Source of the DNA: Pomacea canaliculata
Taxonomy: Eukaryota > Mollusca > Gastropoda > Architaenioglossa > Ampullariidae
Reading direction: 5' to 3'
Assembly: GCF_003073045.1 (NCBI RefSeq)
Contig: NC_037592.1
Location: 10,754,007-10,818,006 of the forward strand
DNA length: 64,000 nucleotides
Part shown: positions 1 through 64,000 of the stretch, in pieces
Position numbering within the stretch: position 1 is the first letter of the stretch
Layout of the letters: each line of letters begins with the position of its first letter
The notes under the pieces: generated by a model
Seen by the model: only the letters and a program-made list of their open reading frames with translations
What the model was told of the DNA's origin: nothing
Databases searched by the model: none
Translations under genes and position numbers: made by a program

Positions 1-69
1 ACGACGTTAAATGGTGTATTGCCTTTTTCTTTCTTCTATATGTTGAACCCCCTTTTGATGGTTCGGTTG
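1..69 (-). CDS. Partial exon E3' (5' part) of the minus-strand exon family
   Basis: The sequence matches the first part of the exon at 41991-42157. On the minus strand it follows a clear splice acceptor (a T-rich tract ending in TTTTTTCAG, reverse complement of 70-82), and the window start cuts it. It belongs to the diverged E3' type rather than the E3 type of the array at 27-41 kb. Only this E3 part of the exon module is present here: the sequence to the right leaves the module at about 232, so E1 and E2 are missing. Product unknown. Confidence 0.55.
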
Positions 70-232
70 CTGAAAAAATAAACACGCAAAAAGACTTCTT
101 ACACTCCGTACCTGGTTGTGTTGGTATCGATCAGTGAAGAAAGAATAGGTGAACTGCAAATAATTTATGTTATCCATACACGCATTGTGAAAACTTTCCT
201 CACTCACTCTCGTTATTCACGCTCTTTCATCT

Positions 233-1370
233 GCAACCTTCTCATAACTCCAAGACACACTAAATGCATATAATCTAATGGAAACTGTGAAACCATTCCT
301 AAGAGTTCTGAGAGGAGATTCTCCAGTTTTGTGATTTGAAAAGCACATTTCATCAAATTGAGCATCCGTTCGAGGGAACAGCCAAGCTCAGGGTAAACAA
401 CCTTTCCATCCTAAAATCCTTTTTGTACACACTTTTCACACGCCATAATATCGTGAATGACCTTTCACTTGCTTTACAAATGCGCAAGCTGGTGCATCAC
501 TGATAAAACAAGACAAATTAATCTGTACACACTGAGGGATACCTTCTTGTGACGGTAAGGGGGTTGTTACCTCTGTAGATGTGGTTATCACCTTTTCCCG
601 TGCATGAGTGAGAATGTGCACCCTCAGTATTGTAGGTGCTAGCGTGATTTGATGTGCAACCTGAGTATCCTAGCCACTTGACTGTGTTTTCTTGCTGGCT
701 GTGTCAAATAGTTGACTTGAGTTTTACATTCATAGAGTTCATGCCATGTCAGGATGGTTAACTGCAGTTATGATTATGATTTTTGCCTTATGATTTAGTG
801 AACAGATAAGTGTGATAACTTGTTGCTGTGTAAAACTGTTATTGTGATTTAAGTTGCAGTTTTGGAACTGCTGTAGACCAGCCTGCGTGCGGTCTTAGTA
901 TCTGCATTTCATAATATTTGGTGTATGCTAGTGTAACTCTGATATCGTTGTGTACGAGGGAAGTGTATGGTTCAAACTGCTTAATTTGGAAGTTTCGTGT
1001 ATTGCTATTTATTTTTGAAGTTTTGGTGTATAATAATTACTTGGACCTCCCAACCTGAAGTGATCTCGTGTTTTGTTATTGGAAAGAATGCGCATGTCCA
1101 ACTGTTGGTCGTGACACTTCTAGTTGCACAGGCCCTTGCTGTAATTTTGTCATATCCCTTACAAAGTCGTGTAAAAACATATTAACATCTTCGGGTTTTC
1201 TCTCCCCACAGTACAAGCCAATTACAAAAGGGTCAGTTTCTACAGGACTATATTTTCTCCCCAGAATAGGCCAAAACTGATTACATGAGGAGTGAAAGAG
1301 TGGCAGACCATCATATTTACTTGTAGGAAAATGAGCAGCGTTGATCAGTTTAGAACTGGACCTTCAAGGG
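233..1370 (-). pseudogene. Relic of a minus-strand transposase-like gene (DAPARAF / PLDYMHLVCLG family)
   Basis: Minus-strand reading gives recognisable blocks in order. Near 1370-1080 there is an NIDGLPLFHSS...QFWPILG...PFVIGLYCG block, clearest in copy B at 43793-43494. Near 620-430 there is SDAPACAFVKQVKGHSRYYG. At 300-235 a block reads VSQFPLDYMHLVCLGVMRRL. From memory, this order is typical of a transposase-like family scattered through invertebrate genomes. I cannot assign its superfamily safely; a TNP2/EnSpm-like layout was considered. The frame changes several times and about 400 bp (650-1060) between blocks shows no matching code, so it is an intron or decayed. The relic ends abruptly at MRRL at the edge of the exon-array sequence. 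Confidence 0.6.
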
Positions 1371-2210
1371 CCATCTGCAGGGTTAAAATTTAGACCCTTG
1401 AATATTCGCCTTTCGATGCATGAGATGGCATCCTACGATGCTGAGATTGGCTATTTTACTGCACACAGGAGCCAAAAAGCATATGATACTCTAAGAAATA
1501 CAGTATACTTCGCCTTCCAGGGGAATCTACCCTTAGAGATTATAAAAATTTTTATCATCCAAAGCCTGGTTTTCAAACGAACTCGCTGGATGATTTGAAG
1601 AAAAAGCAGAGAGTTTAGTACATCATCAACGCTTTGTCGTCTTGTTGCATGACGAAATGACAATTAAATGTGACCTAGTTTTGATAAACGTTAAGGGGAA
1701 CTTGTTGAGTTTTTGGTAGTCAGGATGTACAGGCATCAACCCCTGCTACCCATGCATTAGTATTTTACATTGTAGGCTTAACTACAAATATCAGTACAAG
1801 CATTGGTTTCTTTGGCGCACAGTTACTGCAGATACTTTGTTCACACTTTTTTGGCAGGCAGTTGGTCTTGTTGAGGAAGCAGGGTTTAAAGTGATATCAT
1901 CCACAAGTGATAAGGCTCACCAAATCAAAGGCTCTATGAAATGCATGGCAGTGGTGCAGATGTTTGCTATAAAACAATAAATCTGTTTGCCAGAGAGAGA
2001 TATATATTTTTTCTGATGTCCTCACTTACTCAAAACAGTGAGAAACTATATAATTCTGGATCAGGTCGGCAGACACGCTATCTTTGGTTAAATGGTCAGC
2101 ATCTGCTTTGGAAGCATGTCATTGATATCTTTAACAGAGATGCATCTAGTCAGCCGTACAGAACTAAACTTATGATCATGTATATCTGACACCTAATTCT
2201 ATCATGAATA
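1345..2210 (+). pseudogene. P-element/THAP9-like transposase relic
   Basis: Plus-strand frames give a run typical of P-type transposases: QKAYDTLRNT, then (clear in copy B at 43821-44183) ILRLPGQSTLRDNKNFYHPK and GFQTNSLDDL, then RFVVLLHDEMTIKCDLV. After 1850 come FWQAVGLVEEAGFKVISSTS and EMHGSGADVCYKTINLFARE, then RQTRYLWLNGQHLLWKHVID. In the family these form the central RNase-H-like catalytic region, where the HDEM acid is expected to bind metal. No THAP zinc finger was found upstream. Several frame breaks interrupt the code. It lies head to head with the minus-strand transposase relic. Copies occur at 43760-44640 and, noisily, 25990-26824. Confidence 0.72.
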
Positions 2211-2479
2211 TTAGTAAATAAAGATGATACAAATTTAACAAGGGATATACATATGTCAACTGAGTGTGTATTAATTTTGTGATAGCAATTTAAATTCATA
2301 TGGGTTTAGTGAGGGAGTGGGGACAATAAAATTACTATCTTCATACTTTTAATAATAATAACAACCAACTTTCCCAATGGGCAATTTAAATGGGAGGTGT
2401 GCTCTGTTTCCAATATATATTTAGAAAAAATCATTCCCATGCACACCTACACATCACACGCACACACACTGCTGACAGT

Positions 2480-3165
2480 TTATCGGTGATTAAGTAGCTG
2501 GACTGCTGATGGCACAAAAGATTTCAGATGCCTATTGCTTTCGCATACTGGCATGGCATAGCGTTTACTGAACTTAATAAACACATTCCCTGCTTAGCAC
2601 ATGTTCAGGTATTGACAGAATGCGGGAAGCTTTCCTAACTAGTTTGTTGGTCAAGGAAGGAAGTCAGGTCCTCTGATTGATCCCAATTATTTTAGAACAG
2701 ATGTGAACAATGCTATTTAAACTATTCCTATCATGGACAGATAGATTACAAAACCAGCATACAAATGAAAAAGATAAAGACTCTCATAAAAGACTGGTAG
2801 AAACGGCCTAAAATTGCTTGGCTGACTGAAAAACTATTTAACTTCCGCAAAAGGTACATTCTCTGCTGGCCACATTTGACAATGTGTTCATTGTTTAGAG
2901 TCCATTTAAGCAGGCAATCAAAAACAGTTCCCAGGTACCTAAAAGAGGTAGCGGTTTCAACAGGTTTGCTATGTATCACACTAGGAGCAACAAAATCCTC
3001 TTTGATTCTCCTAAAATCTATATTCAATTCTTTTGTTTTGTCTACATTTAACTCAAGAAAGTTCTCGTCGCACCACTGTACAAGTCTGTTAAGGACATTG
3101 CCATGAGTCAACAATGCAGAAGAGATAGGTGCTATCGGCACCACCATTCCCCATTTCTCAGCCAA
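2480..3165 (-). pseudogene. LINE reverse-transcriptase C-terminal relic (CR1/L2-like)
   Basis: The minus-strand frame 3165-2746 reads LVQWCDENFLELNVDKTKEL followed by FRYLGTVFDCLLKW and CGQQRMYLLRKLNSFSVS. This is the thumb/C-terminal region of CR1/L2-type LINE reverse transcriptases. Copy B keeps a longer open frame (45591-44914, 225 codons) through SLNSIVHICSKIIGINQRDL to SGKRYAMPVCESNRHLKSFV. The catalytic FADD region and the endonuclease are missing, so it is a 5'-truncated piece. Copy A has extra frame breaks below 2746. Confidence 0.75.
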
Positions 3166-3169
3166 GGAT

Positions 3170-3916
3170 AAACACCGTTTTTCATATTAGAATAAAAGTA
3201 TCACCAAGAAGCATGGATACAGGCTCAGACAAATGGGTTAGCGACGGAAGCCATCCGAAATGGTATACATCCAATATCCCGATGGACGCAGGCCAACGGT
3301 ATTCATATTAAAAGGCTCCCCCTGCACCAACTACAGAGCCCAAGTTGAAGCCCTGACATGAGCAGTGAACAGTGTCAGCAGCAAAGCAAGCTTAGACTCA
3401 CGGATGTTCCTATTGCCCTGTTTGTGCTACAAGCCGCCAACAATGACTGGGTAGTTAATCTTATATCAGCACTGAAAAATATCAGTTGTCTATATTGTAC
3501 TGTAGTGGATACCCTCACACTGCGGTATTGAAGGCAATGAGCAGATGACAAATCTAGTTGCTGAAGACCGGCAGGATGAAAACAAAGTCAGTGTAACAGA
3601 GATGACCACAGCTTTGTATAGACCACACGCAGCTACCACTACCTGTCCAGATAAGATAGGTGACAATTTTCTACTTCAGGACAACAGACTAAAGCACCAC
3701 CTTCACCGGAAGCTACATCTGCTTTTATCCTCAATGTGCTCCTGTGGAGATGCAAAACAAACCAAGGAGCATATCCTACAGGAGTGTAGGTTCCTCCAGG
3801 AGCCGAGGGCGGAGGTCTGGCCGTCGCCGATGCCACTCGACATCAAGCTTTACGGACCTGTGCACGCTTTGCAGATAACTGCCAGTTTTATCTCGAAAGC
3901 TGGCCTCAAAGTGTGA
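3170..3916 (+). pseudogene. LINE RNase H domain relic (I/jockey/Ingi-like 3' end)
   Basis: Plus-strand translation contains YIQYPDGRRPTVFILKGSPC, NYRAQVEALT and WIPSHCGIEGNEQ, then LKHHLHRKLH, SSMCSCGDAKQTKEHILQEC and RFLQEPRAEVWPSPMPLD up to a stop at 3914-3916. The order fits an RNase H domain plus a CxC...H...C tail, as in RNase-H-bearing LINEs of the I group. The first half is broken by frame changes; the last 123 codons (3545-3913) are open. It abuts the oppositely oriented CR1/L2 piece at about 3168, so one probably inserted beside or into the other. Confidence 0.7.
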
Positions 3917-4679
3917 CTAAAAATGGATAATGAGACGAACAATATGAAACTGCGAATTAATGTGCGAATGTTTAAAATGTCTGACTCCCCGAACAGCGCC
4001 CTTGTCGACTGGGTGGAACCAGCAGGCGGCTACAGAGTTTGGAACTATGTCTTCTGATAGAAAGTCCTTGTCTTGCTAGAGTCTGGAATTCATGTCTTAC
4101 CGAAGTTTGAAGCCATTCGTCTTGCCAGAACACAAAACTCTGTGTCTTGTCGTAGGACTGCTGTTTCACACTTTCATCTCCTTTCTACTTGTAGTTACTA
4201 GAATGCACATGAAACAAAAATACGGTCCGCAGAAACACTGTAATTGATTTTCATGGAAGTAAAGAATAAAAATAACTTTCACAAGTACAATGAATTCTGC
4301 ATGCAATAATTTCAAAAACAAGAATAGGAAAGGAGATCACTGAGGTTAAGTGTTTTGTTAGAAATTGGGACAATATTTTAACACTTGAGCAGCATGTCCA
4401 AGTTAAAGCTAATATTTTCAAACCATTGCTCCGCGATGGAGTGAATTTAAGAAATAAATATATCAGGAAAAATTCAACAAACAAAATGATTAACCTGTTT
4501 CCAGACATACAAACAGCAAGTCCTCCTTTAAAGATGCAAGTTACAGTCCCATCATCGTTAGTAGCTCCAGCACAAGAAAAGAGAGACTGCAAACTATTCA
4601 GATTGTATTTTTTTGTTTCTATTTGCTGTTGAACTGTTTATATTCTAGTGAGAAAGAAGGCAAAATGTTTACATGTGTG
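3917..4679. other. No gene recognised; possible 3' tail of the RNase H LINE
   Basis: AT-rich sequence between the RNase H stop codon and the RTE insertion site. Short frames on both strands show no recognisable motifs. The first part may be the 3' untranslated region of the preceding LINE. The same sequence recurs at 46354-47120. Confidence 0.5.
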
Positions 4680-6783
4680 TAATGCTCGAGTGTCCCCCCG
4701 GAGGATCATTACCTTGTCGAGGTCGGGGGCCTTGTGTGTGTCGATGACCCTGAGAGCTATACCGGGCAGGGTCACCCAAGCCGGGCAGGTCAAAGGGTAG
4801 ATACCAGACGAAACATGATCCCTGGTCCTCCAGGTTGGGGGTTGGGCACAGGGCTAACAACCCTGTCCCATAAAATACAAAAATGTTACGGAAACAGCGA
4901 CAGAGAAAACTACCACTAATGTGTGCGATGGGCTCCCAGAGGTATCGCAAGATCCTTGTATGACTGTTAGTAGTGAAAGCCGAAAGGAAGCTACTGGCAC
5001 GAAGATGGAAGTCTTGAGCGCCAAATGCAAGACCAGAACAGGCTTCTGGAATGTGCGCACCATGTATGAAACTGGTAAGTTGACACAAATTACGGCCGAG
5101 ATGAGGCGTTACAACTTACACATACTTGGAGTAAGTGAAAGCAGATGGACAGGCTCTGGAAGAGTAAAGACCAGACCAGAGAGACAGCTAGTGCTGTATT
5201 CTGGCAGAGAGGACAACCAACACCATGATGGAGTAGCCATCATCCTGAGGAGAGGAATAGATAAGTGCCTGATAGAGTGGAAGCCGATCAACAGCAGACT
5301 GATTACAGCCAGAGTGAGAGGGAGACATGGCAACATGACCTTGATCCAGTGCTATGCACCAACCAACGACAGCGATGATGAGGCGAAGGACACCTTTTAC
5401 GATCAATTGCAGGCAGAAGTAAGTGCAGCACCCCACCATGACCTGTTGATTGTGATGGGCGACATGAATGCCAAAGTTGGGAACGACAACACCCATGTAG
5501 AGAGAGCTATGGGCAGACATGGTTGTGGCTGCATGAACGAGAACGGAGAGAGGCTAGTGGAGCTATGCACTATGTACAACATAGTGATTGGAGGAACGCT
5601 ATTCCCTCACCGCAATGTCCACAAACTAACATGGTGCTCACCCAATGGTAGGGACAGTAACCAGATCGACCACCTAATGATCAACGGCTCCTGGAGACGT
5701 TCCCTGCTCGACGTCAGGGCGAGAAGAGATGTTGGAAGTGACCATCACCTTGTTGTAGCAGACATTAAAATGAAACTACGAAGTACAGGACGCAAGTCAG
5801 CAGCACACAGACGCTTTGATGTGGAAAGATTGCAGGACCCCAAACTGAAAAAAGCCTTCACTCTTCAAGTGAAAAACAGATTTCAGGCACTTGCAGACAT
5901 GACAGAAATTTGCGAGGCAGATGCAGAAAGAAGAAACCAGAGATGGGACCTTGTGAGAACAGTGTACCAGAAAAGCAGCGAGACGAGTCTTGGACTGAGA
6001 GGAACTAAGAAGAAGGAATGGATAACACCAGAAACGTGGAAGGCGATAGAGGAAAGAAGAGAACTAAAAAGGAAGGTGACTAGCACCAGATCCGAAAGAC
6101 TGCAAGAGAAGTTCAAACTACAGTACAGAGAGATGAACCAGAAATTGAAACGCTTGGCGAGAACAGACAAGCGTGCCTACTTGAACAACCTAGCAAATGA
6201 AGCCGAAGAAGCAGCAAGAAAAAGAGAACAAGGAAAGCTGTACAAGATCACCAAGACAATTAGCGGCAAATTCCACAGCACCAACGATGCCCCAGTCAAG
6301 GACAAGGAAGGGAAGCTGCTAACGACAGAGAGAGAACAAGAAGCACGCTGGGCTGAGCACTTCAGAGAGGTCCTGAACAGACCACCACCTTCCGAAGAAG
6401 CCGACATACAAGAAGCCATTGAGGACCTAGACGTTAACATCGCCCCACCAGAGAAGCAGGAAATCATCACAGCAATTAAGTCCTTGAAGAACAGAAAGGC
6501 ACCAGGCCAGGACAATCTGAATGCTGAACTATTCAAAGCTGACCCAGAACTGGCAGCCAATATCCTGCAACCCCTATTTACCGCAATATGGGAAGGGAAG
6601 CAAGTCCCAGATGACTGGACCAGAGGAGTAATCGTCAAAATCCCAAAGAAAGGATCCCTTAGCGACTGCAACAACTGGCGAGGAATAACTCTCCTGTCCA
6701 TCCCGAGCAAGATCATGACAAAGATCATCATTCAACGAATCTCAGAGGCAGTGGACGCACAACTTAGAGAATAACAGGCTGGT
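4680..6783 (+). mobile_element. RTE-type LINE, copy A, 3'-truncated
   Basis: The element starts at 4695, just after TAATGCTCGAGTGTC (4680-4694), the same 15-bp target site that flanks the fuller copy at 47136-50398. Its leader and first 617 codons match that copy. It breaks off inside the reverse transcriptase at about 6783, before the catalytic FADD motif, where a 68-bp filler follows. Since both copies share the target site, the LINE inserted once before the segmental duplication, and the truncation came later. Confidence 0.88.
4921..6774 (+). CDS. LINE endonuclease plus partial reverse transcriptase (broken)
   Basis: 617 codons, starting MCDGLPEV. The apurinic-type endonuclease domain spans about residues 40-290, with GFWNVRTMYETGKL, the catalytic-acid region LGVSESRWTG, QCYAPTND, VMGDMNAKVG, NGRDSNQIDHL and GSDHHLV, all standard motifs of the fold. 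A lysine/arginine-rich linker follows, then the start of the reverse transcriptase (NRKAPGQDNLNAELFK, WRGITLLSIPSKIMTKII). A stop, TAA at 6772-6774, replaces the GAA found in copy B, and the match ends about 9 bases later. The protein would nick target DNA but could not reverse transcribe. Copies of this class are often annotated as craniofacial development protein 2; that is a mislabel here. Confidence 0.88.
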   Translation: MCDGLPEVSQDPCMTVSSESRKEATGTKMEVLSAKCKTRTGFWNVRTMYETGKLTQITAEMRRYNLHILGVSESRWTGSGRVKTRPERQLVLYSGREDNQHHDGVAIILRRGIDKCLIEWKPINSRLITARVRGRHGNMTLIQCYAPTNDSDDEAKDTFYDQLQAEVSAAPHHDLLIVMGDMNAKVGNDNTHVERAMGRHGCGCMNENGERLVELCTMYNIVIGGTLFPHRNVHKLTWCSPNGRDSNQIDHLMINGSWRRSLLDVRARRDVGSDHHLVVADIKMKLRSTGRKSAAHRRFDVERLQDPKLKKAFTLQVKNRFQALADMTEICEADAERRNQRWDLVRTVYQKSSETSLGLRGTKKKEWITPETWKAIEERRELKRKVTSTRSERLQEKFKLQYREMNQKLKRLARTDKRAYLNNLANEAEEAARKREQGKLYKITKTISGKFHSTNDAPVKDKEGKLLTTEREQEARWAEHFREVLNRPPPSEEADIQEAIEDLDVNIAPPEKQEIITAIKSLKNRKAPGQDNLNAELFKADPELAANILQPLFTAIWEGKQVPDDWTRGVIVKIPKKGSLSDCNNWRGITLLSIPSKIMTKIIIQRISEAVDAQLRE

Positions 6784-6853
6784 AGAGAGGTAGCGGTTTC
6801 AACAGGTTTGCTATGTATCACACTAGGAGCAACAAAATCCTCTTTGATTCTCC
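6784..6853 (+). repeat. 68-bp filler copied from the CR1/L2-like LINE at a rearrangement junction
   Basis: 6786-6853 equals 2944-3011 (also about 45384-45451), in direct orientation, without visible mismatch. It sits exactly between the broken RTE (ends about 6783) and unrelated SINE-rich sequence (from 6854). This is a templated insertion. A GTAGAGG-like overlap at the left edge suggests microhomology. Confidence 0.85.
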
Positions 6854-6875
6854 ACGAGAAAAAGCCTCGTTGTTT

Positions 6876-7088
6876 AGTAGGAAAGTGCTTCCACCTTGCG
6901 ATTACGCACTATTGGGTATTGGTGTTTTACGCCGTGCTAGCAACTATGGCTACATCACGGTAAGGTAGCCAGCCCTGTAAACAGATGCCACGTGCAGAGA
7001 AAGAACAGCGTGCCCGAGACGAGAAATGAACTCTGGGCAGCCAACCTCCACTGTATTGGTGACAGGCGCTAACCGTTGCGCCACCGGG
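6876..7088 (-). mobile_element. tRNA-derived SINE, copy 1
   Basis: Read on the minus strand, the head begins CCCGGTGGCGCAACGGTTAG, a tRNA-type A box. About 45 bp later comes GAGTTCATTTCTCG, a decayed B box. A conserved body follows (CTGGCTGCC...GTGATGTAGCC) ending in GGCGTAAAACACC. This is the order of a tRNA-derived SINE with a central core domain. Two relatives lie at 7105-7681 and 8722-8895 in the same orientation, so short-range duplication is likely for at least copies 1 and 2, which share the same tail (GTAGGAAAGTGCTTCCACC). Confidence 0.75.
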
Positions 7089-7104
7089 TCGCTGTTGTTG
7101 TTTA

Positions 7105-7681
7105 GTAGGAAAGTGCTTCCACCTTGCGGCGATTTCGCACTATGGTGGGGGGGGGGGTTGGCGTTTTACGCCAGTGGTTCTCAAAGTTTTTCGGACCGCG
7201 GACCACTTTACGCAAGTAAAAGCTATGGCGAACCACCAAGGCCTAAGTAAAAAGTATGGCGGACCACCAAGGCCTAAAAATCAGTCTGTACTATGAATTT
7301 CAAATTTAAATTGCCGCATTTGTTTCAAAACTAAATGTCTTTTTGTAAAAGTAGTAAGATGACATAAAAAGTAAGATGACATAAAACTACGTATACCTCG
7401 TTCTTTGTAATTAAAATGTTAATGCGAGGAATGCATCACTTTAAACATCATTTTGCTGACATATAACGACTGTCAACCGCGGACCACCTGACTTAAGCCC
7501 GCGGACCATACTTTGAGAACCACTGTTTTACGCCATGCTAGCAACTATCACGGCAAGGCAGCCAGCCCTGTAAACAGATGCCACGTGCAGAGAAAGAACA
7601 GCGTGCCCGAGATGAGAAATGAACTCTGGGCAGCCAACCTTCACTGTATTGGTGACAGGCGCTAACCGTTGCGCCACCGGG
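7105..7681 (-). mobile_element. tRNA-derived SINE, copy 2, split by a hAT-like element
   Basis: Same family as 6876-7088: head CCGGTGGCGCAACGG near 7681, B-box-like GAGTTCATTTCTC, core, then GGCGTAAAAC. A 354-bp transposon (7172-7525) splits it inside the GGCGTAAAAC segment. A G homopolymer of about 14 bases lies beside the tail at 7147-7157. Without the insert it closely matches copy 1. Confidence 0.75.
7172..7525. mobile_element. Non-autonomous hAT-like element with 8-bp target duplication
   Basis: The ends are perfect 16-bp inverted repeats, CAGTGGTTCTCAAAGT. Next to them are further GGTCCGCGG inverted motifs. The target duplication TTTTACGC occurs at 7164-7171 and 7526-7533. An 8-bp duplication together with a CAGTGGTTCTCAA terminus is the classic signature of hAT (Charlie-like) elements. 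At 354 bp with no open frame it must rely on a transposase encoded elsewhere. It inserted into the SINE, so it is younger than the SINE. Confidence 0.92.
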
Positions 7682-8186
7682 CCTCTACCGGGCCGCTACA
7701 ATACTGTCCTAGCTTATATACTACTGGACCACGTGGCCCCTCTGAATTTCATGGAACTTGTCCTGACGCTATCGATCTTTGACTAGAGGGACTACATCCC
7801 ACCGCGCTATACTCGGATACCCATCCACCGTTCCTCTTTCTCACGGTCGGCCACATCAACCTCCGACTGTCGCGACACTCAGTCTACCTCTCTCAATCAG
7901 CACCGGTGTCCAGTCGGTGATAAAGAAAGCAACCTCTGTTCTCATGGCCGAGTGTACCGGCCTTTCAATTTACACCGGTACTGGTGAAGTGGTGACTGCG
8001 GTCCCCCCTTCCGTACACAGCCTCGATTCCCAGGCTCAGTTACCACAAAGGGAGATTTACCCCTATTGTCCACTCAGCCTGGTATCGCCTCAGGGTACCA
8101 ACTGCCCTCTTTAATGTTTCCATTACTAGTTCGGCCCTGTTTTCTGGCCTTGAACCAGGCTGGTTCATGACACACTCGATCACTCT
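7682..8186. other. GC-richer stretch, nothing recognised
   Basis: About 500 bp of higher GC content than its surroundings. It has one 111-codon plus-strand frame (7779-8111) with no motif I know. CACCGGT/ACCGGT words recur (7900-7980). It may be part of another repeat, but I cannot support a class. Confidence 0.4.
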
Positions 8187-8290
8187 CTTTCAATATATAT
8201 ATAATTTCTTATCCAACTTGACGAAGTGGCGCGAACATCAAACAACTGCCACACGCAAGCAATTGTTCATTGCTAATAAAATGCAATACA
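8187..8290 (+). repeat. Dispersed repeat shared with the intron of the exon array
   Basis: TTATCCAACTTG...GTGGCGCGAACATCAAACA and ACTGCCACACGC...CTAATAAAATG match the linker segment found six times in the array (for example 35857-35941), with some differences. It is therefore an independent dispersed repeat that also lies between exons E2 and E3 of the array. No coding capacity. Confidence 0.7.
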
Positions 8291-8688
8291 GGTTTTTCTC
8301 GACATACGCCGTTGATCCGTTCTTACGCGGCGTCGTAAACAGAATTTCGACGTAAGTCGGTTCATACGTTCATACAGCATAGCTGTACCATAATAACAGT
8401 ACAGTACGTACTGCAAACACTTATATCCAAACACCTATCCTAACACAATACCCTACATAATTATCAATAAACATAAGTACAGTAAAATATTGTGCAGTAC
8501 AGTACGTTAATTTAATAATGAAATACTGTACTGTAAGTGCTGTAACAGTAATAACAGTGTCCAATTTCAAAAATACGCCCACTTCGACCTACAAGGAATG
8601 CAAAGGCTTGGAGTTTCTCCCGTGACTGATCGGAGATGTACTTCATAAGTTCGTTACAGCTTTGACTCAGTCAAAATCCTGGCGTCAC
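8291..8688. other. AT-rich stretch with short palindromes, no gene
   Basis: No coding frame of note. Contains short inverted words such as CAGTACGTACTG (8402-8413) and repeated ACAGTAC words across 8398-8545. The segment TTCGACGTAAGTCGGTTC (about 8346) has partial dyad symmetry. It may be an old small DNA transposon, but ends and target duplication were not identified. Confidence 0.4.
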
Positions 8689-8721
8689 GTGTGTGTGTGT
8701 GTGTGTGTGTGCGGGGGGGGG
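8689..8721 (+). repeat. (GT)n microsatellite followed by a G run
   Basis: About 12 GT units (8689-8712) followed by GCGGGGGGGGG. It abuts the tail of the third SINE copy. Confidence 0.95.
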
Positions 8722-8895
8722 GAAATTGGTGTTTTACACCGTGTCAGCAACTGAGGCTATATTACGGCAAGGCGGCCAGCCCTGTAAACAGATGCCACGT
8801 GCAGAGAAAGAACAGCGTGTGCCCGAGACGAGAAATGAACTCTGGGCAGCCAACCTTAACTGTATTGAACACAGGCGCTAACCGTTGCGCCATTG
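8722..8895 (-). mobile_element. tRNA-derived SINE, copy 3, bordering the satellite
   Basis: Same family as the SINEs at 6876-7088 and 7105-7681: minus-strand head TGGCGCAACGGTTAGCGC, B-box-like GAGTTCATTTCTCG, core and GGTGTAAAACACC tail. Its head ends at about 8895 and the 10-bp satellite starts at 8898. The SINE or its flank may therefore have been the site where the satellite was seeded or later attached. Confidence 0.75.
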
Positions 8896-8897
8896 GA

Positions 8898-11800
8898 CTA
8901 GCTGAAACTAAGAGAAACTAAGAGAAACTAGCTGAAACTAAGGGAAACTAGCTGAAACTAAGGGAAACTAGCTGAAACTAGCTCAAACTAAGGGAAACTA
9001 GCTGAAACTAGCTGAAACTAAGGGAAACTAGCTGAAACTAGCTGAAACTAAGGAAAACTAGAGTATTTTTCATTAATTTTTCCTTAATTTTCCTTATTTT
9101 TTCTTAATTTTTTTGCCTCCCTGGCCCTCGTCAAACCTTCCTTTCTCTTCGTTTTTTCCTCATCGTCGCCTTCACTTCCTGGCTCTCATCGATCCTTCCT
9201 TTTTTCCTTATTTTTCTCTTAATTGTTTTCTTAATATTCTTATTTTACTTATTTTTCAATAATTTTCCTTATTTTTACTTATTTTCTAAAAAATTCCTTA
9301 TTTATATCCTTGTTCCTTGTATTAAGAGGATGAAAACTAAAGGAAAACTACCTGAAACTAAGGGAAACTAGCTGAAACTAAGGGAAACTAAGCGAAACTA
9401 GCTGAAACTAAGGGAAACTAAGGGAAACTAAGAGAAACTATCTGAAACAAAGGGAAGCTAAGGGAAACTAAGCGAAACTAGCTGAAACTAAGGGAAACTA
9501 AGCGAAACTAGCTGAAACTAAGGGAAACTAAGGGAAACTAAGCGAAACTAGCTGAAACTAAGGGAAACTAAGGCAAACTAAGAGAAATTAGCTGAAACAA
9601 AAGAAAACTAAGGGAAACTAGCTGAAACTAAGGTAAACTAAGCGAAACAAGCTGAAACTAAGGGAAACTAAGGGAAACTAAGCGAAACTAGCTGAAACTA
9701 AGGGAAACTAGCTGAAACTAAGGGAAGCTAAGGGAAACTAAGCGGAACTAGCTGAAACTAAGGGAAACTAAGGGAAACTAAGCGAAACTAGCTGAAACTA
9801 AGCGAAACTAGCTGAAACTAAGGGAAACTAAGCGAAACTAGCTGAAACTAAGGAAACTAAGGTAAACTAAGCGAAACTAGCTGAAACTAAGGGAAACTAA
9901 GCGAAACTAGCTGAAACTAAGGGAAACTAGCTGAAACTAAGGGAAGCTAAGGGAAACTAAGCGAAACTAGCTGAAACTAAGGGAAACTAAGGGAAACTAA
10001 GCGAAACTAGCTGAAACTAAGGGAAACTAGCTGAAACTAAAAGAAACAAAGCGAAACTAGCTGAAACTAAGCGAAACTAGCTGAAACTAAGGGAAACTAG
10101 CTGAAAATAAGGGAAACTAAGGGAAACTAGCTGAAACTAGGGGAAACTAAGGGAAACTAGCTGAAACTAAGGGAAACTAGCTGAAACTAAGGGAAACTAG
10201 CTGAAACTAAGGGAAACTAAGCGAAACTAGCTGAAACTAAGGGAAACTAGCTGAAAACTAAGGGAAACTAAGCGAACTAGCTGAAACTAAGGGAAACTAA
10301 GGAAAACTAGCTGAAACTAAGGGAATCTAGCTGAAACTAAGGGAAACTAAGTGAAACTAGATGAAACTAAGGGAAACTAAGCGAAACTAGCTGAAACTAA
10401 GGGAAACTAGCTGAAACTAAAAGAAACTAAGCGAAACTAGCTGAAACTAAGCGAAACTAGCTGAAACTAAGGGAAACTAGCTGAAAATAAGGGAAACTAA
10501 GGGAAACTAGCTGAAACTAGGGGAAACTAAGGGAAACTAGCTGAAACTAAGGAAACTAGCTGAAACTAAGGGAAACTAAGCGAAACTAGCTGAAACTAAG
10601 GGAAACTAGCTGAAACTAAGGGAAACTAAGCGAAACTAGCTGAAACTAAGGGAAACTAAGGAAAACTAGCTGAAACTAAGGGAATCTAGCTGAAACTAAG
10701 GGAAACTAAGTGAAACTAGATGAAACTAAGGGAAACTAAGCGAAACTAGCTGAAACTAAGGGAAACTAAGCGAAACTAGCTGAAACTAAGGGAAACTAGC
10801 TGAAACTAAGGGAAACTAAGCGAAACTAGCTGAAACTAAAGGAAACTATCTGAAACTAGCTGAAACTAAGGAAAACTAGCATATTTTTCATTAATTTTCC
10901 TTATTTTATCTTAATTTTGTTTCCTCCCTGGCCCTCGTCAAACCTTCCTTTCTTTTCGTTTTTTCCTCATTGTCGCCTTCACTTCCTGGCTCTCATAGAT
11001 CCTTCCTTTTTTCCTTATTTTTCTCTTAATTGTTTTCTTAATTTTCTTATTTTACTTATTTTTCAATAATTTTCCTTATTTTTACTTATTTTCTAAAAAA
11101 TTCCTTATTGATATCCTTGTTCCTTGTATTAAGAGGATGGAAACTAAAGGAAAACTACCTGAAACTAACCGAAACTAAGGGAAACTAGCTGAAACTAAGG
11201 GAAACATACTAGCTGAAACTAAGGGAAACTAGCTGAAACTAAGGGAAACTAAGTGAAACTAAGCGAAACTAGCTGAAACTAAGGGAAACTAAGGGAAACT
11301 AGCTGAAACTAAGGGAAACTAAGCGAAACTAGCTGAAACAAAGGGAAACTAAGCGAAACTAGCTGAAACTAAGGGAAACTAAGCGAAACTAGCTGAAACT
11401 AAGGAAAACTAGCTGAAACTAAGGGAAACTAAGGGAAACTAAGTGAAAGTAGCTATAACTAAGGGAAACTAGCTGAAACTAAGGGAAACTAAGCGAAACT
11501 AGCTGAAACTAAGGGAAACTGTCTGAAACTAGCTGAAACTAAGAGAAACTAAGCGAAACTAGCTGAAACTAAGGGAAACTAAGCGAATCTAGCTGAAACT
11601 AAGGGAAACTAAGCGAAACTAGCTGAAACTAAGGGAAACTAAGCGAAACTAGCTGAAACTAAGGGAAACTAAGGGAAACTAAGCGAAACTAGCTGAAACT
11701 AAGGGAAACTAGCTGAAACTAAGGGAAACTAAGCGAAACTAGCTGAAACTAAAGGAAACTATCTGAAACTAGCTGAAACTAAGGAAAACTAGCATATTTT

Positions 11801-12629
11801 TCATTAATTTTCCTTATTTTATCTTAATTTTGTTTCCTCCCTGGCCCTCGTCAAACCTTCCTTTCTTTTCGTTTTTTCCTCATTGTCGCCTTCGCTTCCT
11901 GGCTCTCATCGATCCTTCCTTTTTTCCTTATTTTTCTCTTAATTGTTTTCTTAATTTTCTTATTTTACTTATTTTTCAATAATTTTCCTTATTTTTACTT
12001 ATTTTCTAAAAAAATTCCTTATTTATATCTTGTTCCTTGTATTAAGAGGATGGAAACTAAAGGAAAACTACCTGAAACTAACCGAAACTAAGGGAAACTA
12101 GCTGAAACTAAGGGAAACTAAGGGAAACTAGCTGAAACTAAGGGAAACTAAGGGAAACTAGCTGAAACTAAGGGAAACTAAGGGAAACTAAGAGAAACTA
12201 AGCGAAACTAGCTGAAACTAAGGGAAACTAAGGGAAACTAGCTGAAACTAGCTGAAACTAAGGGAAACTAAGCGAAACTAGCTGAAACTAAGGGAAACTA
12301 AGAGAAACTAGCTGAAACAATGGGAAACTAAGGGAAACTAAGCGAAACTAGCTGAAAATAGGGAAACTAGCGTATTTTTCATTAATTTTCCTTATTTTAT
12401 CTTAATTTTGTTTCCTCCCTGGCCCTCGTCAAACCTTCCTTTCTTTTCGTTTTTTCCTCATTGTCGCCTTCCCTTCCTGGCTCTCATCGATCCTTCCTTT
12501 TTTCCTTATTTTTCTCTTAATTGTTTTCTTAATTTTTTTTTTTTACTTATTTTTCAATAAATTTCCTTATTTTTACTTATTTTCAAAAAAATGCCTTATT
12601 TATATCCTTGTTCCTTGTATTAAGAGGAT
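8898..12629 (+). repeat. 10-bp satellite with AT-rich spacers, plus orientation
   Basis: Almost unbroken 10-bp units GAAACTANNN, mainly GAAACTAAGG, GAAACTAGCT and GAAACTAAGC. Array stretches at about 8898-9060, 9340-10880, 11141-11793 and 12053-12370 alternate with four copies of a ~265-bp spacer (9061-9339, 10881-11140, 11794-12052, 12371-12629). The spacer is T-rich on this strand with a mixed core (TCCCTGGCCCTCGTCAAACC ... CTCATCGATCCTTCC) and ends GTATTAAGAGGATGG. Inside the second array a ~370-bp block repeats (10130-10370, 10500-10740). No gene; short frames here are by-products of the repeat. Confidence 0.97.
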
Positions 12630-15600
12630 AGTTTCAGCTAGTTTCCCTTAGTTTCAGCTAGTTTCTCTTAGTTTCCCTTAGTTTCAGCTAGTTTCGCTTA
12701 GTTTCCCTTAGTTTCAGCTAGTTTCGCTTAGTTTCAGGTAGTTTTCCTTTAGTTTTCATCCTCTTAATACAAGGAACAAGGTATAAATAAGGTTTTTTTT
12801 AAGAAAATAAGTAAAATTATTGAAAAATAAGTAAAAAAAATTAAGAAAACAATTAAGAGAAAAATAAGGAAAAAAAGAAGGATCGATGAGAGCCAGGAAG
12901 TGAAGGCGACAATGAGGAAAAACGAAAAGAAATGAAGGTTTGAACGAGGGCAGGAGGAAAAAATTAAGATAAAATAAGGAAAATTAATGAAAAATACGCT
13001 AGTTTCCCTTATTTTCAGCTAGTTTCGCTTAGTTTCCCTTAGTTTCCCTTAGTTTCCATCCTCTTAATACAAGGAACAAGGATATAAATAAGGAATTGTT
13101 TTTAGAAAATAAGTAAAAATAAGGAAAATTATTGAAAAATAAGTAAAATAAGAAAATTAAGAAAACAATTAAGAGAAAAATAAGGACAAAAGGAAGGATC
13201 GATGAGAGCCAGGAAGGGAAGGCGACAATGAGGAAAAAACGAAAAGAAATAAAGGTTTGACGAGGGCCAGGGAGGAAACAAAATTAAAATAAAATAAGGA
13301 AAATTAATGAAAAATACGCTAGTTTTCCTTAGTTTCAGCTAGTTTCAGACAGTTTCCCTTAGTTTCAGCTAGTTTCGCTTAGTTCCCTTAGTTTCCTTAG
13401 TTTCAGCTTGTTTCCCTTAGTTTCAGCTAGTTTCCCGTAGTTTCGGTTAGTTTCTGGTAGTTTTCCTTTAGTTTCCATCCTCTTAATACAAGGAACAAGG
13501 ATATAAAGAAGGAATTTTTTTAGAAAATAAGTAAAAATAAGGAAAATTATTGAAAAATAAGTAAAATAAGAAAATTAAGAAAACAATTAAGAGAAAAATA
13601 AGGAAAAAAGGAAGGATCGATGAGAGCCAGGAAGGGAAGGCGACAATGAGGAAAAAACGAAAAGAAAGGAAGGTTTGACGAGGGCCAGGGAGGAAACAAA
13701 ATTAAGATAAAATAAGGAAAATTAATGAAAAATACGCTAGTTTTCCTTAGTTTCCTTTGTTTCAGCTAGTTTCCTTAGTTCCATTTGTTTCAGCTAGTTT
13801 CTATTAGTTTCCCTTAGTTTCAGCTAGTTTCCCTTAGTTATAGCTACTTTCCCTTAGTTTCCCTTAGTTTCAGCTAGTAGTTTCCTTAGTTTCAGCTAGT
13901 TTCGCTTAGTTTCCCTTTGTTTCAGCTAGTTTCGCTTAGTTTCCTTTAGTTTCAGCTAGTTTCGCTTAGTTTCCCTTAGTTTCAGCTAGTTTCGCTTAGT
14001 TTCCCTTAGTTTCCCTTAGTTTCAGCTAGTTTCGCTTAGTTTCCCTTAGTTTCAGCTAGTTTCTCTTAGTTTTCCTTAGTTTCAGCCCTTAGTTTCAGCT
14101 AGTTTCGCTTTAGTTTCCTTAGTTTCAGCTAGTTTGCCTTAGTTTCAGCTAGTTTCGCTTAGTTTCCTTAGTTTCCCTTAGTTTCAGCTAGTTTCGCTTA
14201 GTTTCCCTTAGTTTCCCTTAGTTTCAGCTAGTTTCCCTTAGTTTCCCTTAGTTTCAGCTAGTTTCGCTTTGTTTCCCTTAGTTTCAGCTAGTTTCCCTTA
14301 GTTTCGGTTATTTTCAGGTAGTTTTCCTTTAGTTTCCATCCTCTTAATACAAGGAACAAGGATATAAATAAGGAATTTTTTTTAGAAAATAAGTAAAAAT
14401 AAGGAAAATTATTGAAAAATAAGTAAAATAAGAAAATTAAGAAAACAATTAAGAGAAAAATAAGGAAAAAAGGAAGGATCGATGAGAGCCAGAAAGGGAA
14501 GGCGACAATGAGGAAAAAACGAAAAGAAATGAAGGTTTGACGAGGGCCAGGGAGGAAACAAAATTAAAATAAAATAAGGAAAATTAATGAAAAATACGCT
14601 AGTTTTCCTTAGTTTCAGCTAGTTTCAGATAGTTTCCCTTAGTTTCAGCTAGTTTCGCTTAGTTTCCCTTATTTTCAGCTAGTTTCGCTTAGTTTACCTT
14701 AGTTTCCCTTAGTTTCAGCTAGTTTCGCTTAGTTTCCCTTAGTTTCAGCTTGTTTCCCTTAGTTTCAGCTAGTTTCCCGTAGTTTCGGTTAGTTTCTGGT
14801 AGTTTTCCTTTAGTTTCCATCCTCTTAATACAAGGAACAAGGATATAAAGACGGAATTTTTTTAGAAAATAAGTAAAAATAAGGAAAATTATTGAAAAAT
14901 AAGTAAAATAAGAAAATTAAGAAAACAATTAAGAGAAAAATAAGGAAAAAAGGAAGGATCGATGAGAGCCAGGAAGTAAAGGCGACAATGAGTAAAAAAC
15001 AAAAAGAAAGGAAGGTTTGACGAGGGCCAGGGAGGAAACAAAATTAAGATAAAATAAGGAAAATTAATAAAAAATATGCTAGTTTTCTTAGTTTCAGCTA
15101 GTTTCAGATAGTTTCCTTTAGTTTCAGCTAGTTTCGCTTAGTTTCAGCTAGTTTCCTTTAGTTTCAGCTAGTTTCAGCTAGTTTCGCTTAGTTTCCCTTA
15201 GTTTCAGCTAGTTTCGCTTAGTTTCCCTTAGTTTCAGCTAGTTTCGCTTAGTTTCCCTTAGTTTCAGCTAGTTTCGCTTAGTTTCCCTTAGTTTCCCTTA
15301 GTTTCATCTAGTTTCACTTAGATTCCCTTAGTTTCAGCTAGATTCCCTTAGTTTCAGCTAGTTTTCCTTAGTTTCCCTTAGTTTCAGCTAGTTTCGCTTA
15401 GTTTCCCTTAGTTTCAGCTAGTTTCCCTTAGTTTCAGCTAGTTTCGCTTAGTTTCTCTTAGTTTCCCTTAGTTTCAGCTAGTTTCCCTTAGTTTCAGCTA
15501 GTTTCCCTTAGTTTCAGCTAGTTTCCCTTAGTTTCCAATAGTTTCAGCTAGTTTCGCTTAGTTTCCCTTAGTTTCAGCTTGTTTCGCTTTGTTTCCCTTT

Positions 15601-18600
15601 GTTTCAGCTAGTTTCTATAGTTTCCCTTAGTTTCCCTTAGTTTCAGCTAGTTTCCCTTAGTTTCAGCTAGTTTTCCTTAGTTTCCCTTAGTTTCAGCTAG
15701 TTTCCCTTAGTTTCCCTTAGTTTCCCTTAGTTTCAGCTAGTTTCGCTTAGTTTCAGGTAGTTTTCCTTTAGTTTTCATCCTCTTAATACAAGGAACAAGG
15801 ATATAAATAAGGATTTTTTTAAGAAAATAAGTAAAAATAAGGAAAATTATTGAAAAATAAGTAAAAAAAAATTTAAGAAAACAATTAAGAGAAAAATAAG
15901 GAAAAAAGGAAGGATCGATGAGAGCCAGGAAGTGAAGGCGACAATGAGGAAAAAACGAAAAGAAATGAAGGTTTGACGAGGGCCAGGGAGGAAACAAAAT
16001 TAAGATAAAATAAGGAAAATTAATGAAAAATACGCTAGTTTCCCTTATTTTCAGCTAGTTTCGCTTAGTTTCCCTTAGTTTCCCTTAGTTTCCATCCTCT
16101 TAATACAAGGAACAAGGATATAAATAAGGAATTTTTTTTAGAAAATAAGTAAAAATAAGGAAAATTATTGAAAAATAAGTAAAATAAGAAAATTAAGAAA
16201 ACAATTAAGAGAAAAATAAGGACAAAAGGAAGGATCGATGAGAGCCAGGAAGGGAAGGCGACAATGAGGAAAAAACGAAAAGAAATAAAGGTTTGACGAG
16301 GGCCAGGGAGGAAACAAAATTAAAATAAAATAAGGAAAATTAATGAAAAATACGCTGGTTTTCCGTAGTTTCAGCTAGTTTCAGATAGTTTCCCTTAGTT
16401 TCAGCTAGTTTCGCTTAGTTTCCCTTACTTTCCCTTAGTTTCAGCTTGTTTCCCTTAGTTTCAGCAAGTTTCCCGTAGTTTCGGTTAGTTTCTGGTAGTT
16501 TTCCTTTAGTTTCCATCCTCTTAATACAAGGAACAAGGATATAAAGAAGGGATTTTTTTTAGAAAATAAGTAAAAATAAGGAAAATTATTGAAAAATAAG
16601 TAAAATAAGAAAATTAAGAAAACAATTAAGAGAAAAATAAGGAAAAAAGGAAGGATCGATGAGAGCCAGGAAGTGAAGGCGACAATGAGGAAAAAACGAA
16701 AAGAAAGGAAGGTTTGACGAGGGCCAGGGAGGAAACAAAATTAAGATAAAATAAGGAAAATTAATGAAAAATACGCTAGTTTCCCTTAGTTTCCCTTTGT
16801 TTCAGCTAGTTTCCCTTAGTTTCTATTTGTTTCAGCTAGTTTCTATTAGTTTCCCTTAGTTTCAGCTAGTTTCCCTTAGTTATAGCTACTTTCCCTTAGT
16901 TTCCCTTAGTTTCAGCTAGTTTTCCTTAGTTTCAGCTAGTTTCGCTTAGTTTCCCTTTGTTTCAGCTAGTTTCGCTTAGTTTCCCTTTGTTTCAGCTAGT
17001 TTCGCTTAGTTTCCCTTAGTTTCAGCTAGTTTCGCTTAGTTTCCCTTAGTTTCCCTTAGTTTCAGCTAGTTTCGCTTAGTTTCCCTTAGTTTCAGCTAGT
17101 TTCGCTTAGTTTACCTTAGTTTCCCTTAGTTTCAGCTAGTTTCGCTTAGTTTCCCTTAGTTTCAGCTAGTTTCGCTTAGTTTCAGCTAGTTTCGCTTAGT
17201 TTCCCTTAGTTTCCCTTAGTTTCAGTTAGTTTCGCTTAGTTTCCCTTAGTTTCCCTTAGTTTCAGCTAGTTTCCCTTAGTTTCCCTTAGTTTCAGCTAGT
17301 TTCGCTTTGTTTCCCTTAGTTTCAGCTAGTTTCCCTTAGTTTCGGTTATTTTCAGGTAGTTTTCCTTTAGTTTCCATCCTCTTAATACAAGGAACAAGGA
17401 TATAAATAAGGAATTTTTTTTAGAAATAAGTAAAAATAAGGAAAATTATTGAAAAATAGTAATAAGAAATTAAGAAACAATTAAGAGAAAAATAAGGAAA
17501 AAAGGAAGGATCGATGAGAGCCAGGAAGGGAAGGCGACAATGAGGAAAAAACGAAAAGAAATAAAGGTTTGACGAGGGCCAGGGAGGAAACAAAATTAAA
17601 ATAAAATAAGGAAAATTAATGAAAAATACGCTGGTTTTCCTTAGTTTCAGCTAGTTTCGCTTAGTTTCCCTTAGTTTCCCTTAGTTTCCATCCTCTTAAT
17701 ACAAGGAACAAGGATATAAATAAGGAATTTTTTTTAGAAAATAAGTAAAAATAAGGAAAATTATTGAAAAATAAGTAAAATAAGAAAATTAAGAAAACAA
17801 TTAAGAGAAAAATAAGGACAAAAGGAAGGATCGATGAGAGCCAGGAAGGGAAGGCGACAATGAGGAAAAAACGAAAAGAAATAAAGGTTTGACGAGGGCC
17901 AGGGAGGAAACAAAATTAAAATAAAATAAGGAAAATTAATGAAAAATACGCTGGTTTTCCGTAGTTTCAGCTAGTTTCAGATAGTTTCCCTTAGTTTCAG
18001 CTAGTTTCGCTTAGTTTCCCTTACTTTCCCTTAGTTTCAGCTTGTTTCCCTTAGTTTCAGCAAGTTTCCCGTAGTTTCGTTAGTTTCTGGTAGTTTTCCT
18101 TTAGTTTCCATCCTCTTAATACAGGAACAAGGATATAAAGAAGGGATTTTTTTTTAGAAAATAAGTAAAAATAAGGAAAATTATTGAAAAATAAGTAAAA
18201 TAAGAAATTAAGAAACAATTAAGAGAAAAATAAGGAAAAACGAAGGATCGATGAGAGCCAGGAAGTGAAGGCGACAATGAGGAAAAAACGAAAAGAAAGG
18301 AAGGTTTGACGAGGGCCAGGGAGGAAACAAAATTAAGATAAAATAAGGAAAATTAATGAAAAATACGCTAGTTTCCCTTAGTTTCCCTTTGTTTCAGCTA
18401 GTTTCCCTTAGTTTCTATTTGTTTCAGCTAGTTTCTATTAGTTTCCCTTAGTTTCAGCTAGTTTCCCTTAGTTATAGCTACTTTCCCTTAGTTTCCCTTA
18501 GTTTCAGCTAGTTTTCCTTAGTTTCAGCTAGTTTCGCTTAGTTTCCCTTTGTTTCAGCTAGTTTCGCTTAGTTTCCCTTTGTTTCAGCTAGTTTCGCTTA

Positions 18601-21600
18601 GTTTTCCCTTAGTTTCAGCTAGTTTCGCTTAGTTTCCCTTAGTTTCCCTTAGTTTCAGCTAGTTTCGCTTAGTTTCCCTTAGTTTCAGCTAGTTTCGTTA
18701 GTTTACCTTAGTTTCCCTTAGTTTCAGCTAGTTTCGCTTAGTTTCCCTTAGTTTCAGCTAGTTTCGCTTAGTTTCAGCTAGTTTCGCTTAGTTTCCCTTA
18801 GTTTCCCTTAGTTTCAGTTAGTTTCGCTTAGTTTCCCTTAGTTTCCCTTAGTTTCAGCTAGTTTCCCTTAGTTTCCCTTAGTTTCAGCTAGTTTCTCTTT
18901 GTTTTCCATAGTTTCAGCTAGTTTCCCGTAGTTTCGGTTAGTTTCAGGTAGTTTCCTTTAGTTTCCATCCTCTTATACAAAGAACAAGGATATAAATAAG
19001 GAATTTTTTTAGAAAATAAGTAAAAATAAGGAAAATTATTGAAAATAGTAAATACAGAAATTAAGAAACAATTAAGAGAAAAATAGGAAAAAGGAAGGAT
19101 CGATGAGAGCAGGAAGGGAAGGCGACAATGAGGAAAAACGAAAAGAAATAAAGGTTTGACGAGGGCCAGGGAGGAAACAAAATTAAAATAAAATAAGGAA
19201 AATTAATGAAAAATACGCTGGTTTTCCTTAGTTTCAGCTAGTTTCAGATAGTTTCCCTTAGTTTCAGCTAGTTTCGCTTAGTTTCCCTTATTTTCAGCTA
19301 GTTTCGCTTAGTTTACCTTAGTTTCCCTTAGTTTCAGCTAGTTTCGCTTAGTTTCCCTTAGTTTCAGCTTGTTTCCCTTAGTTTCAGCTAGTTTCCCGTA
19401 GTTTCGGTTAGTTTCTGGTAGTTTTCCTTTAGTTTCCATCCTCTTAATACAAGGAACAAGGATATAAAGAAGGATTTTTTTAGAAAATAAGTAAAAATAA
19501 GGAAAATTATTGAAAAATAAGTAAATAAGAAAATTAAGAAAACAATTAAGAGAAAAAATAAGGAAAAAGGAGGATCGATGAGAGCCAGGAAGTAAAGGCG
19601 ACAATGAGTAAAAACAAAAGAAAGGAAGGTTTGAGAGGGCCAGGGAGGAAACAAGATAAAATAAGAAAATTAATAAAAATATGCTAGTTTTCTTAGTTTC
19701 AGCTAGTTTCAGATAAGTTTCAGCTAGTTTCGCTTAAGCTAGTTTCCTTTAGTTTCTTTAGCTATAGCTAGTTTCGCTTAGTTTCCTTAGTTTCAGCTAG
19801 TTTCGCTTAGTCTTCCCCTTAGTTTCAGCTAGTTTCGCTTAGTTTCCTTAGTTTCCCTTAGTCATTCTAGTTTCACTTAGATACCTTAGTTTCAGCAGAT
19901 TCCCTTGTTTCAGCTAGTTTCCTCACTGTCCCTTAGTTTCAGCTAGTTCGCTAGTTTCCTAGTTTCACTAGTTTCGCTTATTTCTTAGTTTCCCTTAGTT
20001 CCACGCTAGTTTCCCTTACGTTTCAGCTTAGTATTACCTTAGTTCAGCTAGTTTCCCAGTTTCCCTTAGTTTCGCTAGTTTCCCTGAGTTTCAGCTAGTT
20101 TTCCTAGTAGTTTCAGCTAGTTTCCCTTAGTTTCCCTTAGAATTAGTTTCATAAGTTCGGTTAGTTTCTGGTAAGCTTAGTCTTATACTTAAGAAAATTT
20201 TATTAAGAAACAATAAGAGAAAAATAAGGCTCGATGAGAAGCCAGGAAGGGACGGCGACAATGAGAAAAAATGAGGAAAAAACGAAAGACAAGTTTGACG
20301 AGGGCCAGGGACGGAACAAAATTGACGAGGCCAGGAGGAACGATAAATAAGGAAAATAATTAAGGAAATTAATGAAAAATTACGCTAGAGTTTCAGAGTT
20401 TCTTAAGTTTCAGCTAGTTTGAGTTTCGCTTAGTTTTCATCCATTCCTCCTTTAGTATCCTATTTCCCTTAGTTTCAAAGCTAGTTTCCCAGTTTCAGTA
20501 GACAAACAACAGGAAGGCATTTTTTTAAGAAAATAAGTAAAATAAGGAAAATTATTGAAAAATAAGTAAAAAAAAATAAGAAACAATTAAGAGAAAATAA
20601 GGAAAAAAGAAGGATCGATGAGAGCCGGAAGGAAGGCGACAATGAGGAAAAAACGAAAAGAAAGGCGATTTGACGAGGGCCAGGGAGGGAAACAAAATTA
20701 TAAAATAAGGAAAATTAATGAAAATACGCTAGTTTCCTTAGTTTCAGCTAGTTTCGCTTAGTTCCTTAGTTTCCCTTTATTGTTTCAGTTTCTTACTAGT
20801 CTTTTAGTTTCCCTTGTTTCAGCTAGCTAGTTTCCTAGTTTCCCTTAGTTTCAGTTTCCCTTAGCTATTCCCTCTAGTTCCTTAGTTTCAGCTAGTTTCC
20901 CTTAGTTTCAGCTAAATTTCACTTAGTTTCCCTAGTTTCAGCTAGTTTCGCTTAGTTCCCTATAGTTTCCCTTTTATTTCCCTTAGTTTCAGCTATTTTT
21001 CCTTAGTTTCCCTTAATTTCAGCTAAGTCTTCCCTTAGTTCAGCTAGTTTCCCTTAGTTTCGGTTAGTTTCTGGTAGTTTTTCCTTTAGTTTCCCTCTTA
21101 TTACAGGAACAAGGAATAAAATAAAGGATTTTTTAAAAAATAAGTAAAAATAAGGAAAATTATTGAAAAATAAGTAAAATAGAAAATTAAGAAAAACATT
21201 AAGAGAAAATAAGGAAAAAAGGAAGGATCGATGAGAGCAGGAAGGGAAGGCGACAATGAGGAAAAAACGAAAAGAAAGGATGGTTTGATGAGGGCCAGGG
21301 AGGAACAAAATGTAAGATGAAAAATAAGGAAAATTAATGAAAAATACGCTAGTTTACCTTTCGTTTCAGCTAGTATCTTCTAGTTTCCTTTAGTTTCTAA
21401 GTTTCTTAGTTTCGTTTCAGTATTAGTTTCAGTTTTCCTCTTAGTTATTCCTTAGTTTCCCTTGTTTCCAGCTAGTAGTCCCTTATTTCAGCTAGTTCGC
21501 TTAGTTTCCGTTTGGTATTTTCCCCTTTAGTTTTCTGGTAGTTTTCCTTTAGTTTCATCCTCTTAATACATAGGAACAAGGATATGAATAAGGATTTTTT

Positions 21601-23365
21601 TTAGAAAATAGTAAAATAAAGGAAAATTATTGAAAAATAGTAAAAATAAGAAATTAAGACAAACAATTAAGAGAAAATAAGGAAAAGGAAGGATCGATGA
21701 GCAGGAAGGAAGGCGACAATGAGGAAAAAACGAAAAGAAAGGAAGTTTTGACGAGGGCCAGGGAGGGAAACAAAATTAAGATAAAATAAGGAAAATTTAA
21801 TGAAAAAAAAATACGCTGGGGCCCCCTTTTAAAAGTTTTTTTCCCCCCCCCCCTTAGTTTTTTTTCAAGCTGTTCCCAAATAGTTCCTTAAGTTTCAGCT
21901 AGTTTCTCTTAGTTTCCCTTATTTCAGCTAGTTTCTAGTTCCTTAGTTTTCAGCTAGTTTCGCTTAGTTCCCTAGTTAGTCGCTAGTTTTAGTTTTCACG
22001 CTAAGTTTTTCACTAGTTTCCCTTAGTTTCAGCAGTTTCCCGTAGTTTCGCTTAAGTTTCTGCTTCACTTAGTTTTCCCTTAGTTTCAGGCAGTCCCTAG
22101 TTTCTTAGTTTGTTAGTTTCCCTTTGTTTAGTATTTTCCCCTTAGTTTCCCATTTTCGCTAGATCCCTTAGTTTCCCTTTAGTTTCAGCTAGTTTCCCTT
22201 AGTTTCGGTTAGTTTTCTGGTAGTTTTCCTTTAGTTTCCATCCTCTTAACTACAAGGAACAAGGATATAGAGAAAGGAATTTTTTAGAAATAAAGTAAAA
22301 ATAAGGAAAATTATTGAAAAATAAGTAAAATAAGAAAATTAAGAAAACAATTAAGAGAAAATAAGGAAAAAAGGAAGGATCGATGAGAGCCAGGACGGGA
22401 AGGCGACAATGAGGAAAAAACGAAAAAGAAGGAAGGTTTGACGAGGGCCAGGAGGAAACAAAATTAAGATAAAATAAGGAAATTAATGAAAAATACGCTA
22501 GTTTTCTTATCCTTACGTTTCAGCAGTTTCAGACAGTTCCCTAGTTCAGCTAGTTTCGCTAGTTTCCTTCACGCTAGCTTCCCCTTAGTTTCAGGCTAGT
22601 TTTGTTGCTAGTTTCCCTTAGTTGTCCTTAGTTTCAGCTAGTCGCTTAGTTTCCCTTACTTTCAGCTAGTTTCCCTTAGTTTCCCTTAGTTTCCCTAGTT
22701 TCAGCTACGTTTCCCTTAGTTTCTTAGCTTTCAGCTAGTTTCCTTAGGTTCTTAGTTTCCCTTAGTTTTCAGCTGTTTCCCTTAAGTTTCCCTTAGTTTC
22801 AGCTAGTTCCCTTAGTTCGGTTAGTTTCAGGTTAGTTTTCCTTTAGTTTCCACTTCCCTCTTAAACAAAGGAACAAGAATAAGAATTTTTTTTTTAAAAT
22901 AGCTAAAAATAAGGAAGAATTCATTGAAAAATAAGTAAAAATAAGAAAATTTAGAAACAATAAGATGAAAAATAAGAAAAAAGGAGGATCGATGAGAGCA
23001 GGGAGGGGACGGCGACATGAGGAAAAACGAAGAAGCGAAGGTTTGAGAGGCCGGGATCGGAAACAAATTAGATAAAATAAGGAAATGAAATGAAAAATAC
23101 GTAAGTTTCTCCCTTCGTTTAAAGCCTAGTTTCGCTTAGTTTCCTTAGTATTCCCTTTGGTTTCAGCTTAGCTTTCGCTTTTCTTCTTAGCTTATCAGCT
23201 AGTTTCCCTTAGTTTCAGCTGTTTCGCTAGTTTCCCTTATCCCGTTAGGTTCAGCTAGTTCTTAGTTTTCCTTAGTTTCAGCTACGTTTCCCCATTACTT
23301 TCCCTTAAGTTTCAGCTAGTTCCTTATTTTCTCTTATTTTCAGCTAGTTTCAGACAGTTCCCTAA
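12630..23365 (-). repeat. 10-bp satellite with spacers, inverted orientation
   Basis: From 12630 the same units read TTTCAGCTAG and TTTCCCTTAG, the reverse complement of the preceding arrays. Spacers appear as CATCCTCTTAATACAAGG...GACGAGGGCCAGGGAGG at about 12757, 13051, 13475, 14337, 14818, 15775, 16092, 16513, 17376, 17690, 18108, 18965, 19437 and, more noisily, to 23100. Longer blocks repeat: the segment at 16356-17690 recurs at about 17950-19220 (offset near 1.59 kb), and 13736 resembles 16776 (offset near 3.04 kb). From about 19.7 kb indels become very frequent. Confidence 0.95.
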
Positions 23366-24757
23366 CGCGAACAACTAGCTCAAACTAAAGAACTAAGGAA
23401 ACCTAAGCGAAACTAGCGAACCACTAAGGGAAACTAAGGAGAAACTAAGGGAAACGTAGCCGCAAACTAAGGGAATCTAAGGGAAACTAAGCGGAAATAG
23501 CGTGAAATAAAGGGAACTAAGGGGAAACTAAGGGAACAAGGGAAAACTAGCTGAAACTAAGGGGAAGACTAAGGAGAATCTAAGCGAACTAGCTGAACAA
23601 AGGGAAATAGGAAAACTCGCTGAAGACTAAGGGAAACTAAAGGAAACTAAGGGAACTAAAGGAAACTAAGCAAAACTAGCTGTGAAACTAGGGAAACTAA
23701 GGAACAGCTAAACTAAGGGGAAACAACGGGAAAGCTAGCTGAAACTAAAGGGAAATAAGCGAAACTAAGCGAAATAGGCTGACCAAAGGGAAACTAGCTG
23801 AACTAAGGGATAACTAAGGGAACACTAGCTGACAACTCAAGGGAAACAAGGAAACTTAAGACGACAATAGCTGAAACTAAGGGAAACTAAGGGAACTAAG
23901 AAACTAGCTTGAAAACTGGGAACTAAGGGAAACATAAGCAACTAGGCTGAAACTAAGGGAACTAAGGCAAAAATGAAGGGAAACAGGGAAACTAGCTGAA
24001 ACTAGAAAGCTAGGCTGAAACTAAGGGGAAACTTAAGGGAAAAACCTAAGGAGAACAACTAGCTTAAACTAAGGGAAACTAAGGAAAACACTAGCTGAAA
24101 CTAAGCGGCAAACTAGGGCGAACTAGTCTGAAACTAAGGAAAACTAAGGGAAAACTAGCTGAAACTAAAGGGAACTAAGGAGAAACTAGCTGAAACTAAG
24201 GAAACAACGAACTAGCTGCAAACTAAGGGAACACTAAGGATAACTAAGTGAAACTAAGGGAAACTAAAGGGAAACTAAGGGAAACTAACAGGAAACTAAC
24301 GAAACTGCTGAAAACTAAGGGAACTCAGGGGAAAACTAGTGAAACTAAGGGAAACTAAGGGAAACTAGCTGAAACTTAGGAAAACTAAGGGAAACACAAG
24401 AACTAAGCGAAACTAAGCTTAAACTAGGGAAACTCAAAGGGAAACTAAGCTGAAACACTAAGGGAAACTTCAAGGAAACCTTAAGCTGAAAACTAGTGAA
24501 ACTAAGGGAGCTCTTAGCTGAACTAAGGGGAAATAAGGAGAAGCTAGCTGAAAACTAAGGGAAACTAGAGGGAAACTAGCTAGAAAACTAAAGGAAAACT
24601 AAGGGGATACTAGCTGAAACTAAGGGAACTCTAAGCGGAAACCAAGCTGAACACTAAGAGGTATCTAGCTGAAACTAAAGGCGAAACAAGGAAACTAGCT
24701 GAAGATACTTAGGGAAACTAAGGGGCAACTAGCGTGAAACTAAGAACAGCTAAGGGA
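23366..24757 (+). repeat. 10-bp satellite, plus orientation again, noisy
   Basis: At about 23366 the orientation returns to GAAACTAAGG/GAAACTAGCT. The units carry many single-base insertions and losses, unlike the clean arrays at 9-19 kb. No spacer copy is present. The array ends in GGGAAAC, which overlaps the GAAACC at the start of duplication copy C, so the junction has about 5-6 bases of shared sequence. Confidence 0.9.
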
Positions 24758-26824
24758 AACCATCCTAAGAGTTCTGAGAGGAGATTCTTCCAGGTTTTGT
24801 GATTTGAAAAGCACATTCATCAAATTGAGCACCGTTACGAGGGAAAACGGCCAAGTCAGGGTAAAACAACCTTCTAATTCCTAAAATCCTTTTTGTACAC
24901 ACTTTTTCACACGCCAACTAATATCGTTGAATTGACCTTTCCTTGTCTCTACAAACGGCAAGCTGGTGCATCACACTGATGACACAAGACAAATTAAACT
25001 CTGTACCACACTGAGGGATAACCTTCTTGGACGGTTAAGGGGTTGTTACTCTGTAGAATGTGGTTGTACCTTTTTCCGTGGCATGAGTGAGAATGTGCAA
25101 CACCTCAGTATTGTAGTGCTAGCTGACTTGATGTGCAACCTTGAGTATCCTAGCCACTTGGGACTGTGTTTGTCATTGCTCAGCTGTCTGTCAAATAGTT
25201 GACTTGAGTTTTTACATTCATACGGTATCATGCCATGTCAGGATGGAACTGTAGTTATGATTATATTTTGCCTATACTTTAGTGAAAGCAATAAGTGTAT
25301 AAACTTTGTTGCTGTTGCCTTAACACTGTTTATTGTGGATTACAGTGCAGTTTTGGAACAACTGCTCGTAGACCAGGCCTAGCGTGCTGGTTTAGTATCT
25401 GTCATTCCTCAAAGTATTTCGGTGTATTGCGTCGAGTGTTAAACAGCTTAGATATCGTATGTGTCGAGGGGGAAGGTGTATGGATTTATCCAAGACTGCT
25501 TACTTTTATGGAAGGTCTTACGCTGGTATTCGCCCTAAACCTTTATATCTTTTTTCATGAAGGTTAGTCGGCTTCTACAAAGATGAAGTGTAACATAGTC
25601 ACTCTAGGGGACTTAATCCTCAGCCGAACCTGAAGATCTCACGCCGCTGAGATTCCTGATGATCTCATTAAGGAGACCCACTCAGTCATTATGGCGTCAG
25701 ATGATACTGCAAAAAGACCTGTTGGCCCTCAGTGACTCCTTCCTAGTTCGCACAGGCCCTTCTGCTGCTAATCTTTCTAGCGTCTAGTATACTCTCTTAC
25801 ACAAGTGCGGGTTAAAACAACATTATTGATGACAGTCTGGTATTTCACTCCCCCACATTATCAAGCTACAATTACTAAAAAGGTCAGTTTTCTCTGACAG
25901 GACTATTATTTTCTCCCAGAATAGGCCACACTGATTCACATGCAGGAAAAGTGAATAAGATGTTGGCCAGAGACCACCTCAATATTTACTTGTAGGAAAT
26001 GACGCAGTGTTAGATCCAGTTAGATGGAACCTTCAAGACCATCTGCAGGGTTAAAATTAGACCTTCGAATATCTCCGCTTTTCGATTGCATGAGAGATGG
26101 GATCCCTACGATGCTGAGATTGCGCCTATCTTTACTGCACAGAGGAGCCAAAAGCATATCGATTACCTCTATCAGAAATATCACCAGTAACAAATTACTG
26201 CCTTTCCAGCGTGAATTTAACCCTTAGACGATTATAAAAAAGTTATTTATTTCATCCAAAGCCTGGTTTTCAAACGTAACTCCTTTGGATCTCTTGACAA
26301 TGAAACAAACAAGCAGAGAGGTTTGTCTACGTCATAACGCTTTGTTCTATCCCTTGAGTTGACCCTGAGAAATTGGATCGATCACTAAATGTGACACCTT
26401 AAGCTCTTATTGATACAACCGATCGTTAAAGAGGAACTCCTTGTCTGAGTTTGTGTTTAGCTAGTTGCAGGATGATACAGGCATCAAACGCCCTGCTACC
26501 CAGGCATTAGTAGCTTTTACACATTGGTAGCCGCTTTTAGCTACACACATATCAGTACGAAGCATTGGTTATCTTGGCGCCACAATTACTGGCACCAGAG
26601 GCTGTGTCTCTAACAGTTTTTTTGCAGGAGTTGGTCTGTTGGGAGGATGCAGAGGTTTAAAAGTGATATCATCACAAAGTGAATTGAAGGTCATCACCAA
26701 ATCGAACAGGACTTAGTGAAATGCACTGGCAGTGGCTGCAGATGTTTGCTATTAAACAATAACTAATATGTATCTCGCCAGAGATGTTATATTTTATTTA
26801 TCTGGATAGTCTCCTCATTGCACG
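24757..26824 (+). repeat. Segmental duplication, copy C (noisy, ends in gap)
   Basis: Matches copy A from about 289 to 2025 in the same orientation: the minus-strand transposase relic (24757-25950) and the start of the P-like transposase relic (25990-26824). Copies A and B agree with each other where C differs, and C's differences are mostly single-base indels. Unpolished sequence is the likeliest reason. It runs straight into the N gap. Confidence 0.88.
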
Positions 26825-26924
26825 NNNNNNNNNNNNNNNNNNNNNNNNNNNNNNNNNNNNNNNNNNNNNNNNNNNNNNNNNNNNNNNNNNNNNNNNNNNN
26901 NNNNNNNNNNNNNNNNNNNNNNNN
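26825..26924. other. Assembly gap of exactly 100 N
   Basis: One hundred N bases, the usual placeholder for a gap of unknown size. Copy C of the duplication ends on its left and the A/B exon array begins on its right. The true distance and even adjacency are unknown. Confidence 0.99.
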
Positions 26925-29900
26925 TAGTGTATGTAACTAAATATTTCCCTTGAGGCTCTCTGGTTAGTGCGCGTGATTACTATTGGTAAGCAGACAAAGT
27001 CACTGATTGAGCAACTTGGGACTTTTTCTGTCCCGGCTGGGCCAAGCCCAAATGGAGCCGTTTAAGTTATTCAATCTCAATGTATCTGATAGGGAAACGC
27101 TTCAGTCTCTAACATTCAAGGTTATAGGCCAAAGAATCCTGAAGTCTTGTTGTGAAGAAAATTCCCGTCATGAATAGCATAGTAAACCTTTTAAAGAGAT
27201 GAAATTTGGCAACAGTTTAGAGTGATTCGTGAATAAATAAATGAATGTCCTGGAATTTTAAATTTGATCTCAGGCATGCTGTTTGTAATTTTGCTGGCAT
27301 GTTTCAACAATTATTTACAAAACTTGCTTCCTACTATGGCCATAGGGCATGGGAAAGCAATTTGTCCCTCTTCCTTCAAGAGCGGGTCTCTTCTGTTCAA
27401 TGGCAATCCTTCCTCTTGTGAACTCTTGATCTGCGCAAAGAAATTGGTAGTACCGCTGGTGATCTCGAGAATGGCATCATCTCAAATCGTTCTCATATAA
27501 CTTTTAATTTACCAATTTCTAAAAGAAGAAAGACTACTTATTCTTCTGGGGGGGACCAAAATGATGTTGTAACTAAATATTTCCTTAGCTTTGGTTTATA
27601 GTCCATGTGAAGGAATTCGTATTTTGATTTCCCGTAGCTGTGGAGTGTGCGAGTGTACATGGTAGCAGAAAGTCATCTGATGTTGATGCCAACTTCAGAC
27701 TGTTGGTCTGGCCAAGCCCACCGATTATTTCATATCTCAATGTATTCTGTTATTTCCGGGAACGCCAGCACACATTCAAAAAGCGTCCTATTATAGTAGA
27801 TCCGAAGTCTTTGTTGCATTATTAAACTTTTTCAGATATTAATACCAATTCTACAGTAACGTTTTTCTTAGTAAGACATGTTGTGTCTAAAAGGTCGAAC
27901 AGTGTTATAGAGAATTATTCTTTGAATTAAAGATAAATGAAATGTCCAGGTTTTAAATATTGATCTCTAGCATGCTGTGTTCATCTTTTCTGCATGTTTA
28001 AATTGGACAAAACTGTTCCTCTATGACCTAGGACATGGGGGCAGATATGTGTCCCTCTACTCACTCAGGGGTCTCAATTGTCTTTCTGCATCTCTTCTCT
28101 CTTTGGCTGTTGTCTGGAATATATTAAAATTTGGTGTAGACTCAGTTGTGTTGAATATTGAGGCTTTGGGTTGTAGTCGCATTACTATGGTGACTGATTT
28201 GAGGCCAACACTTGTGGCTGGCAAGCCACGATATTCAATCTCAATGTTCTCATATTTCAAAAGGCAAGAGACCAGTCTTTTGATGATAAAGTTGTCATTA
28301 ATAGAATTCTTATGTTTTGGCAACACATTTCCGATAAAGAAGAAAGACATACTTCCTTCGGGTCTCTTCTTTCTATCCTCTTCGTTGGGACCAAATTGTT
28401 TGTAACTAAACAAATTACTTTCCATTGTAGGCTATGTCACTGTTTGAGTCGGCTAAGTATACAATGTATTATGGAGTCAAAAGGCCAAGAGACCAAGTTC
28501 TTGATGATAAAGTGTTGTCTAAATTAATAGCAATCAGTAACTTTTTAAAGAGATGATTTTGGCAAACAGTTTAGAGTTGATTGTGAATAAAGATTAAATG
28601 AATGTCCTGGTTTTGAAATTTGATCTCAGGCATGCTGTTTTTTAATTTTCTGCATGTTTAACTATTTACAAAGACTTGTTCCTCTATGGGCCTAGGGCAT
28701 TGGGGCAATTTGTCCCTCTTACTTCGGGGTCTCTTCTTTCTGGCATCCTTCTCTTGTGCTGTTGTCTGGAAAAAATGGTAGACCGTTGGTATGAGAATGT
28801 CATCATCTCAATGTTCTCATATAACTGAATTTACAATTTTCTAAAAGAAGAAAGACTACTCTTCTGGGGACCAAATGTGTTGTAACTAAATATTTCCTTG
28901 AGGCTTTGGTTAGTGTGCATTATATGGAAAGCAGAAAGTCACTGATTTGAGGCCAACTTAGAACTTGTGGGCTGGCCAAGCCCACCGATTATTTCAATCT
29001 CATGTATCTGATAGGGAAACGCCAGCACACATTCAAAAGGCCAAGAGACCAAGTCTTTTTGATGTAAATTTGTCATTAATAGCAATCAGTAACTTTTTAA
29101 AGAGATGTTTGGCAACAGTTTAGAGTTGATTATGAATAAAGATAATGAATGTCTGGTTTTTAAATTTGATCTCAGGCATGCTGTTTTAATTTTCTGCATG
29201 TTTCAAACTATTTACAAAACTTGTTCCTCATGCCTAGGGCATGGGGCAGTTTGTCCCTCTTCCTTCGGGGTCTCTTCTTTTGGATCCTTCCTCTTGTGCT
29301 GTTGTCTGGAAAAAATGGTTAGACCGTTGGTATGAGAATTTCATCATCTCATGTTCTCATATAACTGAATTTACACTTTCTAAAAGAAGAAGACTACTTA
29401 TTCTTCTGGGGACCAAATGTGTTGTAACTAAATATTTCCTTGAGCTTTGGTTAGTGCGCATTACTATGGACAGAAAGTCATGATTTGAGGCCAACTAGAC
29501 TTGTGGCTGGCCAAGCCCACCGATTATTTCAATTCAATTATCTGATTAGGGAACGCCAGCACACATTCAAAAGGCCAAGAGACCAAGTCTTTTGATGATA
29601 AATGTTGTCATTAATAGCAATTCAGTACTTTTCTAAAGAGATGTTTTGGCAACAGTTTAGAGTTGATTATGAATAAAGATAAATGGAATGTCCTGGTTTT
29701 AAATTTGATCTCAGGCATGCTGTTTTCATTTTCTGCATGTTTCACTATTTACAAAACTTGTTCCTCTATACAGGACCTTAGAGCCTTATAGTTAATGGCT
29801 TTATGAATGGTTTACCTTTTTAGATTTGATGAACTGGTCCATGTTTTGATGAGAAGTAAGCTTAATGGCAGGATTTCTTCTAATGTCAAGCCTGCTGCCA

Positions 29901-30771
29901 TTGTTTTAATGAAACCAGCGAGATGATGGATAGCCTGTCTTTTACGTCTGTTAAAGGGAGCCGCCTTTTGATGTTTCATTTGCTGAAAAAATAAACACGC
30001 AAAAAGACTTCTTACACAGTGAAGAAAAGAATAGGTGAACTGCAAATATTTATGTTATCCATACACGCTTCGGGAAACTTTCCTCACTCACTCTCGTTAT
30101 TCACGCTCTTTCATCTGTTTTTTTAATTATTTTCTTCGCTCTAGCTAATAAACTTCAATTTTTTAAAAATTATAAAAATGCGAATGAAAAATATCCCCCC
30201 CCGCCCCAGCGTCCCATATATAATGCCTTATCCAACTTGGTTGAGTGGCGCGAACATCAAACAACTGCACACGGCAAACTCATTACTAATTCAACTAATA
30301 GAAAACTGAAATATTGAATTTAGACATGGAATTAATAAATAAGTATTATATTTTACTTAGAGTATATATAAGTTAAAATGAGAACGTTCTGGTAGTGTAC
30401 GTACATGCTCTTTCTGGGTGAGCCTCGATCCTACATTTCCGTCGCTATCGGACTGCAAATAATTTTTTTAAAAGGCCTTAATTAAGTGTATAGGCTCCAT
30501 ATGTGTATGCTTAGTAAGCTTACTAAACCAACTAATTTTTTTTTTAAAAAAAGACATTTACATGTACATATTTCAAACCTATTATATAAGGTAAATAAAA
30601 ATTAGAAGAAAATAAGGAACATACCTCTTCATGGCAAACGCTTCTTTCCTTTTGCTATTTAAAAAAAAAAGAGAAAAAAAGTCATTTCAAAAATTATAAA
30701 AACATTAGATCTGAAACATTTAAAGAATTTTTCCTCCAAGCTCATTTTAAAATCTATAATGTCATGGAAAA
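26925..30771 (-). repeat. Exon array block 0 (noisy monomers A plus linker B)
   Basis: Monomers of the ~547-bp A family, recognised by ATGGTAGACCGTTGGTATGA, start at about 28775 and 29313. Earlier, noisier ones lie near 27440 and 28110. Linker B covers about 29773-30771. Indels are dense near the gap and fall off to the right. One stretch at 27977-28540 looks rearranged relative to the monomer consensus. Minus-strand exons are recognisable in the linker: E3 at 29816-29982 (167 nt) and E1 at about 30625-30654. E2 near 30400-30455 is distorted. Confidence 0.85.
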
Positions 30772-33307
30772 ATGGTAGACCGTTGGTATGAGAATTTCAT
30801 CATCTCAATGTTCTCATATAAGTGAATTACAATTTCTAAAGAAAAAGACTACTTATTCTTCTGGGGGACCCAAATGTGTTGTAACTAAATATTTCCTTGA
30901 GGCTTTGGTTAGTGTGCATTACTATGGAGCAGAAAGTCACTGATTTGAGGCCAACTTAGACTTGTGGCTGGCCAAGCCCACCGATTATTTCAAATCTCAA
31001 TGTATCTGATAGGGAAACGCCAGCACACATTCAAAGGCCAAGAGACCAAGTCTTTTGATGATAAATGTTGTCATTAATAGCAATCAGTAACTTTTTAAAG
31101 AGATGTTTTGGCAACAGTTTAGAGTTGATTATGAATAAAGATAAATGAATGTCCTGGTTTTAAATTTGATCTCAGGCATGCTGTTTTAATTTTCTGCATG
31201 TTTCAACTATTTACAAAACTTGTTCCTCTATGCCTAGGGCATGGGGGCAATTTGTCCCTCTTCCTTCGGGGTCTCTTCTTTCTGGCATCCTTCCTCTTGT
31301 GCTGTTGTCTGGAAAAAATGGTAGACCGTTGGTATGAGAATTTCATCATCTCAATGTTCTCATATAACTGAATTTACAATTTCTAAAAGAAGAAAGACTA
31401 CTTATTCTTCTGGGGACCAAATGTGTTGTAACTAAATATTTCCTTGAGGCTTTGGTTAGTGCGCATTACTATGGAGCAGAAAGTCACTGATTTGAGGCCA
31501 ACTTAGACTTGTGGCTGGCCAAGCCCACCGATTATTTCAATCTCAATGTATCTGATAGGGAAACGCCAGCACACATTCAAAAGGCCAAGAGACCAAGTCT
31601 TTTGATGATAAATGTTGTCATTAATAGCAATCAGTAACTTTTTAAAGAGATGTTTTGGCAACAGTTTAGAGTTGATTATGAATAAAGATAAATGAATGTC
31701 CTGGTTTTAAATTTGATCTCAGGCATGCTGTTTTAATTTTCTGCATGTTTCAACTATTTACAAAACTTGTTCCTCTATGCCTAGGGCATGGGGGCAGTTT
31801 GTCCCTCTTCCTTCGGGGTCTCTTCTTTCTGGCATCCTTCCTCTTGTGCTGTTGTCTGGAAAAAATGGTAGACCGTTGGTATGAGAATTTCATCATCTCA
31901 ATGTTCTCATATAACTGAATTTACACTTTCTAAAAGAAAGAAAGACTACTTATTCTTCTGGGGACAAATGTGTTGTAACTAAATATTTCCTTGAGGCTTT
32001 GGTTAGTGCGCATTACTATGGAGCAGAAAGTCACTGATTTGAGGCCAACTTAGACTTGTGGCTGGCCAAGCCCACCGATTATTTCAAATCTCAATGTATC
32101 TGATAGGGAAACGCCCAGCACACATTCAAAAGGCCAAGAGACCAAGTCTTTTGATGATAAATGTTGTCATTAATAGCAATCAGTAACTTTTTAAAGAGAT
32201 GTTTTTGGCAACAGTTTAGAGTTGATTATGAATAAAGATAAATGAATGTCCTGGTTTTAAATTTGATCTCAGGCATGCTGTTTTTCATTTTCTGCATGTT
32301 TCAACTATTTACAAAACTTGTTCCTCTATGACCTTAGAGCCTTATAGTTAATGGCTTTATGATGGTTTACCTTTTAGATTTGATGAACTGGTCCATGTTT
32401 TGAATGAGAAGTAAGCTTATGGCAGGATTTCTTCTAATGTCAAGCCTGCTGCCATTGTTTTAATGAACCAGCGAGATGATGGATAGCTGTCTTTTACGTC
32501 TGTAAAGGGAGCCGCCTTTTGATGTTTCATTTGCTGAAAAAAATAAACACGCAAAAAGACTTCTTACACAGTGAAGAAAGAATAGGTGAACTGCAAATAA
32601 TTTATGTTATCCATACACGCATTCTGAAAACTTTCCTCACTCACTCTCGTTATTCACGCTCTTTCATCTGTTTTTTTAATTATTTTTCTCGCTCTAGCTT
32701 AAACTTCAATTTTTTAAAATTATAAAATGCGAATGAAAAATATCCCCCCCCCCCCAGCGTCCCATATATAATGCCTTATCCAACTTGGTTGAGTGGCGCG
32801 AACATCAAACAACTGCCACACGCAAACTCATTACTAATTTCATTACTAATAAAATGAATATTGAATTTAGACATGGAATTAATAAATAAGTATTATATTT
32901 ACTTTAGAGTATATATAAGTTAAATAAACGTTCTGTATTGTACGTACATGCTCTTCTGGTGAGCCTCGATCCTGATCACTTCCGTCGCTATCGACTGCAA
33001 ATAATTTTTTTTAAAAGCCTTAATTAACGTGTATAGGCATCCCATATGTGTATGCTTAGTAACTACTAAACACTAATTTTTTTTTTAAAAAAGACATTTA
33101 CATGTACATATTTCAACCTATTATATAAGGTAAATAAAATTAAAAGAAACATAAGAACATACCTCTTCATGCAAACGCTTCTTTCCTTTTGCTATTTAAA
33201 AAAAAAAGAGAAAAAAAGTCATTTCAAAAATTATAAAACATTAGATCTGAAACATTTAAGAATTTTTTTCCTCCAAGCTCATTTTAAAATCTATAATGTA
33301 TGGAAAA
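30772..33307 (-). repeat. Exon array block 1 (three A monomers plus linker B)
   Basis: A monomers start at 30772, 31318 and 31865 (spacing 546-547 bp); linker B is about 32329-33307. Minus-strand exon candidates: E1 33163-33191, E2 near 32947-32994 (one or more indels), E3 32371-32533 (163 nt against 167 elsewhere, so out of frame as assembled), E4 31781-31855 and 31234-31308. Monomers are more than 97% alike by eye. Confidence 0.92.
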
Positions 33308-36300
33308 ATGGTAGACCGTTGGTATGAGAATTTCATCATCTCAATGTTCTCATATAACTGAATTTACAATTTCTAAAAGAAGAAAGACTACTTATTCTTC
33401 TGGGGACCAAATGTGTTGTAACTAAATATTTCCTTGAGGCTTTGGTTAGTGCGCATTACTATGGAGCAGAAAGTCACTGATTTGAGGCCAACTTAGACTT
33501 GTGGCTGGCCAAGCCCACCGATTATTTCAATCTCAATGTATCTGATAGGGAAACGCCAGCACACATTCAAAAGGCCAAGAGACAAGTCTTTTGATGATAA
33601 ATGTTGTCATTAATAGCAATCAGTAACTTTTTAAAGAGATGTTTTGGCAACAGTTTAGAGTTGATTATGAATAAAGATAAATGAATGTCCTGGTTTTAAA
33701 TTTGATCTCAGGCATGCTGTTTTAATTTTCTGCATGTTTCAACTATTTACAAAACTTGTTCCTCTATGCCTAGGGCATGGGGGCAGTTTGTCCCTCTTCC
33801 TTCGGGGTCTCTTCTTTCTGGCATCCTTCCTCTTGTGCTGTTGTCTGGAAAAAATGGTAGACCGTTGGTATGAGAATTTCATCATCTCAATGTTCTCATA
33901 TAACTGAATTTACACTTTCTAAAAGAAGAAAGACTACTTATTCTTCTGGGGACCAAATGTGTTGTAACTAAATATTTCCTTGAGGCTTTGGTTAGTGCGC
34001 ATTACTATGGAGCAGAAAGTCACTGATTTGAGGCCAACTTAGACTTGTGGCTGGCCAAGCCCACCGATTATTTCAATCTCAATGTATCTGATAGGGAAAC
34101 GCCAGCACACATTCAAAAGGCCAAGAGACCAAGTCTTTTGATGATAAATGTTGTCATTAATAGCAATCAGTAACTTTTTTAAAGAGATGTTTTGGCAACA
34201 GTTAGAGTTGATTATGAATAAAGATAAATGAATGTCCTGGTTTTTAAATTTGATCTCAGGCATGCTGTTTTCATTTTCTGCATGTTTCAACTATTTACAA
34301 AACTTGTTCCTCTATGCCTAGGGCATGGGGGCAATTTGTCCCTCTTCCTTCGGGGTCTCTTCTTTCTGGCATCCTTCCTCTTGTGCTGTTGTCTGGAAAA
34401 AATGGTAGACCGTTGGTATGAGAATTTCATCATCTCAATGTTCTCATATAACTGAATTTACAATTTCTAAAAGAAGAAAGACTACTTATTCTTCTGGGGA
34501 CCAAATGTGTTGTAACTAAATATTTCCTTGAGGCTTTGGTTAGTGTGCATTACTATGGAGCAGAAAGTCACTGATTTGAGGCCAACTTAGACTTGTGGCT
34601 GGCCAAGCCCACCGATTATTTCAATCTCAATGTATCTGATAGGGAAACGCCAGCACACATTCAAAAGGCCAAGAGACCAAGTCTTTTGATGATAAATGTT
34701 GTCATTAATAGCAATCAGTAACTTTTTAAAGAGATGTTTTGGCAACAGTTTAGAGTTGATTGTGAATAAAGATAAATGAATGTCCTGGTTTTAAATTTGA
34801 TCTCAGGCATGCTGTTTTAATTTTCTGCATGTTTCAACTATTTACAAAACTTGTTCCTCTATGCCTAGGGCATGGGGGCAATTTGTCCCTCTTCCTTCGG
34901 GGTCTCTTCTTTCTGGCATCCTTCCTCTTGTGCTGTTGTCTGGAAAAAATGGTAGACCGTTGGTATGAGAATGTCATCATCTCAATGTTCTCATATAACT
35001 GAATTTACACTTTCTAAAAGAAGAAAGACTACTTATTCTTCTGGGGACCAAATGTGTTGTAACTAAATATTTCCTTGAGGCTTTGGTTAGTGCGCATTAC
35101 TATGGAGCAGAAAGTCACTGATTTGAGGCCAACTTAGACTTGTGGCTGGCCAAGCCCACCGATTATTTCAATCTCAATGTATCTGATAGGGAAACGCCAG
35201 CACACATTCAAAAGGCCAAGAGACCAAGTCTTTTGATGATAAATGTTGTCATTAATAGCAATCAGTAACTTTTTAAAGAGATGTTTTGGCAACAGTTTAG
35301 AGTTGATTATGAATAAAGATAAATGAATGTCCTGGTTTTAAATTTGATCTCAGGCATGCTGTTTTCATTTTCTGCATGTTTCAACTATTTACAAAACTTG
35401 TTCCTCTATGACCTTAGAGCCTTATAGTTAATGGCTTTATGATGGTTTACCTTTTTAGATTTGATGAACTGGTCCATGTTTTGAATGAGAAGTAAGCTTA
35501 ATGGCAGGATTTCTTCTAATGTCAAGCCTGCTGCCATTGTTTTAATGAAACCAGCGAGATGATGGATAGCCTGTCTTTTACGTCTGTAAAGGGAGCCGCC
35601 TTTTGATGTTTCATTTGCTGAAAAAATAAACACGCAAAAAGACTTCTTACACAGTGAAGAAAGAATAGGTGAACTGCAAATAATTTATGTTATCCATACA
35701 CGCATTCTGAAAACTTTCCTCACTCACTCTCGTTATTCACGCTCTTTCATCTGTTTTTTTAATTATTTTCTCGCTCTAGCTATAAACTTCAATTTTTTAA
35801 AATTATAAAATGCGAATGAAAAATATCCCCCCCCCCCCCCAGCGTCCCATATATAATGCCTTATCCAACTTGGTTGAGTGGCGCGAACATCAAACAACTG
35901 CCACACGCAAACTCATTACTAATTTCATTACTAATAAAATGAAATATTGAATTTAGACATGGAATTAATAAATAAGTATTATATTTACTTTAGAGTATAT
36001 ATAAGTTAAATAAACGTTCTGTATTGTACGTACATGCTTCTTTCTGGTGAGCCTCGATCCTGATCACTTCCGTCGCTATCGGACTGCAAATAATTTTTTT
36101 AAAAGCCTTAATTAACGTGTATAGGCATCCATATGTGTATGCTTAGTAACTACTAAACCACTAATTTTTTTTTTTAAAAAAAGACATTTACATGTACATA
36201 TTTCAACCTATTATATAAGGTAAATAAAATTAGAAGAGAACATAAGGAACATACCTCTTCATGCAAACGCTTCTTTCCTTTTGCTATTTAAAAAAAAAAA

Positions 36301-36399
36301 GAAAAAAAGTCATTTCAAAAATTATAAAACATTAGATCTGAAACATTTAAGAATTTTTTTCCTCCAAGCTCATTTTAAAATCTATAATGTCATGGAAAA
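33308..36399 (-). repeat. Exon array block 2 (four A monomers plus linker B)
   Basis: A monomers start at 33308, 33854, 34402 and 34949; linker B is about 35409-36399. The last monomer of every block is cut short just before the E4 position, where the linker begins (CTCTATGACCTTAGAGCC instead of CTCTATGCCTAGGGC). A C homopolymer of variable length (35827-35840 here) lies inside every linker. Confidence 0.94.
33770..36283 (-). CDS. Minus-strand exon module (block 2), three E4 copies
   Basis: Exons matching the block 3 module: E1 36255-36283, E2 36034-36083 (50 nt, one extra T in a CTTCTTT run, so out of phase as assembled), E3 35451-35617 (167 nt, open), and three candidate last exons E4 at 34865-34939, 34318-34392 and 33770-33844. 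E4 copies vary at the GGACAAA(C/T)TGCC codon (Thr or Ile). If transcribed as a unit, splicing could choose among three almost equal ends. Function unknown. Confidence 0.5.
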
Positions 36400-38396
36400 A
36401 TGGTAGACCGTTGGTATGAGAATTTCATCATCTCAATGTTCTCATATAACTGAATTTACAATTTCTAAAAGAAGAAAGACTACTTATTCTTCTGGGGACC
36501 AAATGTGTTGTAACTAAATATTTCCTTGAGGCTTTGGTTAGTGCGCATTACTATGGAGCAGAAAGTCACTGATTTGAGGCCAACTTAGACTTGTGGCTGG
36601 CCAAGCCCACCGATTATTTCAATCTCAATGTATCTGATAGGGAAACGCCAGCACACATTCAAAAGGCCAAGAGACCAAGTCTTTTGATGATAAATGTTGT
36701 CATTAATAGCAATCAGTAACTTTTTAAAGAGATGTTTTGGCAACAGTTTAGAGTTGATTATGAATAAAGATAAATGAATGTCCTGGTTTTAAATTTGATC
36801 TCAGGCATGCTGTTTTCATTTTCTGCATGTTTCAACTATTTACAAAACTTGTTCCTCTATGCCTAGGGCATGGGGGCAGTTTGTCCCTCTTCCTTCGGGG
36901 TCTCTTCTTTCTGGCATCCTTCCTCTTGTGCTGTTGTCTGGAAAAAATGGTAGACCGTTGGTATGAGAATTTCATCATCTCAATGTTCTCATATAACTGA
37001 ATTTACACTTTCTAAAAGAAGAAAGACTACTTATTCTTCTGGGGACCAAATGTGTTGTAACTAAATATTTCCTTGAGGCTTTGGTTAGTGCGCATTACTA
37101 TGGAGCAGAAAGTCACTGATTTGAGGCCAACTTAGACTTGTGGCTGGCCAAGCCCACCGATTATTTCAATCTCAATGTATCTGATAGGGAAACGCCAGCA
37201 CACATTCAAAAGGCCAAGAGACCAAGTCTTTTGATGATAAATGTTGTCATTAATAGCAATCAGTAACTTTTTAAAGAGATGTTTTGGCAACAGTTTAGAG
37301 TTGATTATGAATAAAGATAAATGAATGTCCTGGTTTTAAATTTGATCTCAGGCATGCTGTTTTCATTTTCTGCATGTTTCAACTATTTACAAAACTTGTT
37401 CCTCTATGACCTTAGAGCCTTATAGTTAATGGCTTTATGATGGTTTACCTTTTTAGATTTGATGAACTGGTCCATGTTTTGAATGAGAAGTAAGCTTAAT
37501 GGCAGGATTTCTTCTAATGTCAAGCCTGCTGCCATTGTTTTAATGAAACCAGCGAGATGATGGATAGCCTGTCTTTTACGTCTGTAAAGGGAGCCGCCTT
37601 TTGATGTTTCATTTGCTGAAAAAATAAACACGCAAAAAGACTTCTTACACAGTGAAGAAAGAATAGGTGAACTGCAAATAATTTATGTTATCCATACACG
37701 CATTCTGAAAACTTTCCTCACTCACTCTCGTTATTTCACGCTCTTTCATCTGTTTTTTTAATTATTTTCTCGCTCTAGCTATAAACTTCAATTTTTTTAA
37801 AATTATAAAATGCGAATGAAAAATATCCCCCCCCCCCCCAGCGTCCCATATATAATGCCTTATCCAACTTGGTTGAGTGGCGCGAACATCAAACAACTGC
37901 CACACGCAAACTCATTACTAATTTCATTACTAATAAAATGAAATATTGAATTTAGACATGGAATTAATAAATAAGTATTATATTTACTTTAGAGTATATA
38001 TAAGTTAAATAAACGTTCTGTATTGTACGTACATGCTCTTTCTGGTGAGCCTCGATCCTGATCACTTCCGTCGCTATCGGACTGCAAATAATTTTTTTAA
38101 AAGCCTTAATTAACGTGTATAGGCATCCATATGTGTATGCTTAGTAACTACTAAACCACTAATTTTTTTTTTTAAAAAAAGACATTTACATGTACATATT
38201 TCAACCTATTATATAAGGTAAATAAAATTAGAAGAAACATAAGGAACATACCTCTTCATGCAAACGCTTCTTTCCTTTTGCTATTTAAAAAAAAAGAGAA
38301 AAAAAGTCATTTCAAAAATTATAAAACATTAGATCTGAAACATTTAAGAATTTTTTTCCTCCAAGCTCATTTTAAAATCTATAATGTCATGGAAAA
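36400..38396 (-). repeat. Exon array block 3 (two A monomers plus linker B)
   Basis: A monomers start at 36400 and 36947; linker B is about 37407-38396. This is the shortest complete block (1997 bp) and the cleanest sequence. It is nearly identical to blocks 2 and 4 apart from monomer number. Confidence 0.94.
36863..38280 (-). CDS. Minus-strand exon module (block 3): E1-E2-E3-E4, protein of unknown function
   Basis: Four exons with consensus splice signals. E1 38252-38280 (acceptor TTTAAATAG, donor GTATGT) encodes KGKKRLHEE. E2 38033-38081 (acceptor TTATTTGCAG, donor GTACGT) encodes SDSDGSDQDRGSPERA. E3 37449-37615 (acceptor TTTTTTCAG, donor GTAAAC) encodes 55 residues with YRRKRQAIHHLAGFIKTMAA and LEEILPLSLLLIQNMDQFIK. 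E4 36863-36937 (acceptor TTTTTTCCAG) encodes TTAQEEGCQKEETPKEEGQ, then APMP and a stop. Phases agree at every junction: E1 to E2 phase 0, E2 to E3 phase 1, E3 to E4 phase 0. Acidic, basic/helical and charged tail parts follow each other. I do not recognise the family. The 5' exon that should supply one base to E1 is not in the window. Confidence 0.6.
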
Positions 38397-41300
38397 ATGG
38401 TAGACCGTTGGTATGAGAATTTCATCATCTCAATGTTCTCATATAAGTGAATTTACAATTTCTAAAAAGAAAAAGACTACTTATTCTTCTGGGGACCAAA
38501 TGTGTTGTAACTAAATATTTCCTTGAGGCTTTGGTTAGTGTGCATTACTATGGAGCAGAAAGTCACTGATTTGAGGCCACTTAGACTTGTGGCTGGCCAA
38601 GCCCACCGATTATTTCAATCTCAATGTATCTGATAGGGAAACGCCAGCACACATTCAAAAGGCCAAGAGACCAAGTCTTTTGATGATAAATGTTGTCATT
38701 AATAGCAATCAGTAACTTTTTAAAGAGATGTTTTGGCAACAGTTTAGAGTTGATTATGAATAAAGATAAATGAATGTCCTGGTTTTAAATTTGATCTCAG
38801 GCATGCTGTTTTAATTTTCTGCATGTTTCAACTATTTACAAAACTTGTTCCTCTATGCCTAGGGCATGGGGGCAATTTGTCCCTCTTCCTTCGGGGTCTC
38901 TTCTTTCTGGCATCCTTCCTCTTGTGCTGTTGTCTGGAAAAAATGGTAGACCGTTGGTATGAGAATTTCATCATCTCAATGTTCTCATATAACTGAATTT
39001 ACAATTTCTAAAAGAAGAAAGACTACTTATTCTTCTGGGGACCAAATGTGTTGTAACTAAATATTTCCTTGAGGCTTTGGTTAGTGCGCATTACTATGGA
39101 GCAGAAAGTCACTGATTTGAGGCCAACTTAGACTTGTGGCTGGCCAAGCCCACCGATTATTTCAATCTCAATGTATCTGATAGGGAAACGCCAGCACACA
39201 TTCAAAAGGCCAAGAGACCAAGTCTTTTGATGATAAATGTTGTCATTAATAGCAATCAGTAACTTTTTAAAGAGATGTTTTGGCAACAGTTTAGAGTTGA
39301 TTATGAATAAAGATAAATGAATGTCCTGGTTTTAAATTTGATCTCAGGCATGCTGTTTTCATTTTCTGCATGTTTCAACTATTTACAAAACTTGTTCCTC
39401 TATGCCTAGGGCATGGGGGCAGTTTGTCCCTCTTCCTTCGGGGTCTCTTCTTTCTGGCATCCTTCCTCTTGTGCTGTTGTCTGGAAAAAATGGTAGACCG
39501 TTGGTATGAGAATTTCATCATCTCAATGTTCTCATATAACTGAATTTACAATTTCTAAAAGAAGAAAGACTACTTATTCTTCTGGGGACCAAATGTGTTG
39601 TAACTAAATATTTCCTTGAGGCTTTGGTTAGTGTGCATTACTATGGAGCAGAAAGTCACTGATTTGAGGCCAACTTAGACTTGTGGCTGGCCAAGCCCAC
39701 CGATTATTTCAATCTCAATGTATCTGATAGGGAAACGCCAGCACACATTCAAAAGGCCAAGAGACCAAGTCTTTTGATGATAAATGTTGTCATTAATAGC
39801 AATCAGTAACTTTTTAAAGAGATGTTTTGGCAACAGTTTAGAGTTGATTATGAATAAAGATAAATGAATGTCCTGGTTTTAAATTTGATCTCAGGCATGC
39901 TGTTTTAATTTTCTGCATGTTTCAACTATTTACAAAACTTGTTCCTCTATGCCTAGGGCATGGGGGCAATTTGTCCCTCTTCCTTCGGGGTCTCTTCTTT
40001 CTGGCATCCTTCCTCTTGTGCTGTTGTCTGGAAAAAATGGTAGACCGTTGGTATGAGAATTTCATCATCTCAATGTTCTCATATAACTGAATTTACACTT
40101 TCTAAAAGAAGAAAGACTACTTATTCTTCTGGGGACCAAATGTGTTGTAACTAAATATTTCCTTGAGGCTTTGGTTAGTGCGCATTACTATGGAGCAGAA
40201 AGTCACTGATTTGAGGCCAACTTAGACTTGTGGCTGGTCCAAGCCCACCGATTATTTCAATCTCAATGTATCTGATAGGGAAACGCCAGCACACATTCAA
40301 AAGGCCAAGAGACCAAGTCTTTTGATGATAAATGTTGTCATTAATAGCAATCAGTAACTTTTTTAAAGAGATGTTTTGGCAACAGTTTAGAGTTGATTAT
40401 GAATAAAGATAAATGAATGTCCTGGTTTTTAAATTTGATCTCAGGCATGCTGTTTTCATTTTCTGCATGTTTCAACTATTTACAAAAACTTGTTCCTCTA
40501 TGACCTTAGAGCCTTATAGTTAATGGCTTTATGATGGTTTACCTTTTTAGATTTGATGAACTGGTCCATGTTTTGAATGAGAAGTAAGCTTAATGCAGGA
40601 TTTCTTCTAATGTCAAGCCTGCTGCCATTGTTTTTAATGAAACCAGCGAGATGATGGATAGCCTGTCTTTTACGTCTGTAAAGGGAGCCGCCTTTTGATG
40701 TTTCATTTGCTGAAAAAATAAAACACGCAAAAAGACTTCTTACACAGTGAAGAAAGAATAGGTGAACTGCAAATAATTTATGTTATCCATACACGCATTC
40801 TGAAAACTTTCCTCACTCACTCTCGTTATTCACGCTCTTTCATCTGTTTTTTTAATTATTTTCTCGCTCTAGCTATAAACTTCAATTTTTTAAAATTATA
40901 AAATGCGAATGAAAAAATATCCCCCCCCCCCAGCGTCCCATATATAATGCCTTATCCAACTTGGTTGAGTGGCGCGAACATCAAACAACTGCCACACGCA
41001 AACTCATTACTAATTTCATTACTAATAAAATGAAATATTGAATTTAGACATGGAATTAATAAATAAGTATTATATTTACTTTAGAGTATATATAAGTTAA
41101 ATAAACGTTCTGTATTGTACGTACATGCTCTTTCTGGTGAGCCTCGATCCTGATCACTTCCGTCGCTATCGGACTGCAAATAATTTTTTTAAAAGCCTTA
41201 ATTAACGTGTATAGGCATCCATATGTGTATGCTTAGTAACTACTAAACCACTAATTTTTTTTTTAAAAAAAAGACATTTACATGTACATATTTCAACCTA

Positions 41301-41488
41301 TTATATAAGGTAAATAAAATTAGAAGAAACATAAGGAACATACCTCTTCATGCAAACGCTTCTTTCCTTTTGCTATTTAAAAAAAAAGAGAAAAAAAGTC
41401 ATTTCAAAAATTATAAAACATTAGATCTGAAACATTTAAGAATTTTTTTCCTCCAAGCTCATTTTAAAATCTATAATGTCATGGAAAA
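38397..41488 (-). repeat. Exon array block 4 (four A monomers plus linker B)
   Basis: A monomers start at 38397, 38943, 39490 and 40037; linker B is about 40501-41488. Same composition as block 2, so block number changes by whole monomers (3, 4, 2, 4, 1 from left to right after the noisy block 0). Unequal exchange is the likely cause. Confidence 0.94.
38859..41372 (-). CDS. Minus-strand exon module (block 4), three E4 copies
   Basis: E1 41344-41372 (29 nt), E2 41125-41173 (49 nt) and E3 40543-40709 (167 nt, but with one lost and one gained base inside, so locally shifted). E4 candidates lie at 39953-40027, 39406-39480 and 38859-38933. Splice signals are as in the block 3 module. The compensating single-base indels in G and T runs look like sequence error. 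Confidence 0.5.
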
Positions 41489-42860
41489 ATGGTAGACCGT
41501 TGGTATGAGAATTTCATCATCTCAATGTTCTCATATAAGTGAATTTACAATTTCTAAAAGAAAAAAGACTACTTATTCTTCTGGGGACCAAATGTGTTGT
41601 AACTAAATATTTCCTTGAGGCTTTGGTTAGTGCGCATTACTATGGAGCAGAAAGTCACTGATTTGAGGCCAACTTAGACTTGTGGCTGGCCAAGCCCACC
41701 GATTATTTCAATCTCAATGTATCTGATAGGGAAACGCCAGCACACATTCAAAAGGCCAAGAGACCAAGTCTTTTGATGATAAATGTTGTCATTAATAGCA
41801 ATCAGTAACTTTTTAAAGAGATGTTTTGGGCAACAGTTTAGAGTTGATTATGAATAAAGATAATGAATGTCCTGGTTTTAAATTTGATCTCAGGCATGCT
41901 GTTTTCATTTTCTGCATGTTTCAACTATTTACAAAACTTGTTCCTCTATGACCTTAGAGCCTTATAGTTACTGGCTTTATGATGGTTTACCTTTTTATCT
42001 GTAATAAATCGTGTCATACGATCTATTAGTATATTACTGAGAGGAAGGATTTCCTCAAATTGCAAGGTTTCTGCCATGGTGGCAATATAAGACGTTAAAT
42101 GGTGTATTGCTTTTTTTTTTCTTCTGTATGTTGAGCCCCCTTTTGATGGTTCGGTTGCTGAAAAAATAAACACGCAAAAAGACTTCTTACACTCCGTACC
42201 TGGTGTTTGGTATCGATCAGTGAAGAAGAATAGGTGAAACTGCAAATAATTTATGTTATCCATACACGCATTCTGAAAACTTTCCTCACTCACTCTCGTT
42301 ATTCACGCTCTTTCATCTGTTTTTTTAATTATTTTCTCGCTCTAGCTATAAACTTCAATTTTTAAAATTATAAAATGCGAATGAAAAATATCCCCCCCCC
42401 CCCCAGCGTCCCATATATAATGCCTTATCCAACTTGGTTGAGTGGCGCGAACATCAAACAACTGCCACACGCAAACTCATTACTAATTTCATTACTAATA
42501 AAATGAAATATTGAAATTTAGACATGGAATTAATAAATAAGTATTATATTTACTTTAGAGTATATATAAGTTAAAATAAACGTTCTGTATTGTACGTACA
42601 TGCTCTTTCTGGTGAGCCTCGATCCTGATCACTTCCGTCGCTATCGGACTGCAAATAATTTTTTTAAAAGCCTTAATTAACGTGTATAGGCATCCATATG
42701 TGTATGCTTAGTAACTACTAAACCACTAATTTTTTTTTTTAAAAAAAGACATTTACATGTACATATTTCAACCTATTATATAAGGTAAATAAAATTAGAA
42801 GAAACATAAGGAACATACCTCTTCATGCAAACGCTTCTTTCCTTTTGCTATTTAAAAAAA
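41489..42860 (-). repeat. Exon array block 5 (one A monomer plus variant linker B')
   Basis: A single A monomer (41489-41950) and a linker that matches the other linkers except for 41991-42157, the diverged exon E3', and about 24 extra bases near 42193-42217. At 42860, just beyond the acceptor tract of exon E1, the sequence changes sharply into segmental-duplication copy B. Confidence 0.93.
41991..42847 (-). CDS. Minus-strand exon module (block 5) with diverged exon E3'
   Basis: E1 42819-42847, E2 42600-42648 and E3' 41991-42157 share splice sites and phases with the other blocks. E3' is also 167 nt but encodes a clearly different peptide: YRRKKKAIHHLTSYIATMAE and FEEILPLSNILIDRMTRFIT, about 34 of 55 residues equal to E3 with no gaps. 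The introns beside it match other blocks almost perfectly. No E4 follows before the next linker, so an E3' transcript would have to splice to an E4 in block 4 or skip onward (E3' to E1 would be out of phase). Upstream of E1 lies duplication copy B, not a partner exon. Confidence 0.6.
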
Positions 42861-43793
42861 AATAATATCGTGAATGACCTTTCACTTGCTTTACAAACGC
42901 GCGAGCTGGTGCATCACTGATAGAACAAGACAAATTAATCTGTACACACTGAGGGATACCTTCTTGTGACGGTAAGGGGGTTGTTACCTCTGTAAATGTG
43001 GTTATCACCTTTTCCCGTGCATGAGTGAGAATGTGCACCCTCAGTATTGTAGGTGCTAGCGTGATTTGATGTGCAACCTGAGTATCCTAGCCACTTGACT
43101 GTGTTTTCTTGCTGGCTGTGTCAAATAGTTGACTTGAGTTTTACATTCATAGAGTTCATGCCATGTCAGGATGGTTAACTGCAGTTATGATTATGATTTT
43201 GCCTTATGATTAGTGAACAGATAAGTGTGATAACTTGTTGCTGTGTAAAACTGTTATTGTGGATTTAAGTTGCAGTTTTGGAAACTGCTGTAGACCAGCC
43301 TGCGTGCGGTCTTAGTATCTGCATTTCATAATATTTGGTGTATGCTAGTGTAACTCTGATATCGTTGTGTACGAGGGAAAGTGTATGGTTCAAACTGCTT
43401 AATTTGGAAGTTTCGTGTATTGCTATTTATTTTTGAAGTTTTCGTGTATAATAATTACTTGGACCTCCCAACCTGAAGTGATCTCGTGTTTTGTTATTGG
43501 AAAGAATGCGTATGTCCAACTGTTGGTCGTGACACTTCTAGTTGCACAGGCCCTTGCTGTAATTCTGTCATATCCCTTACAAAGTCTTGTAAAAACATAT
43601 TAACATCTTCGGGTTTTCTCTCCCCACAGTACAAGCCAATTACAAAAGGGTCAGTTTCTACAGGACTATATTTTCTCCCCAGAATAGGCCAAAACTGATT
43701 ACATGAGGAGTGAAAGAGTGGCAGACCATCAATATTTACTTGTAGGAAAATGAGCAGCGTTGATCCAGTTAGAACTGGACCTTCAAGGGCCAT
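42861..43793 (-). pseudogene. Minus-strand transposase-like relic, copy B
   Basis: Same gene relic as at 233-1370. The 100-codon open frame 43793-43494 contains NIDGLPLFHSSCNQFWPILG and DPFVIGLYCGERKPEDVNMF; 43038-42880 contains SDAPARAFVKQVKGHSRYY. The final PLDYMHLVCLG part is absent: at 42861 the relic runs directly into the acceptor tract of exon E1. Copy B keeps the family-typical DAPARAF where copy A has DAPACAF. Confidence 0.6.
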
Positions 43794-44640
43794 CTGCAGG
43801 GTTAAAATTTAGACCCTTGAATGTTCGCCTTTCGATGCATGAGATGGCATCCTACGATGCTGAGATTGGCTATTTTACTGCACAGCAGGAGCCAAAAAGC
43901 ATATGATACTCTAAGAAATACAGGTATACTTCGCCTTCCAGGTCAATCTACCCTTAGAGATAATAAAAATTTTTATCATCCAAAGCCTGGTTTTCAAACG
44001 AACTCGCTGGATGATTTGAAGAAAAAAGCAGAGAGTTTAGTACATCATCAACGCTTTGTCGTCTTGTTGCATGACGAAATGACAATTAAATGTGACCTAG
44101 TTTTGATAAACGTTAAGGGGAACTTGTTGAGTTTTTTGGTAGTCAGGATGTACAGGCATCAACCCCTGCTACCCATGCATTAGTATTTACATTGTAGGCT
44201 TAACTACAAATATCAGTACAAGCATTGGTTTCTTTGGCGCACAGTTACTGCAGATGCTTTGTTCACACTTTTTTGGCAGGCAGTTGGTCTTGTTGAGGAA
44301 GCAGGGTTTAAAGTGATATCATCCACAAGTGATAAGGCCTCACCAAATCAAAGGCTCTATGAAATGCATGGCAGTGGTGCAGATGTTTGCTATAAAACAA
44401 TAAATCTGTTTGCCAGAGAGAGAGATATATATTTTTTTCTGATGTTCCTCACTTACTCAAAACAGTGAGAAACTATATAATTCTGGATCAGGTCGGCAGA
44501 CACGCTATCTTTGGTTAAATGGTCAGCATCTGCTTTGGAAGCATGTCATTGATATCTTTAACAGAGATGCATCTAGTCAGCCGTACAGAACTAAACTTAT
44601 GATCATGTATATCTGACACCTAATTCTATCATGAATATTA
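43760..44640 (+). pseudogene. P-element/THAP9-like transposase relic, copy B
   Basis: Better preserved than copy A. The frame 43821-44183 keeps ILRLPGQSTLRDNKNFYHPK through RFVVLLHDEMTIKCDLV to SFLVVRMYRH; 44259-44468 keeps LFWQAVGLVEEAGFKVISST and KASPNQRLYEMHGSGADVC. A third part (44470-44615) encodes RQTRYLWLNGQHLLWKHVID. Frame changes between parts and the missing DNA-binding end make it non-functional as assembled. Confidence 0.75.
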
Positions 44641-44913
44641 GTAAATAAAGATGATACAAATTTAACAAGGATATACATACATTATGTCAACTGAGTGTGT
44701 ATTAATTTTGTGATAGCAATTTAAATTCATATGGGTTTAGTGAGGGAGTGGGGACAATAAAATTACTATCTTCATACTTTTAATAATAATAATAACAACC
44801 AACTTTCCCAATGGGCAATTTAAATGGGAGGTGTGCTCTGTTTCCAATATATATTTTAAAAAAATCATTCCCATGCACACCTACACATCACACGCACACA
44901 CACTGCTGACAGT

Positions 44914-45591
44914 TTATCGGTGATTAAGTAGCTGGACTGCTGATGGCACAAAAGATTTCAGATGCCTATTGCTTTCGCATACTGGCATGGCATAGCGTTT
45001 ACCTGAACTTAATAAAACACATTCCCCCGCTAGCACATGTTCAGGTATTGACAGAATGCGGGAAGCTTTCCTAACTAGTTGTTGGTCAAGGAAGGAAGTC
45101 AGGTCCCTCTGATTGATCCCAATTATTTTGGAACAGATGTGAACAATGCTATTTAAACTATTCCTATCATGGACAAATAGATTACAAAACCAGCATACAA
45201 ATGAAAAAGATAAAAGACTCTCAATAAAAGACTGGTAGAAACGGCCTAAAATTGCTTTGCTGACTGAAAAACTATTTAACTTCCGCAAAAGGTACATTCT
45301 CTGCTGGCCACATTTGACAATGTGTTCAGTGTTTAGAGTCCATTTAAGCAGGCAATCAAAAACAGTTCCCAGGTACCTAAAAGAGGTAGCGGTTTCAACA
45401 GGTTTGCTATGTATCACACTAGGAGCAACAAAATCCTCTTTGATTCTCCTAAAATCTATATTCAATTCTTTTGTTTTGTCTACATTTAACTCAAGAAAGT
45501 TCTCGTCGCACCACTGTGCAAGTCTGTTAAGGCATTGCCATGAGTCAACAATGCAGACGAGATAGGTGCTATCGGCACCACCATTCCCCAT
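44914..45591 (-). pseudogene. CR1/L2-like LINE reverse-transcriptase C-terminal relic, copy B
   Basis: An open frame of 225 codons on the minus strand with LAQWCDENFLELNVDKTKEL, FRYLGTVFDCLLKWTLN, FYQSFIESLLSFSFVCWF, SIVHICSKIIGINQRDL, LVRKASRILSIPEH and SGKRYAMPVCESNRHLKSFV. These follow the order of the thumb and C-terminal tail of CR1/L2 LINE proteins. The 5' part with endonuclease and FADD is missing. Confidence 0.8.
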
Positions 45592-45597
45592 TTCTCA

Positions 45598-46353
45598 GCC
45601 AAGGATAAACACCGTTTTTCATATTAGAATAAAAGTATCACCAAGAAGCATGGATACAGGCTAAGACAAATGGGTTAGCGACGGAAGCCATCCGAAATGG
45701 TATACATCCAATATCCCGATGGACGCAGGCCAACGGTATTCATATTAAAAGGCTCCCCCTGCACCAACTACAGAGCCCAAGTTGAAGCCCTGACATGAGC
45801 AGTGAACAGTGTCAGCAGCAAAGCAAGCTTAGACTCACGGATGTTCCTATTGCCCTGTTTGTGCTACAAGCCGCCAACAATGACTGGGTAGTTAATCTTA
45901 TATCAGCACTGAAAAATATCAGTTGTCTATATTGTACTGTAGTGGATACCCTCACACTGCGGTAGTGAAGGCAATGAGCAGATTTCAAATCTAGTTGCTG
46001 AAGACCGGCAGGATGAAAACAAAGTCAGTGTAACAGAGATGACCACAGCTTTGTATAGACCACACGCAGCTACCACTACCTGTCCAGATAAGATAGGTGA
46101 CAATTTTCTACTTCAGGACAACAGACTAAAGCACCACCTTTACCGGAAGCTACATCTGGTGTTATCCTCAATGTGCTCCTGTGGAGATGCAAAACAAACC
46201 AAGGAGCATATCCTACAGGAGTGTAGGTTCCTCCAGGAGCCGAGGGCGGAGGTCTGGCCGTCGCCGATGCCACTCGACATCAAGCTTTACGGACCTGTGC
46301 ACGCTTTGCAGATAACTGCCAGTTTTATCTCGAAAGCTGGCCTCAAAGTGTGA
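45598..46353 (+). pseudogene. LINE RNase H relic, copy B
   Basis: Counterpart of 3170-3916. The open 3' part 46039-46353 keeps SSMCSCGDAKQTKEHILQEC and LYGPVHALQITASFISKAGL to the stop. The WIPSH segment near 45950 is altered relative to copy A (CGSEGNEQ against CGIEGNEQ). Confidence 0.7.
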
Positions 46354-47120
46354 CTAAAAATGGATAATGAGACGAACAACATGAAACTGCGAATTAATGT
46401 GCGATGTTTACAAATGTCTGACTCCCCGAACAGCGCCCTTGTCGACTGGGTGGAACCAGCAGGCGGCTACAGAGTTTGGAACTATGTCTTCTGATAGAAA
46501 GTCCTTGTCTTGCTAGAGTCTGGAATTCATGTCTTACCGAAGTTTGAAGCCATTCGTCTTGCCAGAACACAAAACTCTGTGTCTTGTCGTAGGACTGCTG
46601 TTTCACACTTTCATCTCCTTTCTACTTGTAGTTACTAGAATGCACATGAAACAAAAATACGGTCCGCAGAAACACTGTAATTGATTTTCATGGAAGTAAA
46701 AGAATAAAAATAACTTTCACAAGTACAATGAATTCTGCATGCAATAATTTCAAAAACAAGAATAGGAAAGGAGATCACTGAGGTTAAGTGTTTTGTTAGA
46801 AATTGGGACAATTTTTTAACACTTGAGCAGCATGTCCAAGTTAAAGCTAATATTTTTCAAACCATTGCTCCGCGATGGAGTGAATTTAAGAAATAAATAT
46901 ATCAGGAAAAAATTCAACAAACAAAATGATTAACCTGTTTCCCAGACATACAAACAGCAAGTCCTCCTTTAAAGATGCAAGTTACAGTCCCATCATCGTT
47001 AGTAGCTCCAACACAAGAAAAGAGAGACTGCAAACTATTCAGATTGTATTTTTTTGTTTCTATTTGCTGTTGAACTGTTTATATTCTAGTGAGAAAGAAG
47101 GCAAAATGTTTACATGTGTG
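46354..47120. other. No gene recognised between LINE relic and RTE insertion
   Basis: Same sequence as 3917-4679. AT-rich, with no coding frame that shows a known motif. Confidence 0.5.
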
Positions 47121-47358
47121 TAATGCTCGAGTGTCCCCCCGGAGGATCATTACCTTGTCGAGGTCGGGGGCCTTGTGTGTGTCGATGACCCTGAGAGCTA
47201 TACCGGGCAGGGTCACCCAAGCCGGGCAGGTCAAAGGGTAGATACCAGACGAAACATGATCCTTGGTCCTCCAGGTTGGGGTTGGCACAGGCTAACAACC
47301 CTGTCCCATAAAATACAAAAATGTTACGGAAACAGCGACAGAGAAAACTACCACTAAT

Positions 47359-49485
47359 GTGTGCGATGGGCTCCCAGAGGTATCGCAAGATCCTTGTATG
47401 ACTGTTAGTAGTGAAAGCCGAAAGGAAGCTACTGGCACGAAGATGGAAGTCTTGAGCGCCAAATGCAAGACCAGAATAGGCTTCTGGAATGTGCGCACCA
47501 TGTATGAAACTGGTAAGTTGACACAAATTACGGCCGAGATGAGGCGTTACAACTTACACATACTTGGAGTAAGTGAAAGCAGATGGACAGGCTCTGGAAG
47601 AGTAAAGACCCAGACCAGAGAGACAGTGCTGTATTCTGGCAGAGAGGACAACCAACACCATGAGGGAGTAGCCATCATCCTGAGGAAAGGAATAGATAAG
47701 TGCCTGATAGAGTGGAAGCCGATCAACAGCAGACTGATTACAGCCAGAGTGAGAGGGAGACATGGCAACATGACCTTGATCCAGTGCTATGCACCAACCA
47801 ACGACAGCGATGATGAGGCGAAGGACACCTTTTACGATCAATTGCAGGCAGAAGTAAGTGCAGCACCCCACCATGACCTGTTGATTGTGATGGGCGACAT
47901 GAATGCCAAAGTTGGGAACGACAACACCCATGTAGAGAGAGCTATGGGCAGACATGGTTGTGGCTGCATGAACGAGAACGGAGAGAGACTAGTGGAGCTA
48001 TGCACTATGTACAACCTAGTGATTGGAGGAACGCTATTCCCTCACCGCAATGTCCACAAACTAACATGGTGCTCACCCAATGGTAGGGACAGTAACCAGA
48101 TCGACCACCTAATGATCAACGGCTCCTGGAGACGTTCCCTGCTCGACGTCAGGGCGAGAAGAGGAGATGTTGGAAGTGACCATCACCTTGTTGTAGCAGA
48201 CATAAAAATGAAACTGCGAAGTACAGGACGCAAGTCAGCAGCACACAGACGCTTTGATGTGGAAAGATTGCAGGACCCCAAACTGAAAAACGCCTTCACT
48301 CTTCAAGTGAAAAACAGATTTCAGGCACTTGCAGACATGACAGACATTTGCGAGGCAAATGCAGAAAGCATAAACCAGAGATGGGACCTTGTGAGAACAG
48401 TGTACCAGAAAAGCAGCGAGACTAGTCTTGGACTGAGAGGAACTAAGAAGAAGGAATGTATAACACCAGAAACGTGGAAGGCGATAGAGGAAAGAAGAGA
48501 ACTAAAAAAGAAGGTGACTAGCACCAGATCCGAAAGACTGCAAGAGAAGTTCAAACTACAGTACAGAGAGATGAACCAGAAAGTGAAACGCTTGGCGAGA
48601 ACAGACAAGCGGGCCTACTTGAACAACCTAGCAAATGAAGCCGAAGAAGCAGCAAGAAAAAGAGAACAAGGAAAGCTGTACAAGATCACCAAGACAATTA
48701 GCGGCAAATTCCACAGCACCAACGATGCCCCAGTCAAGGACAAGGAAGGGAAGCTGCTAACGACAGAGAGAGAACAAGAAGCACGCTGGGCTGAACACTT
48801 CAGAGAGGTCCTGAACAGACCACCACCTTCCGAAGAAGCCGACATACAAGAAGCCATTGAGGACCTAGACGTTAACATCGCCCCACCAGAGAAGCAGGAA
48901 ATCATCACAGCAATCAAATCCTTGAAGAACAGAAAGGCACCAGGCCAGGACAATCTGAATGCTGAACTATTCAAAGCTGACCCAGAACTGGCAGCCAATA
49001 TCCTGCAACCCCTATTTACCGCAATACGGGAAGGGAAGCAAGTCCCAGATGACTGGACCAGAGGAGTGATCGTCAAAATCCCAAAGAAAGGATCCCTTAG
49101 CGACTGCAACAACTGGCGAGGAATAACTCTCCTGTCCATCCCGAGCAAGATCATGACAAAGATCATCATTCAACGAATCTCAGAGGCAGTGGACGCACAA
49201 CTTAGAGAAGAACAGGCTGGTTTTCGTAGAGGAAGAGGATGCACCGACCAGATATTTGCACTACGCAACATCATAGAACAGTGCACAGAGTGGCAGAGGC
49301 AGCTCTACATTAACTTCGTAGATTTCCAGAAGGCTTTTGACAGCATCCACAGAGAGAGCCTCTGGCGCATCCCGAGAGCGCACGGAATACCAATGGAAAT
49401 TGTGCTGCTGTTAAAAGCTTCTATGCGAACTTTTCATGCTGTGTTGGAAACAGTGACATCTACTTTGAGGTCGGGACCGGAGTGA
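47359..49485 (+). CDS. RTE LINE protein: endonuclease and first part of reverse transcriptase
   Basis: 708 codons as read. Endonuclease about residues 40-290: GFWNVRTMYETGKL, LGVSESRWTG, QCYAPTND, VMGDMNAKVG, SNQIDHLMING and GDVGSDHHLV. Then a basic linker with EERRELKKKV and REMNQKVKRLARTDKRAY. Reverse transcriptase from about residue 540: NRKAPGQDNLNAELFK, GVIVKIPKKG, WRGITLLSIPSKIM, QAGFRRGRGCTDQIFALRNI and the first catalytic aspartate in FVDFQKAFDSIHR. The last ~25 residues (after VLLLKAS) are out of frame. One base seems lost in the A run at 49413-49416, after which the normal frame continues in the next reading frame. A homopolymer indel could be a sequencing error. Confidence 0.9.
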   Translation: MCDGLPEVSQDPCMTVSSESRKEATGTKMEVLSAKCKTRIGFWNVRTMYETGKLTQITAEMRRYNLHILGVSESRWTGSGRVKTQTRETVLYSGREDNQHHEGVAIILRKGIDKCLIEWKPINSRLITARVRGRHGNMTLIQCYAPTNDSDDEAKDTFYDQLQAEVSAAPHHDLLIVMGDMNAKVGNDNTHVERAMGRHGCGCMNENGERLVELCTMYNLVIGGTLFPHRNVHKLTWCSPNGRDSNQIDHLMINGSWRRSLLDVRARRGDVGSDHHLVVADIKMKLRSTGRKSAAHRRFDVERLQDPKLKNAFTLQVKNRFQALADMTDICEANAESINQRWDLVRTVYQKSSETSLGLRGTKKKECITPETWKAIEERRELKKKVTSTRSERLQEKFKLQYREMNQKVKRLARTDKRAYLNNLANEAEEAARKREQGKLYKITKTISGKFHSTNDAPVKDKEGKLLTTEREQEARWAEHFREVLNRPPPSEEADIQEAIEDLDVNIAPPEKQEIITAIKSLKNRKAPGQDNLNAELFKADPELAANILQPLFTAIREGKQVPDDWTRGVIVKIPKKGSLSDCNNWRGITLLSIPSKIMTKIIIQRISEAVDAQLREEQAGFRRGRGCTDQIFALRNIIEQCTEWQRQLYINFVDFQKAFDSIHRESLWRIPRAHGIPMEIVLLLKASMRTFHAVLETVTSTLRSGPE

Positions 49486-50393
49486 GACAAGGCTGCGTGA
49501 TGTCTTCCCTGCTCTTCGGCCTCGTCATTGACTGGGTAATGCGCCACACAACGGAAGATGAACCAAGGGGCATAAGATGGACACTCTACACAAACTTAGA
49601 AGACCTAGACTTTGCCGACGATCTGGCCCTGCTGTCACACACCCATCGACACATGCAGGAGAAAACGACTCGCCTGAACACCTTTGCGCAGCATGTCGGA
49701 CTGCACATCAGCAGGACAAAGACAGAAGTAATGACCCTGAACACCACCAATACAACACCGATCAACATAGAGGGAGAAGACCTGCCAATGGTTGAAAGCT
49801 TCACCTACTTAGGCAGCGTGGTCAAGCAGGATGGAGGAGCAGGCCGTGACATACAGAGCAGACTGAGCAAAGCCAGGGGCATCTTCTGTAGCCTAAGCAA
49901 CATCTGCAAGTCAACACAGTACAGCATCCATACCAAGCTGAGACTATACCAGAGTCTGGTCCTGTCCACTCTTCTGTATGGATCGGAATGCTGGCGAACG
50001 ACTGACAGAGACCTCAACAAACTGTCAGTCTTCCACACCAAAAGCCTGCGAAGAATCCTGGACATCTTCTGGCCAAGGACAATCTCCAACGATGAACTGC
50101 TTGCCCGGTGTGGGCAGGAGAGCATGACCACCATCCTAATGAAGAAGCGATGGCGCTGGATTGGTCACGTCATCAGAGGCGGAAGCAACTCCATCACAAA
50201 AACTGCCTTACACTGGACTCCAGAGGGAAAACACAAGCGAGGCCGGCCCAAGAACACCTGGCGACGAACTGTGGAGGCAGAAATGAAGACCCTAAACCAC
50301 AGCTGGGGCACTGTGGGGAAGCTAGCCCAGGACAGACAAAAGTGGAGGAACTTTGTCGCTGCCCTACGTGCCGACTGGCATAACGGGCAGTAA
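49482..50393 (+). CDS. RTE LINE protein: catalytic half of reverse transcriptase and C-terminal tail
   Basis: Continuation of the 47359 frame after a single frame break; the ATG at 49482 is an internal methionine (GVRQGCVMSSLLFG), not a true start. The catalytic motif LDFADDLALLS lies at about residues 41-51. LHISRTKTEVMTLN and ESFTYLGSVVKQDG follow (thumb region). Then comes a C-terminal block KKRWRWIGHVIRGGS...HWTPEGKHKRGRPKNTWRRT, characteristic of RTE-clade proteins. It ends at 50393, directly before the (TAAG)n tail. Confidence 0.9.
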   Translation: MRQGCVMSSLLFGLVIDWVMRHTTEDEPRGIRWTLYTNLEDLDFADDLALLSHTHRHMQEKTTRLNTFAQHVGLHISRTKTEVMTLNTTNTTPINIEGEDLPMVESFTYLGSVVKQDGGAGRDIQSRLSKARGIFCSLSNICKSTQYSIHTKLRLYQSLVLSTLLYGSECWRTTDRDLNKLSVFHTKSLRRILDIFWPRTISNDELLARCGQESMTTILMKKRWRWIGHVIRGGSNSITKTALHWTPEGKHKRGRPKNTWRRTVEAEMKTLNHSWGTVGKLAQDRQKWRNFVAALRADWHNGQ

Positions 50394-50413
50394 GTAAGTA
50401 ATGCTCGAGTGTC

Positions 50414-50770
50414 TATTAAATGAATTTTTATTTTTAAAAAAAGTGTATGTGCTGACTGTCACAAGAGTAAAAGGAGAAAGTTAAATCTTACACTACAGAA
50501 TAGACACAAATCAGAAATGTGTCAAATAAACAATGTGGCCAGTGCCTTTTCAGGTGCACAAGAAATGAATTTTCAGATCATTTGCCTCCTAGTACTGGCA
50601 TACATTGAGATCCAGCATAACTCCAAAAACTCGGACCAGCAAGCATTGAACATAACAATAGATGTGTCTTACACGCAGGTCTTGTAGACATCCCATCTGT
50701 AGCAGCTAGGGTCTAGAATGTCTGCAATAGACACTACGCTTTTGATTATTCTTCTTATTCCTTTTCACAC
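50414..50770. other. No gene recognised
   Basis: AT-rich sequence right of the RTE target duplication, which would have been joined to 47120 before the LINE inserted. Neither strand shows a coding motif. Confidence 0.5.
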
Positions 50771-51050
50771 CCAGTGGAGCATAGGGCCATAACTACACCA
50801 CACCATCGGATCCTGTTCTGGGTGTCCCTTTCCAGTTGTTTCCATGTCATGCCAGCTGCCCTTCGCCAACACGGTCACAGGGATCATCCCGTCCAGGCTC
50901 TCATGCTCGTGTTGCATGTGCAGTTTCTATGGCAGGGGTTGTTTTACGGGATGGGGTTGTTAGCCCCACTCTCAACCCTTGTCTTTCATCTGGGCTTGGG
51001 ACCGGCAGGTTACCCAGGGGGTTTCCAGGTGGAGTTACTTTTTGTATTCA
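50771..51050 (-). repeat. GC-richer dispersed-repeat remnant, possibly an RTE-like leader
   Basis: On the minus strand the segment around 50935-50980 reads GGGCTAACAACCCCATCCC, close to GGGCTAACAACCCTGTCCC in the RTE leader (4849-4867). The neighbouring CAACCC and GGACC words also resemble that leader. It is probably an antisense relic of a related element. No coding frame supports more. Confidence 0.35.
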
Positions 51051-51082
51051 GGCATACAGAATTATGTGCTATGAATATACAG

Positions 51083-51380
51083 AATAAACAGCCAGAGTGC
51101 ATGATGTATGTCATGAAGTGAACAGAAAGATGCAATATTTTATCATGGAATCTTCAGTGACTTTTAAGCAGCTAGTGTGCAAGAGGTATGTCATGATAAC
51201 ATCAAGAGTGAACAAAATCTTTCTATGCCACCTTTCATGAGCTAATGCTGAAGATACATGTCATGAAATCAACATCATTCCATGCCACCTTTTGTAACTT
51301 TAAAACATTTAAACTCTTAGTGTGCCAGATGTGTGTCATGAAGTTAACAGCAAAGTTCAACATCTTTTCATGCCTCTAAA
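51083..51380 (+). repeat. Degenerate tandem repeat of about 65-85 bp units
   Basis: Four diverged units share the words GTGTGC..GA.GTATGTCATGA, AACA and TCATGCCACCTTT: around 51090, 51175, 51240 and 51330. Unit identity is low and lengths vary, so the array is old. No coding role seen. Confidence 0.55.
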
Positions 51381-51389
51381 ACAGTTTAT

Positions 51390-52057
51390 CAGCAAGATCA
51401 AAGCTACGAACGTTTGGTTGTCTCGATGGAGATGTAGACATGACATATAAAGCACACGGTGAGAAAGAAAATGCTGAAGCATGGAAATTAACAAAACTGC
51501 CCAAGCTTCTTATGAAATTTCCAGTAGATGACACTGGGCTGTATTATTGTGCTACATTGGAGGGTTCCTTAAGCTACAAGCAAGTTCACTCTCTGGCTCC
51601 AAAAAAGCCATAGTACAACTGTCTTGTGCTGCTCAAACATGTCAGGAACGGACAAAGGAAAGCTGCTGCTTATAGCAAAAAGCACCAAGCCTCGCTTCTT
51701 TTAAGGACTTAGAATGGACAGTTTACCAGTTATGTATAGTGGGAACAGAAATGCACGGATGATCTCTAAACTTTTTAAAGAAGGGCTAAAGGATTGGGAT
51801 AGAGAGCTACAACGCCAGTCGAGAAAAGTATTGCTCTTTCTCAACAATTGTGCAGCGCATCCTCAGATCGCTTGAAGAACATCCAAATGGAATTTCTACC
51901 TCCCAGGACCGCAGCTTTGGTGCAGCCAATGGACATGGGCATCATAAAAAATTTGAAGACCTTCTACCATGCAAGGTTGGTTAATTACATTCTTGATGAA
52001 AGTTTGCTGACCCCATCGTCAACAGCCAAAGAACTCAGTGCAAAGGTCAACAACTAA
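51390..52057 (+). pseudogene. Pogo/Tigger-like DDE transposase relic
   Basis: Reading forward across frames: SKLRTFGCLDGDVDMTYKAH, EAWKLTKLPKLL, then VDDTGLYYCATLEGSLSYKQ at the first catalytic-acid region (family form: NADETALFY). Next come KAPSLASFKDLEWTVYQLC and TEMHGMISKLFKEGLKDWDR. The second catalytic region reads VLLFLNNCAAHPQ (family: DNCSAHP, with N here in place of the catalytic D). It is followed by LKNIQMEFLPPRTAALVQPM and DMGIIKNLKTFYHARLV. The helix-turn-helix end is missing and several frame breaks occur, so it is a fossil. It lies just upstream of the DUF4806-type gene, perhaps in one of its introns. Confidence 0.8.
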
Positions 52058-52578
52058 CAATGACGACGAGTCCCAGTCCGAGATGATGACGAGTCCGAGA
52101 TGGGTACAGGGCAGAGGGCAGATAGCAGAATCATAGCGATTGATGCTTCATTTATTCATTCAGTTTTTAGGAGGCCATCTGGCCCACATCAACATCAAAT
52201 AATAATAACAATCAGACAAGACTCTGACATTCATCCCTATACCTCATGTAATGCACATGGTCATACAGATCTCCTTTACAAACCTTGTTTTTAAGTAAAG
52301 GACAACTCTAATGGTTACTCTACCCTCTAGGTTCTTATATGTCTAATTTACAATTTCCAGATACCATTTGGTTCACATCAACCTCTTATATTGTATGTTA
52401 CATTCATATTAACAGAGGGTTGCTGTACATGATCAACATTTTTTTTAAATTAAATGATAAACAGTATAATGACATTCAGTTCTAAGTAATTATATGTACA
52501 CTGTCATGGTGAATGTTTACAAAGAGATAGGCTTTGTATATTTAGGATAAAATGCCTACAAACTGCATGTTGTTTCAG
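52058..52578. other. No gene recognised; probable intron of the following gene
   Basis: AT-rich. Two loosely similar segments (about 52168 and 52363) share CCAT(T/C)TGG(C/T)(C/T)CACATCAAC. No coding motif. Ends in the splice acceptor TGTTTCAG at 52571-52578. Confidence 0.5.
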
Positions 52579-53231
52579 CAGATGGCCTATTCCATGGTGA
52601 GTTTTTGGAAGAAGCAGAAGGTTTAAAGGGGCCAGTAGCTGTAATTCCAGACAGCTGGCTGCTAGCATTTTTAAAGATTCCAGTGGTCGCAGGATGTGCA
52701 ACTGGCCATCAAAATCTGCAAGCTTCATTATTAAACACCAGATTCCTCATGGCCCATACATCCAGTTCGCCTGCACAAGTCATTAAGTAAGTGCAATTTT
52801 TTAATTCATAATTAATTTATTACCAGAAAGAAAATTTATGAAGCGTGTGAGCATTAACTGTCAAAATGACTGCTATATACCATTATGTACTGCAGGACAA
52901 AGGAAGGAGATAAAAAGATGATATCTGGACTGTTGGAACAAGTAACAGGTACTGTAACTTTGGTTATTATGCTGCACTATAAAATGTAGTATTGTTAAAG
53001 GGAAATTTATGATATACTTTTGGTCTGATTGGTGAAATTTAATAAAGTTTTTTAAACAACATATCAACAGCTTATAGTTTTAAATTTAGTGAGCTAAATA
53101 AGTTTATGCAAATATATTCATTTGACACAGGGATGCACAGCTAACAGACAGCGAAGGAGAGAAGAATGCAGAGGAATCACTATGTGATGACCATTCAATG
53201 CAGCAGTGTCCACTACCATTTCCATACTCTC

Positions 53232-54872
53232 TGTCACAACCACGTCACACACTGACGTCACGCGCGTTCACACAACACAAAACACAGCGACCTGCCAATG
53301 GGCTTCTCGTGTTCTTTACTAAAAAAAAAAGCCCTTACTTATCCTCTCTCTTGGGGAAAGTGGGTAAAAGGCCTTGTAGACCACCAAAACAAAATTAAAT
53401 AAATCCACCAGGCATAACACACACTAGCTAATACACATATCTAAATACAGAAATTCGACATACTCTCCTCGCTCAACGATAGCATCACACAATACCTTTC
53501 ACTTCCCGCAGTGTTACATCAATACGTAGTGTCACTCTGGTAGTAAGTCTTGGGTGCCAAGAGTATCTCAGATATTGTGTAAAGATTAATCACTTACTGT
53601 TACTTGTTACTCGTGTCCCTTCAGCGACATAAAAAGAAGTCCGGTCTCTGGGGCACGAACGCTCCCTCGCAGTCTACAGCGAGCGTACAGATTCACTTAC
53701 ACATAAAAGCACGTATTCCAATAGAATCTCAGTAGCCAGCTCACACGAGGCTATCCACTTGGGAAGACATACCCACCGACGCTGGGGTCGCGGTCAGCTA
53801 CCATCTGTACATGAAAACCTCCCGTCTCGGCGGCTATCTTTGGCCAACACACTCCAATGGATCTTTACCAGCCACACTGCCAGTGGATCCCTTCTAGGTT
53901 CTCTCAGGAGTTCTCCGAAGCTCCCTCTCAGGAGTTCTCGACTAGCAAGCACTCTCTCCATAAGTTCCAGGTCACCATAAGTTCTCTGAACCCTCTCAGA
54001 AGTTCTTGACTAGGCAAGCAACTCCGCTCCATAGTTCCAGGTCACCATAAGTTCTCTGAAGCCCTCTCAGAAGTTCTTGACTAGGCAAGCACTCCGCTCC
54101 ATAAGTTCCAGGTCACCATAAGTTCTCTGAAGCCCTCTCAGAAGTTCTTGACTAGCAAGCACTTCGCTCCATAAGTTCCAGGTCACCATAAGTTCTCTGA
54201 AGCCCTCTCAGAAGTTCTTGACTAGGCAAGCACTTCGCTCCATAAGTTCCAGGTCACCATAAGTTCTCTGAAGCCCTCTCAGAAGTTCTTGACTAGGCAA
54301 GCACTTCGCTCCATAAGTTCCAGGTCACCATAAGTTCTCTGAAGCCCTCTCAGAAGTTCTTGACTAGGCAAGCACTTCGCTCCATAAGTTCCAGGTCACC
54401 ATAAGTTCCTGTAACTCGGTGATTATTAATTAACTGAATTTACAACTTACACTTCTTTATACAGTCTCACAACGTCAAGTGATAATATATATTACTTCTA
54501 GAAAATCAAGTCTCATTTATAGACAGATTAAAACACGTCTCTTTACACCATCAATCAAAATTCCACACTTCAGCTAAACTTAATCTGGTACCTTGACTGG
54601 GCAAGGAACTTAAGACTCTGATTCCTGGTCCCTGTAGCCACAACGTACAATACGACCTACCGACTCGGCGGTTTCGTTGGGAATCCTCCTACACTGTTCT
54701 CGAAGCCTAAGCTTGGAGTGAACTTTTGCTCACTACTTTTGTCTGGTTTGCACGAGAATTTCATTTTAACACTGGCCGGTCACTTCTCTCAGACTCACTC
54801 GCTATCCACGTGACCAAGGGAAACAACTCTCGTCCCTGACACAATACACGTACACGACACACGTCCCTGACA
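53232..54872 (-). repeat. Left LTR (3' LTR in element orientation)
   Basis: 1641 bp, starting TGTCACAACCACGTCAC and ending GTCCCTGACA. Matches 58120-59754 along its length, with differences mostly of one base. Holds a tandem array of a ~72-bp unit (about 53955-54410). Confidence 0.92.
53955..54410 (+). repeat. ~72-bp minisatellite inside the left LTR
   Basis: About six to seven copies of a unit containing CTCCATAAGTTCCAGGTCAC, CATAAGTTCTCTGAAGCCCT and CAGAAGTTCTTGACTAGGCA. The right LTR holds a comparable array at about 58800-59290, so the array is part of the LTR and can change in copy number. Confidence 0.93.
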
Positions 54873-54890
54873 TTCCTCCCCCCTTACAAA
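54873..54890 (-). promoter_or_regulatory. Polypurine tract of the LTR element
   Basis: On the minus strand GTAAGGGGGGAGGAA lies directly inside the left LTR, the expected place and base content for the plus-strand primer of an LTR element transcribed on the minus strand. Confidence 0.75.
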
Positions 54891-55317
54891 AAAAATGTTC
54901 ACATTTTTCAGTACTAAGATGTCTCACCAGTCCCAAGGGATCTCTTGATCCGCCTCCACGCGCGACAAGACGTCCGCTAACTTACTACAAGTACCCTTAA
55001 TAGATTCCCCTTGAAGTGGTATTCTATCCTTACAGAGTCATGTAAAGATTAGCTTGACAGATCAGCTTGCCAGTTGTTTTTTCTTGAGAGCTCTCACAAT
55101 TTCTTCTTATTTTTGCCCTCTGGATCGAACTTAACAGCAGATATCCTAATTCTTTGAAAGTTGTCCCATAATAGTCCTCTGAAAATGCTCGTTTTTTTTG
55201 ACTTTTCCCAGAGCTGTCTTGAGTTCATTTGAAGGTCTGATGACCTCAAACTCTTTGTCAAGGTGCCAATGTCTGTCGTTCGTTCCTCTATCTCACTCGA
55301 CATCTGATGTCTCATGT

Positions 55318-57110
55318 TCAGATACACCTCTTTAGTTTTCTCTCGTCATCGTAGATTCGTTTAAATTCTCTTATCAGTTTTGTCAATCGTTCCTCCACTT
55401 TGTTAGTCTCAGCATTTGCTATCTCCACTTCCAGAGATTTTTCTTGTGTTACAGTATTATCAAGTTCTTTCTTCATGCTTTCTTTATGTTCCTTGAAGAA
55501 TTTGATTTCTGTTAAGGCTTTCTGAAGGTTATCGGACTGTTTCTTATGACCTAATTCAAGTTCACGAACTTTTTCTTCAAAGTCACCAACGGTGACCCAC
55601 TGTTGTTTACCCATTTCATCTCTTTCTTTTCGCCAAACCTCTGTCTCAGTCTTAAGCCGAATAATTTCTTTGTCCCGGTCACTGATTTCTCTCTGCAATC
55701 TGTGTTCGCTATGTTTTGTATTTTCTTTAAAGTTCTGTAAACTTTGTTGTAACCCTTTGATTTCATCACTCAGGTCGTTGATTTTGTGGTTCAGTTCTTC
55801 ATGAACCTCCCGAAGAGTTGATTCTCTCTGTATTGACGGCTGTTGTGTTTGTGACACACGTTGAGCCTTGGTTCTCTCAGTTTCCAGGGAAGGGTCGCTT
55901 CTCTGAAGCTCCATTAACTGGGGCTTGGTTACATCCCATTGAACGGTCGGACGGTTTAGTGGCTGCCGTGGTTGATCTTGTAGCTTGGACTGAGCTCTAG
56001 TAATGACTGCATTGGCTGGGGATGGTTTACTTTCACTGGAGCCATCTCTGACGTTACCTCTCGGCCGGTTTCTGGACAGTCTCTGGCAATGTGTCCGTAG
56101 CCAAACATGAAAGCATCGCGTGGAGTGTCCACCGGTCCGGATGCCTGGATTTTTTTTCTTCGGATGGTGAGCGGGAGATGTTCCTTTGGTCCCCCTGGAA
56201 GGTGGTGAAGGGTGGACTTCCCCGTGGGTTTCGAGTTCTATTATTAGAAGTGTTTCGACGATCAGAGGAATAGTTAGCATGTATTGACGTCGTCCGCCGA
56301 GCCTTCGTAGGTGGAGACGCTGGTGTGCTACACCCCACATTGGCGAACATGGATCTCTCTTGCTCTCCTGCCAGTGATTTGTGGGTGAGCTACGCGATAG
56401 TGTTCCGCATGCTCGCCACAGATTTAACTGTCTTTAAGCTTCTTTCACGCAAAAAATACTACCAGGTCTTTGACACACTCATTCATAAAATTTTCCCTTA
56501 GTAATAAGTCTCTCAGATTTCGTAATCCTTTGGATATTGGAGAGGTAATCCACCGTGCCAAGCTGCTAGTCGATTAGGAATTCAGTCATATCCTCAGCTT
56601 GGCCGCACTTCCGAAACTTTTCTCGATCCTTCTTCCGTATTTCTACCTAAAAGTAACTCCCTTTTGAGATCTTCTTAAGAACTGTTCCGTTCGCACACAT
56701 GTATATACAGGGTAAAGGCTTTTCCATAAGAGAGCTAAATATAAAGGCCAGACCTCTTTAGCCAATGAAAGTTCTGGGCGTGGTTTCAAAAATAAAAAGA
56801 TAGGAGTCCATGTCATCCTGTCCTCCTGAAATGCTAGTAGTTGAACATAACCTTTGAAGGGGCGCTCAGTTTTCTCTTTGGCTTATACTTCCAAATAGTT
56901 TCTTCTTCAGCCCTCCAACTCCATCCTAAGTTCTCCAATTCAAATCGTCTCTCTGCCTCCCTCTCTCCGGCCAACCTATCTGCTTCTTCTTTCTTGGCTA
57001 TTCTATCTGCTTCTTCTTTCTTGGCTAATCGCTCTTCAGATCTCTCCTGTCTTTCGATGCACTATCACATACTTCTGTAGGCTTCTCCTTCATGCCCATG
57101 CTTGCCCCTC
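55318..57110 (-). pseudogene. Gag-like region of the LTR element (broken)
   Basis: The first part, at 57110-56640, is rich in charged residues (for example KKEEADRIAKKEEADRLAGE) and then resembles a capsid-like stretch. Around 56150-56050 a CCHC zinc-knuckle-like region can be recognised. Downstream, 55960-55318 encodes a long coiled coil (LNHKINDLSDEIKGLQQSLQ) that could mediate self-association. No polymerase genes follow before the left LTR. Treated as a fossil with several breaks. Confidence 0.65.
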
Positions 57111-57399
57111 CCTCAAAATAGGCAGCTACTGACTAACGTTCCGCCATAGCTAATACAACTAGTAACAATCGCACTGACAGATTCCCTATATCCCACTAAA
57201 TAGAGTCAAACTACAACACACAAAAAAAACAACCTTGGGAATTCCTATCCAACACCAACATCTACCCATACACTCTTACACATCAACCGATATATCAATA
57301 ATACAAAATTCACCGTCAACCTGGTACAGTTACCATTACCAGAGTCAATACCTGTATCTATAAGGGCTTCCACAACCTCACTTACAGTGTCACAAGCCG

Positions 57400-57560
57400 T
57401 TACAAAACTTTCAGCTTGCCCACCTATAGCATGTCATCAGTGATAACAGACTAGTACCTTATCACATGTCATCAATGAAAAACAGAGTAATACTTTATAG
57501 CATGTCATCAATGGAAAAACCCGAATTTCATACAAGCGCTTCATATATCATGTCATCAAT
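57400..57560 (-). repeat. Short tandem motif in the LTR element's interior
   Basis: CATGTCATCA(A/G)T occurs four times at irregular spacing (about 57430, 57467, 57501, 57550), between the gag-like region and the right LTR. Part of the untranslated leader; role unknown. Confidence 0.7.
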
Positions 57561-58097
57561 CAGAAAACAAGATTGCATCCCAAAAAAAATGGTTTCAAAA
57601 GACAATTTGAGAAACTTTTCCTTAAATTCCTAACCAAAATAGAGTACACATAGAATATTCAACTATTACCAGTTCAAAACAAGCATGATACGGCAAAGAA
57701 AATTTGAGAAAGCCCAAAAAAAAGAAAAGAAAAAAAATCTTTCATAAAACAACTAGACAGATGCTACAGGATAGATCCCATCCACACTCACTTCCGGTTA
57801 CTGCACTTACTCTCCTACACAGAAGAAGGACGGGAAAGAAAGACAAGAGACAACAGTAGAAAAAAGAAACTAGACCCTCTCTGTGAGCGAACTGTACAAT
57901 CTCCGCAGACCCGTAAAGCTGGAGACGGGAAAAAAACAAAAACAAAATAAAAACCAAAACAAACACAGACACAAACAACCGAAAAAAAACACACAACAAC
58001 AAACAAAATCAGAAAAATATATATATATAAATCTCCAAAAGTAATCACCAAGAAAGACACTTGCTCACGACAAATCACAACACGAGACAGACCCACG

Positions 58098-58119
58098 ACA
58101 GATCACGTCGGTCACCAAT
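58098..58119 (-). promoter_or_regulatory. Primer-binding-like site of the LTR element
   Basis: On the minus strand TTGGTGACCGACGTGATC lies directly inside the right LTR. Sites starting TGGTGACC followed by CGACGTG are common in Gypsy-type elements. The matching tRNA was not determined. Confidence 0.6.
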
Positions 58120-59754
58120 TGTCACAACCACGTCACACACTGACGTCACGCGCGTTCACACAACACAAAACACAGCGACCTGCCAATGGGCTTCTCGTGT
58201 TCATTTACTAAAAAAAAAAAGCCTTACTTATCCTCTCTCTGGGAAAGTGGTAAAAGGCCTTGTAGACCACAAAACAAATTAAAATAAACACCAGCATAAA
58301 CACACACTAGCTAATACACATATCTAACATACAAGAAATTCGACATACTCTCCTCGCTCAACGATAGCATCACAATACCTTTTCACTTCCCGCAGTTTAC
58401 ATCAATACGTAGTGTCACTCTGGTAGTAAGTCTTGGTGCCAAGAGTATCTCAGATATTGTGTAAAGATTAATCACTTACTGTTACTTGTTACTCGTGTCC
58501 CTTCAGCGACATAAAAAGAAGTCCGTCTCTGGGCACGAACGCTCCCTCGCAGTCTACAGCGAGCGTACAGATTCACTTACACATAAAAGCACGTTATTCC
58601 AATAGAATCTCAGTAGCCAGCTCACACGAGGCTATCCACTTGGGAAGACATACCCACGACGCTGGGGTCGCGGTCAGCTACCACTTGTACATGAAAACCC
58701 TCCCGTCTCGGCGGCTATCTTTGGGCCAACACACTCCCAATGGATCTTTACCAGCGCACACTGCCAGTGGATCCCTTCTAGGTTCTCTCAGAGTTTCTCC
58801 GAAGCTCCCTCTCAGGAGTTCCTCGACTAGGCAAGCACTCTCTCCATAAGTTCCAGGTCACCATAAGTTCTCTGAAGCCCTCTCAGAAGTTCTTGACTAG
58901 CAAGCACTCCGCTCCATAAGTTCCAGGTCACCATAAGTTCTCTGAAGCCCTCTCAGAAGTTCTTGACTAGCAAGCACTCCGCTCCATAAGTTCCAGTCAC
59001 CATAAGTTCTCTGAAGCCCTCTCAGAAGTTCTTGACTAGGCAAGCACTTCGGCTCCATAAGTTCCAGGTCACCATAAGTTCTCTGAAGCCCTCTCAGAAG
59101 TTCTTGACTAGGCAAGCACTTCGCTCCATAAGTCCAGGTCACCATAAGTTCTCTGAAGCCCTCTCAGAAGTTCTTGACTAGGCAAGCACTTCGCTCCATA
59201 AGTTCCAGTCACCATAAGTTCTCTGAAGCCCTCTCAGAAGTTCTTGACTAGGCAAGCACTTCGCTCCATAAGTTCCAGTCACCATAAGTTCCTGTAACTC
59301 AGTGATTAATTAATTAACTGAATTTACAACTTACACTTCTTTATACAGTCTCACAACGTCAAGTGAATTAATATATTACTTCTAGAAAATCAAGTCTCAT
59401 TTATAGACAGATTAAAACACGTCTCTTTACACCATCAATCAAAATTCACACTTCAGCTAAACTTAATCTGGTACCTTGACTGGGCAAGGAACTTAAGACT
59501 CTGATTCCTGGTCCCTGTAGCCACACGTACAATACGACCTACCGACTCGGCGGTTTCGTTGGGAATCCTCCTACACTGTTCTCGAAGCCTAAGCTTGGAG
59601 TGAACTTTTGCTCACTACTTTTGTCTGGTTTGCACGAGAATTTCATTTTAACACTGGCCGGTCACTTCTCTCAGACTCACTCGCTATCCACGTGACCAAG
59701 GGAAACAACTCTCGTCCCTGACACAATACACGTACACGACACACGTCCCTGACA
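58120..59754 (-). repeat. Right LTR (5' LTR in element orientation)
   Basis: 1635 bp, TG...CA, matching the left LTR. Holds the ~72-bp minisatellite at about 58800-59290. As the upstream LTR it would contain the promoter. No TATA box or polyadenylation site was confidently placed. Confidence 0.92.
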
Positions 59755-59900
59755 CTCTCTGCCGCCAGTAGTTGTCAGCCCTAGGGTGTCCCCAAGTAGC
59801 AGCTATCGACAAAGTACTATTTCACCTTTGCCTTCACATCTCCAACATTCATTCTCAGGTTTTCATCCTGCCAGCATAGGGACCCACAACCCCTTGGAAG

Positions 59901-60194
59901 GTAATTTGAAGTCATTTTGTTTATAATCATTTTAAAAGTTTGTTTTTTCTTACTCTCGGCCAAGACTTATTAACAGTGTTTTTGTGAAATATAGCCAGAA
60001 GTGGAAAATCCCAGCCTTCTTTTGGCATAGTGAAAAAAAAAATTGTAATAAATATGGATCAGATATCAAATAGATATATGACAAATAGGAAAAGCAACCA
60101 AGAGTAGTTATATTTTCCAAGCATTGTGAATTATAGCGAAGCCAGCAAAGATCACATCTTATATGTTTTCTGCTATTGTGTTCGTTGGTTCCAG
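59901..60194. other. Intron between exons 3 and 4 of the DUF4806-type gene
   Basis: Starts GTAATT and ends GTTGGTTCCAG. No separate feature recognised inside. Confidence 0.6.
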
Positions 60195-60421
60195 CTCAAC
60201 TAGAGAAACTTGTGACAGCAGAAACTGTCTTTTCTGGAGGAGATGAGAGATGATATAAAAGATGTGAAAAGGAGGCTTCAAGGATGGAGAAACAACACCA
60301 GGAAAAGGAGGTGACAGGAGGAAAACTGCCAGAGGGGTTCCAGTTTCCCTTACAATCTTCAGAGGATGTTGACCATCTGGAGTGGGATTGGAAGACTGAC
60401 CCAGGAAAACGGACACACTCG

Positions 60422-60752
60422 GTATGTGCTGTATTCTGATTTGTTAGTAGGAGGAGTCAAATCTATTTCTGCTATTCCCTTTGAAGGTTTTTATAGCATT
60501 TTATTTTATAGAACAAATGACATGTCTGCAGTACTAAAAAGTAACAAAGCATTGTTATGTTGGCATGGATTACAGCTGATAATATTTTCTGTAACAACTT
60601 CAGCTTGGTTACAGAGAAAAATGGGAATTTCCTTAATGGTTTTCATTCATATTTTGGTTTTATAATACTAGTTCTCATAACATGTATCATGATACTGCCC
60701 ACAGCAACTTTTATTTTAAAAAATGATGTATGCTTATTATGTCTGTTTCCAG
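60422..60752. other. Intron between exons 4 and 5
   Basis: Starts GTATGT and ends TCTGTTTCCAG. A 99-codon frame overlaps it but has no recognisable motif and is best seen as chance. Confidence 0.6.
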
Positions 60753-60915
60753 GAATCCATTTGACGATGGTGGAATATTCACTTTAAAGCATGTGGTGAG
60801 AGCAGAATACTATCTGTGCTATTGTCAACTGACTCAGCCCGGTGTTACAACTTCAATGGTCTGAAAGAGAAGCAGGGACTCAAGAACCACTCCTGTATTT
60901 TACAAACAGTTCAGG

Positions 60916-61361
60916 GTAAGGATTTAAATATTTGACTGTGTTTTTCATGAGATTAAAAAAAAACATTACAGGGAAACAACTCCAGCCTGGCGAACTTTTC
61001 CTACCTCATTTCATTGTGATCCAATTACATTGGAAAATTAAAAATATGGACACATGTTTATGCAGTGTCTAGTCCTTTAATCAGCTGGTTAACACTGTGT
61101 AGAAAGAAATGAACACAATAATTGATAGACATCTTTACGTTTCGCATGTATTGGGATTTTACAAAAAATCAGTATATGTCCAGAGTTTGTGTGCCTAAAG
61201 AAATTCTAATGCAGTTCCACTTGTAGTTCCTTTCTGATTATAACGCTTAAAATTGTTATGGCACTTTACATATCTATATGATTTGCTTGTACCTTCCTTT
61301 TTTTTCTCATTATATTCTGGATTTTAGGGACCTCATATTCTTATATTTGTTCTATTTTTAG
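60916..61361. other. Intron between exons 5 and 6
   Basis: Starts GTAAGG and ends TTCTATTTTTAG. AT-rich, nothing else seen. Confidence 0.65.
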
Positions 61362-61522
61362 ATGCTGCAAGAAAAAGTTATCCTGAAGCAACAGATGCTG
61401 ACCTGCAGGTGTATACATCAATTTGCTTAGCTGGTGCTCGGGATCGAGAGAATAGCAGAAGGGAAGGGGCTGAGCACAGCCTGTACAAGTCAGTAAATTG
61501 TTATGGGGTGGACGACGAGTAA

Positions 61523-62195
61523 AGCTGTACAACTTTACCTGCAGAAAAAAAGACTGTTAGGTTTTTAATGAGATTTTTTTTTTATCAGCTATTTATAAAA
61601 GTACAAGTTTTAAATTTGCATATTTTTTCTAAATGGTTGTAGTTAATACCAGAAGCTGCAATCCAGCCTGGAACCGTTTATATTTAATCTCGTGGATTTT
61701 ATTTATTATAAGAAATGTCTGTTGAAGCTTAAATCACTCCCTTTTGAAAGCAATTCAGTTCATGCTCATCATTTGATATATTGTAATAGATCTTTGAACC
61801 TTTCTTTTGGAAAAATCTGATTAATGTAAAACTGCAATTTAATTTTAATGTTTTGTCAGTGGATACTTGTTTTTGCTTCTACAATCATAATCAAATAACG
61901 AGTGTTGCATTAACATGTCATGAGGAAACATTTTTATGCATTTAAATGGGACAATGCTTCACAATTGTTGTATATTTAAAATTATTTTTTAATGACCTTG
62001 CTTTTTATCCTTATTTTCACAGACATTTTAACTTCAATAAACGTCAGTAAAAGACAATTCATGTTTGTTTTTTTTTTTTTGTGTAATATTTTGCATTTTT
62101 TGTGCACTTTTTTGCTGCTTAATTAATGTAATCATGGCAAAACACTCCTTATTAATCCATTTGTTTGGCATTTACTAGGTTATTTGGATGTATTT
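61523..62195 (+). other. Probable 3' untranslated region of the DUF4806-type gene
   Basis: AT-rich sequence after the stop codon, without coding motifs. An AATAAA at about 62037-62042, in TTCAATAAACG, could be the polyadenylation signal. A T run at 62064-62079 follows. Confidence 0.45.
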
Positions 62196-62289
62196 GATAT
62201 TATTGGTATTTTTAGGAATTTTGGCATATCGTGATTTACATTGTTGTAAATCAGGATATGTCAAAATACCTAAAAATACCAATAATATC
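62196..62289. repeat. 45-bp near-perfect inverted repeat with a 4-base loop
   Basis: Left arm 62196-62240 and right arm 62245-62289 pair at 42 of 45 positions around the loop TTGT. Ends are GATATTATTGGTATTTTTAG and its complement. It may be a fold-back element, or a transcribed hairpin. The 4-base loop and very long stem are unlike most animal microRNA precursors. Confidence 0.93.
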
Positions 62290-62455
62290 ATCAAGAATTC
62301 AACTGGGATTTATCTGGGATCTACCTGGTTTTTACACGGCTTTGCCCGTTTTCACTTTCGGCCTGGGACCCATATGGATTTGTCAGATGAATCCCAGGTA
62401 AATCCCATATGGGTCCCATATGGGTTCCCCTTTCAATGCTACTAGGGTAAGTTCC
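62290..62455. repeat. CATATG-rich fold-back segment
   Basis: GGGACCCATATGGATTT (about 62364) pairs with AAATCCCATATGGGTCCC (about 62401), followed by another CCCATATGGGTTCCC. These are nested inverted repeats next to the long hairpin. Part of it overlaps the truncated end of the LINE endonuclease frame. Element class unknown. Confidence 0.55.
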
Positions 62456-63075
62456 TGACCAAATTTATTTATGCTAAGATCTTTGGATGAGCGTGGAGGG
62501 GGTGTTACAGATGTCTCAAACAGAATTTTAAGGTCTTTTAGGGGGTGTACATGTCTATCGCTGTCATCATAGTCAGCATCACTAAGTTCCGCCGTGCGAG
62601 CATTAAAATCACCGCATAACAACCATGGTAAGTACGGATGGTCACTAGCTAATTGATTCATATGTTGACCTAAAATTTCTATCCCGTTACTGTTGTCATC
62701 CCCATAGATTACTGATCTTTCTGGTGCTACATATACACAGGCAACAATAATATCCTCCCAGCTGGTCAAAACAGACTTACCTATTTTAAGAAAAATAAAA
62801 TCCTCTGCCAGCTTAAGGAGTATAATATCTGAGGACAAAGTTTTATGAATACAAACAGCTACACCACCCTTGAGTCTCTGTTCGCGTGAAGATAAGTATA
62901 CAACATAGTCTGAGAAGGCATCTTCTATCTCACTCAGCTGACATGACCAGGTCTCCAATAAAGCAAAAATTGTAAACTTTCCGCAGAACTCTCTGAAGGA
63001 TGGCATTTTTAGTTTGTATTTTAGTCCTTGAACATTCCAGGACATCATCTTCATGTTTGAAACACAGATAATTGT
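62450..63075 (-). pseudogene. LINE endonuclease fragment (CR1-like)
   Basis: A minus-strand frame from about 63099 down to 62383 reads MMSWNVQGLKYKL, FAFALLETW-type text (FTIFALLETWSC), QRLKGGVAVCIHKTL, DIIVACVYVAPERSVI and YLPWLLCGDFNARTAELSDA, then DRHVHPLKDLKILFE and INKFGQELTLV. These are the standard blocks of an apurinic-type LINE endonuclease, about 200 residues. The catalytic SDH end and all of the reverse transcriptase are missing: at about 62450 the frame runs into CATATG-rich repeat DNA. The start side meets an LTR fragment at 63077. It is unlike the RTE endonuclease at 47359, so a second LINE clade is present. Confidence 0.8.
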
Positions 63076-63076
63076 C

Positions 63077-63318
63077 TGATTCCTGGTCCCTGTAGCCACA
63101 CGTACAATACGACCTACCGACTCGGCGGTTTCGTTGGGAATCCTCCTACACTGTTCTCGAAGCCTAAGCTTGGAGTGAACTTTTGCTCACTACTTTTGTC
63201 TGGTTTGCACGAGAATTTCATTTTAACACTGGCCGGTCACTTCTCTCAGACTCACTCGCTATCCACGTGACCAAGGGAAACAACTCTCGTCCCTGACACA
63301 ATACACGTACACGACACT
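63077..63318 (-). repeat. LTR end fragment of the same LTR family
   Basis: Matches the last ~240 bp of the LTRs (about 54625-54858 and 59507-59740), from CTGATTCCTGGTCCCTG to CACGTACACGACAC. No interior sequence or second LTR is nearby, so it is a fossil piece. It abuts the start of the LINE endonuclease relic. Confidence 0.88.
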
Positions 63319-64000
63319 TTCTGCGAAAAATTACTTTCTGCATTGATGTAGGATTCAAGAACTAATAATGTGTTGATAATAACACCAAGTTTCCAGACAG
63401 TCTGCAAGATAAAGATGTTAACTCCAGGGGAAATGATGGAAGTAGAGGATGCCACTTATATATACTTTTCAGTTTATTTTCAGAGGCTCTTTGTAGGACT
63501 TCAGTTTTGTTATTTTCAATTTGTTGATGGACGTCCAGGATATTAACATCTACTGTGCTGTGTAGTGGTGTAGATCTGCTGGAGCTTGGAAGTGAGGCAA
63601 GAGGCTAGCAGCTGTGTAGTATCAGCATGCATGTTGATATGATACTGTGTTATCAGCATTATTGTGGTACTTCAAGCTCGAGTGATAGATGGTGGGATCA
63701 AATGGTTGGATGTACACAGGGAATAAAATGAGGCCTAAGAATAGTGTGTGTGAGAGAGACTTTTTGGAGTATGGAGTAAGTGTGAGCAGTGATTTGTATT
63801 GATTTTTGTATGAGAAGAAGCATAGGACGACGATGTGACACTTGTTTTTGGTAGATGAAAGTAATATCTCTTTTCACAATGGATCTTAAACTTGTTAATC
63901 GTTATCGTGAGCTGGAACAAAATACGGCGAAATCAAGCCTTCGGAGTCATGTTTGCGATTCTATTATTCGGGATGTTTTCAAATAATTGTAGGAGATACG
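63319..64000. other. No gene recognised
   Basis: AT-rich sequence with short frames on both strands and no known motif, repeat structure or splice-linked code visible. Confidence 0.5.

What the first reader, a model, noticed from the sequence alone, without database searches (positions are those of the whole stretch)
28775..42860. Higher-order tandem array that is really an array of gene exons on the minus strand
What looks like a satellite (A monomer 547 bp, linker B 990 bp) contains four splice-bounded exons whose phases agree (0, 1, 0) and whose peptides look protein-like: an acidic SDSDGSDQ segment, a basic helical segment, and a charged tail with a stop. Agreement of three phases with good acceptors and donors is unlikely by chance. 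I know no family with this sequence.
Basis: partly seen in the sequence, partly recalled or inferred. Interest (0 to 1): 0.85.

Follow-up and report, generated by a model that had tools for sequence, protein, structure and literature searches.

The report
Snail exon cassettes between near-identical introns
What looks like junk satellite DNA in an apple snail chromosome is a repeated stretch of protein-coding exons whose coding parts have drifted far apart while the introns between them stayed almost identical, and relatives of these exons sit beside homeobox exons on other chromosomes.

Summary
Observation confirmed. The 547/990-bp array carries four minus-strand exons with compatible phases. 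Exon 3 (E3) is coding: three copies encode the same 55 aa with 8-9 third-codon-position changes and none at positions 1 or 2. In 66 of 66 pairs of 12 E3 copies, third positions differ more than both adjacent intron stretches. In six variant units introns 1 and 2 differ by 0-4.2% from the reference while E3 differs by 33-38%. Exon 2 varies from 31 to 79 nt, keeping its phase in 13 of 19 matches. The family is large: 47 E3 matches, all on C3; a distant form has 52 matches on C3, C6, C11. On C6/C11, 32 of 42 such exons have a homeodomain hit within 5 kb on the same strand. Transposase-like fragments (name recalled) accompany 12 of 20 clusters. The genome is Pomacea canaliculata. E3 is modelled as a two-helix hairpin. 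Best reading: a tandem exon-cassette array of a rapidly evolving, homeodomain-linked, mobile-element-associated family; introns homogenised by recombination, exons kept distinct. Expression, splicing and the first exon are unshown.

The parts
26927..42862 (-). whole array of A (547 bp) and B (about 1 kb) units; left end meets the N gap 26825-26924
38252..38280 (-). E1 (29 nt, phase 1 in, 0 out), KGKKRLHEE; further copies starting at about 30654, 33191, 36283, 41372, 42847
38033..38081 (-). E2 (49 nt, phase 0 in, 1 out), SDSDGSDQDRGSPERA; further copies starting 30452, 32994, 36083 (these three with indels), 41173, 42648
37449..37615 (-). E3 type A (167 nt, phase 1 in, 0 out), helical hairpin; intact copy also at 35617-35451
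41991..42157 (-). E3 type B, intact, 62% aa identity to type A, between near-identical introns
40543..40709 (-). E3 type A copy with two compensating single-base indels
29810..29986 (-). E3 type A copy with frame breaks in the indel-rich part
32365..32537 (-). E3 type A copy with frame breaks in the indel-rich part
36863..36937 (-). E4, last coding exon, TTAQEEGCQKEETPKEEGQTAPMP*; 11 copies read from the E4 acceptor, starting 28765-40027, 9 of them intact (I or T at one site)
43542..43739 (-). transposase-like fragment T1 upstream of the array (family name recalled)
42862..42960 (-). fragment T2 of the same gene, cut at 42862 where the polypyrimidine tract of E1 begins
1124..1315 (-). second T1 copy in the left duplicate of the flank
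2..67 (-). 5' part of an E3 type B exon at the window edge, continuing left of the window (L040)

Best explanation
The array is a tandem amplification of the 3' exons of a rapidly evolving snail gene family. Shown: E3 (and, by phase-preserving length changes, E2) behave as protein-coding exons under purifying selection; units carry different E3 versions between near-identical introns; relatives on C6 and C11 are interleaved with homeodomain exons; transposase-like fragments accompany 12 of 20 clusters. Inferred: the ancestral protein was a homeodomain protein with an acidic linker (E2) and a C-terminal two-helix hairpin (E3), probably a dimerisation or partner-binding module, spread with a large mobile element whose transposase is now broken here. 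Inferred: unequal recombination in the repeated introns multiplies and shuffles units and homogenises introns; an E3 type can be converted only by its own rarer type, so exons keep old differences while purifying selection holds each protein. Inferred: because E3 enters in phase 1 and leaves in phase 0 (167 nt), only one E3 fits between an E2 and an E4 in frame, so the cassettes would act as alternatives (one per transcript) or as separate short genes.
For: Coding: dN/dS (NG86) 0 to 0.34 among correctly registered E3 pairs, with silent sites saturated in many of them (one copy, F2_L040, was entered one codon out of register and its rows are void); B copies differ at 8-9 third positions and at no first or second position; E2 phase kept in 13 of 19 matches. 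Intron/exon contrast: of eight units compared with the reference, six variant units differ by 0-4.2% in intron 1, 0-1.9% in intron 2 and 32.9-37.7% in E3; one same-type unit differs by 0% in all three; one noisy unit (L039_u5) differs by 20.5%, 13.7% and 38.6%; 66 of 66 pairs. Tandem E3 spacing of 245 bp, three per unit, in L039. Family. Homeodomain link: 4 of 4 tested C6 exons pass the PF00046 cut-off; 32 of 42 E3-like exons on C6/C11 within 5 kb of a homeodomain hit on the same strand, against a mean of 0.148 for places drawn at random one by one; at cluster level 8 of 9; HD and E3-like exon about 100 bp apart on one strand in L044. Transposase-like fragment on the same strand within 50 kb of 12 of 20 clusters, 1.1-1.4 kb upstream of E3 at C3 1.92, 10.75, 10.79 and 10.83 Mb. 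Recombination: array joins the T2 fragment abruptly at 42862; flank duplicated 42.4 kb away at 98.3%; a D-type exon at C3:1.917 Mb has 13 differences, all in its first 83 of 167 bases. Hairpin: helices 5-29 and 33-54, mean pLDDT 82.4, pTM 0.44.
Against: No RNA evidence. No first exon or start codon found for E1-E4. No homeodomain exon was found in the C3 segments held, window included, so the link is to relatives, not to this array. Of 34 E3 copies with both splice sites 15 fail length or frame, some probably assembly noise. 8 of 20 clusters have no T1 match within 50 kb; at C3 10.72 Mb the nearest lies downstream. Flanks of the D exon at C3:1.917 Mb differ at 1 of 82 bases from those 8.8 Mb away, further than local conversion would be expected to reach. 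The random control ignores that the exons are clustered; it used 42 of the 43 C6/C11 rows (one overlapping row left out) and a homeodomain list of the best 150 of 271 candidates. Transposase identity rests on recall: 0 Pfam and 0 NCBIfam families for the 586-aa relative.
Confidence: 0.6

Rival explanations
1. A once-coding family, now a dead repeat here: the exons were selected in ancestors or in other clusters, and this array is an untranscribed relic multiplied passively with a broken transposon.
For: Broken transposase-like fragments, frame breaks in 3 of 6 window copies of E3 (one more has compensating indels only), no first exon found, segmental duplication of the flank.
Against: Two type A copies, the type B copy and 9 of 11 E4 copies in the window are intact; type B is identical in protein in three clusters despite 8-9 silent changes; frame breaks lie largely in the gap-rich, poorly polished stretch.
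Confidence: 0.27
2. Ordinary non-coding satellite in which open frames and splice-like sites arose by chance.
For: High unit identity, tandem arrangement, no RNA evidence.
Against: Third-position pattern, phase-preserving E2 lengths, exon-bounded divergence.
Confidence: 0.02
3. The introns, not the exons, are the conserved product: they carry functional RNAs or control elements and are held nearly invariant, while exons drift, as in small nucleolar RNA host genes (recalled).
For: Intron blocks still align at about 75-95% identity between C3, C6, C11, C4 and C12, while E3-like proteins of the distant members have 8-28% identity to the window's E3.
Against: No Rfam family in the window at gathering score, and only two sub-threshold mir-297 rows in 26.5 kb of relatives; the whole intron, not only blocks, is nearly identical between neighbouring units; the 78-nt inter-exon intron folds no better than shuffles, z 0.71.
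Confidence: 0.06
4. Exons are diversified at the nucleotide level itself, by an exon-directed mutational process or by selection on silent sites (for example to escape small-RNA targeting), while the protein is kept.
For: Silent-site differences of 19-92% between correctly registered E3 copies against 0-6% in the adjacent 35 and 40 bases of intron, even between copies with identical protein; the contrast persists 8.8 Mb away.
Against: Intron homogenisation by recombination explains it without a new process; the 13 changes of the D exon are clustered, as expected from conversion; changes are of mixed types, no single base signature seen.
Confidence: 0.05

Closest known systems
Snake three-finger toxin genes with accelerated segment switch in exons (ASSET), PMC2474615 (passages seen)
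   Same: Introns of paralogues highly similar while exon segments differ strongly; switching restricted to exons.
   Different: Here the exon differences are mostly silent with low dN/dS, the part of the protein seen shows no secreted cysteine-rich character, and many units sit in one tandem array.
Tandem mutually exclusive exon clusters (Dscam and others), PMC6071210 (passages seen)
   Same: Tandem homologous exons of equal length and phase, here not a multiple of three, separated by short introns (78 bp in L039).
   Different: That paper expects much weaker selection on introns than on exons; here introns are the conserved part. Exclusivity in RNA is untested.
MADF-BESS transcription factors (Pfam PF10545, PF02944)
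   Same: Short C-terminal helical module with a pattern resembling BESS by eye (recalled).
   Different: The BESS search lists 4 places, none at these loci; profile comparison with the snail's own BESS motif gives hhalign probability 0.2 out of 100; none of the 74 MADF matches is at these loci.
Homeodomain gene families (PF00046)
   Same: Relatives on C6 and C11 are interleaved with homeodomain exons, many ending at position 44-46.
   Different: No homeodomain exon found in the C3 segments held.

Membership tests
Non-coding satellite | no coding constraint | tested here: not met
Mutually exclusive exon cluster | tandem homologous exons of the same phase whose joint inclusion shifts the frame | tested here: met
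   E3 167 nt, phase 1 to 0; three per unit at 245 bp in L039
Mutually exclusive exon cluster | one and only one exon used per transcript | not testable with these tools
   no RNA data
Mutually exclusive exon cluster | competing RNA pairings in the introns | tested here: inconclusive
   only one inter-exon intron folded, alone, z 0.71; pairing between introns not examined
ASSET-like gene family | introns conserved, exons diverged between paralogues | tested here: met
ASSET-like gene family | accelerated change of the protein | tested here: not met
   dN/dS 0 to 0.34 for correctly registered pairs
BESS motif | match to PF02944 | tested here: not met
Homeodomain family | homeodomain exon in the same cluster (C6/C11 relatives) | tested here: met
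   8 of 9 clusters, 32 of 42 exons
Homeodomain family | homeodomain exon in the window's own cluster | tested here: not met
   phmmer with four C6 homeodomain exons against 23 sources: hits only in L044, L061, L062, L063; only part of the C3 clusters was held
DNA transposon | intact transposase | tested here: not met
   only fragments beside the array; broken and cut at 42862
DNA transposon | terminal inverted repeats and target-site duplication | not tested
   5' likeness of the two C6 copies compared reaches the first base of one fetched stretch, so their ends were not seen
snoRNA host gene | intronic snoRNA | tested here: not met
   no Rfam snoRNA match in the window (gathering) or in L039, L041, L042 (E up to 1)

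The most novel reading that the evidence does not exclude
A germline exon-cassette system: a mobile-element-borne family of homeodomain-linked regulators in which intron-driven recombination keeps producing new orders and combinations of C-terminal interaction exons, used one at a time by splicing, in the manner of a diversity-generating locus.
Probability: 0.2. Interest if true: 0.8.

Novelty: new variant of a known kind. Interest (0 to 1): 0.6.

Why it matters
Exons that diverge far more than their introns, mostly at silent sites and with the protein conserved, invert the usual rule and give a clean natural case for how recombination could freeze introns while preserving exon alternatives. 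It also shows that a region that looks like satellite can hide a large coding family (101 match rows to E3-like exons together, not all separate exons), and it points to homeodomain clusters on two chromosomes of an invasive snail that the searches did not find described.

Tried and rejected
BESS/MADF identity: looked alike by eye, rejected. Functional intronic RNA: no Rfam support, no special fold of the one intron tried. Small-RNA escape as the cause of silent divergence: considered, left as a weak rival. Solved structures: profile search gave one chance-level row, E 0.89; Foldseek gave 0 matches. The pattern scan for E2 used acceptor and donor contexts chosen by me; one of its 19 rows (L040 3525) lies in intron 2 and is not an exon. 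In one search one copy (F2_L040) was entered one codon out of register, so its 13 pairs are void. In one search four of 16 copies were dropped beforehand (frame-shifted copies B_L040b and D_L041, and F_L040 and A2_L040, each with one flank replaced). In one search one of 43 rows was left out. Literature searches listed no description of this family in the held library; papers were seen as listings except PMC6129957, PMC2474615, PMC6071210 and PMC8848322, of which I saw passages.
Full report
WHERE IT IS. The window is C3:10754007-10818006 of a 440,159,624-base genome. Contig C6 is 31,531,291 bases, exactly the scaffold N50 that the Pomacea canaliculata genome paper prints, and C1 is 45.4 Mb, its longest scaffold (PMC6129957, passages; lengths).

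THE OBSERVATION. On the minus strand the four proposed exons have usable splice sites and junction phases 0, 1, 0, and give one open peptide ending in a stop. The array runs from 26,927, at the edge of a 100-base N gap, to 42,862: 19 matches to the A monomer and 6 to the B linker. E4 is present in 11 copies that start from its acceptor, 9 of them intact. E3 is present in 6 copies: two of type A (37,615 and 35,617) and the type B copy (42,157) are intact, one (40,709) is open through two compensating indels, two (29,982 and 32,533) are broken. The B unit at 32.3-33.3 kb differs from the reference by 1 substitution and 21 gap bases, that at 29.8-30.8 kb by 18 and 39: the mark of an unpolished long-read consensus (inference), so broken frames there should not be read as decay.

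IT IS CODING. E3 relatives elsewhere on C3 were compared codon by codon. Type B in the window, in L040 and in L041 encode the same 55 residues with 8-9 changes, all in third positions. Over 66 pairs of 12 copies (4 of 16 copies dropped beforehand, named in Tried and rejected) the median differences are 0.31, 0.18 and 0.54 at codon positions 1, 2 and 3. E2 ranges from 31 to 79 nt between relatives, yet 13 of 19 pattern matches keep length 1 mod 3; of the six exceptions four are copies in the window or L039 whose siblings are intact, one is not an exon, and one (L042, 78 nt) is a true exception as read. Of 34 E3 copies on C3 with both splice sites, 22 keep length 2 mod 3, 21 are open, 19 both.

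INTRONS ARE THE CONSERVED PART. Eight units were compared with the reference unit. Six variant units differ by 0-4.2% in intron 1, 0-1.9% in intron 2 and 32.9-37.7% in E3; one unit with the same E3 type differs by 0% in all three; one noisy unit (L039_u5) differs by 20.5%, 13.7% and 38.6%. In the variant units the divergence rises and falls at the splice sites as far as the alignment resolves; E2 also exceeds its introns in the L039 and L040 units (8.7-20.4%). In all 66 pairs third positions differ more than the 35 intron bases before and the 40 after the exon (medians 0.54 against 0.029 and 0). Silent sites are far more diverged than introns, so positive selection on the protein is not the explanation; dN/dS is low. 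The simplest account (inference) is that introns, shared by all units, are homogenised by recombination, whereas an exon type can be converted only by its own scarcer type. A D-type exon at C3:1.917 Mb suggests exchange inside exons: its 13 differences from the 10.72 Mb copy, 10 of them at third positions, all lie in the first 83 of 167 bases, while the flanks differ at 1 of 82 bases (alignment). That this holds 8.8 Mb apart is the main awkward fact for a purely local process.

THE FAMILY. E3 finds 47 places at E up to 10, all on C3, 36 of them at E 0.001 or better. In L039 three E3 exons follow each other every 245 bp in several 1.6-kb units, separated by 78-bp introns made of the head of intron 3 and the tail of intron 2. 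Distant forms (8-62% identity to the window's E3, alignment A3) give 52 matches on C3, C6 and C11 (9, 27 and 16) and 2 on C4 and C11. No Pfam family fits: among 16 members 5 families appear weakly, each in 1 or 2 members, best E 0.0063. AlphaFold2 on the two window types gives a two-helix hairpin, helices 5-29 and 33-54, mean pLDDT 82.4, pTM 0.44, from only 2 sequences; Foldseek found no match in the PDB.

HOMEODOMAIN LINK. In the C6 relatives, four exons tested all pass the Pfam homeodomain cut-off, and many end at position 44-46, a usual homeobox intron site (recalled). Of 42 E3-like exons on C6 and C11 (of 43 rows), 32 have a homeodomain hit on the same strand within 5 kb, 15 within 1 kb; places drawn one by one at random give a mean of 0.148 and at most 2 in 1000 draws, a control that ignores clustering (the homeodomain list is the best 150 of 271 candidates). 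At cluster level 8 of 9 hold homeodomain hits. In L044 a homeodomain exon and an E3-like exon lie about 100 bp apart. None was found in the C3 segments held, so the window's array may have lost this part, have it elsewhere, or never have had it.

MOBILE-ELEMENT LINK. Beside the array, on the same strand, lie fragments of a gene I recognise from memory as a transposase-like family (no Pfam or NCBIfam model hits its 586-aa relative on C7). The first fragment has 38 matches on 11 contigs. Grouping E3-like matches into 20 clusters, 12 have it on the same strand within 50 kb and 8 do not. It lies 1.1-1.4 kb upstream of E3 exons at C3 1.92, 10.75, 10.79 and 10.83 Mb, and downstream at 10.72 Mb. Further pieces occur inside intron 2 of several relatives. 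The array joins the second fragment abruptly at 42,862, and the flank from there to 49,221 repeats window 445-6,783 at 98.3%, so this locus was itself duplicated. Two C6 copies are alike over about 6 kb upstream of this fragment, and about eight such places exist on C6 and C11 (10 match rows); their outer ends were not reached, so whether they are giant transposons or segmental duplications is open.

HOW IT LIKELY WORKS. Shown: phases allow E1-E2-E3-E4, and forbid E3-E3. Inferred: one E3 cassette is chosen per transcript, or neighbouring units are separate short genes; E2-E3 modules could also be chained in frame. Unspliced E3 runs into VNHHKASN and a stop in many copies, so E3 can also end the protein; some relatives have a stop inside or just after E3. 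The hairpin is probably an interaction module.

JUDGEMENT. Coding nature: about 0.95. Intron homogenisation with retained exon types: about 0.7. Descent from a homeodomain-linked, mobile-element-associated family: about 0.7 (set a little lower after the 12-of-20 count). Alternative use of cassettes in this array: about 0.35.

Noticed in passing
window 445-6783 and 42862-49221: Segmental duplication, 98.3% identical, about 42.4 kb apart, with a LINE-type endonuclease ORF in both copies and a reverse transcriptase match in the right one.
   Followed up: partly
window 8897-24760: Large array of a 10-base unit (TAGTTTCCCT / AGGGAAACTA) that changes strand several times, interrupted by A-rich blocks.
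   Followed up: no
window 53909-54408 and 58807-59291: Two arrays of the same 70-71-bp tandem repeat.
   Followed up: no
window 43821-44183 (+): ORF with a P-element-type transposase RNase H match, PF21787, E 1.6e-6, lying next to the transposase-like fragments on the other strand.
   Followed up: no
window 24760-33300: Stretch with many single-base indels around an N gap (26825-26924): looks like unpolished long-read consensus.
   Followed up: partly
window 55318-56433 (-): 371-aa open frame, charged and coiled-coil-like by eye, no Pfam match at E 0.01.
   Followed up: no
C6 3.06-3.09, 4.21-4.24, 6.21-6.26, 8.56-8.59 Mb; C11 7.24-7.26, 8.02, 8.98, 13.66-13.69 Mb (L044, L061-L063): Clusters of divergent homeodomain exons interleaved with E3-like exons; a separate finding worth its own study.
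   Followed up: partly
L047, L048, L049, L050, L052 (C4, C11, C12): The block that begins at E3's splice donor (GTAAACCATCATAAAGCC...) recurs on other chromosomes at about 80-94% identity; in L048-L050 (C11 17.21 and 18.73 Mb, C12) I saw no E3-like exon, whereas L047 and L052 carry one.
   Followed up: partly
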